DNA of 35,289 nucleotides. Origin: a virus. The notes below the pieces were generated by a model. The model saw only the letters and a program-made list of their open reading frames with translations, searched no databases and had not been told where the DNA came from. This document shows positions 1 through 35,289 of the stretch, one piece after another. The translations under genes and the position numbers were made by a program. Where the stretch lies: IMG/VR virus record IMGVR_UViG_3300022752_000206, positions 1 through 35,289 of that record. One strand, given 5' to 3'. How positions within the stretch are numbered: the stretch's first letter is position 1; the number at the start of each line of letters is the position of its first letter.

Positions 1-3
1 CAA

Positions 4-18
4 CATGTAATTTACATG
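4..18. repeat. 15-bp near-perfect palindrome
   Basis: Two 7-bp arms, CATGTAA and TTACATG, flank a single central base just beyond the stop of the last gene in the window. The remaining sequence between positions 19 and 83 has no convincing ORF or strong terminator. The palindrome could be an operator for whatever lies beyond the window edge, or chance. Confidence 0.3.
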
Positions 19-83
19 GCCCTGCCCATGAAAGTGTCTTAGAGAGGAACTGAGCGCCTGAGATCTGTGCCCTATTAGGCTAC

Positions 84-611
84 TTACAGGTTGTTAAACG
101 TACCGAGGACAAGTTCGCCGTTTGAGTCAGGCCATAGGTACTGGTAGTACTCCGGACGGTATCCGTTGTCCTCAGGATAGCCGAACTGGGAGTACCAGGG
201 ATAGTCCTTGCGCAGGAGAGCTACCCTGTGCGTTGAGGCAAGTTGCTCGTATCTGTCCTTATCCTTCATCCACCAGGGATACGTGAGTTTATCCTCAACG
301 CGGCCAAGCTCAAGGGCACGTATAAAAGTTGCCTCGATCTTAGGAAGCATGGTGGACTTAAATCCGCGCTGTAACCACACGTTACACATCGTGTTTGCGT
401 ATAGGGTCAATGCCTTTTCGTGCCCTGCCCACATCCTTGCCGCAGGGTGGTTGCGCCAGCCCTTTGGGTCACGGTGTTCACCGCGAGGATCAAGTTGGGT
501 AAGAGTTAACAGAAGTTGCCAAGCCTCAAGAACCTGCTTGTTTAGACGCTTGTTGTCAAGCTCCTGAGCGATACGCTCGAAGGATTCAGTCTGTGGTAGA
601 AACGTCTGCAT
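84..611 (-). CDS. MSMEG_6728-like / pyrimidine-dimer glycosylase-like protein
   Basis: A 175-residue soluble protein. Its N-terminus begins MQTFLP and is followed by LDNKRLNKQ and GWRNHPAARMW. This is the pattern I associate with actinobacterial MSMEG_6728-family proteins, which resemble the Pyr_excise family of T4 endonuclease V (DenV). DenV-type enzymes remove UV-induced pyrimidine dimers by base excision, using an N-terminal Thr and a Glu. Here Thr3 and several acidic residues are available, but I cannot place the catalytic Glu with confidence. The ATG has a good purine-rich ribosome site (AAGGACAGG) and its own candidate promoter just upstream, so it may be transcribed separately from the operon above. 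A DNA-repair role is inferred from family resemblance only. Confidence 0.6.
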   Translation of the reverse strand: MQTFLPQTESFERIAQELDNKRLNKQVLEAWQLLLTLTQLDPRGEHRDPKGWRNHPAARMWAGHEKALTLYANTMCNVWLQRGFKSTMLPKIEATFIRALELGRVEDKLTYPWWMKDKDRYEQLASTHRVALLRKDYPWYSQFGYPEDNGYRPEYYQYLWPDSNGELVLGTFNNL

Positions 612-637
612 GTACCTGTCCTTTTGTCATTGAGACA

Positions 638-646
638 ATTATATCA
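638..646 (-). promoter_or_regulatory. Extended -10 promoter with nested inverted repeat
   Basis: On the minus strand this reads TGATATAAT, an extended -10 (TGn plus TATAAT), 27-35 bases before the ATG at 611. No clear -35 is present. Directly downstream lies TTGTC-TCAAT-GACAA, a 5-bp inverted repeat placed over the expected transcription start, which could bind a repressor. The motif TGATATA(A/G)T also occurs upstream of the gene starting at 5903. Confidence 0.5.
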
Positions 647-654
647 CAGGTTTG

Positions 655-936
655 CTACTTTTCCTCCGGATTTGTGTCCTCGACAGGAACGTTTTGCTCG
701 TCCATCCTCTCCTCGATGGACTCGATCGGCACGTATATACCTACGACCGTTACCTTTCCGCAGGTTATACACTCGCAGACCGCACCTGGGCTAAGATTTA
801 GTGGGACGCTTACGTTCACGAGTCGTGTGATGATGTTCCCGCGCTCGTCGACGCTGTCAGGTTCCCAGACACTATTTTCCTGTATCCAGCACAGCTCGCA
901 CTGTGGAACAAGATCCTCGTCGTAGTCTCTAATCAT
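655..936 (-). CDS. Small zinc-ribbon-like protein, unknown function
   Basis: A 93-residue acidic protein that I do not recognise. It has two CxxC pairs (CELC near residue 13 and CITC near residue 56, followed by GK), a likely zinc ribbon. The C-terminus is rich in Glu and Pro. Its ATG overlaps the stop of the methyltransferase gene (TGATG), so it is probably translationally coupled to it. A small partner or nucleic-acid-binding role would be a guess. Confidence 0.7.
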   Translation of the reverse strand: MIRDYDEDLVPQCELCWIQENSVWEPDSVDERGNIITRLVNVSVPLNLSPGAVCECITCGKVTVVGIYVPIESIEERMDEQNVPVEDTNPEEK

Positions 937-2195
937 CAGCCCTTAGCTCCTATGGGACTAGAGTACCACTTTTTCTTCGCCGCGTGTCGGGAGAAGTCCT
1001 TGTCTCCGTTGATTAAAAATTCTCGATCTCCAATTTTTTCAGGAGCATCTCCCTCATGATTTCCCTCAAGTGAGTTTGTTATCGCGGTTGCGATATACTT
1101 TCCAGCCTGCACCGCGACCGCCTTTCCCCACACCGCGGACAGAGATGAGTAATCTCTAACACTTTCAATGTCCCAGTCATCAGGAAGTCCCTGCATGCGT
1201 GCAGCCTCACGGTGAGTTATAAGTCTTGGTTCGGTCGGATGAATAACGTGATCTAGCGCGGATCCGGTGAGAACGTTACACCAGTGATCCTCCTTCCATC
1301 GATAAGGCTGTGAGAAACCTAGCTTAAAGTTCTTGCGTAAGACTCGAGGAGATATATCTATCCACTTTTGTGGAAACTGTCCGTTGTTCATGTCAACTGC
1401 CTTCTTGATCGCACCGCCAAGATCACCGTTACCCTGCCAACCTTCGTTTCCGATGATGTCAAACACCTCCTCGATACGTTGAGCGTGTATGTTGGTCTTA
1501 CCCATGTGACCGTTTACAGTTCCGCTCTTTGATCTAAGGTGCTTAACCCACTTGCTTGCGGGAGCAATATACTTTTGTTCGTTCCATGACTGTGGCATCT
1601 TTGCAAGATCTCCAATGATGTCCATAATTCTTGGAAGTTCCTTTGGCTCCACGTGCGGTGCGTTAAACTTAATTCCACTTCTTACCGCTACCCAGAAGTA
1701 TCTTGGACGATATGAAAATCCACCAACCTGCAGGTTGTTGTGTTTCACATGGTATAGATCGTACTTCTTACCTGAGATCTCCTCAACCATGCGCCGATAC
1801 TTGTTCATTACGTCTCTTCCTTGTGTGTATGCCTGCTGTACACACTCAAATACAACTACCTTCGGTGCAACTCTTCCTGCGTATCGCATAAATGCTCTCG
1901 TGTGTTCATGTGCCTTTGCGTCAAGACCACGGTTAGCCTCACCTGACCAAACCGACCACCCTGAACACGGAGGACAACCTACGACTACGTCTGTTTTACT
2001 AACAGGCCACTCGCCTGGATCATCTGAGAAGTGATGTGTCCAGTTATCACCAAGATAATGACGGTTAGCCTCGGCAACTGGATTTCCAAAGTTTAATGTT
2101 CCAGTGCGTAGCTTCATCTCCATACCTGACTGCACAAAGCCTAGGCTCATGAAGCCGGCAAGACCGTTACAGTCAATAAAGTTAAGATCAGACAA
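936..2195 (-). CDS. C5-cytosine DNA methyltransferase (Dcm family)
   Basis: A 419-residue enzyme expected to transfer methyl from S-adenosylmethionine to C5 of cytosine in DNA. Visible motifs are an SAM-site-like FIDCNGLAGF at the N-terminus, catalytic GCPPC with Cys77 (motif IV), VFECV at residues 115-119 (motif VI, normally ENV, here ECV with the Glu kept), YRPRYFWVAV (motif VIII region), a RLITHREAARMQGLP block and GKAVAVQAG near the C-terminus (motif X). The start is TTG at 2195, preceded by AGGAGAGG. No restriction partner is visible. The phage may use it to mask its DNA. Its presence beside dCMP-hydroxymethylase-like and glycosyltransferase-like genes is unusual, because fully C5-substituted cytosine could not be methylated at C5. 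Confidence 0.88.
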   Translation of the reverse strand: MSDLNFIDCNGLAGFMSLGFVQSGMEMKLRTGTLNFGNPVAEANRHYLGDNWTHHFSDDPGEWPVSKTDVVVGCPPCSGWSVWSGEANRGLDAKAHEHTRAFMRYAGRVAPKVVVFECVQQAYTQGRDVMNKYRRMVEEISGKKYDLYHVKHNNLQVGGFSYRPRYFWVAVRSGIKFNAPHVEPKELPRIMDIIGDLAKMPQSWNEQKYIAPASKWVKHLRSKSGTVNGHMGKTNIHAQRIEEVFDIIGNEGWQGNGDLGGAIKKAVDMNNGQFPQKWIDISPRVLRKNFKLGFSQPYRWKEDHWCNVLTGSALDHVIHPTEPRLITHREAARMQGLPDDWDIESVRDYSSLSAVWGKAVAVQAGKYIATAITNSLEGNHEGDAPEKIGDREFLINGDKDFSRHAAKKKWYSSPIGAKG

Positions 2196-2258
2196 GTATA
2201 CACCTCTCCTAGTTAGCCACGGAAGGACTGTATACCGCCTTCACCGCGGACGTCCTAC

Positions 2259-2567
2259 CTATTCCACGGTGTTTTCTTTTAATCCAACCTCGTAACCGCA
2301 CCCTGCGTATCCTGCGATATCTACCCAGGTATCAGGCTTATAGGGTGATCCTTCTCCTGCGTCTCTAGATAATTTTACAAGTATCAACGCGGTTGCCACG
2401 TCTCTGCGTGTAAACTTTCTTCCAAACGCGGTAGACCAAAACTCCGCTATGCGCCCAAAGTTATCGTATGGTCCTCCGTAGTCTGTGTCTCTTGACCCAG
2501 AAATTAACGCGGCAGCCTGCCTGAGAGCCTCGACGCGTGGAAGTGTATTTTCAGTATTATCTGCCAT
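2259..2567 (-). CDS. DUF6378-type phage protein
   Basis: A 102-residue protein with the pattern SRDTDYGGPYDNFGRIAEFW, then a helical DVATALILVKLSR and a WVDIAGYAGCG segment. This arrangement is typical of the small all-helical family annotated as DUF6378 in many phages. No biochemical role is established to my knowledge. It sits among nucleotide-metabolism and DNA-modification genes. Translation starts at an ATG with AGGACTAGG upstream. Confidence 0.8.
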   Translation of the reverse strand: MADNTENTLPRVEALRQAAALISGSRDTDYGGPYDNFGRIAEFWSTAFGRKFTRRDVATALILVKLSRDAGEGSPYKPDTWVDIAGYAGCGYEVGLKENTVE

Positions 2568-2572
2568 GTTAC

Positions 2573-2770
2573 CTAGTCCTCCAACTTAGTGTTCATAGTT
2601 ACATATCCAATTAGCTCGTCACCGATCTCGTTAGATCTTAGCTTCATCTCTGCAAGAGTAGGAAGTTCCTCGTTTTGATTATTCATTATTCTTCTCCACT
2701 CGTCTCTTGCCTTGTTAGTCACGTCGGCAAGGTCTGTTCCACGAACAATGAACTCTATCGTTACTCTCAT
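2573..2770 (-). CDS. Small hypothetical protein
   Basis: A 65-residue protein that I do not recognise. It opens with an alternating hydrophobic beta strand (MRVTIEFIV) followed by a helical, charged segment. The ATG overlaps the stop of the upstream gene by one base (TGATG), which supports coupled translation and a real gene. Confidence 0.65.
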   Translation of the reverse strand: MRVTIEFIVRGTDLADVTNKARDEWRRIMNNQNEELPTLAEMKLRSNEIGDELIGYVTMNTKLED

Positions 2771-3189
2771 CAGCGAACTCTCTTCTGTAGCTGATATGGT
2801 GTGTAGTGGGTACCGTCAAGAACCGGCATCTTTCCGTCGTTTGACTTAAAGATGATGTCCCCGTAGCGAACTCCAACTACCTTTCCACGTCGTCCGTTGT
2901 GTATAACTCCGGTATCTCCGTCGTATGCATCACTCTTAACTCTTACCTCGTCACCGACAAGTATTGCGCCTGGCTGAGCATCAGCCCAGATCTCATCTGG
3001 CTTCTCCGGAAGTATCGAGTGGTTCACCGCAAGTTTTGTAAATAACTCGACGGTTTCCTTTACCTGGTTATTTGATAGTTTCATCTCATTCCAGGTTTCA
3101 AGTAGCTTAAGTATGGCAGTTCCAACGCCAACCTTAACCTTTGCCTCCTGCATTTGACCTTTAACCCAGTCAAAGTTTACCTCTGGCAT
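2770..3189 (-). CDS. Hypothetical protein with a KOW/SH3-like C-terminal barrel
   Basis: 139 residues starting MPEVNFDWVK. I chose the ATG at 3189 because AGGAGG lies six bases upstream. The longer reading to 3246 would overlap the neighbouring gene and has no comparable ribosome site. The N-terminal half is helical. The C-terminal half (GDEVRVKSDAYDGDTG, then GRRGKVVGVRYGD) looks like a small KOW/SH3-type beta barrel, often used to bind nucleic acid or protein. The function is unknown. Confidence 0.7.
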   Translation of the reverse strand: MPEVNFDWVKGQMQEAKVKVGVGTAILKLLETWNEMKLSNNQVKETVELFTKLAVNHSILPEKPDEIWADAQPGAILVGDEVRVKSDAYDGDTGVIHNGRRGKVVGVRYGDIIFKSNDGKMPVLDGTHYTPYQLQKRVR

Positions 3190-3190
3190 T

Positions 3191-3670
3191 TTATTCCTCC
3201 TCGTCCTTTGGTAGACACTTGTTGCACATCTCAGGTTGCTTACCAACCCCTACGTCATCAATTGCACGGTAGCAAACTATACACTTGACACCCTTGCTTT
3301 TTACTACGTATCCTTCTAGTTGTCTTTTCTTGTTCTTTTCCATTTTCTCAAGATATAGACGATCAAGTACCTCGTCTGTTCCACCAGCCGCAACGATTAT
3401 GTTTGCGACAAAGTGAAGAACGTCAACCGCCTCCTTGATGATCTCCTCACGGTCTGCGTAAGGTTGATCGTGCTGCCAAGGTTTCCATGAGATTGCCTGG
3501 CGCATCTCTGCAAGTTCATCGTCAATCGCAAGCATGTTCCACCGCATATATTCAACTAACTTACGAATCTTGCGTGGATCATCACCTGCCATCTCATCAA
3601 AATCTATGAAATACACGTTCTTCTGTAGATCACGTGTTTTTCTTAGCCAACCTTCAAACAGTATTCCCAT
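3191..3670 (-). CDS. Dimeric dUTPase/dCTPase-type NTP pyrophosphatase with zinc tail
   Basis: A 159-residue all-alpha NTP pyrophosphatase. The metal-binding pattern is visible as DELAE (Glu52, Glu55), then WKPW, then KEAVDVLHF (Glu80, Asp83), as in the dimeric dUTPase family that includes T4 gp56 (dCTPase/dUTPase). It should hydrolyse a dNTP, most likely dUTP and possibly dCTP, to the monophosphate and pyrophosphate. The C-terminus adds a zinc-knuckle-like CIVC (130-133) and CNKC (149-152). The neighbouring glycosyltransferase-like genes and the dCMP-hydroxymethylase-like gene make dCTP removal an attractive role, since T4 uses this activity to keep unmodified cytosine out of its DNA. Substrate preference cannot be read from sequence. 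Confidence 0.8.
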   Translation of the reverse strand: MGILFEGWLRKTRDLQKNVYFIDFDEMAGDDPRKIRKLVEYMRWNMLAIDDELAEMRQAISWKPWQHDQPYADREEIIKEAVDVLHFVANIIVAAGGTDEVLDRLYLEKMEKNKKRQLEGYVVKSKGVKCIVCYRAIDDVGVGKQPEMCNKCLPKDEEE

Positions 3671-3672
3671 TG

Positions 3673-4695
3673 CTATGCCTTTCTACTAAATATCTCAAGT
3701 GAGTCTGATAGCATAACTGCCGCATCCCGCTTGTTTGGAATTGACTGTACGTATGTTTCTCTTTGTTCCTTTGCCAGCTTATTTCTTTCATCCGCCGACA
3801 TCTCCTCTATACTTGCCGCGATGTGAAGCCAAGGTTCTCCTAGGGCACCACTTTCACGCCAGTCAGTTGCAACCGGTGTAAGTGCATTTATTGATTGAAC
3901 TAGTCTATATGTCCACCAGGTTCCTCCGGTTTGATATGGACTAATAAGTGCACCTATTCCACTTGCGATCTGCGCGGAAACCTGTTCATCTGTCCAGCCC
4001 TTGTGCCACTTCATTGGAACGGTAGGACTTGATAGCGTCGCAAGTGTAGACTTAGTCCAGTTAGTTGAGAAGTTTTCAACCACCCACTTTTCACGACGTT
4101 CAATCTCAATTGGATCCTGCATCGTAAGTATATATGAATCTAGGTTTATACCTTTTATCGACGCGGCCGCACCTACAGGAAGTTGAGATATTACCTTTCC
4201 AGTTCCGGACCAAGGAAGAGACGGATACAAGGTTGTTGGCCAGGTATCCTCTAGTAGATAGTCAACAACACCCATCAGGTCATCAAGAACGCTAGGTGTA
4301 CTTGCGTGCATGTAACCCTTGCGGTATGAGTAAAAAGATTTTGTCATGTTCTGTGGATTCTTTGACATCGCGCGAAGGCTTGCGGTAATCCTCACAGGTT
4401 CAGGTGCGTCAATGTAAAGTGCAAGTTTATCAGAATCATGTAATACATCAATGACGTTTAACGCGCCGTATACGCGGTTGGCACTTAAACTTGTCAGTGG
4501 ACTTAGGCCAACAAGAACGTGATCGTACTCGTTTAGGTCAGACGCCTCCCAGGATATCTCCGGATCTGTTTGAACAACCTCGTGACCTTGAACTGTTAGG
4601 ACGTGTGATAGTAAACTTGCAAATGAAAGTGATCTTCTATTTGCGTCGGTAGATGCGTGCGGCGCGGACATTCCTGTTAATAAGATCTTACTCAT
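3673..4695 (-). CDS. Glycosyltransferase-like protein (GT-B type), copy 2
   Basis: A 340-residue protein related to the adjacent upstream gene. It opens with MSKILLTGMSAP, a Rossmann-like strand and loop, and has an early VLVGLSPLTSLSANRVYGAL block. The C-terminal half carries LISPYQTGGTWWTYRLV, then VATD and LGEPW, matching the neighbour's LSPPYPHAGSGWWRSRF, VTD and LGDP. This layout fits the sugar-nucleotide-binding half of a GT-B glycosyltransferase. The ATG overlaps the neighbour's stop (ATGA). Given the context, I infer that the pair glycosylates a modified base in phage DNA; a lipid or protein acceptor is possible. No known family symbol can be assigned. Confidence 0.65.
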   Translation of the reverse strand: MSKILLTGMSAPHASTDANRRSLSFASLLSHVLTVQGHEVVQTDPEISWEASDLNEYDHVLVGLSPLTSLSANRVYGALNVIDVLHDSDKLALYIDAPEPVRITASLRAMSKNPQNMTKSFYSYRKGYMHASTPSVLDDLMGVVDYLLEDTWPTTLYPSLPWSGTGKVISQLPVGAAASIKGINLDSYILTMQDPIEIERREKWVVENFSTNWTKSTLATLSSPTVPMKWHKGWTDEQVSAQIASGIGALISPYQTGGTWWTYRLVQSINALTPVATDWRESGALGEPWLHIAASIEEMSADERNKLAKEQRETYVQSIPNKRDAAVMLSDSLEIFSRKA

Positions 4696-5903
4696 GCACG
4701 TGTCCCGTCTGCGTTTAACTTAACGCCCTTGTCCTCGGCAACCGCACGTTCAATAATTCGGTTGCAGTGTTCAACAAACCTGTCATACGGTGGAATATAA
4801 GGTGCAAGTGCATTTCTCTGCGCAAGTGCAGCCTCTGCTAGTTCATCGGTGGACATCTTTTCAACGTCCGCGATCTTTAACTTATACGGATCACCTAGCG
4901 GATCACCCTCACCCTTGTCGGTAACAAGAATTGATCCAACGTGCGCCGCATATAAAAAGCGACTACGCCACCAGCCTGATCCTGCGTGTGGATACGGCGG
5001 AGAAAGAATTCCCCAGTGTCTGTTATAAAACTCAAGTACGTCCTTCTCCGTATCAAATCTTTGTCCACCTAGTTTTTTAATTAGCTTACGACTTCCCACG
5101 ATCTCAACCGGCCAGGTAGGTGTCTTTCTTTCAAGCCAGCCGTCATGTGGCATTAGAGCTCCAAGTACCCACGCGCGTTTCTTTTCCGTCGCCGCAAGTT
5201 CAGTTACACCCTGCATCGTCGGAACTACAGTCGCGGTTGGATCAAGTGCCTCGATCGGACCTACGTCACTTGGCATGCGCCTACGCACGATTGAACGATC
5301 ACCAAACGAGTACATCGGACAGACCGGAACCATACCCGCTGCCCACCGTGCGTCTATAAGATCAGCCGCGGCTTGAACAAGACGCTTCTCCCAAGGTTTA
5401 ATGTTCTCATCGTTATCCATCATGTAGTAGCGCTCGATGTAGCACTTCTTTGCCGCGTCTGGATTTGCCTGTTTAATTCTTTCAAGTGCAGCCTCGATGT
5501 CCGCGCGACTAAAATACGTTGCGCCTTCATCACCGCGATGCTCGGTTCCAACTAAAAGATGCTTGTACAACATCTGTGGTTTACGAATTAGTGCACGTGC
5601 TCCGTTAAATACGGTGTTCGTCTGCCAATCATCAAAGAAACCTACGCAGGGAATACCTGATGAAAGTGCGTATAACGCACCCATCGCACCTTGACGTCCG
5701 TTAAGTGAGTTTAACGGTGCAAGATTGATCCATAGAACGTCATATGAGGACAGATCCTCGCCAGGTGTGATCTTACGCCAGTCAACTTCATGTCCTGACT
5801 CACGCAGCGCCTTAACAATAGACGCAGGCACGTCAATCTTTTGAATCGTACGTTTTTCCGTGTTGATCTGCAACGCGGTAAAACCACTAACCAATACTTT
5901 CAT
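4692..5903 (-). CDS. Glycosyltransferase-like protein (GT-B type), copy 1
   Basis: A 403-residue paralogue of the next gene. The N-terminal domain has MKVLVSGFTALQ and VLWINLAPLNSLNGRQGAMGAL. The C-terminal domain has GILSPPYPHAGSGWWRSRF, then GSILVTDKGEGDPLGDPY, and an alpha-helical end with TDELAEAALAQRNALAPY. It is about 60 residues longer than its partner, mostly in the middle. It heads a short operon whose promoter-like region contains an inverted repeat (5938-5966). The ATG is preceded by AAAGG. Two tandem paralogues could add two sugars in sequence, or act as a heterodimer. Acceptor and donor are unknown; DNA glycosylation is inferred from context. Confidence 0.67.
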   Translation of the reverse strand: MKVLVSGFTALQINTEKRTIQKIDVPASIVKALRESGHEVDWRKITPGEDLSSYDVLWINLAPLNSLNGRQGAMGALYALSSGIPCVGFFDDWQTNTVFNGARALIRKPQMLYKHLLVGTEHRGDEGATYFSRADIEAALERIKQANPDAAKKCYIERYYMMDNDENIKPWEKRLVQAAADLIDARWAAGMVPVCPMYSFGDRSIVRRRMPSDVGPIEALDPTATVVPTMQGVTELAATEKKRAWVLGALMPHDGWLERKTPTWPVEIVGSRKLIKKLGGQRFDTEKDVLEFYNRHWGILSPPYPHAGSGWWRSRFLYAAHVGSILVTDKGEGDPLGDPYKLKIADVEKMSTDELAEAALAQRNALAPYIPPYDRFVEHCNRIIERAVAEDKGVKLNADGTRA

Positions 5904-5937
5904 AATCCACTACCTTTCGTCTAAGTAGATTTGGAAT

Positions 5938-5966
5938 GTCACCTAGACTATATCAGAATAGGTGAC
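5938..5966 (-). promoter_or_regulatory. Extended -10 promoter inside an 8-bp inverted repeat
   Basis: Perfect 8-bp arms GTCACCTA and TAGGTGAC flank a 13-base spacer. On the minus strand the spacer contains TGATATAGT (plus positions 5947-5955), an extended -10 almost identical to the one before the gene starting at 611. A -10 enclosed by symmetric arms is a classic repressor-operator layout. It lies 35-63 bases before the ATG of the first glycosyltransferase-like gene, in the only real gap (5904-5984) of this stretch. Confidence 0.55.
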
Positions 5967-5984
5967 AAACCAGACTTACTTAGA

Positions 5985-6512
5985 TTAGAACGGTGACGCT
6001 GGTGGCGCTGCCGGTGCTGCTGCCGCAACCGGAGCAGCGGCAGGTGCCGGTGCTGGTGCAGGAGCTGGTGCAGCCGCAGGTGCTGGAGCAGACGATGCCG
6101 CTGTTACACCTGGGTAATATTGCTTGATCTCATTTTTCTTCTGACCTTGCCAGGTACGAGATGAGATCTGCGCACGAAACGCACGACCACGAATTGCCTG
6201 CTCAATCTGAGCGTTTGATGGATTGGTTGAGAAAAATTCACGACCAAGTCCAAGTGCATGCATCTTACGGAAGAACATTCCTAAAGCTGCACTGTTGTCA
6301 GGTGTAACAACTAGGTTATCCCATACAAGACGTTTTGCATGTGCACCGTTTTGTACCTGTGCCTTTATGGCAAACATTGTTTTACCAGATTGTGACACCT
6401 TTGCGGTAGCTTCAACTACAACTAGGTCGTAGTCGCCATCCGGTAGTGGATCATACCCTGCCGATACTTCACCGGCGTCTTTTACTAAATCGCCCCAATT
6501 AAGTGTACTCAT
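5985..6512 (-). CDS. Single-stranded DNA-binding protein, DUF669-like
   Basis: 175 residues. The N-terminal 130 residues match the phage DUF669 layout: GYDPLPDGDYDLVVVEA, then SGKTMFAIKAQV, ending in a conserved basic strand region. The last 40 residues are an Ala-Pro repeat ending ASPF, a flexible linker and tip like those of SSB proteins, though without the usual acidic stretch. It is expected to coat single-stranded phage DNA during replication and recombination. It follows the Sak4-like ATPase by six bases, the usual pairing in phages. Confidence 0.75.
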   Translation of the reverse strand: MSTLNWGDLVKDAGEVSAGYDPLPDGDYDLVVVEATAKVSQSGKTMFAIKAQVQNGAHAKRLVWDNLVVTPDNSAALGMFFRKMHALGLGREFFSTNPSNAQIEQAIRGRAFRAQISSRTWQGQKKNEIKQYYPGVTAASSAPAPAAAPAPAPAPAPAAAPVAAAAPAAPPASPF

Positions 6513-6518
6513 TGTTGG

Positions 6519-7286
6519 CTATTTTCCTTTCGCTGTAGTTGTTGCTTGTGTTTTTGGACCAAATACCATATCCAACATGCGTTCAATTCCAAGGTTCTCT
6601 TGTTCTACGACCTTTCCAAGTCGTCCTTGAACGCGTTCTCCTGCCTCGTATTCGTTCGTACGTTCTACGTACATACGACGAACCTTGTAGGGAGGTTGTA
6701 GTGGATCTGGGTTTGGCATTGTCTCGACAGTGACCGCGCCGAGAATATCATAGAAGTATGGTGCTTGAATTGCAAGCTGTCCTTGCAGGTATGGACGTGA
6801 ACGACCATCTGTTCCTGGACGTGCCATTGCTGTTAACACAACTGCCTCCAGCGGTTGTGTTGGGTGCATTGTAAGATCGCGTAGATCACGTAGAAGAGCT
6901 CCCATGTGACGAAGTAACTCGCCCCACTGTTGCATCTTCATCTGTTCGGTTCCTGCGATCGAATCCATGCACTTTACCTGAAGTTCAGATATTGAGTCAA
7001 TAATAAGTGACTTGAATTGGTGTTTTCCAGTTTGTAACCACTGGAATGTTTTAAGAACTACGTCGTAGTCACGAACATTAACTACAACTGTATCCCAGCT
7101 GCCGTCGGCAACTGGTGGTTCTTCTCTAATTGGGTCCCAGTACTTTACGGTGATAGGTAGGAATCGATGCCCACCCTCAACGTCGAGCATGAGACGTGGA
7201 TACGGTGCGGTAACGGCAAAGGTTGATTTACCAACCTTTGATTCACCGTAAACCATGATAGTCAACGAACGTTGTACGTCAGACAT
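6519..7286 (-). CDS. Sak4-like RecA-fold ATPase (single-strand annealing/recombinase)
   Basis: 255 residues from the ATG at 7286, which has AAAGGA seven bases upstream; a GTG one codon earlier is the alternative. Walker A is YGESKVGKST near residue 18. A Walker B-like strand, SLIIDSISEL, follows near residue 95. The short single-domain RecA core resembles phage Sak4 proteins, which promote strand annealing with their SSB. The SSB gene lies directly downstream and a Cas4/RecB-type nuclease directly upstream, giving a recombination cassette. Confidence 0.8.
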   Translation of the reverse strand: MSDVQRSLTIMVYGESKVGKSTFAVTAPYPRLMLDVEGGHRFLPITVKYWDPIREEPPVADGSWDTVVVNVRDYDVVLKTFQWLQTGKHQFKSLIIDSISELQVKCMDSIAGTEQMKMQQWGELLRHMGALLRDLRDLTMHPTQPLEAVVLTAMARPGTDGRSRPYLQGQLAIQAPYFYDILGAVTVETMPNPDPLQPPYKVRRMYVERTNEYEAGERVQGRLGKVVEQENLGIERMLDMVFGPKTQATTTAKGK

Positions 7287-7325
7287 CACTGTTTCCTTTC
7301 ATCTCTTTAGTAAGTTGGCGTAGCA

Positions 7326-8258
7326 TTAGTCTGCACTGCCTTTCTTTTCTTCTACCCCGTAGTATGCGTACGGATTAGAAACCTCAAATGCGTCTTCAAT
7401 CGCAGCCTCAGCCGCACTTCCATCGTCAAACATCGGACAGATGGTGAAGAACTGGCACTTCCACTTGCAATCACGTGAAGGACGAGGATACGCAACAAAG
7501 CGATGATCTCCTCCTTCGTCAAGTGCCTTTCGTGTGTTTAACATGTCACTAAGTGTTCCATGAATTCTTTGCCAAAACGATCTAAGTGCAAATACGTTGT
7601 GTCGTACCTCAAGTTGCTCGTAAAACGGTGGACGCGCGTTGGCAGAACGCTTAACCTTCTTTAACATTGTGAAGATACCACCCTCAGAACGTTCACCTTC
7701 CTTGTTCTGTGCTGTCTCTAACATCATATATGTAAGAATCTGCTCGTTCATGTGTGCCATGCTTGAGAAGTCGGTAAATGAGCCGCCAACTGTCTTAAAG
7801 TCACGGAACATACGAACACCGTCAGCCTTACGACGAACGCGCATGTCGATCTTTCCTTGAAGTACCACAGAATTATCCAGTAAAGGCATTGAGATAATTT
7901 CCTCGGTTGAGATCATCTCTAACTCTGCGTCAATTCCATTTTCCTCAACCCACTGTAGGTAACCCTCAAGCATGATGCGTCCAAGCTCTGCCTCTGACTC
8001 AAGATCATAAGTATCACGATACGCCTCAACCAGTATCTTTTTATCGTTATCAACAAGTTGTGCGTGCGCATCAAGAAGTGGTATGTTCTTTGAGTAGTAC
8101 ATATCAAGTGCCTCGTGAATACGTGAACCAAGTGCAAGTGCACCCGTCATCTGCTTAGACTTTGGCTGTAGTCTACGGTAGTAACTTAACCACCACTTTC
8201 TACGGCAGTCCTTATATGTTTGTACCTCAGAGTTTGAGATATGTAGTGGCTCGGTCAT
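7326..8258 (-). CDS. Cas4/RecB-type PD-(D/E)XK exonuclease with iron-sulphur motif
   Basis: 310 residues. The nuclease core shows His49, then GKIDMRV (Asp138) and FRDFKT (Asp153, Lys155), followed by a QxxxY-like QILTYMM. One early cysteine (Cys18 in YKDCRRKWW) plus three late ones (Cys264, Cys268, Cys274 in CKWKC...C) form the split four-Cys arrangement of Cas4/AddB proteins, which hold a 4Fe-4S cluster. It probably resects DNA ends for recombination or degrades host DNA. The ATG overlaps the helicase stop (ATGA). No CRISPR genes are nearby, so this is the stand-alone phage version. Confidence 0.87.
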   Translation of the reverse strand: MTEPLHISNSEVQTYKDCRRKWWLSYYRRLQPKSKQMTGALALGSRIHEALDMYYSKNIPLLDAHAQLVDNDKKILVEAYRDTYDLESEAELGRIMLEGYLQWVEENGIDAELEMISTEEIISMPLLDNSVVLQGKIDMRVRRKADGVRMFRDFKTVGGSFTDFSSMAHMNEQILTYMMLETAQNKEGERSEGGIFTMLKKVKRSANARPPFYEQLEVRHNVFALRSFWQRIHGTLSDMLNTRKALDEGGDHRFVAYPRPSRDCKWKCQFFTICPMFDDGSAAEAAIEDAFEVSNPYAYYGVEEKKGSAD

Positions 8259-11146
8259 AGGTTTCCTGCCTTATCGTCCTTTAGTAGTGTAAGTAACTTA
8301 TCCTTGTCGCGAACTATCTGTTCAAAGTTATCGGCCTTTGTCTCAAGTACCTGGATAACACGTTCCTCAATAGTTCCCTCTGTTACGTAGTCCGTAACGA
8401 TGATCGAGTCATGAATCTCAGATCCAATACGGTGAACACGGTCTAGTGCCTGACGATGATCAACTAGTGACCAAGGTCGTTGTAACATGATTAAACGTCT
8501 TGCCGCGGTTAAAGTAATTCCAACTCCTCCAGCCTGTGCGGTAAACAGAATCCACTTGATCTTTCCTGCCTGAAAGTCATCAACCGCCTGTTGGCGTTCA
8601 TCATCTGTTTGAGCGCCGGTTATAAGACCATGCGCAATTTTTTCCTTGGTTAACGCCGCACTTAAAAGATATATAAGTTGTCGTGATACCGCGCATACCG
8701 CAACAGAGTCATTTCCAAAGTCACCATTTTTTATGTCGTCCATAAGTGCGTCAACCTTACATGAAGGATCAGCAAGTATTGCCTTGATCTCACCTGTCTC
8801 CTCGTTTGCCGCGATCTCTGCGTATGAGCTTGCAAACTGTAAGAGACGAATAGTCTGCGTTAGTGCGCTAGGTGCGGTAATTGCCTCGCCACCCTCTAGC
8901 TCCGCGATCATCATGTCACGCATCTGGTCATAAGCCTTCTTTTGTTTTGTGCTCATCTCAACGTCACGACGTTCAAACATCATTTCCGGCAACCATGGAA
9001 GTACCTTTGCCTTTAACATGCGTCTCATTCTTGGATTTAACGCGGCATAAAACTCAGGTTCCATGTGTGGCTTTATTCCTAAAACCATCATTCCACCAAA
9101 TGCGTTAAGCATTGTGTTAACCATGCGATCAATCCAGCGTGTCTTACTTGGCCACTCCTCAGGACTTAACCAGTGAAGAATAGGCCACAGGTCAACTACT
9201 GTATTTGCAATAGGCGTTCCTGTTAGAGCAAATCGAACATCTGCATCACCTGTTGCAGCCCATAAGGCTCGGGACTGCTTACTCTTTGGCTCTTTGCTTC
9301 TATGACAGTTACGAACTAAAACTTTATTAGCAAAATAATTGCCTGTAGAAGTTGTTATTGAGTAGACAGTTGTTGTATTTTTTGAATAACTATCTCGGCA
9401 CACCTGCTCGTATCTTTGTGAACTTCTGAGTTCCAAAAGCGGATGATGGTCCAATCCATGCTTTCCAATTTCTTGCTTCGAACTACATCTGCAGCTTTTC
9501 TTTCTTGATGATGGTGTACTCCACCGTCTACTTCTACTGCCAATTTTATCTCCGGAAATCCAATGTCTAAAAATGCGCAAGTAGTTCCAGTGTTTCCCGG
9601 AAAGTTGAATCGAACTAACCATTCTTTTTCGTGCGGAGGCAGCCTTTCTGATAACATTTTCACCTCTGGAGAAGTCCTCCTTCTGTTGATACTCATTCCA
9701 GCTGCTGCTCTCTGCCATCCACGCTTCCCATTGGCTGAACGAATTGCTGGATCCATATTCTTGAAAGGGTTGCTTTCTGATAAAAGATGTCGCCTCACCG
9801 CTTGGTACAGTTTGCTCTCTGGGTCCAACATGTGCTTTGACATTGTCCTTGAGCGAGATTCTCGAACTCCAGGCTGATCTGCTCTCCACAGTTGCACACA
9901 TCTTCTTGTGCAAAATCTTGAAGTTTTCTTCTGGTAAGGTGGCTGATACAACTTTTTGCACCACTCGCAATTCTTTACTGGTTGTAGAGTTCTTCTTGAT
10001 GGAGTTTTTGAGTACGCCTTCTTTCCATTTGCTCCCGCTGAACAGCGCTTTGAACAATAAACTCTTCCCCTGTGTGTTGTTAAAGACTCTTTGCATTTGA
10101 ATTCTTGGTGACACATCTTGCATTGTTTTACTATCAATGGCATACAGCACATCACCTTCTACTAAGTCTCCTAGGGGGCGGTATCCTTCACCCTTTACAT
10201 AGAAAGGGTGGTTTGGAGTTGCTCCCCACTCGGTTACTATTGTATCACTATTTCGGTTCATCGTATCAAGTACTGTCGACAAAACTACTTTATTTTTATT
10301 ATGATCATAACCCCAAATTTGATCTCCTGGTTTTAACTGATCTATAGCCTTAAATCCATGTGGCGTGCTTATTGGCGTTTCCTTTACAAAGCACTCGTCT
10401 GCAACTACAGCCTTAAAGTCAATTCCGTTTAGTTCTCGCTTGTGAACCTCGCAACGATTTTCTGTGACCTTCTCGTCGTGTCCGCCGCAGTCCTTACAGC
10501 GGGCAAGTGCAACAGATCCGTATGGTGCAAGTCTTGAGTGACCGCGTAGAGATTCCCAGTTGATAATAAACACCTGCGCAGGTTCATCAAATTGCTTACG
10601 TCTTTGAGTTGCTGAGCCCTTAATTATCTGTATATCCAGTCCTGGCCACCACTTGTCAAACTCGCGCTTCCAGTTTTTCTTAAGGGTGTTAGGGCAGACG
10701 ATCAACGCCGGAAATATAGGTGTTCCATTTTCCTGTAATAGCTTAAGTGCTCGTATTGCCTGGGCTGTCTTTCCTAGTCCAGGTTCGTCGGCAAGTAGGG
10801 CACGTCTGGCCGTCGCTAGAAACTTTACACCTGCTCTTTGATGCGGGAATAGGTCCTCGTTTAGCGGGTCCTCAAGGGACTCTAGTTCACGTAATTCGTT
10901 CGCTGGGGTAATTCTATTGGCAAGCTCGTTGCCTGCCCACTCGGTCAACCTAGGGCCAATAACAAGGTCATTCTTAAAGGTAGATCGAAGCGCAAGACAT
11001 GTAGCCCAGCTCGTTGGGACGCTCCAAACCATGGTGGTCGCATCCCACTTGGCTCCAGGGATACTCTTACAAAGTTCCTTAAAGCGCCACTCAGCATTAA
11101 TAACTATATGCTTGTTTGTCTCGCTCAACTCCACGCTAACGGGCAA
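8255..11146 (-). CDS. SNF2-family helicase interrupted by an intein
   Basis: 963 residues as translated; about 601 after removal of a 362-residue intein (residues 252-613). The N-terminal extein has a beta-rich lead-in, the Walker A ADEPGLGKT (120-127) and a CxxC...C patch. The intein splits motif II between DE and CH. The C-terminal extein has LTGTPIAN (motif III), GGVGITLTAA (motif V) and QALDRVHRIGS (motif VI), which is SNF2 rather than UvrD type. It should be an ATP-driven DNA translocase for replication, repair or remodelling. The start is TTG with AAAGGA eight bases upstream. The +1 residue after the intein is the Cys of DECH, so splicing should be needed to rebuild the ATPase site. Confidence 0.93.
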   Translation of the reverse strand: MPVSVELSETNKHIVINAEWRFKELCKSIPGAKWDATTMVWSVPTSWATCLALRSTFKNDLVIGPRLTEWAGNELANRITPANELRELESLEDPLNEDLFPHQRAGVKFLATARRALLADEPGLGKTAQAIRALKLLQENGTPIFPALIVCPNTLKKNWKREFDKWWPGLDIQIIKGSATQRRKQFDEPAQVFIINWESLRGHSRLAPYGSVALARCKDCGGHDEKVTENRCEVHKRELNGIDFKAVVADECFVKETPISTPHGFKAIDQLKPGDQIWGYDHNKNKVVLSTVLDTMNRNSDTIVTEWGATPNHPFYVKGEGYRPLGDLVEGDVLYAIDSKTMQDVSPRIQMQRVFNNTQGKSLLFKALFSGSKWKEGVLKNSIKKNSTTSKELRVVQKVVSATLPEENFKILHKKMCATVESRSAWSSRISLKDNVKAHVGPREQTVPSGEATSFIRKQPFQEYGSSNSFSQWEAWMAESSSWNEYQQKEDFSRGENVIRKAASARKRMVSSIQLSGKHWNYLRIFRHWISGDKIGSRSRRWSTPSSRKKSCRCSSKQEIGKHGLDHHPLLELRSSQRYEQVCRDSYSKNTTTVYSITTSTGNYFANKVLVRNCHRSKEPKSKQSRALWAATGDADVRFALTGTPIANTVVDLWPILHWLSPEEWPSKTRWIDRMVNTMLNAFGGMMVLGIKPHMEPEFYAALNPRMRRMLKAKVLPWLPEMMFERRDVEMSTKQKKAYDQMRDMMIAELEGGEAITAPSALTQTIRLLQFASSYAEIAANEETGEIKAILADPSCKVDALMDDIKNGDFGNDSVAVCAVSRQLIYLLSAALTKEKIAHGLITGAQTDDERQQAVDDFQAGKIKWILFTAQAGGVGITLTAARRLIMLQRPWSLVDHRQALDRVHRIGSEIHDSIIVTDYVTEGTIEERVIQVLETKADNFEQIVRDKDKLLTLLKDDKAGNL
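9308..10393 (-). mobile_element. Intein in the helicase DECH box
   Basis: Residues 252-613 of the helicase reading frame. Block A starts at Cys252 (CFVKETPISTPHGF) and continues with LKPGDQIWGYD. Block B is WGATPNHPF (the TxxH motif). The C-terminal blocks are VYSITTSTGNYFANK and VLVRN, with terminal Asn613 followed by extein Cys614. The usual penultimate His is Arg here, a known variation. The splicing parts total only about 110 residues. The long centre (roughly residues 340-590) has no LAGLIDADG or HNH motif in this frame and reads as Ser/Arg/Lys-rich filler, because a real gene occupies another frame there. Confidence 0.93.
9355..10155 (-). CDS. Overprinted Vsr/DUF559-type homing endonuclease nested in the intein
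   Basis: A 266-residue protein, wholly inside the intein and one frame away from it. Two zinc-finger-like units come first: C12xxC15 with C34xxxC38, and C63xxC66 with C82xxxC86. A DUF559/Vsr-like nuclease fold follows: TSPEVKMLSERL, FLDIGFPEIKLAVEVDGGVHH (Asp197, Glu208, Asp210) and DWTIIRFWNSEV. A stop codon lies two codons upstream of the GTG at 10155, so translation must begin locally. Starts at 10155 (GTG), 10152 (ATG) and 10143 (ATG) are possible. AGGAG lies 12 bases before the GTG, and AGAAGG lies 11 bases before the ATG at 10143. It probably cuts intein-free helicase alleles to drive homing. The protein looks far more natural than the same DNA read in the intein frame. Confidence 0.87.
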   Translation of the reverse strand: MMCCMPLIVKQCKMCHQEFKCKESLTTHRGRVYCSKRCSAGANGKKAYSKTPSRRTLQPVKNCEWCKKLYQPPYQKKTSRFCTRRCVQLWRADQPGVRESRSRTMSKHMLDPESKLYQAVRRHLLSESNPFKNMDPAIRSANGKRGWQRAAAGMSINRRRTSPEVKMLSERLPPHEKEWLVRFNFPGNTGTTCAFLDIGFPEIKLAVEVDGGVHHHQERKAADVVRSKKLESMDWTIIRFWNSEVHKDTSRCAEIVIQKIQQLSTQ

Positions 11147-11167
11147 CTGATCGATCCTTTCGTCGTT

Positions 11168-11184
11168 ATGTATACATACTAACA
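11168..11184 (-). promoter_or_regulatory. Candidate promoter with palindrome upstream of the helicase
   Basis: On the minus strand TGTTAGTAT (plus 11176-11184) fits an extended -10, TGn followed by TAGTAT. It runs into the perfect 10-bp palindrome ATGTATACAT (11168-11177). It lies about 25-40 bases before the TTG start of the helicase gene and just after a terminator-like hairpin, so a fresh transcription start here is sensible. No clear -35 was seen. Confidence 0.4.
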
Positions 11185-11205
11185 GGAAACTGCAGAAAAG
11201 TAATT

Positions 11206-11231
11206 AAAAACTCACCTAGTAAGTAGTTTTT
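11206..11231 (-). terminator. Rho-independent terminator-like hairpin after the resolvase
   Basis: On the minus strand, directly after the resolvase stop, ACTTAC-TAG-GTGAGT can pair as six base pairs with one G-T, followed by TTTTT. Flanking AAAAAC upstream could lengthen the stem. The U-run and position suit an intrinsic terminator between the resolvase and the helicase. Confidence 0.55.
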
Positions 11232-11692
11232 TACTGAAGTAGGCGCATTGGCTTCCAACCTATCTTTACAAACCTCAATAATCCGTGTCTTATGGCGTCA
11301 AGTGCGTGTCCGTCACCTCCGCGGTGCCAATATTCCAGTTTTTTAAGTTTATCGTTCGCAAACATACCCTTTGCGTCGGAAGGTGACTGGAAGATTATTG
11401 ACTCCGGATCAATCTCATTATCCAGCATGATTTGGCGCAATATCCCGATCTGCTCCAGCGAGTAGGGTGCCTGGGAGTTCTTTACGGTCTGCATGTTTAT
11501 GGTAAATCTTTCACAGACTATATCTATAGGAATATCTTTATCTTTTGACATGGTGATTGCGTCACGTATGGGCTTGGCGTACTCGCGCATCTGATACTCA
11601 CCTGACGAGATAAGCCTAGGCTCGGTTCCGTCATATTCAAACAGCGCGACTCCACTTGCCTTTCCTGGGTCAACCGCTAGAACTAACTTCAT
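11231..11692 (-). CDS. RuvC-like Holliday junction resolvase
   Basis: A 153-residue RNase H-fold nuclease. The acidic catalytic set is visible as AVDPGKASG (Asp8), IVCERF (Glu61) and GGDGHALDAIRHG (Asp127, Asp132, with His129). RuvC-type enzymes cut four-way junctions that form during phage replication and recombination, freeing DNA for packaging. The ATG overlaps the polymerase stop (ATGA), so it is coupled to replication gene expression, and a terminator-like hairpin follows. Confidence 0.85.
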   Translation of the reverse strand: MKLVLAVDPGKASGVALFEYDGTEPRLISSGEYQMREYAKPIRDAITMSKDKDIPIDIVCERFTINMQTVKNSQAPYSLEQIGILRQIMLDNEIDPESIIFQSPSDAKGMFANDKLKKLEYWHRGGDGHALDAIRHGLLRFVKIGWKPMRLLQ

Positions 11693-13512
11693 CTGTACTT
11701 TGCTCCCCAGTTGTCAAGAGGCCCATCTATACCAGCCGACAAAGGAACGTCCCAGCCCTCACGCGTTGTCATGCACTCCTGAACAACCTTCATGATCTCC
11801 TGTGCGTCCTTACGCGGAGCGTTCAGAACAATTTCATCGTGCACCGGAACGATTAGGTACTCTGTTAGATCTGCCTGGTCAAGTTTTACTAGGTTAGCCT
11901 TAAATATCTCAGCCGCGCCTCCTTGGATTAAATAATTCAACGCAGAATATGCCCTATCATCATCGCAAGGAAGCCTACGTCCTGTCCAGGTGTATACGTA
12001 CCCTTGTCCTTCAGCACGAATTCTACGCATCACAACATCTTCAATTTGTCGTTGAAACATAGTCATTCCAGGAAAACGTTTGTCAAATTCATCAGATGTA
12101 ATTTTCATTTGTTTCTCTGGCACACCTGCTGTTAAAGCTTGCTTAGCTATACCTGCACCATACAAACGTCCATAGATCATTCCTTTAATGAGTCCTCTAC
12201 GTCTATCTGATCGTTGGAAAGATGGGTCTTGATATACTTCACGACCAATGTCTGTGAAAGGATCTGAACCTGCTGCGTCAGCGTTGTTGAACAGTGATAT
12301 GAGATTTGGATCCTTTGACAGTGATGCTGCCATACGAAACTCAACCTGGTCAAGGTCTGATGTGATGATAACATGATCTTCATCCTTCGGTATAAACGCG
12401 GTGCGAACGGTGTCATCACCCTTTGGCAAGGTTTGCAGCGCTGGGTTTTGTATGGACATGCGACTTGTGCGGGCACCAAGTGTTTTTACAGATGGATGAA
12501 CAAATCCATTTACGTTATCATTTATAAAGTTTAGAAAATATGTGTTTGCAAGCTTATCTGCCTTACGCTGTTTTAGTGTAACCTCGGCTAGTTTCTTTAC
12601 CTCGTCATTACCGGTTATCGTAAGTAACTTAAGTTGGTCCTTGGTTACCGCCTTGTTACCTGTAGGTGTAAACTCTGTAATCTCTGCGCCTAGATCTTCA
12701 AAAAGACGAACAAGCTGCATGTTACTTGATATTGAGACGCCGTTGTAGGTCTGCTTTGCCCAGGTTTTTACCGACTCGCTATACTGAGTTAACTCGTCGT
12801 ACTTACGTCTTGAGTAATCAAGATCAATTCTTGCCCCGTTTATCTCCATGCGTGTAACGATACGTCTTGTGGCCATCTCAAGTTCATAAGCCTTGTTGTA
12901 TGGACCTCCTGGGCCGCATTTTTCATAAAACATCTCCCAGATACGCATGGTAAGAACAGTATCAAGAGCTCCGTATGCCCAGTAAGGCTGAAAGTTCGTA
13001 GGAACAGTTCCCCACGTCCATCCATTTTTAATAAGTTCAATGTCAAGTGATTCCTGCAATGCTACCGCACGTCCGTCAACGTGAAGAGCAGCTAATCTTT
13101 TTAACGCACCTGATCCTAGAGGATCAATTATGTGCGCTTGTATCATTGTGTCGTGTGCCCTGTGCCACGGAAGTTTCCAGTTAGATTGAATATCAAACCA
13201 ACGAGCCTCAAACGCAATGTTGTGACAGACTATAGGACCATCAAACTTATCCATAGCCTCATAGAAGACACCTGACCACTCCTTCCAAGGAATTGCCCAA
13301 CCTTGCTTGCCGTCTCCAACCTGTACAAGTCTTAGTTGACCGTGCCAGGGAGATAGTGCATGATCTCTCTCACCTCCTGGAAGCTCGCCGGTCTCGGTGT
13401 CAATCGCAATTGCGTTGTGCGGACGACGCTCACCTAGCCAGGAGATAAACTCACGTGCCTTGTCAACGTTGTCAACGAGGTGAAGTTGAACGTCCTGTAA
13501 ATTATCTGTCAA
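11689..13512 (-). CDS. Family A DNA polymerase with 3'-5' exonuclease domain
   Basis: 607 residues, the phage replicative polymerase. The exonuclease domain (about 1-200) has AIDTETG (Asp38, Glu40), HNIAFEARW (Glu102 where Asp is usual) and YGALDTV. The polymerase domain has motif A TSDLDQVEFR (Asp386), motif B RRGLIKGMIYGRLYG (Lys443, Tyr447) and motif C VPVHDEIV near residue 570. There is no N-terminal 5' nuclease domain, as is common for phage enzymes. Tyr447 aligns with Phe762 of E. coli Pol I, the residue that is Tyr in T7 polymerase and relaxes discrimination at the sugar. The start is TTG at 13512 with AGAGGA six bases upstream, overlapping the deaminase stop. Confidence 0.93.
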   Translation of the reverse strand: MTDNLQDVQLHLVDNVDKAREFISWLGERRPHNAIAIDTETGELPGGERDHALSPWHGQLRLVQVGDGKQGWAIPWKEWSGVFYEAMDKFDGPIVCHNIAFEARWFDIQSNWKLPWHRAHDTMIQAHIIDPLGSGALKRLAALHVDGRAVALQESLDIELIKNGWTWGTVPTNFQPYWAYGALDTVLTMRIWEMFYEKCGPGGPYNKAYELEMATRRIVTRMEINGARIDLDYSRRKYDELTQYSESVKTWAKQTYNGVSISSNMQLVRLFEDLGAEITEFTPTGNKAVTKDQLKLLTITGNDEVKKLAEVTLKQRKADKLANTYFLNFINDNVNGFVHPSVKTLGARTSRMSIQNPALQTLPKGDDTVRTAFIPKDEDHVIITSDLDQVEFRMAASLSKDPNLISLFNNADAAGSDPFTDIGREVYQDPSFQRSDRRRGLIKGMIYGRLYGAGIAKQALTAGVPEKQMKITSDEFDKRFPGMTMFQRQIEDVVMRRIRAEGQGYVYTWTGRRLPCDDDRAYSALNYLIQGGAAEIFKANLVKLDQADLTEYLIVPVHDEIVLNAPRKDAQEIMKVVQECMTTREGWDVPLSAGIDGPLDNWGAKYR

Positions 13513-13982
13513 TTTTTATCCTCTAGTATTGTTACCTCGATATTACACTTCCTGTAGTACTCAAGTACAATCTCAGGTTGACGGTGTTTTGCCCTTGAAA
13601 GAATTCTCATAACAACTCTTGATACTCCTGAGTTAGAAACAAGCTTTGCGCACTGCATACACGATGCGTCTGTGATGTAGATCGTTCCTCCCTCCATTCT
13701 TGACCTGTCTACGTATAAAAGTGCGTTTGATTCCGCGTGTATCGCAGGGCATGTGTCATACATGTTGTCAAGAGGTGTTACTCCCTGTGCACGTGGACAC
13801 CAGTTTATACAGTCTCCCTCAACAGGATAGTCCTTTGCAGGTCCGTTGTAACCTGTAGAACTTATGCGTTGGTCCTTTGAGACAACAACCGCGCCGATCT
13901 GTGCACGGCTACAGCGTGAACGTAGTGCCACCGTGTCGGCAACGCGCATCCAAATCTCATCCCAGGACGGTCTATTGTTCAT
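13509..13982 (-). CDS. dCMP deaminase
   Basis: A 157-residue zinc-dependent cytidine-deaminase-fold enzyme that converts dCMP to dUMP. The zinc and catalytic motifs are CPAIHAESNALL (His82, Glu84) and SCMQC (Cys108, Cys111). An extended N-terminal region with a GYNG motif and further Cys/His residues is typical of dCMP rather than free-cytidine deaminases. In T4-like modified phages this enzyme works beside dCMP hydroxymethylase and supplies dUMP for thymine. The hydroxymethylase-like gene lies just upstream, separated by one small gene. Confidence 0.9.
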   Translation of the reverse strand: MNNRPSWDEIWMRVADTVALRSRCSRAQIGAVVVSKDQRISSTGYNGPAKDYPVEGDCINWCPRAQGVTPLDNMYDTCPAIHAESNALLYVDRSRMEGGTIYITDASCMQCAKLVSNSGVSRVVMRILSRAKHRQPEIVLEYYRKCNIEVTILEDKN

Positions 13983-14169
13983 CTAGCGGACCAAATAACG
14001 ACGTAACCATGACGTTGGATATAAGAAACAATGCATCACGGCGACTAAATCCTGCAAGTCTTAACTCCTCATACATGACGTGAAGTGTTATTGCCGCCTC
14101 GCGCAGAGGAGGAACAAAGGTTTTTTCTACCTCAAGACGGTCCTTATCACTGTCATCATTTTTGTTCAT
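13972..14169 (-). CDS. Small hypothetical protein between nucleotide enzymes
   Basis: A 65-residue protein that I do not recognise. It starts MNKNDDSDKD with an acidic and charged head, followed by two amphipathic helices (REAAITLHVMYEELRLAG and RRDALFLISNVMV). It overlaps the deaminase start by 11 bases and the upstream gene's end by 14, with AAGGA upstream of its ATG. The packing supports a real coupled gene. Confidence 0.6.
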   Translation of the reverse strand: MNKNDDSDKDRLEVEKTFVPPLREAAITLHVMYEELRLAGFSRRDALFLISNVMVTSLFGPLDEQ

Positions 14170-15028
14170 TTTTTAATTTTTCCTTGTTATTTTCAATTGC
14201 CTTCCTCATCGCTTTCGTGTACCACGTCTCGGTTATGTCAATTATGTTGTATACCTCTTCATTGTTTTTATCAACCGCGGTAAGAGCCATCAACGCAAAG
14301 TTTTGTACCTCTTTCCAGGTTACCGCAACTATGTTAGGTATGTTGACGTATTTGTCTGTGTATTTTAAGTTTTCAGCCATGTCATAGTGCTGCTCGTAGA
14401 TATGAAGTGATCCAACGTGGTGGGTGTACTTACCTGGCTTGATGCCTAAAACAGAAGCCATGGCAATTTGAACGCGGGTAAACTGGAAGAAGTCATACGC
14501 CGCACCTAGCCAAACGTCGTTTGATCTCATGTAGACTGACATGTTTAACTTGTTATCACGAATTCTAAACTGGTGAAGTATTGTGCATGGATAATCACGC
14601 TTACTTGGAAGTAGATCAAGCTTAGGATCCCAGATTGTAACTACGGCCTGTCTTGAGTCTGGATCATTTTTTAGACGCTCAATTACAGGACCGTATTGAT
14701 CAACTGTTCTCAATCCGTATGCTCCATGAAATAAACCGTTGTCCTCGGTGTAGTTCTTAAACTGTGGTCCGATGTCCATGACAAGTTTTGGCATAGATAT
14801 ACCTGCAAGTAACTGACAAGCCTCAACTGCTCCGATACCTGCGACCGTTCCGCGTCCTACGCCCAGAGGCAGTGTGTTGTGAACGTCGTCAATGCGAATT
14901 ACCGCGTCCTCAATCTCACGGGTCTTCATTCCGCGTGGAGCAGCCTCCCTGCCGTGCTTGAGAACGTGCTGAACAAGATCAACGTAACCGTTAACCGCAT
15001 CAGGTATGTTTATTACCGCAGTATCCAT
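14156..15028 (-). CDS. Thymidylate-synthase-family enzyme, dCMP hydroxymethylase-like
   Basis: A 290-residue member of the thymidylate synthase fold. Phosphate-binding DSRQAVV (Arg126), catalytic YPC (Cys148), RSNDVWLGAAYD (ending at Asp179) and SLHIYEQHYD (His209, Tyr211) are all present. Classical enzymes have PFN at the end of the RS.D...G block, and that Asn reads the uracil ring. Here it is Asp179, 31 residues after the Cys. T4 gp42 dCMP hydroxymethylase has the same Cys148 and Asp179. It should therefore act on dCMP, adding hydroxymethyl (or possibly methyl) from methylene-tetrahydrofolate. The start ATG has AAAGGA upstream and overlaps the kinase stop. A plain thymidylate synthase is less likely. 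Confidence 0.85.
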   Translation of the reverse strand: MDTAVINIPDAVNGYVDLVQHVLKHGREAAPRGMKTREIEDAVIRIDDVHNTLPLGVGRGTVAGIGAVEACQLLAGISMPKLVMDIGPQFKNYTEDNGLFHGAYGLRTVDQYGPVIERLKNDPDSRQAVVTIWDPKLDLLPSKRDYPCTILHQFRIRDNKLNMSVYMRSNDVWLGAAYDFFQFTRVQIAMASVLGIKPGKYTHHVGSLHIYEQHYDMAENLKYTDKYVNIPNIVAVTWKEVQNFALMALTAVDKNNEEVYNIIDITETWYTKAMRKAIENNKEKLKNEQK

Positions 15029-16026
15029 GGGCTGTCCTTTTCTAGGTTGTCATACGCACTTTTTTCAATTGCCTGTCCGTATAGTTCCTTGTCCTTGTGG
15101 TGAAACCTTCTTACGTACTGTGGGTGAGGAAGAACGTCGTAGTGCTTTGGGTTTATCTCTGTTCGCATGATTGCCTTCTCCGCAAGACGACCAAGCACAA
15201 CTATTCGTGGACGGTTAAGGTCAAGCCAAAGATCGTTTAGGTTAAACTCAAAGTCATTTGCGTTTATGATTCCAACTCTCTTCCAAAAGGTGTCGGGAAG
15301 AGCTGAAAGTAAGAAATCTCCGGAGTTTCCATCAACAGGCATAAAGGGGAGCTGGGTCTCCTCGCCATATCTTTTAACGATATTTCGTCGATCACCGATG
15401 AGAAGTACGTCAGGATCTGGAGACCCGATGTAGCTGTTGTACCTAGTTATATACCTCGTATCGTTAAGTTTTTTCTCAGCCGCGTCTACAACCTTCACCG
15501 CAAGCTCGTCAACCTTGTCAAGACTGTTAGGACCAGGACTAAGTTTATCGGTAAGTGAGGCGGAAAGTATTGATGCAATTTCATACTGTTCAAGAATATA
15601 CTCAAGCTCGTTAACGTCAACAAAGTCATCACCGCGAGATCCTAGGCGAGACTTGATGACCTCAAGTGGTTGATAGAGCCAAAACTCTGCAACGCCTCGT
15701 GATAGTAAAAATAACTCTGTCCAACGCCAGCCTGCCTTTCCAAGTAGGCCATATCCATCTAAATTTGTGTGTGCTCGTTTTAATGGAGCATATGTGATCT
15801 CGCCCCAGTGCCAGCGATCTGAGATGATCGTCTCACTATTAAAGTTTGTTTCCTCACAGGACGTTACGTATTCATTTAATACCCAGCGGCGTGTCTCCTC
15901 AAGAGGACGCCCCTTGTGGGACATCGTTATTTTTCTATCAGGATAGCGTCTATTAACCTCGTTCTCAACCGCAGAGATTAAAGAGGTCTTGCCTGAGGCG
16001 TCCGTTCCTTCAACTACTATAAACAT
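15013..16026 (-). CDS. Deoxynucleoside monophosphate kinase fused to a UDG-fold domain
   Basis: 337 residues in two parts. Residues 1 to about 185 are a thymidylate-kinase-type P-loop kinase: FIVVEGTDASGKTS (Gly7-Ser15), SDRWHWGE and a late helical lid. Residues about 200-337 look like a uracil-DNA-glycosylase-superfamily fold: PDVLLIGD, LPFMPVDGNSGDFLL, GIINAND, PRIVVLG and a late LPHPQYVRR (His301). The usual first motif (GE.PG or GQDPYH) is replaced by GDRRN, so the second domain may bind a base without excising it. The kinase would raise dTMP or hydroxymethyl-dCMP toward the triphosphate. The gene sits immediately upstream of the hydroxymethylase-like gene and overlaps it by 16 bases. Confidence 0.75.
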   Translation of the reverse strand: MFIVVEGTDASGKTSLISAVENEVNRRYPDRKITMSHKGRPLEETRRWVLNEYVTSCEETNFNSETIISDRWHWGEITYAPLKRAHTNLDGYGLLGKAGWRWTELFLLSRGVAEFWLYQPLEVIKSRLGSRGDDFVDVNELEYILEQYEIASILSASLTDKLSPGPNSLDKVDELAVKVVDAAEKKLNDTRYITRYNSYIGSPDPDVLLIGDRRNIVKRYGEETQLPFMPVDGNSGDFLLSALPDTFWKRVGIINANDFEFNLNDLWLDLNRPRIVVLGRLAEKAIMRTEINPKHYDVLPHPQYVRRFHHKDKELYGQAIEKSAYDNLEKDSPWILR

Positions 16027-16054
16027 ATCGTCCTTTGGTATGCGTCGTGTAAAA

Positions 16055-16065
16055 ATTATATAACA
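16055..16065 (-). promoter_or_regulatory. Candidate promoter upstream of the kinase operon
   Basis: The minus strand has TGTTATATAAT in the 49-base gap before the kinase ATG. It can be read as TATAAT, or as an extended -10 of TGT plus TATATA. No convincing -35 was seen. It would start the nucleotide and modification operon from kinase through polymerase. Confidence 0.4.
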
Positions 16066-16075
16066 AAAAAGCTAA

Positions 16076-16546
16076 TTAAGGAATAAGCTCCACCCTGTAG
16101 ATTGACTCTATACCTTTATCTACCTTTGATGCATCCTCAAGCAGGCGCTCTGCAACCTTAGTTAGGTAGCGTGCACCTCCGTCATCATACTTGTACAACG
16201 CCTCAAGCACGGCGTTTGGATCGTCACTTACCTGTGCCCAGTAGCGGTACTTCTCAGGAAAGATCATCACCGCACTTGGAGATGGACGACACTGCTCGCA
16301 TGGAACCGCGTTATCACTTAAGTCGTCAGCGTTTATCTCGGTAAGGTTGTAGCGCTTAACTAGGTCACACGCCGCGCCGTGATAGATTATTGAGACGCCG
16401 ACGCGGGACAACACGTATGAACCGTTATCAGTTTTGTATAAAGCAAACTCGATCCAGCGAGTTGAGTCACGTCTCCACGACGATGACTCGCTGAGAAGTT
16501 TACCGCTAAACTGTAAGGTTCTAGCGCTGTCCTTTACCTCAAACAC
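16076..16546 (-). CDS. Hypothetical protein
   Basis: A 156-residue soluble protein that I do not recognise. It has a single CEQC pair near the middle (VPCEQCRP) and a beta-rich N-terminus (FEVKDSARTLQFSGKLL). The start is GTG at 16546, with AGAGGG ten bases upstream. It follows the small gene ending at 16550 by three bases and ends before the kinase promoter region. It lies at the border between structural and nucleotide genes. Confidence 0.65.
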   Translation of the reverse strand: MFEVKDSARTLQFSGKLLSESSSWRRDSTRWIEFALYKTDNGSYVLSRVGVSIIYHGAACDLVKRYNLTEINADDLSDNAVPCEQCRPSPSAVMIFPEKYRYWAQVSDDPNAVLEALYKYDDGGARYLTKVAERLLEDASKVDKGIESIYRVELIP

Positions 16547-16549
16547 TAG

Positions 16550-16723
16550 CTACCTGCCCTCTTTCGTCTTGGCGTCAGATGATACTATATCATTTATTTC
16601 CATAAGCTGTGTCAAGTCTGCACGAAGAGAGGCAATCTGCCCCTCGTAGTTTGCAGTCATCTCGCCGATACGCTGTTGAAGGGCAATGATCATCAGTTCG
16701 TTCTTTGTCTTTGGAGTATCCAT
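16550..16723 (-). CDS. 57-residue coiled-coil-like protein
   Basis: A short ORF starting MDTPKTKNELMIIALQQR and ending TKEGR. Hydrophobic residues recur at heptad-like spacing (L, I, L, I, M, I, L, L). It fills the gap between two neighbours, ending three bases before one and starting nine bases after the other. Its ribosome site (GGAG, 12 bases upstream) is weak. It resembles the next two small genes in size and coiled-coil character. The function is unknown. Confidence 0.6.
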   Translation of the reverse strand: MDTPKTKNELMIIALQQRIGEMTANYEGQIASLRADLTQLMEINDIVSSDAKTKEGR

Positions 16724-16732
16724 GAGGCTATA

Positions 16733-16957
16733 TTACTCCGCCTGGATCGCGTCGTACTGAGCCTGAAGAGCCGTGATCTGAGCATCTGCGTTTGAGATGA
16801 TCTTGTTTGCACTTGCCACTATTGACTCATCGGGATTCTCAAGGGCATTTTGCTCGATCAAGGTCAACTCAGCATTAAACTTGTCAATCTTCACGTTTCT
16901 AATGCGTGACGCGACAAGGCTAAGCTTTTCTTCCTTGGTTATGTCATTAGCTACCAT
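16733..16957 (-). CDS. Small coiled-coil protein, paralogue A
   Basis: A 74-residue, helix-rich protein: TKEEKLSLVASRIRN, then ALENPDESIVASANKI and AQITALQAQYDAIQAE. Its layout matches the next gene upstream (TTDQKVSLIQERIDS ... AKTALIKEKNSL), so the two look like a tandem duplication. The ATG has AAAGGA five bases upstream. Its place right after the tail-fibre genes suggests a fibre chaperone or a small tail-tip component, but that is a guess. Confidence 0.7.
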   Translation of the reverse strand: MVANDITKEEKLSLVASRIRNVKIDKFNAELTLIEQNALENPDESIVASANKIISNADAQITALQAQYDAIQAE

Positions 16958-16978
16958 TTTATTCCTTTTCTTTTGTAG

Positions 16979-17215
16979 TTATCCTTGGTTGGTCAAGGAA
17001 TTCTTTTCTTTAATTAACGCAGTTTTTGCATTCTGTACTTCTTGAATAAACTTATCATACTCCTCTGGATTAGATATGTCCTGTCCATTAATGATAAAGG
17101 AATTTCTTACCTCGTTGTTCGCGGCTATTAAGTTGTCTAGTGAATCAATTCTTTCTTGAATCAAAGATACCTTTTGATCTGTAGTCAGATTGATAACTTG
17201 ATCTTCATTTGTCAT
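16979..17215 (-). CDS. Small coiled-coil protein, paralogue B
   Basis: 78 residues starting MTNEDQVINLTTDQK. I chose the ATG at 17215 because AAGGA lies seven bases upstream; a longer reading to 17275 would overlap the fibre gene and lacks this site. It is helical with NPEEYDKFIQEVQNAKTALI near the end. It is similar in plan to the next gene downstream. The role is unknown. Confidence 0.7.
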   Translation of the reverse strand: MTNEDQVINLTTDQKVSLIQERIDSLDNLIAANNEVRNSFIINGQDISNPEEYDKFIQEVQNAKTALIKEKNSLTNQG

Positions 17216-17225
17216 ATCAAAGTCC

Positions 17226-19064
17226 TTAGAAGTTGTAGGTGGAAGGTCCACCGCCAGTTGTGTTTCTCTTAACACCGGTAACTCTCTGAGTTCCAGCAGA
17301 TCCGGTACCGTTTAGTCCGGAGTACGGCGTTATATAGAATTGATAGTAAAAGTTTAATCCACCACTGTTTGTTATGATACTTGAACCGTTGGTTGTATTT
17401 GAGGTAACAAAAGTGGTGACTGGAGAATTAAGTGCACTGCTTGCACTTCTATAAACTATATAGAATACTGAGGAAGTGTTTTGCGCTGTCCAGGTTGCGG
17501 TCATATATGGAGTAGATGATCCTCCCGGTGTTAAGGTAATTGATGAGATGTTTGGAAGAGCTGTTGTTGTAAATGAAGTACTTGCTGAGGCACTACTTGA
17601 AGAAGAGTTTGTAACGGTGACCGTTATGTTGTAGGTTGTACCTGGAGATAATCCAGTAACCGCACGAGAGGTTGCCGTTGTTCCTGTGTATGAGCTTGGC
17701 AGACCAGTTATACTATAAGTTGCTTGATTTGTAGAAGACCAACTGATAGTAGCGGTGCTGGTAGTTATAGAAGATACTGTAAGGTTAGTTATCGTTGGAG
17801 GAGCAGCTGAAACTGTAAACGCAAATCCAGCACTCCAGTCACTTGCAAGAGTTGATGGACCAACACTTGTTTCTCCTAAACTTGCAACAGATCTTACGTA
17901 CGCATACCAGGTAAATCCAGTTGGACCTGGACCAGTATTATCTGTTATAGGACTTGAGGAGCTTGACGCGTCAAAAGATACTGGATCTGTTATGTCTGGA
18001 AGTCCAGTTGTCCAATAAAGTTGGTAGAAAGGTCCTGAACCTCCAGTAAAGTATACTGTTACTGGGCCATATTCTACTCCTGAAGTGACAGAAGTTATAG
18101 TAGGAGCAGTTAAATTAGATAAAGTAGAAAAAGTTACTGATCCGTAGTTTGTTCCTGTAAAGTAGTAGTTGTTTGCTCTAACTAAAACAGTGTATGAGGT
18201 ACCTGATGAAAGTCCTGTGATGTTTACCGAGGTACTTGTTGACGTTGATGTCCAACTTGATCCGCCGTTTATAGAGTAGTCGTAGCTTTGAATCGCGGAC
18301 ATTCCGCTGTTTGCGTTAGTTGGAGCAGTCCAGGAAACTGTGGCGGAGGTTCCTGTTATCGAGCTCGCGGTAACTGACGTCGGCGCCTGTGCGGATGAAC
18401 CTTGGTTTGCAACTATGCTGATGTATCCGTCGTCAGCAGTTCCTGACGTTAGTGTACTTTGTGCAAGCCAGACTGGATGAGATGCTGCTCCAAACTCGGT
18501 AAACGAGGTGGCAAACGCGGCGGTGGTGTTGAAGTAGACTCGATACTCCGCTCCAACCGTTCTTGTTGTTGTAATTCTGCTATAACCTGTGCTAGACCCA
18601 TCGACGTAATATCCTGTTAAAGAGTACGTACTTGATGGAAATGCAACTAACTTAATCAACGCGTAGTCCTGTCCGTCGATGAAGTGCACCTCATACTCAA
18701 TCTCAAAGTCAGTTCCAACTGAGAAGCGTTTTCCGCGCCAAAAAACATAAAATCTTGTACCACTTGCGGCCCAGCGAACCGAGTTCATCACAAGGTCAGC
18801 AGGAAGAATGCCTAAAACACGATCAACTGTACTTGATATGTTTATTGCAGACTGTCCGGAGTCAAGAGAGATGTATCCGTTTGTTCCTACGTGAACCGTG
18901 TTACCAAAGTTAAACGTATAGTTTCGTGTTCCTGGCCAAAACTGTGCCCACGATCCTGCCACCTTTATATAGGCTTGTGCCACGTTTGCCCACGAGCCAG
19001 ATACTTTTATAGCCATCTGTGTTACGTTTGCCCACGCACCACTTACCTTTATGTGCATCGTCAT
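17226..19064 (-). CDS. Tail fibre / receptor-binding protein with fibronectin type III domains
   Basis: A 612-residue Ser/Thr/Gly-rich protein. It opens with three 14-residue repeats (IKVSGAWANV, IKVSGSWANV, IKVAGSWAQF). A beta domain follows (about 45-220), and then fibronectin-III-like units, best seen as APTSVTASSITGTSATVSW near residue 230 and TITNLTVSSITTSTATISW near residue 430, each ending in a GLSSGTSYTVLV-type strand. Such proteins project from the tail tip and often touch the host surface or its polysaccharides. It lies at the distal end of the tail module, after the hub and the other fibre. The sugar or receptor cannot be predicted. Confidence 0.8.
   Translation of the reverse strand: MTMHIKVSGAWANVTQMAIKVSGSWANVAQAYIKVAGSWAQFWPGTRNYTFNFGNTVHVGTNGYISLDSGQSAINISSTVDRVLGILPADLVMNSVRWAASGTRFYVFWRGKRFSVGTDFEIEYEVHFIDGQDYALIKLVAFPSSTYSLTGYYVDGSSTGYSRITTTRTVGAEYRVYFNTTAAFATSFTEFGAASHPVWLAQSTLTSGTADDGYISIVANQGSSAQAPTSVTASSITGTSATVSWTAPTNANSGMSAIQSYDYSINGGSSWTSTSTSTSVNITGLSSGTSYTVLVRANNYYFTGTNYGSVTFSTLSNLTAPTITSVTSGVEYGPVTVYFTGGSGPFYQLYWTTGLPDITDPVSFDASSSSSPITDNTGPGPTGFTWYAYVRSVASLGETSVGPSTLASDWSAGFAFTVSAAPPTITNLTVSSITTSTATISWSSTNQATYSITGLPSSYTGTTATSRAVTGLSPGTTYNITVTVTNSSSSSASASTSFTTTALPNISSITLTPGGSSTPYMTATWTAQNTSSVFYIVYRSASSALNSPVTTFVTSNTTNGSSIITNSGGLNFYYQFYITPYSGLNGTGSAGTQRVTGVKRNTTGGGPSTYNF
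18939..19055 (-). repeat. Three tandem 42-bp coding repeats at the fibre N-terminus
   Basis: Imperfect repeats encoding (H/A/Y)IKV(S/A)G(A/S)WA(N/Q)(V/F) with a period of 14 residues. GTTTGCCCACG is shared on the plus strand by the first two. Tandem growth of an attachment motif is likely. Confidence 0.75.
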
Positions 19065-19080
19065 TTTATATACCTACTAT

Positions 19081-20391
19081 CTATTCATAGACCAAAAATA
19101 TTGAGCCGTTATAGTAGGCGGACGCATCTGGTAATCCGATGCTAGAGGCCGCTATGTTTCTAACTATTGATAGTGTCGCACTAACATCATTTAAGTATGT
19201 AAGACCAAGATTACCAGTTTGAAGAATGCCTGCGTTAAACTTCATGTTTAAGGTACTTGTTCCGCTGCCTTGAGCTAAACTTATATATCCTGGACTTCCG
19301 GTATTGTAAGGCGCATAGATTATTACTGAGCTAAGTCCGTATGTTGGATCGGTGCTTAACTCAACAATACCTGGATTAGTAGTTGTACTGTAAAATGATA
19401 TTCTTCCTGGTGTGGCAGAGTCCATCTCAATACGTGTGCCTGATGCTGCCTGGCGAATATTTGCACCGGTAATTGTCTTACCGTCAATGGCAGTTGCTGA
19501 AAGTTTAGCTGCGGTAATTGAGCCTGCGGATATACGCGCCGCGTCTAGTGAGCCAGTTGTAATCTGTCCGGCGTCTAAGTTTGATGTAACTATAACGTTT
19601 GCAGCAAGAGATCCTGCGGTAATCTTTGCGGCCGATATATTTGACAGTGCGCCATCTCCAAGTGAAAAACCCTTCCAACCTGCGGTATTGGTGATTGTTC
19701 CTGCTGATACCGTCGATGAGACGTTTGCCGCGTTCTTTGCATATCTAACTGTTAACGCGGTAGGAGTTGCGGTAACCACATAGGATCCATTAAACGTTGC
19801 GTCAACACCTGAGACAGTTATTGTTTCTCCAACCACGAATGTGTGTGCTGATGAGACGGTAAGAGTTGCAACGTTTGACGTAAGTTGCTTGTTTGTTACA
19901 GTTGCCGTTATGGCTGTGCTATAGCGATATATCTTGTTGTCATCATCTGTATCAAACCAGGTGTCACCTAGTACATATGTTCCACCTGTTGGCTCGTAGT
20001 CCTGTCGGTAGATAGTATTTTTTCCATCCGCACTTGCTCGCGCCGTGTAGTCAATTGCTGTTGCTTCAATAAAATCCTCGGAAATTGGGTCATACACTGA
20101 CTGTGCACCTGTGTTTGGATCAAACCAGGTCGTACCTTCCTTAAGATACTCAGTTGGCTCGGTCGTAGTTACAAACGTAGTTCCAAACTCTGCCTCATTT
20201 GGAGTTATCGCATCAGGTTGTATTGCCTTGGTAGGAACAGTGCGGTATTGAATCTTCTCGCCGGTAACTACGTTTCTCTTTAGACGTGTAGCTCCAGGGC
20301 GCTTCTCAACACGGCGAACGCGACGCTCAACGTCAACAACAACCTTACCTATACTTTTACGTCGTCTTCTTCTGCTAGCCAACTCTGTCAA
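19081..20391 (-). CDS. Minor tail / fibre protein with inserted beta module
   Basis: 436 residues. The basic N-terminus (ASRRRRRKSIG) is followed by a linker, two WFD units (GTTWFDPNTG and GDTWFDTDDD), the recurrent beta module at residues 165-235, and a repetitive beta-helix-like stretch (ISAAKITAGSLAANVIV, LDAGQITTGSLDAARISAGS). It ends in a compact domain. This pattern fits a trimeric fibre shaft or baseplate-associated protein. The start is TTG at 20391 with AGAGG six bases upstream. A second TTG at 20382 lies nine bases after GGAGG and is equally plausible. It overlaps the hub gene's end. Confidence 0.75.
   Translation of the reverse strand: MTELASRRRRRKSIGKVVVDVERRVRRVEKRPGATRLKRNVVTGEKIQYRTVPTKAIQPDAITPNEAEFGTTFVTTTEPTEYLKEGTTWFDPNTGAQSVYDPISEDFIEATAIDYTARASADGKNTIYRQDYEPTGGTYVLGDTWFDTDDDNKIYRYSTAITATVTNKQLTSNVATLTVSSAHTFVVGETITVSGVDATFNGSYVVTATPTALTVRYAKNAANVSSTVSAGTITNTAGWKGFSLGDGALSNISAAKITAGSLAANVIVTSNLDAGQITTGSLDAARISAGSITAAKLSATAIDGKTITGANIRQAASGTRIEMDSATPGRISFYSTTTNPGIVELSTDPTYGLSSVIIYAPYNTGSPGYISLAQGSGTSTLNMKFNAGILQTGNLGLTYLNDVSATLSIVRNIAASSIGLPDASAYYNGSIFLVYE
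19687..19899 (-). repeat. Beta-module copy in the fibre gene
   Basis: Encodes the recurrent module (NKQLTSNVATLTVSSAH, GETITVSGVDATFNGSYVV, TPTALTVRYAKNAANV). Its DNA is close to the nested copy in the hub gene, including a shared stretch near its 5' end coding NKQLTSNVATLT. Confidence 0.8.
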
Positions 20392-22576
20392 CCTCCGCCT
20401 CTGTAACTAGAATTAACTCAACCTCTTCACCAAAGCTTGGTGAGTCTGGAACCTTAACCTTGTACGCGTCGATCTTTCTAACTAAAACTGTATCGCGTGG
20501 CTCTAGGTCCGAGGCAAGACGCATGCGAACAAACTCATCATTTATTACTATCGCGCACCAGTCACCTGGAACGTACTCGCCGATCTTAGGAGATAGAGAT
20601 CCATTAACTCTCACGTTTATGTCTGAGATCGGAGGACGTGACTCGGTTAGGTAGCGCTGTGCGTGTGCGTACAGAGCCTCCTCATCTCCTGTCTCATTTC
20701 TTGTCTCCTCCTGGTCAAGTAGAGGCCAACCTTGAAGTAGAAGATCGGTGTTACTTGCCACCGCGTATGGTTGAGATGCATCCTCACCAAGATCAGGTAT
20801 GTTTCCAACGACAAAAAATCTAGTCGCGGAGTCCTCCGCATTTTCATCCATAGTTACGTCAATGATGTTTCCAGGATACTCAAACACAAGTTCATCTGCA
20901 CCAAACCTACTTAGAGGAGATACCTCTCCCTCGGCAGGAGGATTTGGAAAGTCAATTGGAATTAGAACAAACTCTCTTGTAAACACCGGAATGTTTCCAA
21001 CGTACTCGATGTGACAGTCTACACGATACTCAAAGCCGTCAACCGTGTCGGAGTACTCGTCAAGCTCCTCACCAACGCTACGCAACTCGTATCCTCGATA
21101 GTTTGTGTTTGGTACGTTCTTGCCGCTGTAGTCCTCGGTTGAGTAGTAGATGTCGATGTCAGAGTTTCCAGGAAATGGTCCGTATGTTCCAACGTCAACT
21201 GTTGGAGTTACGTTTGCTGTCGCACCTGTAACCGTGGTGGTAGGCATGTCCGTGTCTGACAGTGATATGGTAAACGTCGTCACCGTGGGAGTTTCAATTA
21301 TTGTGTGGGTACCGTCAAATACGGAGATTGGAACCGCGATTGAAACGCTGCCTCCAACGACGACGGTGGACGCGACGTTGGACGCGATCTTTCCATAGGT
21401 TAGCGTTGTGGTAGTTGGAACGTCGTCGATGTAGTAGACACCGTTAAATGTGGCGTCAACACTTGACACGGTTATCGTGTCACCGATGTTTGCGCCGTGC
21501 GCACTTGACGTGGTAAGAGTTGCTACGTTGGAGGTAAGCTGCTTGTTTGTTACGGTCTTTGCCGCGCCGTCAACGCCGGATATAACTACGGTGTCGCCAA
21601 CGCTAAACCCGTGACTTGCCGAGGTAGTTAGTGTTCCAACAAAGTTTGTTATACTTTTACTTGTTATGCTCTTTGAGTTCGTAGTTATTGCTGCTGATGC
21701 AACGTTTGCGGAGCTAAGTGCAAATGTAAACGTGTTTGCCGTCGGTGTTGAGATAACGTCATGTACACCGTCAAACGTGGCATCAACGTTGTAGATACTT
21801 ACAGTCTGTGTAGGAATTATTCCGTGGTCAGTTGAGGTAGTTATCGTGGCAACGTTTGATGTTAATTCCTTGTTAGATATCGTGACGCTGGTGGTAGACG
21901 CAGGCTCAATCTCCGTGTTTGGAAACGTCGTTCCGCTAAAGTCAACAAGAACCTCATCGACAAGTTGGCGTACGTAGTCATAGGTATCAACGCGGGCATA
22001 GATCGTTGCGTCAAGATACGTTCCCGCTGGAATTGAGGTACCTGTAACCGTAAACTGATCAACTCCGTTTGAGGTTGCGATGGTGTAGTATCCGTTATAC
22101 TCAAACATGTTTGTTGTTATAAACTCAATCTTAACCTTAGATCCAACTGGAAAGTCATAGGTAAGATTTTGTAAGGTTGCCGTCAAGGTTCCACCCGCGA
22201 CAACAACATCAGCTCCAAAGTCATGTGACCAGGTCTTCCAGATATTTCGATGATAGAAGTAGCTTGTAAACTCAGATGCGTTTACGGTTAGATCTCTATC
22301 AACTACGTCATATGATCTACTCCAGATAATTCCACCCCAGACGCACTCCTGATCTCGAACTACGTACAGTCCTGTCTTTCCAGGCATGGTACTTTCATAG
22401 ATGTTCATAGACGCGGTCTCAGGAATCACCGGAATACTTCCGCTAAATGATCCTGCCGCCTTTATCGAGCGCTCGAAGGAAACACCCTTGAACGGAATCT
22501 CCGCAAGTACGGTATTTGTTAAAAGATCAGTTGTGAAGTAGCGATATACGGATGCAACCGTGTCAACCGTAGCCAT
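20375..22576 (-). CDS. Tail hub / minor tail protein with four beta-module copies
   Basis: 733 residues. The N-terminal part (about 1-120: IPFKGVSFERSIKAAGSFSGSIPV, YVVRDQECVWGGIIWSRSYD) and the C-terminal part (RPPISDINVRVNGSLSPKIGEYVPGDW, LVTEAEVDRV) resemble the hub proteins of actinophage siphovirus tails (Gp37-like). Between them lie module copies at about 130-180 (diverged), 231-300 (complete), and a split copy (303-337 plus 414-450) that holds a complete copy at 339-413. It should form the tail tip below the Dit ring. ATG start with GAAGGA upstream. Confidence 0.77.
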   Translation of the reverse strand: MATVDTVASVYRYFTTDLLTNTVLAEIPFKGVSFERSIKAAGSFSGSIPVIPETASMNIYESTMPGKTGLYVVRDQECVWGGIIWSRSYDVVDRDLTVNASEFTSYFYHRNIWKTWSHDFGADVVVAGGTLTATLQNLTYDFPVGSKVKIEFITTNMFEYNGYYTIATSNGVDQFTVTGTSIPAGTYLDATIYARVDTYDYVRQLVDEVLVDFSGTTFPNTEIEPASTTSVTISNKELTSNVATITTSTDHGIIPTQTVSIYNVDATFDGVHDVISTPTANTFTFALSSANVASAAITTNSKSITSKSITNFVGTLTTSASHGFSVGDTVVISGVDGAAKTVTNKQLTSNVATLTTSSAHGANIGDTITVSSVDATFNGVYYIDDVPTTTTLTYGKIASNVASTVVVGGSVSIAVPISVFDGTHTIIETPTVTTFTISLSDTDMPTTTVTGATANVTPTVDVGTYGPFPGNSDIDIYYSTEDYSGKNVPNTNYRGYELRSVGEELDEYSDTVDGFEYRVDCHIEYVGNIPVFTREFVLIPIDFPNPPAEGEVSPLSRFGADELVFEYPGNIIDVTMDENAEDSATRFFVVGNIPDLGEDASQPYAVASNTDLLLQGWPLLDQEETRNETGDEEALYAHAQRYLTESRPPISDINVRVNGSLSPKIGEYVPGDWCAIVINDEFVRMRLASDLEPRDTVLVRKIDAYKVKVPDSPSFGEEVELILVTEAEVDRVG
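21212..21895 (-). repeat. Array of beta modules, one nested within another
   Basis: Encodes hub residues 228-455. Copy one begins ISNKELTSNVATITTS. Copy two begins ITNFVGTLTTSASHGF and stops after VISGVDGA. A full copy beginning VTNKQLTSNVATLTTSS then intervenes (about 21338-21562), after which copy two resumes as VFDGTHTIIETPTVTTF. The junctions show insertion into the loop after the GVD strand. Confidence 0.72.
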
Positions 22577-22622
22577 GTTATTTATCCTTCGTCGTGTGTA
22601 GAGTCATTTGGAGTATCCTATA

Positions 22623-24266
22623 CTATCCAAGCCACGCGGAGCGGTAATACACAGTTAACGATGAGGTCGTGTTTGCATTTCCTTCGTCAACAAAGCTAAA
22701 CAGGTTTGTGCCAGGAGCAAGAAGAGTCCACTCGGCAAGAACGTCGATTAGGTTTCTCTTTCCAACCGCGTCTCCGTTAAGTGCAACCTCGTGATCTCTT
22801 GTGTCGATCTCCAGTATGTCGGGACCAAACGTTATCGTGCCTGCCGGGCTGACCACCGATGACACGACGTTTGCCGCGGTCTTGGCGTAGGTTAATGTCG
22901 TCGTGGTTGGAACGTCAATAATCGTGTAGGTTCCATTGAAGGTAGAGTCAACTCCGGTTACCACGATCTCGTCACCCGCAAGAAGGCCGTGGGCACTTGA
23001 GGTAGTTAGGGTCGCCACGTTTGAGGTTAAGGCCTTGTTTGATACCGCGGGAGTTAGTACTCCGCGTAGGCTCTCGATTATCGTGATCTCCTCGTTTGTG
23101 GTCACGTTTTGAATCACTCCAGGACCTGTTAGAGGGCCTGTGATCTCCAAAACAACAGGCGCATAGGCATTACCCGTATTTACAACAGATCCCTCACCAG
23201 AGACCGCGGGAGTGCCGCTCTGCCCTGGTATTACAACCGATCTGTAGCCTAGCTCGTTACCCTCGTACCACTCGTATTTAAGTGGGTCCGGAGCGCGTAG
23301 TCCGATTGAAAATTCTGTTCGTCCACGGGGATTAACCGTGGTGATCTCAGGGCGTCCTGAGAGACGTACGTATGAGGCCTTTGTAGGGTTCTCGTTGGTC
23401 CTAAGCCAGTCACCTACGTATACGAGGTCGGTGTTTGCGATTAACTTGGAGCGTGCCGCAGGAACGTATGACGCGTCAGGCACAAGAAATACTCCGTTAA
23501 GCGTAAGTTGACGAGCCTGGTATCTTCCACGTACGTCGTATGATCCGTCACCGTAGCCGCGAGGAATGTCCTGTACGTCAGGCTCAGGGTGGTTCCACCA
23601 ACCCTCGATGTCGGTGCATATCCAGACAACTCCGTCCTCGTCGATCGTGTTAAGAACTAACGAGCCAAGACTTACACCCGCGTCTAGCTTTAGACCGGTG
23701 ATCTTTGGATACGGAACCGGCGATAGACCCTTGTTTACAAACTTTGTCTCTGTTGCCTGCGTAGGCTCATCAAGATACTCGTTTAGATATGATGCCTGCT
23801 CAAATAGGACGGCATCAACGTAGAACGTCTCTGCCGCGGTTCCTGCGGTAGGTTGAACTACCGAGACTAGTGCGCTTAACGCTCCTGCGGGAGCCGTAAA
23901 TACTCCGGTAAGTCTAACCCAGTCATCGCCAGGAATAACGTCTAGAGATATCGTGGTTGAAGTTGAAAGTAGGCTTCCGGCGGTTGCGGAGTCATACCAC
24001 TGCACTCTTCCGACGAGAGTTCCAGCCTCCTGTGATGCGTCGATCTTTACATAGATTCCTAAGGCGTATGAAAGCGCCTGAGTTACTAAGATTCTTGAAG
24101 ACGTCACCGCACCTGAGTTTGACGAGGCAGCCTTTGCAACCTGTAGACATGATGATCCGTAGAAGTAGTTTGACGTAATTCTTGAGAGGGTGCTTGATCC
24201 TGTCGCCGACCAACCTGTGGTGTTTGTCTTAAACGAAGGATTAACTATGAGGTTATTTCTTGCCAT
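22623..24266 (-). CDS. Distal-tail (Dit-like) protein with carbohydrate-binding N-terminus
   Basis: 547 residues. Residues 1-160 look like a CBM_4_9-type jelly roll: NLIVNPSFKTNTTGWSATG, then a late DDWVRLTGVFTAP and FYVDAVLFEQ. The middle (about 180-350) has the Dit-like pattern with YQARQLTLNGVF and FSIGLRAPDPLKYEW. The beta module sits at 406-480, and a short C-terminal strand region follows (HEVALNGDAVGKRN). Dit forms the ring joining tail tube and hub. The carbohydrate-binding domain suggests early contact with cell-wall glycans. It follows the tape measure gene by one base. Confidence 0.78.
   Translation of the reverse strand: MARNNLIVNPSFKTNTTGWSATGSSTLSRITSNYFYGSSCLQVAKAASSNSGAVTSSRILVTQALSYALGIYVKIDASQEAGTLVGRVQWYDSATAGSLLSTSTTISLDVIPGDDWVRLTGVFTAPAGALSALVSVVQPTAGTAAETFYVDAVLFEQASYLNEYLDEPTQATETKFVNKGLSPVPYPKITGLKLDAGVSLGSLVLNTIDEDGVVWICTDIEGWWNHPEPDVQDIPRGYGDGSYDVRGRYQARQLTLNGVFLVPDASYVPAARSKLIANTDLVYVGDWLRTNENPTKASYVRLSGRPEITTVNPRGRTEFSIGLRAPDPLKYEWYEGNELGYRSVVIPGQSGTPAVSGEGSVVNTGNAYAPVVLEITGPLTGPGVIQNVTTNEEITIIESLRGVLTPAVSNKALTSNVATLTTSSAHGLLAGDEIVVTGVDSTFNGTYTIIDVPTTTTLTYAKTAANVVSSVVSPAGTITFGPDILEIDTRDHEVALNGDAVGKRNLIDVLAEWTLLAPGTNLFSFVDEGNANTTSSLTVYYRSAWLG
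22827..23051 (-). repeat. Beta-module copy in the Dit-like gene
   Basis: Encodes residues 406-480 of the Dit-like protein (VSNKALTSNVATLTTSSAH, GVDSTFNGTYTIIDVPTTTT, YAKTAANV). This is the most regular of all the copies. Confidence 0.8.
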
Positions 24267-24267
24267 G

Positions 24268-27168
24268 TTATGCTCCTCCGCGACGTAGTTGGAACGCGAT
24301 CTGACGTGAAACTAGCGAGGCAAGCTCTGTCTCATCCATGCCAGGAGATGGATATACGTTTATTGTCATTCCTGCGCCTTTTTCTCCTGCTAAAAGTTTA
24401 ATCATTGACTTATCTCGCTTTGAAAGTCCGTCTGGATCTAGCGGCTCAATTCTTTCTGGACGACCAGCCTCGGCAACGCGAGCTAAGGTACCTTGTCCTG
24501 AAGGATATACTGTTCCGCCTTCAGCGAACTGAGGTATCGTAGGAAATCCTATTGTACCTCCGCCAAATGGTCCGATCTTAGGAAGTGTAATCTTTAACTT
24601 GCCAAGCGTGTTGTTCCAGACTGATATTAACGCATTTATTGCACCGCGAACTACTGATATAACGATATCAAATGAATTTTTTACAACTCCACCTATCGAG
24701 CTAAGTACCTTTATTAAGCTTCCAACCACTGTTATAGCTACAGATATTGCAGCTGCAGCCTGTTTTATTGCAGACACAAGAACAACTCCAATTATCGGAA
24801 CTATATACTTTCCTACAAAGTCTCCAAGTGCCTTAAATATTCCCATAATTCCACCAAGGCTAGGAGCTACGCTTGCTATGGCAGAGTTTATCTGGTTAAA
24901 CGCATCTTTCAGTGTACCACCTACAACACTTACAAGGTTAGAAATGGCTTCTCTAAATATCTCGCTCTTGTTGTACGCAAGAATAAGAACTGCAGCTATT
25001 GCTGTAAAAATTCCTATAGCCGCAAGGAATGGTCCTGCGCCTGCAAAGCCAAATGCCTTAGCGGCAGCCGTAACAGAAGGACCTAGCCTTAAGTAGGCAG
25101 TTGTTAAGCTCTGAATTGGATTGGTTAAAAATGGAATAACATCAGCTAGGGCAAGAATAGATCCTTCAATTACCTTAGATCCAAATTTAACTACGTCTCC
25201 GATAGTTCCAAGGGCAAGAGAAAATGCTAGTAGTTGTGCTGTAACGTTAAATAATCCTTGCATTCCAGGATTATCAAGTATCTTAGTAAGTACATTTAAT
25301 GCGCTTCCTAAGGTGTTAAGAAATACCTGTATTGCTCCGCTTGAGAGAGTAACTCTTCCAAAATCTATAAGTGACACTACAAATTTTGCCAGCTGAGGAC
25401 CGGCAGCGTTAAGTCCCTTTAATATTTCTCCAAACGCAGGAGCTCCAGTCTTTAACGTATCCCAGAACGCCTTAACGCCAGGATCGGCTCCAGCCTGAAG
25501 TATTATCTTTACAAACGCACCTAGTGATTGAAGTACGGCCTTTGCGTTTATTGCAACGTCTCTAAAGTACTTTTGAAGTGCCTGTTGTCCGGAGACAGAA
25601 CCTGAGAAGCTATCAAACTTTCTAGTTACCTCATTTAACCAGTCAATTAGTACGTATCCTCCTCCACCAGGAGAGAAGTTTGCCTTTGTTATGTTTGCAA
25701 GACTACGAAATGTATTCCCAAATATTGACCCTAAAGTTGCGGCAATGTCACCCGCCTTGTTGAAGAACTTAGTTAGTTCTCCTGAGGCTTCCTGCAGATT
25801 TAGGTAGTCGGCAAAGGCAGCTGTTTTATTTTCTATAAACTTATTAAATCTATTTATTAGAGGCTCAGCAGCAACAAGAAGAGTTAGAAATCCTTCATAG
25901 ATATTTCCTAAGCTTGTTGCATAGCTTTGAATACTTATACCTGACTGTACTATTAGTTTATTTAACTTTTGTATATTATCTAGCTTTACTATAGCATCAA
26001 CTATCTTTCCAAAAGCCTTACCTATGTCATCTCCAAGCTGAATTAGTGCTGGACGAAGCGCTGGAAAAAGTACTGTTCTAAGTCTTTCTAGTCCGGCCTC
26101 CAGTTGAGAAAATAGTTGCTGTCCAAGTGCGTTACGAAGATCCTTTAACGCGGGAATAAACGTCCCGATCATGTACCTTACAAATCCTTGTGCCTCCTTT
26201 GAAAGATCTGCAAGTGCGTTTTGAAAGTTTGTGTCCTGGGTGCCGCCGCTCTTTGCCTTATTAAGTGCGTCCTGTGCGTCCTGTTGATCGCGAACGGCAT
26301 CAACTACGCGCTTCTGTGCGTCAAGATATGTGCTAGTCTGTTGTGCCTGTGTAGTTCCAGCTGCAACCGCTGCCTTGGCAAGTCGCTCCTGCTCCTTGCG
26401 AAGATCTGAGTTTTTGTCCTTTGCACGACGGAGGTTTAACTCAGCCTCCTCGAACGCAAGTTGCGCCTCGCGACGAGCACGCGAGTTTGGTGGAAGGTCC
26501 TGTACACGTTGAAGAGTTTCACGCGCCTTTTCTAGGTCAATTGAAGCCTTCTTCTCAGATAGTGCTGCATCCTCCGCGTCAAAACCAAGTTGCTGCACCT
26601 CCTCATCTGCCTTCATTGCTGCCTCAGCAAAGTCTCTCTGTGCCGCGGCAACTCTCTCGGTGGCAAGTGCTAGGTTCTTTAACGCACTTTGATACGCATC
26701 TGCATTCTTAGTTCCAGCAAGCTTAGCCTTTGTTCCGGCTGATATTGCCTTTGTAACTCCAGACAGCGCTCCTACTAATCCAAGTGCGGCGATACCTATA
26801 GACGAGATGGCACTTGCAAAGACTATAGCTGAAGGAGCGGCCGCAACTAGTGATGAGGCAAGTGATACAAGTCCGCCTGCTAGGGCGCCAATAGTAGATA
26901 ACACTTGAGAAAAAATAGGACCAATTAGATATCCAGTTTTAACCAATGCTTGGAATCTTGCCCGTGCTGCGTCAGCCGCCGCTCCAAAGTCCGCAAGCGA
27001 ACTTCTTAATCCACTGCCAGTTCCTTTTGAAAATCCTCTAGAAAAACTTTGCCCAACAGCACGTCCTTCGCGATCAATATTTATTCCACTTGCTGCACGA
27101 CGGACCTCAGACTCAAAACCTGTTGTTATCGCCTTTACGACGATATATGCATCTCCTACTATTGCCAT
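24268..27168 (-). CDS. Tape measure protein
   Basis: 966 residues, the longest structural gene. It has long helical and coiled-coil stretches (about 150-330, rich in Ala, Lys, Glu and Gln). Several hydrophobic helices follow or precede these, such as LAGGLVSLASSLVAAAPS near residue 100 and GPFLAAIGIFTAIAAVLIL near residue 735. The C-terminus has FAEGGTVYPSGQ and ends with LVSRQIAFQLRRGGA. It sets tail length and helps DNA entry. At the usual rule of about 0.15 nm per residue, this implies a tail near 145 nm. No lysozyme or peptidase domain was recognised. AAAGGAGGTGAG before the ATG is the strongest ribosome site seen in the window. Confidence 0.93.
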   Translation of the reverse strand: MAIVGDAYIVVKAITTGFESEVRRAASGINIDREGRAVGQSFSRGFSKGTGSGLRSSLADFGAAADAARARFQALVKTGYLIGPIFSQVLSTIGALAGGLVSLASSLVAAAPSAIVFASAISSIGIAALGLVGALSGVTKAISAGTKAKLAGTKNADAYQSALKNLALATERVAAAQRDFAEAAMKADEEVQQLGFDAEDAALSEKKASIDLEKARETLQRVQDLPPNSRARREAQLAFEEAELNLRRAKDKNSDLRKEQERLAKAAVAAGTTQAQQTSTYLDAQKRVVDAVRDQQDAQDALNKAKSGGTQDTNFQNALADLSKEAQGFVRYMIGTFIPALKDLRNALGQQLFSQLEAGLERLRTVLFPALRPALIQLGDDIGKAFGKIVDAIVKLDNIQKLNKLIVQSGISIQSYATSLGNIYEGFLTLLVAAEPLINRFNKFIENKTAAFADYLNLQEASGELTKFFNKAGDIAATLGSIFGNTFRSLANITKANFSPGGGGYVLIDWLNEVTRKFDSFSGSVSGQQALQKYFRDVAINAKAVLQSLGAFVKIILQAGADPGVKAFWDTLKTGAPAFGEILKGLNAAGPQLAKFVVSLIDFGRVTLSSGAIQVFLNTLGSALNVLTKILDNPGMQGLFNVTAQLLAFSLALGTIGDVVKFGSKVIEGSILALADVIPFLTNPIQSLTTAYLRLGPSVTAAAKAFGFAGAGPFLAAIGIFTAIAAVLILAYNKSEIFREAISNLVSVVGGTLKDAFNQINSAIASVAPSLGGIMGIFKALGDFVGKYIVPIIGVVLVSAIKQAAAAISVAITVVGSLIKVLSSIGGVVKNSFDIVISVVRGAINALISVWNNTLGKLKITLPKIGPFGGGTIGFPTIPQFAEGGTVYPSGQGTLARVAEAGRPERIEPLDPDGLSKRDKSMIKLLAGEKGAGMTINVYPSPGMDETELASLVSRQIAFQLRRGGA

Positions 27169-27201
27169 GTACTCACCTCCTTTCTATTTTTAACTTTATC
27201 T

Positions 27202-27579
27202 TTATCTAGACAGTGGTTCGTCTAAAACTGAGCCAAATGGTTTTGGTGATGCTGCATTTACCTCTGTAGCTGGAACAAAAGGCTTAGGCGGTTTCTTCAT
27301 CGGATCAAACGCCTCAATCTTTTCCTCTTCCTCCTCAGGAGAACTGTCAAAGTCCTTTGTAAAGTTTTGACCTCCCGCTGAGTAGTTGGCGTTTGCTCTT
27401 GTCTGAGTATTTGAATATGCATATCTGTGTCCGTAGAAGTCCTGGTAGATGATCTCGCGAGAACGATCCTTGGCGTCTGCCTGCTCTGCTGATGCATAGT
27501 TCATATCATCTTCAAAGAAGTAATGCAGCACATCAAGCATATCTGATGCGTTCATCTCTTTTAGGTCCAATCCGTTCAC
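27202..27579 (-). CDS. Tail assembly chaperone, downstream frameshift part (gpT-like)
   Basis: 125 residues from a GTG at 27579. The GTG has only a weak ribosome site (GGAAAA). The same frame is open upstream to about 27666, across the end of the other chaperone ORF. The upstream reading (LLIWGVDLWPYVNGKALV) looks like natural protein joined to NGLDLKEMNASDMLDVLHYFFEDD. It is therefore more likely made as a -1 frameshift extension of the gene at 27624-27962 than started independently. The remainder is acidic and linker-like (SPEEEEEKIEAFDP). In lambda and mycobacteriophages such a pair recruits tail tube protein to the tape measure, whose gene follows. Confidence 0.75.
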   Translation of the reverse strand: MNGLDLKEMNASDMLDVLHYFFEDDMNYASAEQADAKDRSREIIYQDFYGHRYAYSNTQTRANANYSAGGQNFTKDFDSSPEEEEEKIEAFDPMKKPPKPFVPATEVNAASPKPFGSVLDEPLSR

Positions 27580-27623
27580 TAGTGCTTTTCCGTTAACATA
27601 AGGCCAAAGGTCAACTCCCCAGA

Positions 27624-27962
27624 TTAGGAGACTTTTGGCTCCTCTTCCGGGCGTCCTGCGTACACCTCAACTAACCAACCTGAGATCTCGGCAAGTGTCT
27701 CAACTGAAACGATCTTGTCAGGGTGAGTAAGAAGAGTATTAAATCTTTTATAACTTTCCTCAAGCAGTACACTTTCAAAGAAGCTACTAATTGTCTTTGC
27801 AGCCTCGGCTGGATCCTCTGCACTTGATCTAGCCACAAGATCAAGAAGTGTCTTTCCTTGAAGCTCTTCACGACATGAAAACTCCTCGCCGTGAATCTTA
27901 AATGTTACAGGTTCTTTTTCACCTGTACTTTTGCCAGAGCCAAAGTCTCTGTATTTAGTCAT
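27624..27962 (-). CDS. Tail assembly chaperone, upstream part (gpG-like)
   Basis: 112 residues. The N-terminal region PVTFKIHGEEFSCREELQGKTLLDLVAR and helices (SAEDPAEAAKTISSFFESVLLEESYKRF, split by short loops) match the usual gpG-type chaperone plan in actinophages: a small beta start, then helices. It ends EEEPKVS just after the likely frameshift site. It lies between neck genes and tape measure, the standard place. Confidence 0.75.
   Translation of the reverse strand: MTKYRDFGSGKSTGEKEPVTFKIHGEEFSCREELQGKTLLDLVARSSAEDPAEAAKTISSFFESVLLEESYKRFNTLLTHPDKIVSVETLAEISGWLVEVYAGRPEEEPKVS
27632..27639 (-). promoter_or_regulatory. Candidate -1 frameshift site
   Basis: The minus strand reads GCCAAAAG, in frame as CCA AAA G. 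The A-site AAA re-pairs perfectly after slipping back one base; the P-site CCA to GCC pairing is imperfect, so this is not a canonical heptamer. It lies three codons before the upstream stop, and the -1 frame is open on both sides. The slip must fall between about 27624 and 27666. Confidence 0.45.
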
Positions 27963-27994
27963 TGTTTCTTCCTCCGTTGTTTGTTTGTGTCTTT

Positions 27995-28014
27995 ATTGAG
28001 ACGGTTGTCTCAAT
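27995..28014. repeat. Perfect 8-bp inverted repeat between tail genes
   Basis: ATTGAGAC-GGTT-GTCTCAAT lies in the 56-base gap between the neck gene and the tail chaperone. There is no U-run, so it is not an ordinary terminator. A GATAAT (-10-like) lies just upstream on the minus strand. The half-site GTCTCAAT also occurs immediately after the -10 near position 638. It could be an operator or an RNA hairpin. Confidence 0.5.
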
Positions 28015-28018
28015 TCTA

Positions 28019-28555
28019 TTATCTTATCAAATAAAGGTTGTCGGCGAGGTACTTGTTAGGCTTAGTTCCAGGGTGTCTTACTATCCGAGTGTAGATGACT
28101 CGCCCTCTAGAAGAGAAGCGAAGAAACTCTGCTCGATCTGGAGTAATTATGTGAGGTCTTGTACCTTCGTGGTGTATTAAGGCGTAGCTAAGAGGTGAGC
28201 CTATCTTTAATGACTGGCCTCCGACCGAGCGGTACTGTCTCATGTTTATTGAGGCCTTCAGTCTTCCGGTCTTAACTCCAACCTGGTTCTTTGCCGCAAT
28301 TAAAATTCTTGTGCCACGCTCGGCTAGGTAACGTCCAACGTCTCCTTCTGGGGAGTTAAGTAGATGATCTAGCGCTCCGCGATTAAACACGATGTGAATT
28401 TTTGAGAACCCGACACCAACTGAAGGTGCAGACGCACGAGCCGCGACTGCTGCAGCCCTAGCTCTTCCAGCTCTTCCAGCTCTTCCAATGCCTCTAGCAG
28501 CTCTTTGACCTAGGTATATAAAAGGACTATCAGGTATTAAACCATATAAAGGCAT
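28019..28555 (-). CDS. HK97 gp10-like neck / head-tail connection protein
   Basis: 178 residues. The C-terminal two thirds has KTGRLKASINMRQY, SYALIHHEGTRPHI and TRIVRHPGTKPNKYLADNL, the pattern of HK97 gp10-like proteins at the head-tail junction. The N-terminus carries an Arg-Ala-Gly repeat (GRAGRAGRARAAA) encoded by three 9-base repeats, which may be a flexible or nucleic-acid-contacting arm. The ATG region overlaps the upstream gene's end by one base. Confidence 0.75.
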   Translation of the reverse strand: MPLYGLIPDSPFIYLGQRAARGIGRAGRAGRARAAAVAARASAPSVGVGFSKIHIVFNRGALDHLLNSPEGDVGRYLAERGTRILIAAKNQVGVKTGRLKASINMRQYRSVGGQSLKIGSPLSYALIHHEGTRPHIITPDRAEFLRFSSRGRVIYTRIVRHPGTKPNKYLADNLYLIR

Positions 28556-29058
28556 TATGGAACTACCATCGTTAACTGCATCGCGGTAGTTTGAAAGCCA
28601 CCGTCAAATCCACTTGAGTCAGCGGTGGCAATAACACCTAGGCCAAACTCGCCTGGTTCCCACTGGTCTAACTTGTTTATTAACTCCATGAACATCCACG
28701 CGTCAACCACCGCGATGCGTGATGCCTCCTCGATCTTGTCTCCGGTAGGAGCCTTTCCGTTAACTCCAACCACAGGAATCTCGCGTGATATTGATATGGT
28801 AAGCACGACGCTACGTGGTGACTGACAGCGTTGAGGCTCACTTGCCTGGTTGCCAGGAAGACCTAGGTAGGTTTGAATAAATGAAACAACAAGCTGCTCG
28901 CAGTCGATCGCGGGCTCGCCTACGGTCCAAAACTGTCTTGAAGGAAGTGGAACGTTGTACTCCTCAAAGACCTCGATGGTCTTCTCAAGAACACCGTCCA
29001 TCAGGTTCTTTAGGTTAAGTGCACCTGCACTTACGCCGCTTATATCTACTATTGCCAT
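28555..29058 (-). CDS. Tail terminator / head-tail connector-like protein
   Basis: A 167-residue protein placed exactly where siphoviruses encode the tail terminator. It shows a helical N-terminus (LKNLMDGVLEKTIEVFEEY), a beta strand pair (RSVVLTISISREIPVV), a helix (AVVDAWMFMELINKLDQW) and a final strand (TAMQLTMVVP), the alternating plan of that family. It would cap the tail tube and join it to the neck. Identification is mainly by position and fold plan. Confidence 0.6.
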   Translation of the reverse strand: MAIVDISGVSAGALNLKNLMDGVLEKTIEVFEEYNVPLPSRQFWTVGEPAIDCEQLVVSFIQTYLGLPGNQASEPQRCQSPRSVVLTISISREIPVVGVNGKAPTGDKIEEASRIAVVDAWMFMELINKLDQWEPGEFGLGVIATADSSGFDGGFQTTAMQLTMVVP

Positions 29059-29081
29059 AATTCGTCCTTTAGGTCCCTAGG

Positions 29082-30470
29082 TTAATTTCCGATGGTGTAC
29101 GTAGGTACTGGGTTGTTTGCTAGCCGAAGTGTTAGGTTTCCTGAGGCAATATACACGGTCTCTGTATTAGCTCCAACCGTTCTATCAGCGTATAGGTCCC
29201 AGGTTCCTGGGTCAAGGAAGCCAACGTAGTTGTATGCCTCGTCGTATGTGACTGATAGCGTTAGCGTGTCATGCGACTCGTTTGTTACGGTTGCGGTTCC
29301 GGTACCCACGCCGTATGCAACGTCAGCAACGCGCTCGTCCTCATCTCGTGCGTAGATAAATCTTGTTGTGCTTGGCACCTCGGTGATGTAGTAGCTACCG
29401 TTAAAGGTGGAGTTTATTCCGGCGATGGTGACTAGGTCTCCAACTACAAAGCCGTGAGCCGTGCTGGTTGTGATCGTCGCGTAGTTATCAACCAACTGCT
29501 TATATGTGACGTTCTTTGTTATGTCACTTGTTATCGAGTTGATTGACACGGAGCTAGAACCAAGCTCAACTGAGCTCGTCGAGCTGTAGTTATTTATCTT
29601 AAGATAAGGAATCCAGGTAGGATCTGAAACTAGGAACCCAGCGTTTATGTAGTCGATATTTACGTCCACGGTTCCTCCCTCCACGCCTGTAACAAACATG
29701 TCAAGATTGGTTATTGGAAGAACGGCTGGCTTGGCAACCATGCGGCGTGCACGTGGAACGTCGACTGAGAACACGCGAGCCTTTGCTCTTGCCTTGTCTG
29801 GGTTTGCTGACTTTAGGAATAGATCAACGACGTATAGGCCTGTTCGCATGTCATCGATGAAGTCCTGGTTATCAAGAATTGTGTAGGAAACTCCCTGACG
29901 TGCCACCGAGGTAACGCGGGAAGGAAGATCACACTCGTCACCGTTCCATAACTTAACAAACTCTGTCGCAAGAACTCTAGCCGCGGCGCGTCCAAGCGCA
30001 GGTGCAGGAGAGCCATATGAATATGTAACCTCGATGTTGCAGGGTGTCCAAGGAACACCTGAGCGCGCCTGTAGTGTTGAGTGATCAACCAGGTAGTAAC
30101 GGCTAGGACTTACGATCTGTCCGGTTCTATCACGCACCGAGTGAATCTGCTGAACAGGACGTCCGCGCAATCTCAACCTTGATGACGGAGACATTCCGTC
30201 GGTTGTCATCTCCGCGTAGTCATCAAATTCGTCAAAAGGAATGTTGTAGATCTGGCCTTGCACAAGCTCGGCGGTGTAGTTCTTAGAGGACTGCCCTAGG
30301 CGATACGCCCTAGATGAGCAGATGTACTTCTCAGTTACGGTAGTTGTTCCGCTGTATTTTCTACCTGACAATGACCAAAGAAGTTGCGATGCTGTCTTTA
30401 CCGCCTCATATGCATACTCGCTGTCAGCGTAGTCATCAAGCTCTTCTACGCCTACCCATAAGTTTGACAC
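29082..30470 (-). CDS. Head-to-tail adaptor with inserted beta module
   Basis: 462 residues, longer than usual adaptors (about 150-250). The N-terminal half (DDYADSEYAYEAVKTASQLLWSLSG, GRPVQQIHSVRD, RVTSVARQGVSYTILD, GLYVVDLFLKSANPDKAR) follows the actinophage adaptor pattern that docks under the portal. The C-terminal half is a beta-rich extension: a strand domain, the recurrent module at residues 320-396, and a final sandwich (SVTYDEAYNYVGFL). The extension probably decorates the neck. Confidence 0.8.
   Translation of the reverse strand: MSNLWVGVEELDDYADSEYAYEAVKTASQLLWSLSGRKYSGTTTVTEKYICSSRAYRLGQSSKNYTAELVQGQIYNIPFDEFDDYAEMTTDGMSPSSRLRLRGRPVQQIHSVRDRTGQIVSPSRYYLVDHSTLQARSGVPWTPCNIEVTYSYGSPAPALGRAAARVLATEFVKLWNGDECDLPSRVTSVARQGVSYTILDNQDFIDDMRTGLYVVDLFLKSANPDKARAKARVFSVDVPRARRMVAKPAVLPITNLDMFVTGVEGGTVDVNIDYINAGFLVSDPTWIPYLKINNYSSTSSVELGSSSVSINSITSDITKNVTYKQLVDNYATITTSTAHGFVVGDLVTIAGINSTFNGSYYITEVPSTTRFIYARDEDERVADVAYGVGTGTATVTNESHDTLTLSVTYDEAYNYVGFLDPGTWDLYADRTVGANTETVYIASGNLTLRLANNPVPTYTIGN
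29283..29513 (-). repeat. Beta-module copy in the adaptor gene
   Basis: Encodes residues 320-396 of the adaptor (YKQLVDNYATITTSTAHGF, AGINSTFNGSYYITEVPSTT). It is more diverged, with an acidic insert (RDEDERVADV) near the end. Confidence 0.78.
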
Positions 30471-30515
30471 TTATCGTTCCTCGTCTACTCGTCGTTAGCT
30501 TATTCTAATAAAGGA

Positions 30516-30556
30516 GCGGCATGCCTGTGTATAAATATTACACATCGGCATGCCGC
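30516..30556 (-). terminator. Long hairpin after the tail tube gene
   Basis: Arms GCGGCATGCC and GGCATGCCGC pair perfectly (10 bp). Six more pairs (TGTGTA with TACACA) follow after a two-base bulge, closing on a 7-base loop. It starts 14 bases after the tube stop on the transcribed strand. Only a short, broken U-run follows (CTCCTTTATT), so it may be a terminator, or an mRNA 3' protector that boosts tube expression. Confidence 0.65.
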
Positions 30557-30570
30557 ACATCTACCTTTAA

Positions 30571-31617
30571 TTAAGAGGTTGGATCCTCGGTTGAAGCAAT
30601 GATGTAGTCAACAGGATTATCCTCATTGAAGTTCTCATTTCCAGGTACGTTGTACGCTGTGGTTGAGCCCTGTGAGGTAAAGTCTGTAACTGCACGGCTG
30701 TTTGCACCAACTACGGCTGTACCGCTGTCTGCGGTAGAGGCAATAGTACCACTTGCTGTAGTTGTGTAGGTGAACGTTGTTGTTGTTGGTGCTGACACGA
30801 TTGTGTAGGTACCGTTCAACGCTGAGTTAGTTAGACCTGCTATAACGACTGAATCTCCAGCCTCAAATGTGTGTGCAGTTGAAGTTGTAATAGTTGCTGT
30901 TGAGCCAGTTCTAGCCACGTTGCTGACCGTCTTTGAAATTTCTCCATGCCATCTGTAGAATCCCTTTCGTCCGGTTGGAGCCCATGAAGAACGAGCGTAT
31001 GAATATGGACGCTCTGTTGCTGTTGGGAACTCCCAGCGCTCATCTAATCCAGATGAGAACGCTGTGTTTCCAAGGCCGTAGCCTTCAAATGTATTTGCAA
31101 GTAATCCGTTTTCAATTACGCGATCTCCTGAAAGACGAAGCTTGGCATATGGGAATACCCAGTGGAAGTAAGGAAGTGATGCTGCCTTCTTTCCATCAAT
31201 GATTGCATGAGACCAGGTCTCAATCGCAACGCCGTATCCTGCTGGATCATCTCCGGTTGAAGGAGAAGACCAACCGATTGACTTACGATCTGGTGAGGCG
31301 TATGTGCCAAGGTTCTTGCGAAGTAACAAACCGCCTGAGATAAGCTGTGTTAACTCTGGGTCTGGTTCGCAGATCGCAAGCTCCATTGTGATACGCTTTA
31401 GCGTATCAGGAGCCTTGTAGGTTACGCAGACTGTGCCGTCAGCGCCCTTTTCTGTGATTTCATCGCCCTCTTCATACTCAGGTGTGAATGAAAGGCGCAT
31501 GAAGCCTGATGTTGTGTAGCTGTCGCCTGCTGCATTCAGGAGATTACCAGATGCGTCAAGACGAGTTACTCGAATCGACACACCCTGAATACTCGCGGCG
31601 TATTCTTGTGTTGCCAT
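30571..31617 (-). CDS. Major tail (tube) protein with inserted beta module
   Basis: 348 residues. The core (about 1-228) has IQGVSIRVTRLDASGN, SYTTSGFMRLSFTPEYEEGDE and VTYKAPDTLKRITMELAI, the pattern of actinophage tail tube proteins. The recurrent beta module is at residues 230-303, followed by a tail (NVPGNENFNEDN) that ends the protein. A tube protein present in many copies would display the module all along the tail, as Ig-like decoration does in other phages. AAGAAGGAG precedes the ATG. A strong hairpin follows the stop. Confidence 0.8.
   Translation of the reverse strand: MATQEYAASIQGVSIRVTRLDASGNLLNAAGDSYTTSGFMRLSFTPEYEEGDEITEKGADGTVCVTYKAPDTLKRITMELAICEPDPELTQLISGGLLLRKNLGTYASPDRKSIGWSSPSTGDDPAGYGVAIETWSHAIIDGKKAASLPYFHWVFPYAKLRLSGDRVIENGLLANTFEGYGLGNTAFSSGLDERWEFPTATERPYSYARSSWAPTGRKGFYRWHGEISKTVSNVARTGSTATITTSTAHTFEAGDSVVIAGLTNSALNGTYTIVSAPTTTTFTYTTTASGTIASTADSGTAVVGANSRAVTDFTSQGSTTAYNVPGNENFNEDNPVDYIIASTEDPTS
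30709..30930 (-). repeat. Beta-module copy in the tail tube gene
   Basis: Encodes residues 230-303 of the tube protein (GSTATITTSTAHTFEAGD, AGLTNSALNGTYTIVSAPTTT). Its strand order is the same as the other copies, with a slightly longer loop (TNSAL in place of DAT). Confidence 0.78.
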
Positions 31618-31660
31618 TGTTTATTTCTCCTTCTTAGAGGCGGCTTTACTAGAGCTTATT

Positions 31661-32527
31661 CTATGCCGTCAGATCAACTCTGACTGCGAGATGGATAGAC
31701 GGGTCAAAGTAAACCGCCGCTGGGCGAATTGCTTTAATACGCATATCGTTCTGATTTCCTGCCACATCGTAGCTTTGGGCTAGATTGTCGGCTACGACAT
31801 CGACGTCGCCAAGAAATGTCCTGACTGAACCGGTGCCGTACATCCATTTGTTTGTCGCTGACGCCGTCGCGCCTGTTTGTCCGTCTGGGCCGGTTCCAGT
31901 ATATCCCGAGCCAATGATAATCTTGGTTCCGCTGATTGTCTGAAGGTGGCCTTTTTCTACGTTATGGAAGATCATGTAGTTAGCAGAAAGAAGACCTGCT
32001 GTGTCCTTTGTCATGTGAATGACACCGTTTTCTCCAGCTGGAGATGTATCTGCTAATTCAAAGTCTAGAAGTGCAAGCGCGCGCTGAACAGATAGCGCAG
32101 TCGTGCCGTTAATAAGAGTTGCAGTTGAGTCACTAAGTGCCTTATTAGCATGACTCTCACCTTTTCTAATTGCGCCGTCCCAGAGTTCGCGCTCCATTGC
32201 CTTCTGAGTTCCACCTTCAAGTTGGCGCTTAACTCTTGCAACGTAGTCAAGACCAGGAAAACCTAGTGTTGAGCGATAGTCTTCAGCTTCAATAAAAAAT
32301 GGTTTAATTTCTGTATAGCGCTCAGGGGCAGCATTAGACACCAACGTACTTGACGTTGTATCAGTGTCATCGTAGTTTACAAGACCACGGAGAGTTGTGT
32401 CCCACTCTTGTGAGAATCCTCGGATCCATTGATCTTCATTTACTTGAGTGTTAGGACTAGCTACGGTGAATAGACCGAACTCTGAAGGTACGATCTTTAG
32501 AGCTTCAAATATTCCGGTAAAAGCCAT
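31661..32527 (-). CDS. Second capsid-like structural protein
   Basis: 288 residues starting MAFTGIFEALK at the ATG at 32527 (AGGA nine bases upstream). A longer reading to 32602 would run into the hairpin and lacks a ribosome site. It has a helical front (DYVARVKRQLEGGTQKAMERE), a central MTKDTAGLLSANYMIFHN region, and a C-terminus VVADNLAQSYD and AVYFDPSIHLAVRVDLTA typical of HK97-fold capsid A-domain ends. Position right after the main capsid gene fits a second capsid (pentamer-type) protein, but a minor head protein is possible. Confidence 0.6.
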   Translation of the reverse strand: MAFTGIFEALKIVPSEFGLFTVASPNTQVNEDQWIRGFSQEWDTTLRGLVNYDDTDTTSSTLVSNAAPERYTEIKPFFIEAEDYRSTLGFPGLDYVARVKRQLEGGTQKAMERELWDGAIRKGESHANKALSDSTATLINGTTALSVQRALALLDFELADTSPAGENGVIHMTKDTAGLLSANYMIFHNVEKGHLQTISGTKIIIGSGYTGTGPDGQTGATASATNKWMYGTGSVRTFLGDVDVVADNLAQSYDVAGNQNDMRIKAIRPAAVYFDPSIHLAVRVDLTA

Positions 32528-32570
32528 GTTCTCTGTTCCTAACTTAAATCTAGTTTTGTTTATTGTATCG

Positions 32571-32594
32571 GGGGAGCCCGTTTCCAGGCTCCCC
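32571..32594 (-). terminator. Strong GC hairpin between the two capsid genes
   Basis: GGGGAGCC and GGCTCCCC pair over eight bases around an 8-base loop, 21 bases after the capsid stop. There is no U-run afterward, so partial termination or message protection is more likely than full termination. It would lower or stabilise relative expression across capsid genes. Confidence 0.65.
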
Positions 32595-32615
32595 TTCAAC
32601 AAATGGGTTATCGGC

Positions 32616-34625
32616 TTAGTACTCGATTGTTGATGCAGTTACGCCACCAAGGGTGTCGCGTAGACCAGCAGCAGCGCCGTTAACGTTGATAGTTGATGTA
32701 ACCTTAAGTGATTCAACACCAACCTTTGCAACACCTTCGAAGGTCTCAACGAACATCTTGTAGTCGTTGGTTCCAACAAGTGTGGAGTCGCGGATGATTC
32801 CGAGATCCAAGGTGCCGCCGTCTAGGAACAGGAATGTTCCCTCGGCAAACAAGTACCATATGAATGTATCGGTGAACTCGTTCATTGCACCTGAGCTTTG
32901 TGATCCAGTCATCGCTGAACCATCGATTGTGTAACATGGGTTGATGCTACGTGATGCGATGTATCCATCGATCTCAGCGTAAACATCAAGTGTCTTGTCA
33001 CCAGGTGATGCAAGAGTCAAATCAGCTGCCATCGCATCCTTAATCCATGCTGGAATAATTGCGCGTAGTGGGAAGTCTGCTGGAAGGCGATGACGTCCAC
33101 GATATTGAGCAGCTGCACGACCAAGTTGTACTAAGAAGTCGCGGCCCATACCGATTAAGGATGTGCTTGTAACTGCTGTAGATAACGCGGTCAGGCGAGT
33201 TAGGATTTGACCTTCTGCCTCACGTGCGTGTTGAATAAGACCTAGCTCGTTGTGACGAGCGATCAATTCAGGATAGGCACGTGTCATTAGGTTACCGAAT
33301 TGTAGTTGCAATGTAACTGCGTCGGTAGCAACTGTGTTTTCTGTTGCTGCTGATACTGTTAGGCTTGCCTTTGTATCGGTTCCTGGGCTGGTGTCAACTA
33401 CGTTTGTCCAGACACCGACTGCGTTGTCGTAGTCAGATAGTACCGGAGGCGTAATAAAACGAATACCGCCGCGATCAGCTTGGAAGCGAGGAAGACAGTC
33501 ACGCACTGGGCGCTCTGTTGTTCCGATTCCAAAAATATCGTACTTAACGGTATATGGAGCAGAGTGTCCACCGGAAGCTACGATTGCCTCTGGTGATGCT
33601 ACTGCTTGGATTTTATCCCAGTTGGCTTCTGAATCCTGTGTAAGGGTGCGGTCCTCTGGGTATGATGTGGTGATAGATGCAACGATGTGTTGCTCTCCAT
33701 CTCCACCGTTTACACGGCGTAGACCATGTAGACGCTTGGACATTGCTTCTGCAACGGCCTTCATGTCTGCTAATTCACTGCCTGCTGTATAACCAGGAAT
33801 ATCAGCGCCAGCCGTAATTGCTACGGGAGCCGCTGATGTTTGGTTTAGTGGGCGGCGATCAGCTGGAGCTTCAATAACTTCTACTGAAGCTGCCGGTTCG
33901 TTATTTGCGGCGGCGGTCACTGGTGCCTCCTGATCTTTCTGCACAATTTGTGCTTCGCTTGTTTCTGTGCTTGCAACAACAGCCTCTGCCTCAACTGGAG
34001 CTTCTACAGCTACAGCCTCTTCAGGAGTTGTTGTTTCTACCGAGGCAGCTACTGCCTCTGGAGTTTCAACAGTTACTACAGGAGCTTCTGGAGCTACTAC
34101 AGTCTCTGCTGGTGTTTGTACTTCCTCAACTGCAAGTTCAGCAGCAGGAGTTTCCTCCACTGCGGCCTCTGCGGTTGGTTCAGTTACTTGTGTTGTTTCT
34201 GATACTTCAGTTGAAAGTTCAGATGCTACTTCTGCAGCAGTTGATGCTTCAGCCATTGGTTTTTCCTCTTCCTTTTCTTCCTCGGCAGGAGCTTCTGCAG
34301 CTGGCTCTTCAGCCGGCTTCATATCTTCCTCCGCGGGGGTTTCGGTTTCGCCTTCAGGCATTTCACCTTCTGCTTCACCCTTAACACGCATAGCGGCCTC
34401 GGCTGCACGTGTTGCTAGCTCTTGAGCTAAAGCTTCACGACGGCTTACTTCACTACGAACTGTGTCAAGCATGTCAGCAAGAGATGTCATCGCATCTACT
34501 GTCTGAGGAGTAGGATCTTCCTTCTCAACCGTTTCGAATTCGCTTACAATGTCAGTCTGTAGTTGCGCGACATCTTCATCGCTCAACTCAGCCAGCATGT
34601 CAAGCTGTTGTTTTATACGGTCCAC
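32616..34625 (-). CDS. Major capsid protein with fused scaffold-like acidic N-terminus
   Basis: 669 residues from the GTG at 34625, chosen because GGAGGAGGG lies directly upstream at good spacing; an ATG at 34667 (683 residues) has no clear site. Residues up to about 90 are helical (DRIKQQLDMLAELSDEDV). About 90-270 is extremely Glu/Ala/Pro/Val-rich, a disordered scaffold-like region. After about 290 comes an HK97-type capsid domain (VKYDIFGIGTTERPVRDCLPRF, GIRFITPPVLSDYDNAVG, LPADFPLRAIIPAWIKD, LGIIRDSTLVGTNDY). The N-terminus probably guides assembly and is cut by the prohead protease. Confidence 0.8.
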   Translation of the reverse strand: MDRIKQQLDMLAELSDEDVAQLQTDIVSEFETVEKEDPTPQTVDAMTSLADMLDTVRSEVSRREALAQELATRAAEAAMRVKGEAEGEMPEGETETPAEEDMKPAEEPAAEAPAEEEKEEEKPMAEASTAAEVASELSTEVSETTQVTEPTAEAAVEETPAAELAVEEVQTPAETVVAPEAPVVTVETPEAVAASVETTTPEEAVAVEAPVEAEAVVASTETSEAQIVQKDQEAPVTAAANNEPAASVEVIEAPADRRPLNQTSAAPVAITAGADIPGYTAGSELADMKAVAEAMSKRLHGLRRVNGGDGEQHIVASITTSYPEDRTLTQDSEANWDKIQAVASPEAIVASGGHSAPYTVKYDIFGIGTTERPVRDCLPRFQADRGGIRFITPPVLSDYDNAVGVWTNVVDTSPGTDTKASLTVSAATENTVATDAVTLQLQFGNLMTRAYPELIARHNELGLIQHAREAEGQILTRLTALSTAVTSTSLIGMGRDFLVQLGRAAAQYRGRHRLPADFPLRAIIPAWIKDAMAADLTLASPGDKTLDVYAEIDGYIASRSINPCYTIDGSAMTGSQSSGAMNEFTDTFIWYLFAEGTFLFLDGGTLDLGIIRDSTLVGTNDYKMFVETFEGVAKVGVESLKVTSTINVNGAAAGLRDTLGGVTASTIEY

Positions 34626-34751
34626 TGTCCCTCCTCCGGGCCAGTCATGATGAACGAGGTTGTTCATTCGCTAATCAGTCCAAGGCCGAGGGACTCCGAA
34701 CGCATCTGTGCGTGGGAGGCACTCCACCTGGATTGAATAATATATTACTTT
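34626..34751 (-). promoter_or_regulatory. Leader region before the capsid gene
   Basis: The transcribed strand has a short AT-rich palindrome (TAATATATTA) that could hold a -10, then a small hairpin ACGCA-CAGA-TGCGT and nearby GC-rich segments. The main capsid ribosome site lies at its end. Promoter and leader roles are tentative; nothing else was seen in this gap. Confidence 0.35.
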
Positions 34752-35289
34752 CTAAGTTAGGAGTCGAAGAAGTTTGCTCATCTGAGATGAGATCTCAGCC
34801 TGGGAGTAATAGTCTCCCCCGGACATGAATGACTTGAGGTCTACAGTTGCCTCGTCCGCATCCTTCTGTCCTATCTTGTCTTCAACCCTTGAGATCATAT
34901 CTTCGATAAGACCCTTTAGGGCCGGAGGAAGGTCACTGTAACGAACCTTCTCCGTATCGCTTCCAAACGGCAAAGGCAGGTTGGCGATTACCTTACCTAA
35001 CTCCCTTGCCGAGGAACGAACGTTTTCTAGTGATTGCGAGTCAAGAGCTCCCGTATCAAGTCGATCAACGATCGAGATGAGGTCACCTGCCGCTCTAGCA
35101 GCGTCCATATAGTTTCCAGCATCATCTAGGTTTTCAACCTCCTCGATCTTCTTGATTGCCTCGTCAGATCCGGAGTCTCCAAGATCCTGCTTAATACGTG
35201 CTAAAACTTGACGAAACTTACCTTTTGCATCGCGCGGTTGAGTCTCAGGGGTATACTTACCCTGGTCTTGTGCCTCAACCGCTAATGCT
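34752..35289 (-). CDS. C-terminal part of a head protein, cut by the window edge
   Basis: The frame is open from the stop at 34752 to the window end, giving about 178 residues with no start; the ATG at 35108 is internal. The visible part is helical and charged: YTPETQPRDAKGKFRQVLAR, then LISIVDRLDTGALDSQS and SFMSGGDYYSQAEISSQMSK. Its place directly upstream of the capsid gene fits the C-terminus of a capsid maturation protease or a portal-associated protein, but no catalytic motif is visible here. I cannot name it. Confidence 0.65.
   Translation of the reverse strand, partial: ALAVEAQDQGKYTPETQPRDAKGKFRQVLARIKQDLGDSGSDEAIKKIEEVENLDDAGNYMDAARAAGDLISIVDRLDTGALDSQSLENVRSSARELGKVIANLPLPFGSDTEKVRYSDLPPALKGLIEDMISRVEDKIGQKDADEATVDLKSFMSGGDYYSQAEISSQMSKLLRLLT

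Follow-up and report, generated by a model that had tools for sequence, protein, structure and literature searches.

A candidate T4-like cytosine-replacement and DNA-glycosylation gene block with an unnamed glycosyltransferase family in a phage lineage

We describe a block of phage genes that probably encodes a cytosine-replacement and DNA-glycosylation pathway working like that of T4. We assign this reading a probability of about 0.74, and we infer both the catalysis and the DNA acceptor. The window, meaning the whole 35,289-nucleotide stretch of viral DNA that was analysed, holds an intact early block lying mostly on one strand, wherein nucleotide enzymes are accompanied by two glycosyltransferase-like paralogues (GT1 and GT2). 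All features located below lie on the minus strand.

In the proposed pathway, a MazG-type pyrophosphatase would clear dCTP to dCMP, and an enzyme of the thymidylate synthase family would then use dCMP and methylene-folate to form 5-hydroxymethyl-dCMP. Phosphorylation by a phage kinase and then by a host kinase would give hm-dCTP, which the phage family A DNA polymerase (11689–13512; PF00476, 2.9e-55) is proposed to incorporate, and a dCMP deaminase (13509–13982; PF00383, 2.4e-18; phrog_174, 7.7e-42) would channel dCMP toward dTTP. After replication, GT2 and GT1, both of an unnamed GT-B family, would add one or two sugars to hydroxymethylcytosine (hmC), the donor probably being a host nucleotide sugar and plausibly a furanose, e.g. 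UDP-galactofuranose. We infer the occurrence of hmC in virion DNA, the identity of the sugar, and the division of labour between GT1 and GT2; by analogy, the modification may shield the phage DNA from restriction and CRISPR.

The gene block and its nucleotide enzymes

The six pathway genes named in an initial annotation of this DNA are all present as full open reading frames on one strand, at or inside positions 3191–16026, as supported by Pfam, PHROG and fold matches and by the paralogy of the glycosyltransferases. Their order is found again in dozens of further contigs, far beyond chance. The dN/dS values of ~0.04–0.15 for GT2, GT1, the hydroxymethylase-like enzyme, the kinase, and the pyrophosphatase indicate strong purifying selection, and these are therefore real genes. 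The annotation had confined the module to one phage, but it proves to be lineage-wide, occurring also in phage DSL-LC01 and, as two clusters, in Gordonia phages. The gene list was likewise incomplete, having omitted a C5-cytosine methyltransferase and a UDG-like C-terminal domain of the kinase. No tRNA or Rfam RNA was found in the window.

The pyrophosphatase (3191–3670) is an all-alpha dNTP pyrophosphatase of the MazG/dUTPase_2 type (PF08761, 1.4e-11; phrog_18650 dUTPase, 5e-20), and its ELxE...ExVD motifs are kept in 58 distinct relatives. Its nearest PDB relatives are dUTPases (E 0.02–0.04), and the dUTPase family PF00692 has no match in the window. We propose that the enzyme acts as a dCTPase, converting dCTP to dCMP. 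The dNMP kinase (15013–16026; PHROG thymidylate kinase, 1.6e-11) was modelled with a pLDDT of 93.7 and shows a thymidylate-kinase/YorR-like fold (YorR 2axp, Z 18.4). The UDG-superfamily-like domain occupies approximately residues 195–337, and matches PF03167 below threshold, with an E value of 0.0035 in the window protein and of 0.0046–0.13 in four of seven relatives.

The enzyme encoded at 14156–15028 belongs to the thymidylate synthase family (PF00303, 1.6e-30), and its best PDB relative is the CMP 5-hydroxymethylase MilA. In E. coli ThyA numbering it carries Asp177, Thr147, Cys146, Glu58, Tyr94, Asp169, and Gly173. Published work uses positions 177 and 147 to tell modified-cytosine phage contigs apart (PMC8670742). 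Asp177, Thr147, and the folate-pocket residues Asp169 and Gly173 are shared with T4 gp42, a match that bears out the annotation's suggestion of a T4-style dCMP hydroxymethylase route, and the active site differs from those of E. coli ThyA and the SPO1 dUMP hydroxymethylase in having Asp177 rather than Asn177. Both Asp177 and Thr147 are kept in 66/66 relatives. The gene is labelled thymidylate synthase in many annotations, and a dCMP deaminase and a kinase would suit a block of ordinary nucleotide metabolism that makes only dTTP. We nevertheless reject simple dTTP supply, because of Asp177, as very improbable; the enzyme has Asp177/Thr147 in place of Asn177/His147, the C-terminal residues of thymidylate synthase fail to align, and glycosyltransferases are associated with the block.

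A different base must also be weighed, namely 5-hydroxy-dC as in RB69/NP instead of 5-hydroxymethyl-dC, to which the glycosyltransferases would add a first and then a second arabinose. RB69-type phages do combine two arabinosyltransferases with a synthase-family enzyme (PMC13390438), and Morganella phage Rgz1 pairs a member of the GT family, the GT2 homologue gp40, with an RB69-type synthase-family enzyme, gp40 lying within an RB69-like arabinose gene cluster. However, RB69 ORF048 and Rgz1 gp33 have Asn169 and Val173, a pair that may define 5-hodCMP-synthase activity, whereas the window enzyme has the Asp169/Gly173 of gp42; among its relatives, Asp169 occurs in 68/68 aligned rows and Gly173 in 66/68. 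RB69 ORF003c, tried as a homologue of the glycosyltransferases, falls outside the GT2 family by sequence comparison, and NTP_transferase had no match in the 11 relatives searched, large ones included. We therefore regard 5-hydroxy-dC as quite unlikely, and favour 5-hydroxymethyl-dC as the modified base.

The C5-cytosine methyltransferase (936–2195; PF00145, 4.2e-23) is a conserved member of the neighbourhood. Its PPCS motif is kept among 34 distinct relatives, and a methyltransferase gene is also found close to MazG in Gordonia phages and, in a downstream position, in DSL-LC01. This conservation would suit a TET route, wherein cytosine is methylated in DNA by this enzyme, then oxidised and glycosylated. 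We consider such a route very unlikely, as TET/JBP is unmatched in the window, a 35 kb genome fragment, and nine relatives gave nothing above the family cut-off (a single sub-threshold fragment was seen, in one contig), and a dCMP-level enzyme is present instead. The methyltransferase does count against replacement at the nucleotide level, as it would have little substrate if cytosine were fully replaced. The carbamoyltransferase PF02543 (hmC carbamoylation, MetaGPA 5cmdC) was not found in the 35 kb window or in nine relatives, all of them fragments.

Two paralogous glycosyltransferases and their likely acceptor

GT1 (3673–4695; 340 aa) and GT2 (4692–5903; 403 aa), the latter a proposed hmC DNA glycosyltransferase, overlap by 4 bases at the start of GT1. 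With a BLASTP E of 2.5e-5 over 379 columns, the two are paralogous and form a single profile family; GT1 has a dN/dS of ~0.05 and is fast diverging (33–66% outside its closest relatives). Neither has a Pfam match at E values up to 1, including the T4 BGT (PF09198) and AGT (PF11440) families, and nothing meaningful was found when the GT2 sequence and family profile were compared with PDB chains. The AlphaFold model of GT2 (pLDDT 80, pTM 0.79) has a GT-B fold, and its top Foldseek match in the PDB is T4 beta-glucosyltransferase (1qkj, E 1.3e-6). Using VIA, the model gives a Z of 18.3 to T4 BGT 1nzd, with an rmsd of 4.2 over 303 residues, in a tie with SenB and PimA, and profile comparison with T4 BGT by hhalign gives a low probability (26%). 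The annotation's view that these proteins lack a T4-type match thus holds for sequence, as no Pfam family is matched, but not for fold, as GT2 resembles T4 BGT.

GT-B enzymes accept many acceptors, and the tie with SenB and PimA, which are not DNA enzymes, would be compatible with glycosylation of virion proteins or host wall polymers, leaving the nucleotide genes to serve only hydroxymethylation or dTTP supply; UDP-galactofuranose is itself a cell-wall precursor (PMC6630229). We judge such targets unlikely. The glycosyltransferase genes sit between replication genes and the dCTPase gene, away from structural genes, and in unrelated phages their family goes together with dCMP-type enzymes. This little-studied family also occurs in Gordonia phages, T4-like phages, and one cyanophage, and it is found together with a dCMP-type enzyme in seven named phages (DSL-LC01, FBB1, 60AhydR15PP, ctIqW946, Sixama, GMA2, and GodonK). 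The T4-like phages FBB1 and 60AhydR15PP have relatives of gp42 at 57–60% identity and no match to the T4 BGT or AGT families, with T4 as positive control, so a glycosyltransferase of the unnamed family can fill that place. In addition, Lactobacillus phage ATCCB couples a true T4-BGT homologue (31%, 1e-45) to a UDP-galactopyranose mutase, in consecutive genes that begin with a dCMP-type enzyme; we found no discussion of this operon in the literature. Together with the gene neighbourhood, this distribution favours DNA as the acceptor.

The nature of the sugar

The non-T4 sequences of the glycosyltransferases leave the annotation's suggestion of a different sugar plausible. A UDP-galactopyranose mutase gene adjoins the glycosyltransferase gene in DSL-LC01, Erwinia phage FBB1, Aeromonas phage 60AhydR15PP, and cyanophage C48C1, a placement that points to a furanose donor. 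The Aeromonas phage mutase is matched by only 87/50,697 phage records. C48C1 has the glycosyltransferase and the mutase, and no thymidylate-synthase-family gene. For the window phage, a furanose is indicated only indirectly, since the mutase was not found in ten large relatives (contigs of 65–136 kb), and NTP_transferase likewise has no match in its large relatives; an Epimerase domain occurs in two of the ten, and within the 35 kb of the window, which is a genome fragment, we recognised no sugar-nucleotide gene. Tentatively, then, GT1 and GT2 may represent a new family of DNA furanosyltransferases, spanning actinobacterial, T4-like, and cyanobacterial phages, that attaches a furanose to hmC, be it galactofuranose or a different one, and perhaps in disaccharide form. 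A mutase of the phage or host would supply the donor, and some relatives would exchange the cassette for other sugar cassettes. We hold this possible rather than probable.

Relatives retain a constant set of genes around the pathway, including that for a 175-aa DUF669 protein (5985–6512; PF05037, 1.4e-8) at the border of the slot, and the glycosyltransferase slot is exchanged between cassettes, as expected in an arms race. A replaceable sugar slot amid otherwise stable early genes would imply that defence pressure acts on the sugar itself, with a bearing on type IV restriction, DNA-glycosylase defences, and CRISPR escape. Among the phage DNA sugars named in the literature that we found, all but RB69-type arabinose and the Thanatos pentose are glucose-based. 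Where a mutase gene adjoins that of a GT-B enzyme and the genome also encodes a dCMP hydroxymethylase, a specific and cheap prediction follows, galactofuranosyl-hmC, which concerns isolated phages (Aeromonas 60AhydR15PP, phiAS4, and 25; Erwinia FBB1; Gordonia Sixama; and Lactobacillus ATCCB). The family could also yield new enzymes for hmC labelling.

Comparison with known systems

Like T4 (gp56, gp42, Cd, gp1, alpha-GT, beta-GT), the window has a pyrophosphatase, a dCMP deaminase, a kinase, a hydroxymethylase-type enzyme with identical active-site residues, and, in GT2, a GT-B protein closest to T4 BGT by Foldseek. It differs in that its glycosyltransferases are two paralogues of another sequence family, its kinase resembles thymidylate kinases and carries a UDG-like domain, its polymerase is of family A, and a C5-methyltransferase is present. 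The 5-arabinosyl-dC phages RB69/NP (Mosigvirus) also combine two glycosyltransferases with a synthase-family dCMP enzyme, and a GT2 homologue lies in the RB69-like cluster of Rgz1; however, the window enzyme retains the 169/173 residues altered in RB69 ORF048, ORF003c is unrelated by sequence, and no arabinose synthesis cluster was recognised in the fragment.

LuckyBarnes (PMC6588365) was considered as the nearest precedent and set aside, as the residues encoded by its synthase-family gene, Asn177/Asn147, follow a dUMP pattern; the phage is absent from the records matched by GT1, and Brevibacterium is absent from those matched by GT2. Enterococcus phages VPE25/VFW have glycosylated cytosine, a T4-like BGT, and a galactofuranosyltransferase-like ORF (PMC4999554). 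They resemble our proposal in their modified cytosine, Gram-positive host, and possible galactofuranose link, but their BGT is a T4 homologue and the galactofuranose role is speculation only (PMC4999554). ATCCB shares a dCMP-type enzyme with a GT-B glycosyltransferase, and a mutase neighbour as in DSL-LC01, its glycosyltransferase again being a T4-BGT homologue. Gordonia phages Sixama, GMA2, GodonK, and Forza, known here from their genes, hold the GT family, MazG, and a methyltransferase in one cluster with the hydroxymethylase elsewhere, and differ in having additional glycosyltransferase genes. Actinomycetia phage DSL-LC01, also known here from its genes, is syntenic with the window and has orthologous enzymes, differing in its possession of the mutase.

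A probable cytosine-modification gene block

The large genes of the window, a virus record of 35,289 bases, lie on the minus strand, in an early block (about 84-16546) followed by structural genes. The six genes that the initial annotation had assembled into a T4-style cytosine replacement and glycosylation pathway at 3191-16026 are real, and all are full-length ORFs, each on the minus strand. Pfam matches a dUTPase_2 pyrophosphatase (MazG; 3191-3670), a dCMP deaminase (13509-13982) and a thymidylate synthase family enzyme (14156-15028), PHROGs identifies a thymidylate kinase (15013-16026), and the other two are the glycosyltransferase-like paralogues GT1 (3673-4695) and GT2 (4692-5903). Between close relatives, dN/dS is approximately 0.04-0.15 for GT1, GT2, the synthase-family enzyme, the kinase and the pyrophosphatase. 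An MSMEG_6728-family, pyrimidine dimer DNA glycosylase-like gene is found at 84-611 (minus strand); its homologue in the syntenic Actinomycetia phage DSL-LC01, 56% identical, comes after the methyltransferase.

The closest PDB relative of the synthase-family enzyme is MilA, a CMP 5-hydroxymethylase. In E. coli ThyA numbering it has Cys146, Thr147, Asp169, Gly173 and Asp177, the pattern of T4 gp42, where ThyA has Asn177/His147 and the SPO1 dUMP hydroxymethylase Asn177/Asn147. The same dCMP pattern is seen in ctIqW946, Sixama, GMA2 and GodonK. In the MetaGPA study, positions 177 and 147 best discriminated modified-cytosine from unmodified phage contigs, the modified set having Asp177 (PMC8670742). 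Asp177 and Thr147 are kept in 66 of the 68 distinct rows counted; the remaining two rows, judging from residues read separately, are in our view the SPO1 and LuckyBarnes sequences included in the set of loci. The LuckyBarnes enzyme (MF668275, locus 5456-7009) was predicted in print to be a dCMP-hydroxymethylase (PMC6588365), but as its Asn177/Asn147 pair is the dUMP pattern, 5-hydroxymethyl-uracil is the more likely product.

RB69 was lately re-described as making 5-arabinosyl-dC via 5-hydroxy-dCMP (PMC13390438). RB69 ORF048 and gp33 of Morganella phage Rgz1, which is of the RB69 type, keep Asp177/Thr147 but carry Asn169 and Val173. Because the window enzyme retains both Asp169 and Gly173, which lie on the folate side of the pocket, we infer that hydroxymethylation is more likely than hydroxylation. 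Very probably the phage makes hydroxymethyl-dCMP.

The kinase model (pLDDT 93.7) is thymidylate-kinase/YorR-like (Z 18.4). Its C-terminal domain gives the UDG superfamily as the only consistent Pfam lead, below cut-off; this UDG-like domain, fused to the kinase, is encoded at 15013-15444 (minus strand). A C5-cytosine DNA methyltransferase with a PPCS motif (936-2195, minus strand) is kept among 34 distinct relatives, and a methyltransferase gene is also in the cluster in Gordonia phages and DSL-LC01. If all cytosine were replaced, its substrate would be scarce, so either replacement is partial, or the enzyme acts early, or it has another role. In the window and nine relatives, TET/JBP gave no match over cut-off and no carbamoyltransferase was found.

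The helicase ORF (8255-11146, minus strand) contains an insert of about 350 residues with Hint (intein) matches, absent in DSL-LC01. Nested within it in the +1 frame is a 266-residue DUF559/Vsr-like endonuclease ORF (9355-10155, minus strand; PF04480, 9e-14), and Vibrio phages CP-T1 and 1.088.O have a DUF559-type match at the same offset inside a large helicase/P-loop ORF. It would be unusual for an intein to carry its homing endonuclease in a different reading frame, and we found no literature on such a case.

The glycosyltransferases and their variable slot

The initial annotation saw no obvious match between the glycosyltransferases and the T4 types, which holds for sequence but not for the predicted fold of GT2. 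Neither protein matched a Pfam family, the sole PHROG match of GT2 is of unknown function, and the two are paralogous by BLASTP (2.5e-5). Since hhalign to T4 beta-glucosyltransferase (BGT) is also weak, and to RB69 ORF003c shows no similarity, the family is separate by sequence. The GT2 model, built from an alignment of 35 sequences, has two Rossmann-like halves (pLDDT 80, pTM 0.79). Foldseek against the PDB ranks T4 BGT first (1qkj, E 1.3e-6, 12% identity); by VIA-align, T4 BGT (Z 18.3, rmsd 4.2, 303 residues) ties with SenB (Z 18.2) and PimA (Z 17.9), with the T4 alpha-glucosyltransferase (AGT) at Z 16.4. The predicted fold is thus GT-B with T4 BGT among the nearest structures, and fold alone does not fix the acceptor of GT2.

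Relatives share a constant order of kinase, hydroxymethylase, deaminase, polymerase, RuvC, helicase, PD-(D/E)XK nuclease, RecA-like ATPase and DUF669 protein, then a variable slot, then MazG. The slot holds GT2 and GT1 in 116 locus records (many overlapping the same contig), GT1 with an unrelated GT-B-like gene in one, GT1 alone in two, and GT2, a UDP-galactopyranose mutase and GT1 in DSL-LC01. Five further loci, which stop before MazG, have the GT-B-like gene followed by an aminoglycoside-phosphotransferase-like kinase, with a HAD phosphatase gene also visible in three. Relatives of the GT-B-like gene occur among Gordonia proteins, of which two carry a glycosyltransferase annotation. In complete slots GT2 is always accompanied by GT1, whereas GT1 is also found beside the other GT-B-like gene or by itself; the constant member of the pair may therefore be GT1, and GT2 the one that varies. 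Across the same phages GT1 diverges faster (33-66%, versus 65-88% for GT2).

Spread of the family and the sugar donor

The family extends beyond the window's lineage: one profile family unites GT1, GT2, both DSL-LC01 enzymes, Gordonia gene products, a Manatee Spring siphophage member, the T4-like phages Erwinia FBB1, Aeromonas 60AhydR15PP and Morganella Rgz1, and Kyanoviridae phage C48C1. FBB1 and 60AhydR15PP have gp42 relatives with the T4 residue pattern (60% and 57% identity) but lack both the BGT and the AGT family in searches for which T4 served as positive control; the GT1/GT2 family can therefore occupy the place of T4's glucosyltransferases. C48C1 is an exception, as no thymidylate-synthase-family gene was found there despite a family glycosyltransferase and mutase (8001-10033).

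The mutase gene adjoins the glycosyltransferase gene in DSL-LC01, FBB1, 60AhydR15PP and C48C1 (Pfam GLF 5e-30, 6e-54 and 6e-52 for DSL-LC01, 60AhydR15PP and C48C1; FBB1 and 60AhydR15PP mutases 62% identical). Used as a tblastn query, the Aeromonas phage mutase matched only 87 of 50,697 phage records. Common descent may explain the pairing in FBB1, the Aeromonas phage and C48C1, and we therefore regard the four cases as two to three independent associations. In Rgz1 an RB69-like arabinose cluster takes the mutase's place beside the glycosyltransferase. In Lactobacillus phage ATCCB (3037-6092) three genes in a row encode an enzyme with the dCMP pattern, a homologue of T4 BGT (31%, 1e-45) and a UDP-galactopyranose mutase, making it a separate candidate for galactofuranosyl-5-hydroxymethylcytosine; for Enterococcus phages VPE25 and VFW, a galactofuranosyltransferase-like second enzyme was suggested to act on glycosylated DNA (PMC4999554). 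Together these observations point to furanose donors for the family. Ten of the window's relatives, with contigs of 65-136 kb, gave no match to the mutase family, so there the donor would be host-made or the sugar a different one, and a furanose is a tentative assignment, somewhat less probable than its alternatives.

Comparison with the T4 pathway

We put the probability that GT2 and GT1 glycosylate 5-hydroxymethylcytosine in DNA at roughly three in four. Searches of open-access papers yielded no description of the family or of galactofuranosyl-5-hydroxymethylcytosine, which is limited evidence of novelty. The window's predicted pathway would work like that of T4, differing in the sequence family of its glycosyltransferases.

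Follow-up and report, generated by a model that had tools for sequence, protein, structure and literature searches.

The phage contig analysed here very probably carries a cis-splicing intein within a helicase gene, and the DNA between its splicing blocks B and F also encodes, in the +1 frame, an overprinted and separately translated homing endonuclease; we put the probability of this reading at about 0.9. An initial annotation, made from the sequence of the window alone (the whole stretch analysed, 35,289 nt, IMG/VR record IMGVR_UViG_3300022752_000206), had proposed a homing-type endonuclease gene overprinted inside an intact intein, and the proposal is now supported by 129 sequence clusters. 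Taken together, the sequences and structural models show two coding frames, intact splicing blocks, a conserved phase, purged stop codons, purifying selection on the endonuclease, and a Hint domain and a nuclease that are both predicted to fold.

The host gene is an SNF2/SF2-type DNA helicase ORF on the minus strand (8255..11146 including the stop codon; 963 aa including the intein, TTG start), which matched the Pfam families SNF2-rel_dom (1.5e-32) and Helicase_C (6.4e-15). The 362-aa intein (9308..10393, minus) is inserted in Walker B / motif II, at ADE/C...N/CHRSKEP (slashes mark the junctions), and its frame is open over all 362 codons from Cys252 (10393) to Asn613 (9308), as originally read. 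It carries splicing blocks A, B, F and G. The block A nucleophile, Cys1, is present in the window and invariant across alignments A5/A7; block B reads TPNH (residues 59-62; 10208..10219, minus), with His62 at least 90% conserved in A5/A7; blocks F and G, VYSITTSTGNYFANKVLVRN (9308..9373, minus), close with the terminal Asn followed by the extein Cys and are confidently folded in the prediction. Searched alone against Pfam, the window intein gave Hint_2, PT-HINT and Hint matches, all below the curated cut-offs, and the intein profile (alignment A7) matched solved inteins in the PDB down to 5e-22. In the AlphaFold model of the intein frame, the Hint parts (residues 1-105 and 341-362) had pLDDT values near 97 over most of the domain, and Foldseek matched the Hint model to intein structures. 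The linker at residues 113-318 (9440..10057, minus), which overlies most of the endonuclease gene, is predicted to be disordered (pLDDT mostly <50). An intein-less homologue in phage DSL-LC01 (L005) has the site joined, VVADE/IHRSKEP, and represents a putative empty target allele. With Cys1 in block A, a TxxH motif, blocks F and G ending in Asn/C, a predicted Hint fold and an empty homologue, the element is an intein. At its C-terminal end, VLVRN/C, the penultimate residue is Arg in the window and in its relative L006, and mostly His elsewhere; this Arg may make splicing of the window intein slower.

The second frame contains, as had been claimed, a complete 266-codon endonuclease gene, in the +1 frame relative to the intein (9355..10155, minus; GTG at 10155), with an alternative ATG at 10143 that would give 262 aa starting MPLIVK. 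Its product has a Zn-ribbon-like N-terminus and a DUF559/Vsr-like nuclease C-terminus. The window endonuclease matched Pfam DUF559 at 9.2e-14, and the nuclease profile matched PDB entries 3hrl (4e-17) and 3r3p (I-Bth0305I; 6e-4). AlphaFold predicted a folded protein (mean pLDDT 84), for which Foldseek returned 3hrl and I-Bth0305I at probabilities of 0.96-1.00, with no E-value <0.001. Residues E204, D206, G207, H210 and D219 are invariant in 58 aligned endonucleases. By profile and predicted fold, the nuclease fits the EDxHD / Vsr-like (DUF559), PD-(D/E)XK-type family, and site-specific cutting is predicted.

Since ATG 10143 is the first possible start in L006, which is 83% identical, it is a likelier start for the window endonuclease than GTG 10155. 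AGGTGA is positioned 8 nt upstream of this ATG, and the ribosome-binding-like sequence AGAAGGTGA, likewise 8 nt before it, spans 10152..10160 (minus). Both ribosome sites originally named for the GTG, AGGAG (10172-10168) and AGAAGG (10160-10155, minus), are present, and the start itself has been refined to the likelier ATG. A TAG stop in the endonuclease frame (10159..10161, minus), two codons before the GTG as first noted, blocks simple read-in from far upstream. Across the family, a Shine-Dalgarno sequence of at least 5 bases near the start was found in 25 of 68 loci against 9 expected, a signal that is clear in only part of the family. This excess and the nearby upstream stops in the endonuclease frame support independent initiation as read from the sequences. 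If ribosomes instead entered by slippage, through a programmed +1 frameshift close to where the nested ORF begins, they would produce an N-intein-endonuclease fusion. The invariably +1 phase is what such a mechanism would give, and no stop lies between the upstream stop and the start, so that slippage there is possible. We nevertheless regard frameshifting as unlikely, considering that the endonuclease frame is closed by a stop a few codons ahead of the start in the window and by one immediately ahead of the first Met in other loci, that an ATG with an SD-like sequence is found in many loci, and that no common slippery motif was seen by eye in the listed start regions.

In the +1 layout, an intein-frame stop requires a T-ending endonuclease codon before a codon starting with AA, AG or GA. 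Stop avoidance in the window was assessed by holding the endonuclease protein fixed and permuting its own codons among synonymous positions in 2,000 shuffles. The shuffles predicted 15.7 +/- 2.6 intein-frame stops in the overlap, compared with none seen, and not one of the 2,000 reached zero. The third bases show how this is achieved: at stop-risk sites T occurs 0 times and C 18 times, whereas the remaining sites have 57 T and 23 C (p about 1e-8, Fisher test).

The same layout is widespread. Our survey sample of 206 loci, representing 151 clusters, comprised the window, phage records, IMG/VR scans and a bacterial genome scan. Searching phage records by tblastn revealed relatives, mostly 25-30% identical, in Vibrio phages (CP-T1 among them), Corynebacterium phage phi673 and Pseudomonas phage MR14. 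All four phage representatives fetched (CP-T1, 1.088.O, phi673 and MR14) have a nested +1 ORF inside an open helicase gene, and in all four gene tables the nested gene is unannotated. The bacterial genome scan added an Akkermansia MAG, a Ruminococcus MAG and Azospirillum canadense, each overprinted. An intein-seeded scan found a +1 homing endonuclease gene (HEG) in 55 of 59 unique inteins, a figure that is biased, the query having contained the overprinted linker. At loci with both intein ends on the contig, blocks A (Cys1), F and G are kept in one ORF, the terminal Asn is followed by C or S, and a block B TxxH is visible in most. Among the host genes examined by Pfam are those for SF2/SNF2 helicases, a helicase-methylase and a clamp-loader ATPase, with the insertion mostly at DE/C. 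Several further hosts look terminase-like by sequence around the insertion site; Pfam gave no confirmation of these. L038, L173 and L198, considered as decayed HEGs with internal stops, were rejected as such, the stops lying upstream of the true start.

The overprinted +1 layout was found in 129 of the 151 clusters, each with 0 intein-frame stops, and no +2-phase overlap was found among the 151. The remaining 22 clusters (13 free-standing or other, 6 in a split gene and 3 fused in frame) have 7-49 stops each in the corresponding phase; a weakly purged class with 1-6 stops was sought across all 151 clusters and none was found. Among the 22, the free-standing relatives adjoin terminase, virion or helicase genes. 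In-frame DUF559/Vsr inteins of the superfamily (L122/L126, L130 and L132) have many stops in the other phase. Synonymous shuffling of the 129 overprinted clusters gave a total of 1,065 expected intein-frame stops against 0 observed, and in 125 of the 129 the single-cluster test was significant on its own (p0 < 0.05). Stop-risk third bases over the overprinted class are 0 T / 1,879 C, a contrast that is partly built in. Since the class is defined by zero stops, the evidence lies in the gap between 0 and 7 and in the shuffles, rather than in the zero itself. The suggestion that selection holds the intein frame open is thus borne out by 129 clusters in one phase without stops, compared with 22 non-overlapped clusters with 7-49. 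Among the loci surveyed, no relative was found to combine an intact, unsplit host gene with intein-frame stops, and an origin of the second frame in sequencing error is excluded because the two frames recur in unrelated contigs.

The genetic code may offer a reason for the single phase seen, in addition to common descent. In the +1 phase, recoding is free of cost: NNT and NNC are always synonymous, so every intein-frame stop can be removed by a T to C change. In the +2 phase, a stop is unavoidable wherever Met precedes Ile, Met, Thr, Asn or Lys, and at least one such pair occurs in 88% of the endonucleases.

The two frames are not constrained to the same degree. Between the window and L006, differences at endonuclease codon positions 1, 2 and 3 were 0.10, 0.08 and 0.26, respectively, and identity was 0.83 in the endonuclease frame versus 0.69 for the linker in the intein frame; in close pairs generally, changes are concentrated at endonuclease third positions. 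Synonymous change was about half as frequent in the overlap as in the extein (48/201 versus 146/327; p = 1e-6), and a partial reduction extended to those overlap sites where no stop could arise (41/138; p = 0.003). From the third-position excess, the higher identity and the lowered synonymous change in the overlap, we conclude that the endonuclease is the main constrained protein and that the intein frame adds stop avoidance and some further constraint. Across most of the overlap, the intein-frame constraint is mainly 'no stop', the linker being weakly conserved and predicted to be disordered. Only the two ends of the overlap are conserved protein in both frames. The 3' part of the endonuclease gene overlaps conserved C-intein sequence (consensus RVDxVEILE...VYNIEVE), and the ends are therefore truly dual coding, in agreement with the first reading. 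Endonuclease and Hint identities were correlated in a Mantel test (r 0.60, with 0 of 5,000 permutations as high); since the rank correlation is weak (0.26), strict co-inheritance of the two is not claimed.

The weak conservation and predicted disorder of the linker, together with the Arg before the terminal Asn in the window, might be taken to mean that the intein no longer splices, or that a single frame is functional and the other a passive leftover. This is very unlikely. The splicing blocks, Cys1 and the terminal Asn are conserved in the aligned inteins, and intein-frame stops have been purged in 129 clusters. The endonuclease, for its part, retains invariant Zn and active-site residues and keeps its codon periodicity. 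Moreover, a helicase that kept the insert in its Walker B motif should be inactive. We judge it highly improbable that the element is removed at the RNA level, its HEG belonging to a group I or II intron and its intein signature being incidental. A HEG with a start of its own is what one would typically expect in an intron, and I-Bth0305I, the nearest characterised enzyme by profile, is intron-encoded; against this, Hint/intein domains were recognised by Pfam and PDB profiles, an intron has no need of an open frame, and a lenient Rfam search of 8200-11250 gave no intron match. That the endonuclease gene merely happened to possess a long second open frame has nothing in its favour beyond the fact that long second frames do occur, and its probability is negligible, the stop counts for window and family and the comparative data already refuting it.

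For a cis-splicing intein with an overprinted, separately translated endonuclease, we infer the internal start, splicing, cutting of the empty site and homing, the last three from knowledge of the families concerned. One mRNA would have two translation starts and yield two products. Ribosomes from the helicase start would make a precursor with a long unstructured linker between its two Hint halves, from which the Hint domain, once folded, would splice itself out. Initiation at the internal start, with its Shine-Dalgarno-like site, would yield the DUF559/Vsr-like endonuclease as a free protein. Its predicted targets are helicase genes that lack the intein; it would cut these at the conserved Walker-B DNA, so that the element is copied. 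Because the host protein would be made only with read-through of the intein frame, selection would remove every intein-frame stop.

Some relatives illustrate how such an element may lose its parts. Apart from one in-frame deletion of 552 nt, an exact multiple of three, the mini-intein L280 matches the L052 intein at 98.3% identity; the deletion takes away most of the HEG and preserves the intein frame. Six clusters (L134, L136 and L138-L141), which together make up a single clade, have a split host gene. There, the N-half overlaps roughly the first 105 nt of the endonuclease ORF and the C-half roughly its last 135 nt, both in the +1 phase. A FastTree phylogeny (185 columns) required 9 state changes compared with about 22 when labels were shuffled, and the midpoint root was inferred to be overlapped; as support was uneven, nothing was taken from the tree except that the split clade nests next to overlapped ones. 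Since the split clade is nested among overprinted relatives and its HEG overlaps both halves in the +1 phase, the sequences suggest that the split, fractured-gene layout arose from the overprinted state. On balance, and with some reserve, we favour the broader view that overprinted inteins are a large, long-lived and undescribed phage class with a fixed +1 phase, and that they were the source of at least one line of fractured-gene split inteins via loss of a needless middle.

Inteins are taught as a two-domain protein, a mini-intein or a split intein. To these the overprinted intein would add another architecture, frequent in phage contigs, whose two parasite genes share DNA and make separate proteins; it is also a possible natural intermediate between whole and split inteins. 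It would also be a clear example of extensive same-strand overprinting maintained by selection, and in many phage helicases, clamp loaders and terminases already annotated, the 'linkers' would be shadows of an unannotated nuclease gene. Inteins with homing endonucleases are known; the overprinted arrangement is, to our knowledge, undescribed. The literature searched, of which the coverage is incomplete, did not describe any intein with an out-of-frame endonuclease, so that novelty remains provisional. The original statement that this layout was undescribed for inteins agrees with that search. The layout is not unique to the window phage.

Compared with known systems, the window element resembles canonical large inteins (PI-SceI, PI-PfuI) in its Hint domain with blocks A, B, F and G, in the location of the endonuclease between B and F and in a conserved active-site target motif. 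In those inteins the endonuclease shares the frame of the splicing domain, whereas in the window it is in the +1 frame and would be a separate protein, leaving the intein with a disordered linker and no endonuclease domain. Fractured genes, in which split inteins flank an intervening EDxHD/Vsr-like HEG, were reportedly described by Dassa et al. in 2009 (NAR). These place a nuclease of the same broad superfamily between N- and C-intein halves, and the split layout is found in six clusters here; in the window and most relatives, however, the host gene is unsplit, and the window ORF runs continuously across the intein, where a fractured gene would have one ORF on each side of the HEG. The one close analogue in the literature searched is the ShiLan domain, in which a phage methylase gene contains an HNH gene in another frame; it lacks a splicing domain, and according to its authors it should remain in the protein (PMC11855218). 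A genome announcement mentions it as well (PMC12613952). Both systems have an endonuclease ORF out of frame within an open host gene, likely with its own internal start, but the ShiLan insert is of the HNH type without a splicing domain, whereas the window has a Hint intein around a DUF559/Vsr-like nuclease. Finally, I-Bth0305I (EDxHD, PDB 3r3p) is encoded in a phage intron, with no overprinting on an intein, and differs in its DNA-binding region, but its catalytic domain resembles that of the window endonuclease by profile and by predicted fold.

A mini-intein was found at L280:3016-3558, and likewise at locus L282. Compared with the intein at L052:3667-4761, it is 98.3% identical apart from a single in-frame deletion of 552 nt that, with L052 as the reference, takes out most of the endonuclease gene. 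At the C-terminal end of the window intein (9308-9316), the terminal Asn is preceded by Arg (VLVRN/C), as it also is in its relative L006, a position that His, Ser or Gly occupies in most relatives.

Related endonuclease genes also occur in other arrangements. At L134, L136 and L138-L141, such a gene is flanked by two pieces of a helicase gene and overlaps both split-intein halves in the +1 phase seen in overprinted loci. A related DUF559/Vsr-like endonuclease lies in frame within large ORFs at L122:2474-4669, L130 and L132 (L126 and L122 are one contig); at L122 it forms an intein within a gene for a Mu-F-like head protein. Among free-standing endonucleases, L009, L030, L031, L044, L051 and L056 form one clade, flanked in related phages by the same two kinds of gene, which code for DEDRD-ending and DHPQNFL-type small proteins. 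Another free-standing relative (L083:3977-6105) lies immediately upstream of a helicase gene whose frame is disrupted precisely at DE..HH, the motif where insertions usually sit, reflecting either a damaged target or an assembly error.

One helicase gene of an Akkermansia MAG (L087:1-3380) seems to carry two inteins: the Walker-A site (THN/CGKT) holds the final part of an apparent LAGLIDADG-type intein, and an overprinted intein occupies Walker B. The L016:1780-5745 ORF contains a LAGLIDADG_3 domain, probably a second intein, ∼230 residues ahead of its overprinted intein.

The window (1-35289) is a phage fragment with genes for DNA polymerase, exonuclease, a Sak4-like protein, and tape measure, minor tail and major head proteins. 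Among the phage records searched, actinophage DSL-LC01 is closest to its helicase gene.

Follow-up and report, generated by a model that had tools for sequence, protein, structure and literature searches.

The locus and its conserved gene order

The window analysed here is an entire virus record of 35,289 bases, and the features discussed below are listed in Table 1. Central to this study is an ORF of 290 aa with an ATG start, located on the minus strand of an interval whose plus strand carries stops throughout. It shares 16 bases with the ORF of its kinase neighbour, an operon-like arrangement. Pfam, PHROGs and NCBIfam agree in assigning the product to the thymidylate synthase (TS) superfamily, and both the fold and the catalytic Cys/His/Tyr/Arg set are present, while the NCBIfam scores all fall under the curated cut-off for true TS. 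The match to PF00303 covers the profile only up to position 235 of 266, and thus the C-terminal tail of TS is not recognisable in the ORF. When PDB entries are ranked, MilA, a CMP hydroxymethylase, is placed above every thymidylate synthase.

Table 1. Positions of the features discussed, in window coordinates.
Feature	Position	Strand	Evidence
C5-cytosine DNA methyltransferase-like protein	936..2195	minus	PF00145 4.2e-23
gp56-like all-alpha NTP pyrophosphatase	3191..3670	minus	PF08761 1.4e-11
GTa glycosyltransferase, GTb paralogue	3673..4695	minus	hhalign 99.9% probability, E 5e-33
GTb glycosyltransferase, GT-B fold	4692..5903	minus	AF2 pLDDT 85; T4 BGT 1nzd Z 16.6
SNF2-type helicase ORF, apparent intein	8255-11146	minus	weak Hint matches
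Candidate homing-endonuclease ORF	9355-10155	minus	DUF559 9.2e-14
Family A DNA polymerase (PolA), same operon	11689..13512	minus	NCBIfam PRK05755 1e-57
dCMP deaminase	13509..13982	minus	PF00383 2.4e-18; phrog_174 7.7e-42; HAE and CxxC present
Conserved small ORF lying between the hydroxymethylase and deaminase genes	13972..14169	minus	in 61/81 loci
Predicted dCMP hydroxymethylase, TS superfamily	14156..15028	minus	PF00303 1.6e-30; MilA best PDB match 1.6e-23
Nucleotide kinase, TMPK/YorR fold (residues 1-200) and C-terminal domain	15013..16026	minus	phrog_761 thymidylate kinase 1.6e-11
Kinase C-terminal domain	15016-15441	minus	weak UDG superfamily signal

The gene order kinase-hydroxymethylase-dCMP deaminase-PolA is retained in nearly all of 81 relatives. 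Within the limits set by contig ends and the flanks retrieved, the order continues across these loci after PolA with RuvC-like, helicase, nuclease, RecA-like and SSB-like genes, GTb, GTa and the gp56-like gene. GTb and the gp56-like gene are each present in 13 of 14 long relatives, and every one of these genomes carries one TS homologue; a second TS or a ThyX is found in none of the 14, which leaves the host as the necessary source of dTMP. The SNF2-type helicase ORF (963 aa) is apparently interrupted by an intein within its DECH motif; its Hint matches all lie below the Pfam cut-off, and the helicase of the lake phage DSL-LC01 spans about 600 aa as against 963 aa in the window. Inside the presumed intein, a 266-aa ORF in another frame carries a DUF559 endonuclease domain and is a candidate overlapping homing-endonuclease gene.

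Residues that distinguish the enzyme from thymidylate synthase

The initial annotation had drawn attention to a catalytic Cys148 followed exactly 31 residues later by Asp179, and this spacing is exact: Cys148 lies in DYPCTILHQF and Asp179 in RSNDVWLGAAYDFFQF. The same pair had been claimed for T4 gp42, and our alignment bears this out, with the two window residues aligning with C148 and D179 of gp42 and with C146 and N177 of E. coli ThyA. The comparison rows comprised T4 gp42, MilA (residues taken from its profile-match alignment), SPO1 gp29, RB69 ORF048 and E. coli ThyA. The flanking motif had been described as family-typical, which applies to the hydroxymethylases, where RSND recurs, but not to E. 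coli TS, which has RSCD. Asp145, three residues N-terminal of the cysteine, had gone unremarked.

Conservation was assessed in 59 distinct relatives (IMG/VR sequences, DSL-LC01 and the window itself, down to ~65% identity). Ten positions are invariant in 59/59, namely E69, Y104, D145, C148, T149, S169, D171, D179, H209 and Y211, and these include the catalytic cysteine, the cytosine-selecting Asp179 and, at the position three residues before the cysteine where an Asp or Glu is expected of a dCMP hydroxymethylase, D145. With C148 and D179 invariant in all members and the other discriminating positions in agreement, the pairing is, on this alignment, not a product of chance. Positions 145, 149 and 179 together sort the superfamily: TS enzymes have Leu/His/Asn, the dUMP hydroxymethylases of SPO1 and Montesquieu have Asp/Asn/Asn, and the dCMP hydroxymethylases of T4 and two T4-like relatives have Asp/Thr/Asp, the combination found in the window. 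SPO1 gp29 and the Montesquieu enzyme thus share Asp145 and the RSND motif with the window enzyme but differ in Asn179 and Asn149, which point to a uracil substrate. The Pseudoxanthomonas phage PW916 protein (L088:3280-4098) is annotated as a deoxyuridylate hydroxymethyltransferase, yet has the dCMP-type Asp/Thr/Asp. In environmental phages, the two residues that ranked highest for association with modified cytosine are those at E. coli positions 177 and 147 (PMC8670742), and the window is changed at both.

Could the enzyme nevertheless be an ordinary thymidylate synthase, converting dUMP to dTMP with Asp179 tolerated, and forming a dTTP supply operon with the deaminase and a TMP kinase? The TS fold and annotation, the operon shared with the deaminase and a TMPK-like kinase, and the single TS homologue of the long relatives would all agree with this. 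We nonetheless consider it quite improbable, since Asn177, His147, Leu143 and Trp83 (E. coli numbering) are all replaced, by Asp, Thr, Asp and Tyr, respectively, and the TS tail is not recognisable, whereas Mooshroom TS, a true actinophage TS, retains all TS residues.

Taken alone, the Asn-to-Asp change sets the base and is compatible with a dCMP methylase; the case for hydroxymethylation is built on Asp145 together with the lost TS features. In T4, Asp145 is regarded as the hallmark of hydroxymethylation, activating the water that becomes the hydroxyl, and a D145N substitution abolishes product (PMC6400193). A methylase that would use folate to convert dCMP to 5-methyl-dCMP, and so lead to 5mC DNA like that of phage XP12, draws on the effect of the Asn-to-Asp change in TS, which results in dCMP methylation according to work cited in PMC8670742. 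This outcome is highly unlikely here, as the window enzyme has Asp145 and lacks Trp83 and the TS tail, like the hydroxymethylases of the comparison, and as the two glycosyltransferases of the locus need a hydroxyl acceptor.

A 5-hydroxy-dCMP synthase of the kind reported for RB69 (PMC13390438), with the sugar joined directly via the C5 oxygen, would belong to the same superfamily, would likewise have Asp at 179 and would be accompanied by glycosyltransferases, as it is in RB69/Mosigvirus phages (PMC13390438). The only reference for this activity is RB69 ORF048, the TS homologue of that region, which is assumed to be the synthase; in that protein position 145 is Glu, the folate Asp171 and the RSND..G motif are gone, and Phe stands in place of Tyr211. 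Asp145, Asp171, RSND..G and Tyr211 are all retained in the window family, so its residues are not those of ORF048 and a synthase of this type has very little probability.

MilA (5b6d), the closest solved relative, shares the equivalents of D145, D179 and T149 and raises a further alternative, that of a ribonucleotide (CMP) hydroxymethylase serving a small molecule and not DNA. MilA, however, acts in antibiotic synthesis and has Lys133 and Ala176 as its ribose determinants (PMC5175136), which in the window are Arg126 and Ser169, the deoxyribose state, and the window gene sits in a replication operon. An enzyme acting on CMP is therefore scarcely credible here.

One difference stands against assignment as a dCMP hydroxymethylase. 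The T4 signature Ser/Thr-x-Tyr (Ser94-x-Tyr96) is replaced by Gly102-x-Tyr104 in 59/59 relatives. At the position of T4 Ser94 the dUMP hydroxymethylase SPO1 gp29 carries Ala, which indicates that the serine is not universal and that Gly102 does not exclude hydroxymethylation. From the residue pattern, MilA as best solved relative, the gene neighbourhood and the conservation, we infer a folate-dependent dCMP 5-hydroxymethylase, with a probability of roughly 84%. The initial annotation had arrived at the same enzyme by way of gp42, and its proposal is favoured with the qualification that the protein is probably no gp42 orthologue and does not have Ser94 of T4.

Descent of the enzyme

In a superfamily tree of 30 rows, the IMG/VR clade joins the Gordonia phage enzymes (100/97), and together they fall near the phage G, MilA and SPO1-type proteins, where deep branches are long and support is moderate. 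A separate group contains gp42, its T4-like relatives and the enzyme of Microbacterium phage McGalleon, with the window clade outside it. The window enzyme resembles gp42 in C148, D145, Y104, T149, S169, D171 and D179, but lies on a separate branch of the superfamily and has Gly for Ser94; judged from these sequences, it probably works like gp42 and is not its orthologue. Placement apart from gp42 counts against the dCMP hydroxymethylase reading and, given the long deep branches, is suggestive. The McGalleon enzyme (L137:2941-3708), annotated as a thymidylate synthase, belongs to the gp42 lineage with D145/T149/D179 and a Ser at the T4 Ser94 position, with a glycosyltransferase and a kinase close by. 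McGalleon is thus a predicted second actinophage lineage with a dCMP hydroxymethylase.

Among named phages, the hydroxymethylase residues of the Gordonia phages GodonK, Phendrix, Sixama, Forza and GMA2 are the same as those of the window in all five, and homologues of both GTb and GTa are found in these five and in Actinomycetia phage DSL-LC01 (OQ999401). The initial annotation had anticipated that routine annotation would call such a gene thymidylate synthase, and this is true of DSL-LC01, GodonK, Phendrix, Forza and Sixama; TS is the usual label of the relatives, with hypothetical protein in one GMA2 record. DSL-LC01 and GodonK both have the gp56-like gene, the kinase, the deaminase-PolA order and the C5-methyltransferase. 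They differ from the window in that DSL-LC01 has an extra UDP-galactopyranose mutase, while in GodonK the transferases map to a different part of the genome, accompanied by two further annotated transferases. The authors of the GMA2 study noted glycosyltransferases and methylases and called their purpose unclear (PMC4524720). DSL-LC01 is an uncultivated lake phage with a metagenome-assembled genome, and its mutase was read as a cell-wall gene; the text of that paper makes no mention of thymidylate synthase or hydroxymethylation (PMC10611076).

Probable genes for the nucleotide pool

The T-even glucosyl-hmC pathway consists of gp42, gp56, gp1 and the alpha- and beta-glucosyltransferases (GT). 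The window has a gp56-homologous pyrophosphatase, a dCMP deaminase, an NMP kinase fold and GT-B transferases, and differs from T4 in that its transferases are without detectable sequence kinship and its polymerase is of family A. A putative gp56-family dCTPase is present: the pyrophosphatase matches T4 gp56 by BLASTP (29%, E 4e-10), T4 gp56 itself also matches PF08761, and the protein is likely to act as a dCTPase/dUTPase. The kinase is likely to be an hm-dCMP/dTMP kinase; its AF2 model (pLDDT 92.8) aligns with YorR (2axp) at Z 18.0 over 170 residues at 2.6 Å. The UDG superfamily signal in its C-terminal domain is below threshold (best E 0.0023, 7/15 members). In contigs with modified DNA, TS, dCMP deaminase and pyrophosphohydrolase domains co-occur (PMC8670742).

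The C5-methyltransferase, which has ECV in place of the usual ENV, is kept in 11 of the 14 long relatives and in DSL-LC01 and GodonK. Its presence in the cassette is odd and counts against the proposed pathway if every cytosine is already substituted.

The glycosyltransferases and the possible sugar

GTb has a GT-B fold. Its model aligns with T4 BGT (1nzd) over 304 residues at 4.3 Å, tied for best with PimA and SenB, and scores 15.1 against T4 alpha-GT. The alignments for both structure models were made without rows from annotated phage records. Neither GTb nor GTa has a match in Pfam, a profile search against PDB sequences returned nothing, and sequence alignment of GTb with T4 BGT gave no signal, so that the likeness to BGT is one of fold. 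A resemblance of FFDDWQ to LFTDIR around BGT Asp100 was judged by eye. On its modelled structure, GTb is a candidate DNA (hmC) glycosyltransferase; against this counts its resemblance to several GT-B enzymes about equally, the shared fold being no proof of a DNA substrate.

GTb homologues occur in DSL-LC01, the Gordonia phages and T4-like phages, while phage homologues of GTa are confined to the Gordonia phages and DSL-LC01. Two T4-like phages were examined, Erwinia FBB1 and Aeromonas 60AhydR15PP; both have a gp42-type enzyme and a UDP-galactopyranose mutase adjoining the GTb homologue. DSL-LC01 likewise pairs GTb with this mutase. The proximity of mutase and homologous transferase suggests a galactofuranose donor in phages with this pairing. 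None of the 14 long IMG/VR relatives has a UDP-galactopyranose mutase, which makes galactofuranose less convincing as the sugar throughout. A strict link between GTb and the hydroxymethylase was rejected, as cyanophage C48C1 (L094:6001-8033) has a GTb homologue overlapping the mutase gene in a genome without a TS-family gene. As a speculative and rather unlikely extension, actinophage cytosine might be fully replaced by hmC bearing galactofuranose, possibly as a disaccharide, that a new GT-B family would attach, with the donor coming from the phage's own mutase or, where there is none, from the actinobacterial host. A galactofuranosyl-hmC base was not found in the literature searched.

Proposed pathway and implications

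In the pathway proposed here, the gp56-like pyrophosphatase would eliminate dCTP while providing dCMP. Cys148 would attack C6 of dCMP, the cytosine ring being recognised and protonated by Asp179, where TS uses Asn for uracil. With a one-carbon unit taken from methylene-tetrahydrofolate, water activated by Asp145 would then attack the exocyclic methylene, yielding 5-hydroxymethyl-dCMP and not a methyl group. Phosphorylation of hm-dCMP towards the triphosphate would fall to the neighbouring NMP kinase, and incorporation to the phage polymerase. Once in DNA, the hydroxymethyl group would receive one or two sugars from GTb and GTa, a modification that would protect against host restriction. A glycosyl-hmC pathway in this virus has good but indirect support, and it fits the gp56-like dCTPase, the dCMP deaminase, the NMP-kinase fold and the two paralogous GT-B transferases nearby. 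What the computations establish are the residues, the protein family, the operon structure and the fold of the transferase; enzyme activity, the roles of kinase and dCTPase, how far cytosine is replaced and the nature of the sugar are predictions.

dCMP hydroxymethylase is a known enzyme type that has apparently gone unreported in this actinophage group; a search of open-licence papers gave no report of hmC in actinophages. As read from its sequence, the gene very probably serves to produce 5-hydroxymethyl-cytosine for the genome of a common actinobacterial virus of freshwater, and the nearby sugar-transfer genes probably decorate this base so as to shield the DNA from host enzymes, a tactic close to that of phage T4, which employs other proteins for it. 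At least 116 IMG/VR stretches contain relatives, the nearest named one coming from lake water, and hypermodified cytosine may therefore be common in freshwater actinophages. The Gordonia phages carrying the same set are isolates, which makes the prediction directly testable. If it is true, many actinophage thymidylate synthases in databases would need renaming, and the pair of unstudied glycosyltransferases might provide a new DNA sugar.

Follow-up and report, generated by a model that had tools for sequence, protein, structure and literature searches.

Our main finding is that one small protein module, predicted to fold as a six-stranded beta-barrel, is spread through the virion proteins of this phage and, as comparison with relatives indicates, has been inserted into a loop of its own kind. 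We put the probability of the explanation as a whole, that of a portable and self-nesting barrel, at about 0.7; its anatomical and evolutionary part, read from sequences, appears highly probable.

The window, that is, the whole stretch of DNA analyzed, is an entire IMG/VR record of 35289 bases, and probably represents a piece of a larger phage, as relatives reach about 130 kb. Its virion genes lie on the minus strand in the order capsid, gene 313, tube, adaptor, neck genes, tape measure, Dit, hub, fibre and FN3 protein. The major capsid protein is encoded at 32616-34667 (NF033847, 2e-97), and gene 313, which comes after it at 31661-32602, matches phrog_779, a family of unknown function. Gene order and matches point to a place with the group of Actinomycetia phage DSL-LC01, the terminase of which is nearest to those of Microbacterium phages (PMC10611076). 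The module is carried by five genes, for which profile matches uphold the identities proposed in an earlier, sequence-only reading of this DNA:

30571-31617, minus strand: tail tube carrier (major tail protein; phrog_792, 3e-21)
29082-30470, minus strand: head-tail adaptor carrier (phrog_783, 8e-37)
22623-24266, minus strand: Dit carrier (phrog_33, 5e-20; SPP1_Dit, 2e-6)
20375-22576, minus strand: hub-type minor tail protein carrier (phrog_1885, 4e-34)
19081-20391, minus strand: fibre-like carrier (phrog_1330, 3e-10)

In the Dit protein, the C-terminal SPP1_Dit domain scored 28.4 bits, above the cut-off of 25. The same gene encodes an N-terminal carbohydrate-binding domain (CBM_4_9, residues 4-134, at 23865-24257 on the minus strand; E 1.4e-10), a pattern of evolved Dit proteins. 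The final tail gene (17226-19064, minus strand) combines FN3 domains with a short N-terminal phrog_25859/36019 region, and possibly encodes a tip protein. Away from the tail genes, a helicase-like gene (8255-11146, minus strand) has an intein-like interruption (CFVKETPISTPHGFKAIDQLKPGDQIWG ... FANKVLVRNC), and an inner open reading frame (ORF) in another frame of it (9355-10155, minus strand) may encode a homing endonuclease.

Seven copies of the module, a unit of 71-76 residues, were found over the five virion genes, all on the minus strand. The sequence-only reading had placed a unit of about 70 residues in the tube, adaptor, Dit, hub and fibre genes, at nearly the same coordinates:

30706-30930, minus strand: tube module, in the C-terminal part of the protein (profile i-E 1e-25)
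29286-29513, minus strand: adaptor module, in a C-terminal extension (profile i-E 2e-33)
22827-23048, minus strand: Dit module, inserted before the C-terminal SPP1_Dit domain (profile i-E 8e-34)
21674-21886, minus strand: hub module 1, complete (profile i-E 9e-30)
21560-21670, minus strand: N-half of the hub outer module, strands 1-3, residues 303-339 (i-E 6.5e-11)
21335-21559, minus strand: hub inner module, complete, residues 340-414 (i-E 1.7e-30)
21209-21334, minus strand: C-half of the hub outer module, strands 4-6, residues 415-456 (i-E 1.7e-7)
19687-19902, minus strand: fibre module (profile i-E 1e-30)
21968-22234, minus strand: further hub barrel, residues 115-203, with a module-like strand pattern, recognized by fold match and not counted as a copy

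Pairwise, the copies share 33-66% protein identity, the inner hub, Dit and fibre copies being the most alike (61-66%). Homology at the protein level of one module over non-homologous carriers, as had been proposed, is beyond doubt (alignment Z 9-26, E down to 8e-34). The module is rich in Thr, Ser and Val, and a tblastn search of annotated phages with the module consensus (1e-3, low-complexity filtering on) gave no match, as would be expected if the likeness came merely from Thr-rich, low-complexity composition and common beta turns. We consider this negligible: alignments lie 9-26 standard deviations above shuffles of the same composition, profile E-values reach 1e-33, reversed ORFs are almost without matches, and a confident common fold is predicted. 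A real module copy searched against annotated phages at E 10 retrieved Microbacterium phages, DSL-LC01 and, weakly, cyanophages.

When modeled alone with AlphaFold, the Dit copy yielded six strands with a pLDDT of 97.4. Its best structural matches are the barrels of the phi92 and K1F endosialidases and the FCCH domain of ubiquitin E1, with Z of 9-10 over 70-76 residues. For E1 FCCH, Z rises to 9.9, with an rmsd of 2.1-2.5 and 70-72 of 77 residues aligned, so that the correspondence of fold extends over the whole domain. Weaker matches include the I-domain of the P22 coat protein and tail-tube barrels of T1, FCWL1 and Mystique. The module is thus, on the basis of the model, a six-stranded beta-barrel of the FCCH/endosialidase-barrel type. 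Sequence identity with the FCCH and endosialidase barrels is 15-22%, and the Pfam cut-off for E1_FCCH (PF16190; 29.5 bits) is not reached by the window hub (14.8 bits), by gene 98 of phage A3Wally (20.8) or by contig L107 (22.6). Of the 'FCCH/Ig-like' resemblance initially suggested, the FCCH half therefore stands as a statement about fold, and the Ig-like half finds no support: no module copy of the window has a Pfam Big or fn3 match, the sole Ig_7 match (E 0.16) lies outside the module in Dit, and the best fold matches are barrels, with no Ig domain among the matches listed, although such a list may miss an Ig sandwich. Among predicted viral proteins, the fold recurs in, for example, baseplate J-like and wedge proteins, with 39-48% identity for the best matches, which argues that the module is widespread in tailed phages.

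The hub gene is where nesting is seen in the window. The sequence-only reading had recognized the hub block as a module region; units do occupy 21209-21886, not as a simple tandem array, however, but as a complete unit followed by a second unit that is split by a third. A complete module interrupts the second one after '...GDTVVISGVDG', and the second continues from 'SVFDGTHTI...', so that the inner module sits in the strand 3-4 loop of the outer one (21209-21670, minus strand). In relatives with hubs of 655-656 residues the outer module is uninterrupted ('LSGVDDPASLIIVFDGEYQI') and the inner module is absent. To the uninterrupted module of relatives L044, L048 and L057, the two outer halves in the window are a better match than the halves of the inner module; the comparison with L032 is ambiguous for the outer N-half. 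By these sequence comparisons, the hub contains a family member inserted into a loop of a member of the same family. The AlphaFold model of the hub has a mean pLDDT of 52 and is confident only at residues ~120-190 and 228-463, with values of ~65-91 per ten-residue block across the modules. There, outer strands at 300-310, 313-318 and 329-333 are followed by six inner strands within 339-414, and then by outer strands at 422-426, 434-438 and 444-456. When the whole hub model was used in a structure search, the matches listed covered the inner module and a barrel at ~115-206 but not the split outer module, so that the case for an outer barrel rests on strand order and relatives. The barrel at 115-203 matches riboflavin synthase and FAD-binding barrels as well as the Mystique tail tube (Z 7.5-7.9), and relatives show weak C-half matches in this region.

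Much deeper nests were found in isolated Microbacterium phages (A3Wally, Big4, Zooman, Pumpernickel and Cece) and in the metagenomic contigs L080 and L081. Here, N-halves follow one another about 36 residues apart, and C-halves come after them. Half-models applied at a threshold of 6 found 438 N-halves and 418 C-halves in real ORFs, versus 0 and 2, respectively, in reversed ORFs. The Dit gene (gene 98 of A3Wally) ends with eight N-halves, then C8, C7 and C6 up to strand 5, and then a stop. The ATG of gene 99, which encodes FN3 domains, lies 9-24 bases past this stop, four of the five isolates having a Shine-Dalgarno-like sequence in the gap, and the end of gene 99 encodes an apparent strand 6 of C6, then C5 to C1, and then the terminal strand of Dit. 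That ending occurs in 63 of 3247 ORFs, which are Dit genes and exactly the five gene-99 homologues. Over the two genes, the counts are 8 N-halves versus 3+5 C-halves, or 7 versus 2+5; what Zooman and Pumpernickel are missing is precisely the innermost module present in A3Wally, Big4 and Cece. The distant contigs L080 and L081, read by eye, have the same two-gene division, 7 versus 2+5, so that halves balance at 7:7 or 8:8 in seven phages, with the proviso that the C-halves include several low scorers and that, in each nest, one to three of them were assigned by eye. In the L081 homologue of gene 99 (8288-11128), extra tandem modules separate the last C-half from the end strand of Dit. The next gene, the hub gene (100), also contains a nest, in which half-models find 4-6 N-halves and 4-5 C-halves, and sequence reading gives six of each; a search of viral contigs with the A3Wally hub nest gave no match. 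The SPP1_Dit match in gene 98 of A3Wally covers only positions 38-89 of the 97 in the profile. Adding the gene 99 tail did not raise its score (33.7 bits versus 33.6 with the natural continuation), values too close to separate.

Could such series be independent tandem repeats of half-modules, forming a beta-solenoid or an array of hairpins? The N-halves do stand head to tail at ~36 residues, several C-halves are degenerate, and tandem duplication of a half-module is a simple process. We nevertheless judge this reading unlikely, because half counts balance in all seven phages over two genes, closely related phages differ by one whole module at the turning point, and the two-level case has both uninterrupted relatives and the strand order predicted for a split barrel. 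The same observations (balanced halves, a whole module present or absent at the center, uninterrupted relatives and predicted strand order) are good evidence for recursive insertion. As read from sequences, the Dit nests would be seven or eight deep, the five outer levels of which would be closed by C-halves of the next gene. Half-strings in the Dit genes of L170 (2483-5083), L183 (2483-5065) and L184 (2471-4828), the last of them nest-like, were also considered as nests and rejected: reading showed that they consist of six or seven modules in tandem, some halves of which had been missed, at the position that a single module occupies in the window. Separately, the contigs L106, L107 and L108, which were binned as actinobacterial genomes, code for giant proteins in which about five to eight modules stand in tandem, un-nested; in L107 these are accompanied by glycine-rich and FN3 domains.

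How the copies came to be shared was examined among 64 relatives found by an adaptor search. The sequence-only reading had proposed internal copying by recombination, with near-identical DNA in some copies. All-against-all comparison does not bear out near-identity: window copies share 56-66% DNA identity over the whole unit, and the best ungapped stretch of 61 nucleotides between copies reaches 82%. Where two copies have the same residue, the codon is the same in 279 of 677 cases, versus 245.5 expected from codon usage; codon agreement is thus near random, which indicates synonymous sites close to saturated. In all relatives, modules of different sites share at most 75% DNA identity. In a tree of the modules, site labels change 12 times (the minimum is 10) and genome labels 51 times, indicating orthology of the copies by site. 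Every relative whose locus covers that part of the tube or adaptor gene has the module there; at these sites, this is the same arrangement, with long divergence, that the sequence-only reading had itself named as counting against its proposal.

At other sites, the picture is one of presence and absence. The Dit site is empty in L022, L032, L037, L040, L057 and L058, and close relatives with empty and filled sites have otherwise collinear genes that differ by a single module (~70-77 residues). The gene 313 homologues of L023, L028, L046, L057, L066 and L071 have a module, and that of the window has none; in fibres, number and position of modules differ among relatives. When changes are counted on a tree of 56 relatives, where each site has 21-37 scorable loci, the minimum is four at the Dit site, two for the hub inner module, three in gene 313 and one at the Dit N-terminus; the tree is unrooted, so that these counts do not give the direction of gain or loss. 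Such comparisons show the tube and adaptor copies as old and fixed, and whole modules as coming and going in frame at Dit, hub, gene 313 and fibre. At the Dit N-terminus of L018 and L063 are two modules that are nearest to tube-type modules, and look like an old transfer between genes, derived from the tube. Copying between genes did thus occur, but long ago.

A recent duplication of one module inside this genome by recombination, with copies kept alike by gene conversion, is accordingly very improbable. It would agree with the homology of all copies, with the 61-nucleotide stretch at 82% and with the 61-66% protein identity of the inner hub, Dit and fibre modules; yet codon choice at shared residues is near random, modules of different phages group by site and not by genome, no cross-site pair passes 75% at the DNA level, and the tube and adaptor copies occur in every relative whose locus covers them.

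In sum, a portable barrel has been added, as a C-terminal extension or as a loop insert, to neck, tube and tail-tip proteins, and its strand 3-4 loop accepts another copy, so that modules nest, two deep in the window hub and, as read from the sequences of Microbacterium phages, seven to eight deep in Dit and about six deep in the hub. If strand directions alternate, as the hairpins suggest, the insertion loop would lie at the pole of the barrel opposite the termini; a nest would then be a stalk of barrels with two strands per joint, growing at its tip. We give this stalk an even chance. In the two-gene Dit nest, the balance of half counts suggests that the gene 98 and gene 99 proteins would complete each other's barrels as well as the last strand of Dit. 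That the sequences describe telescoping stalks of up to eight nested barrels, with Dit and the FN3 protein of one phage group locked together by at least five two-chain barrels and Dit receiving its last strand from its neighbor, we regard as somewhat better than even.

As to function, the barrels would serve as surface spacers and perhaps bind glycans weakly, as an aid in attaching to the surface of actinobacteria. Glycan binding is a tentative proposal, at rather less than even odds, and the adhesion reading is drawn by analogy with the K1F barrel and with the Ig domains of mycobacteriophage Douge. The K1F endosialidase barrel is a sialic-acid binder, with loops that influence host discrimination (PMC12632334); residue 460, named in that work, falls in the range matched by the module (423-506). 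In Douge, the capsid and tube have Ig domains, and the isolated domains bind mycobacterial glycans (PMC13033339). The phage may, as initially envisaged, have a common adhesin along its whole tail. Alternatively, the barrels might be structural spacers that stabilize the assembly of tube, neck and tip and bind no host, which we find conceivable, though also short of an even chance. The fixation of modules at tube and adaptor fits such a role, as do the P22 and tail-tube barrels among the fold matches, and the tube Ig domains of lambda and T5 vary in importance (PMC8718954). On the other hand, modules are gained and lost among close relatives in Dit, hub, gene 313 and fibre, which suggests that these copies are dispensable, and the sialic-acid binding barrel of K1F is itself among the fold matches (PMC12632334).

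The FCCH domain is itself an inserted domain. It and the K1F and phi92 endosialidase barrels share the predicted fold of the module over 70-76 residues (Z 9-10), and differ from it in sequence, with 15-22% identity and a Pfam FCCH cut-off that the module does not reach. The P22 coat I-domain and the T1, FCWL1 and Mystique tail-tube barrels likewise stand on capsid, tube or neck proteins; they are weaker matches, likened by fold alone. For annotation, the module carries a warning: Pfam largely misses the module, PHROGs matches come mostly through families of unknown function, and half-modules in neighboring genes may belong to one structure.

For Ig folds, it is known that virion proteins share a beta domain, and Fraser et al. 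in 2006 are said to have described Ig-like domains on phage structural proteins. Like the module, these are small beta domains common to capsid, tube and tip proteins of many phages and projecting outward, but they are Ig sandwiches, whereas the module is predicted to be an FCCH-like barrel; it would thus be a second fold, unrelated to Ig, with the same habit of sharing. We found no report of self-nesting of phage Ig domains, nor, in the open-access literature searched, of recursive self-nesting in phages or of a nest split over two genes. Domain mosaicism is described for phage proteins, with domains common to tail fibres, spikes and baseplate proteins (PMC10684548); in a term search, that paper yielded no reference to nested or inserted domains, nor to ubiquitin-type domains.

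Recursive self-nesting is known from the cyanobacterial RNA polymerase, in the SI3 region of which SBHM/HABAS domains are recursively inserted over six nested levels (PMC13114784). As in the phage module, a small beta domain is there inserted repeatedly in its own kind, and the elaboration goes with a gene split (rpoC1/rpoC2), but fold and protein are unrelated. The phage nests differ further in that gain or loss of a single central module is visible between isolates, and in that the gene break falls inside the nest, with halves on two polypeptides. Recursion into its own loop is a rare mode of growth, of which a single step can here be seen between isolated phages. The phages offer a natural depth series (1, 2, ~6, 7 and 8) for the folding and evolution of nested domains and, in two gene products that would interlock through shared barrels, a case open to test.
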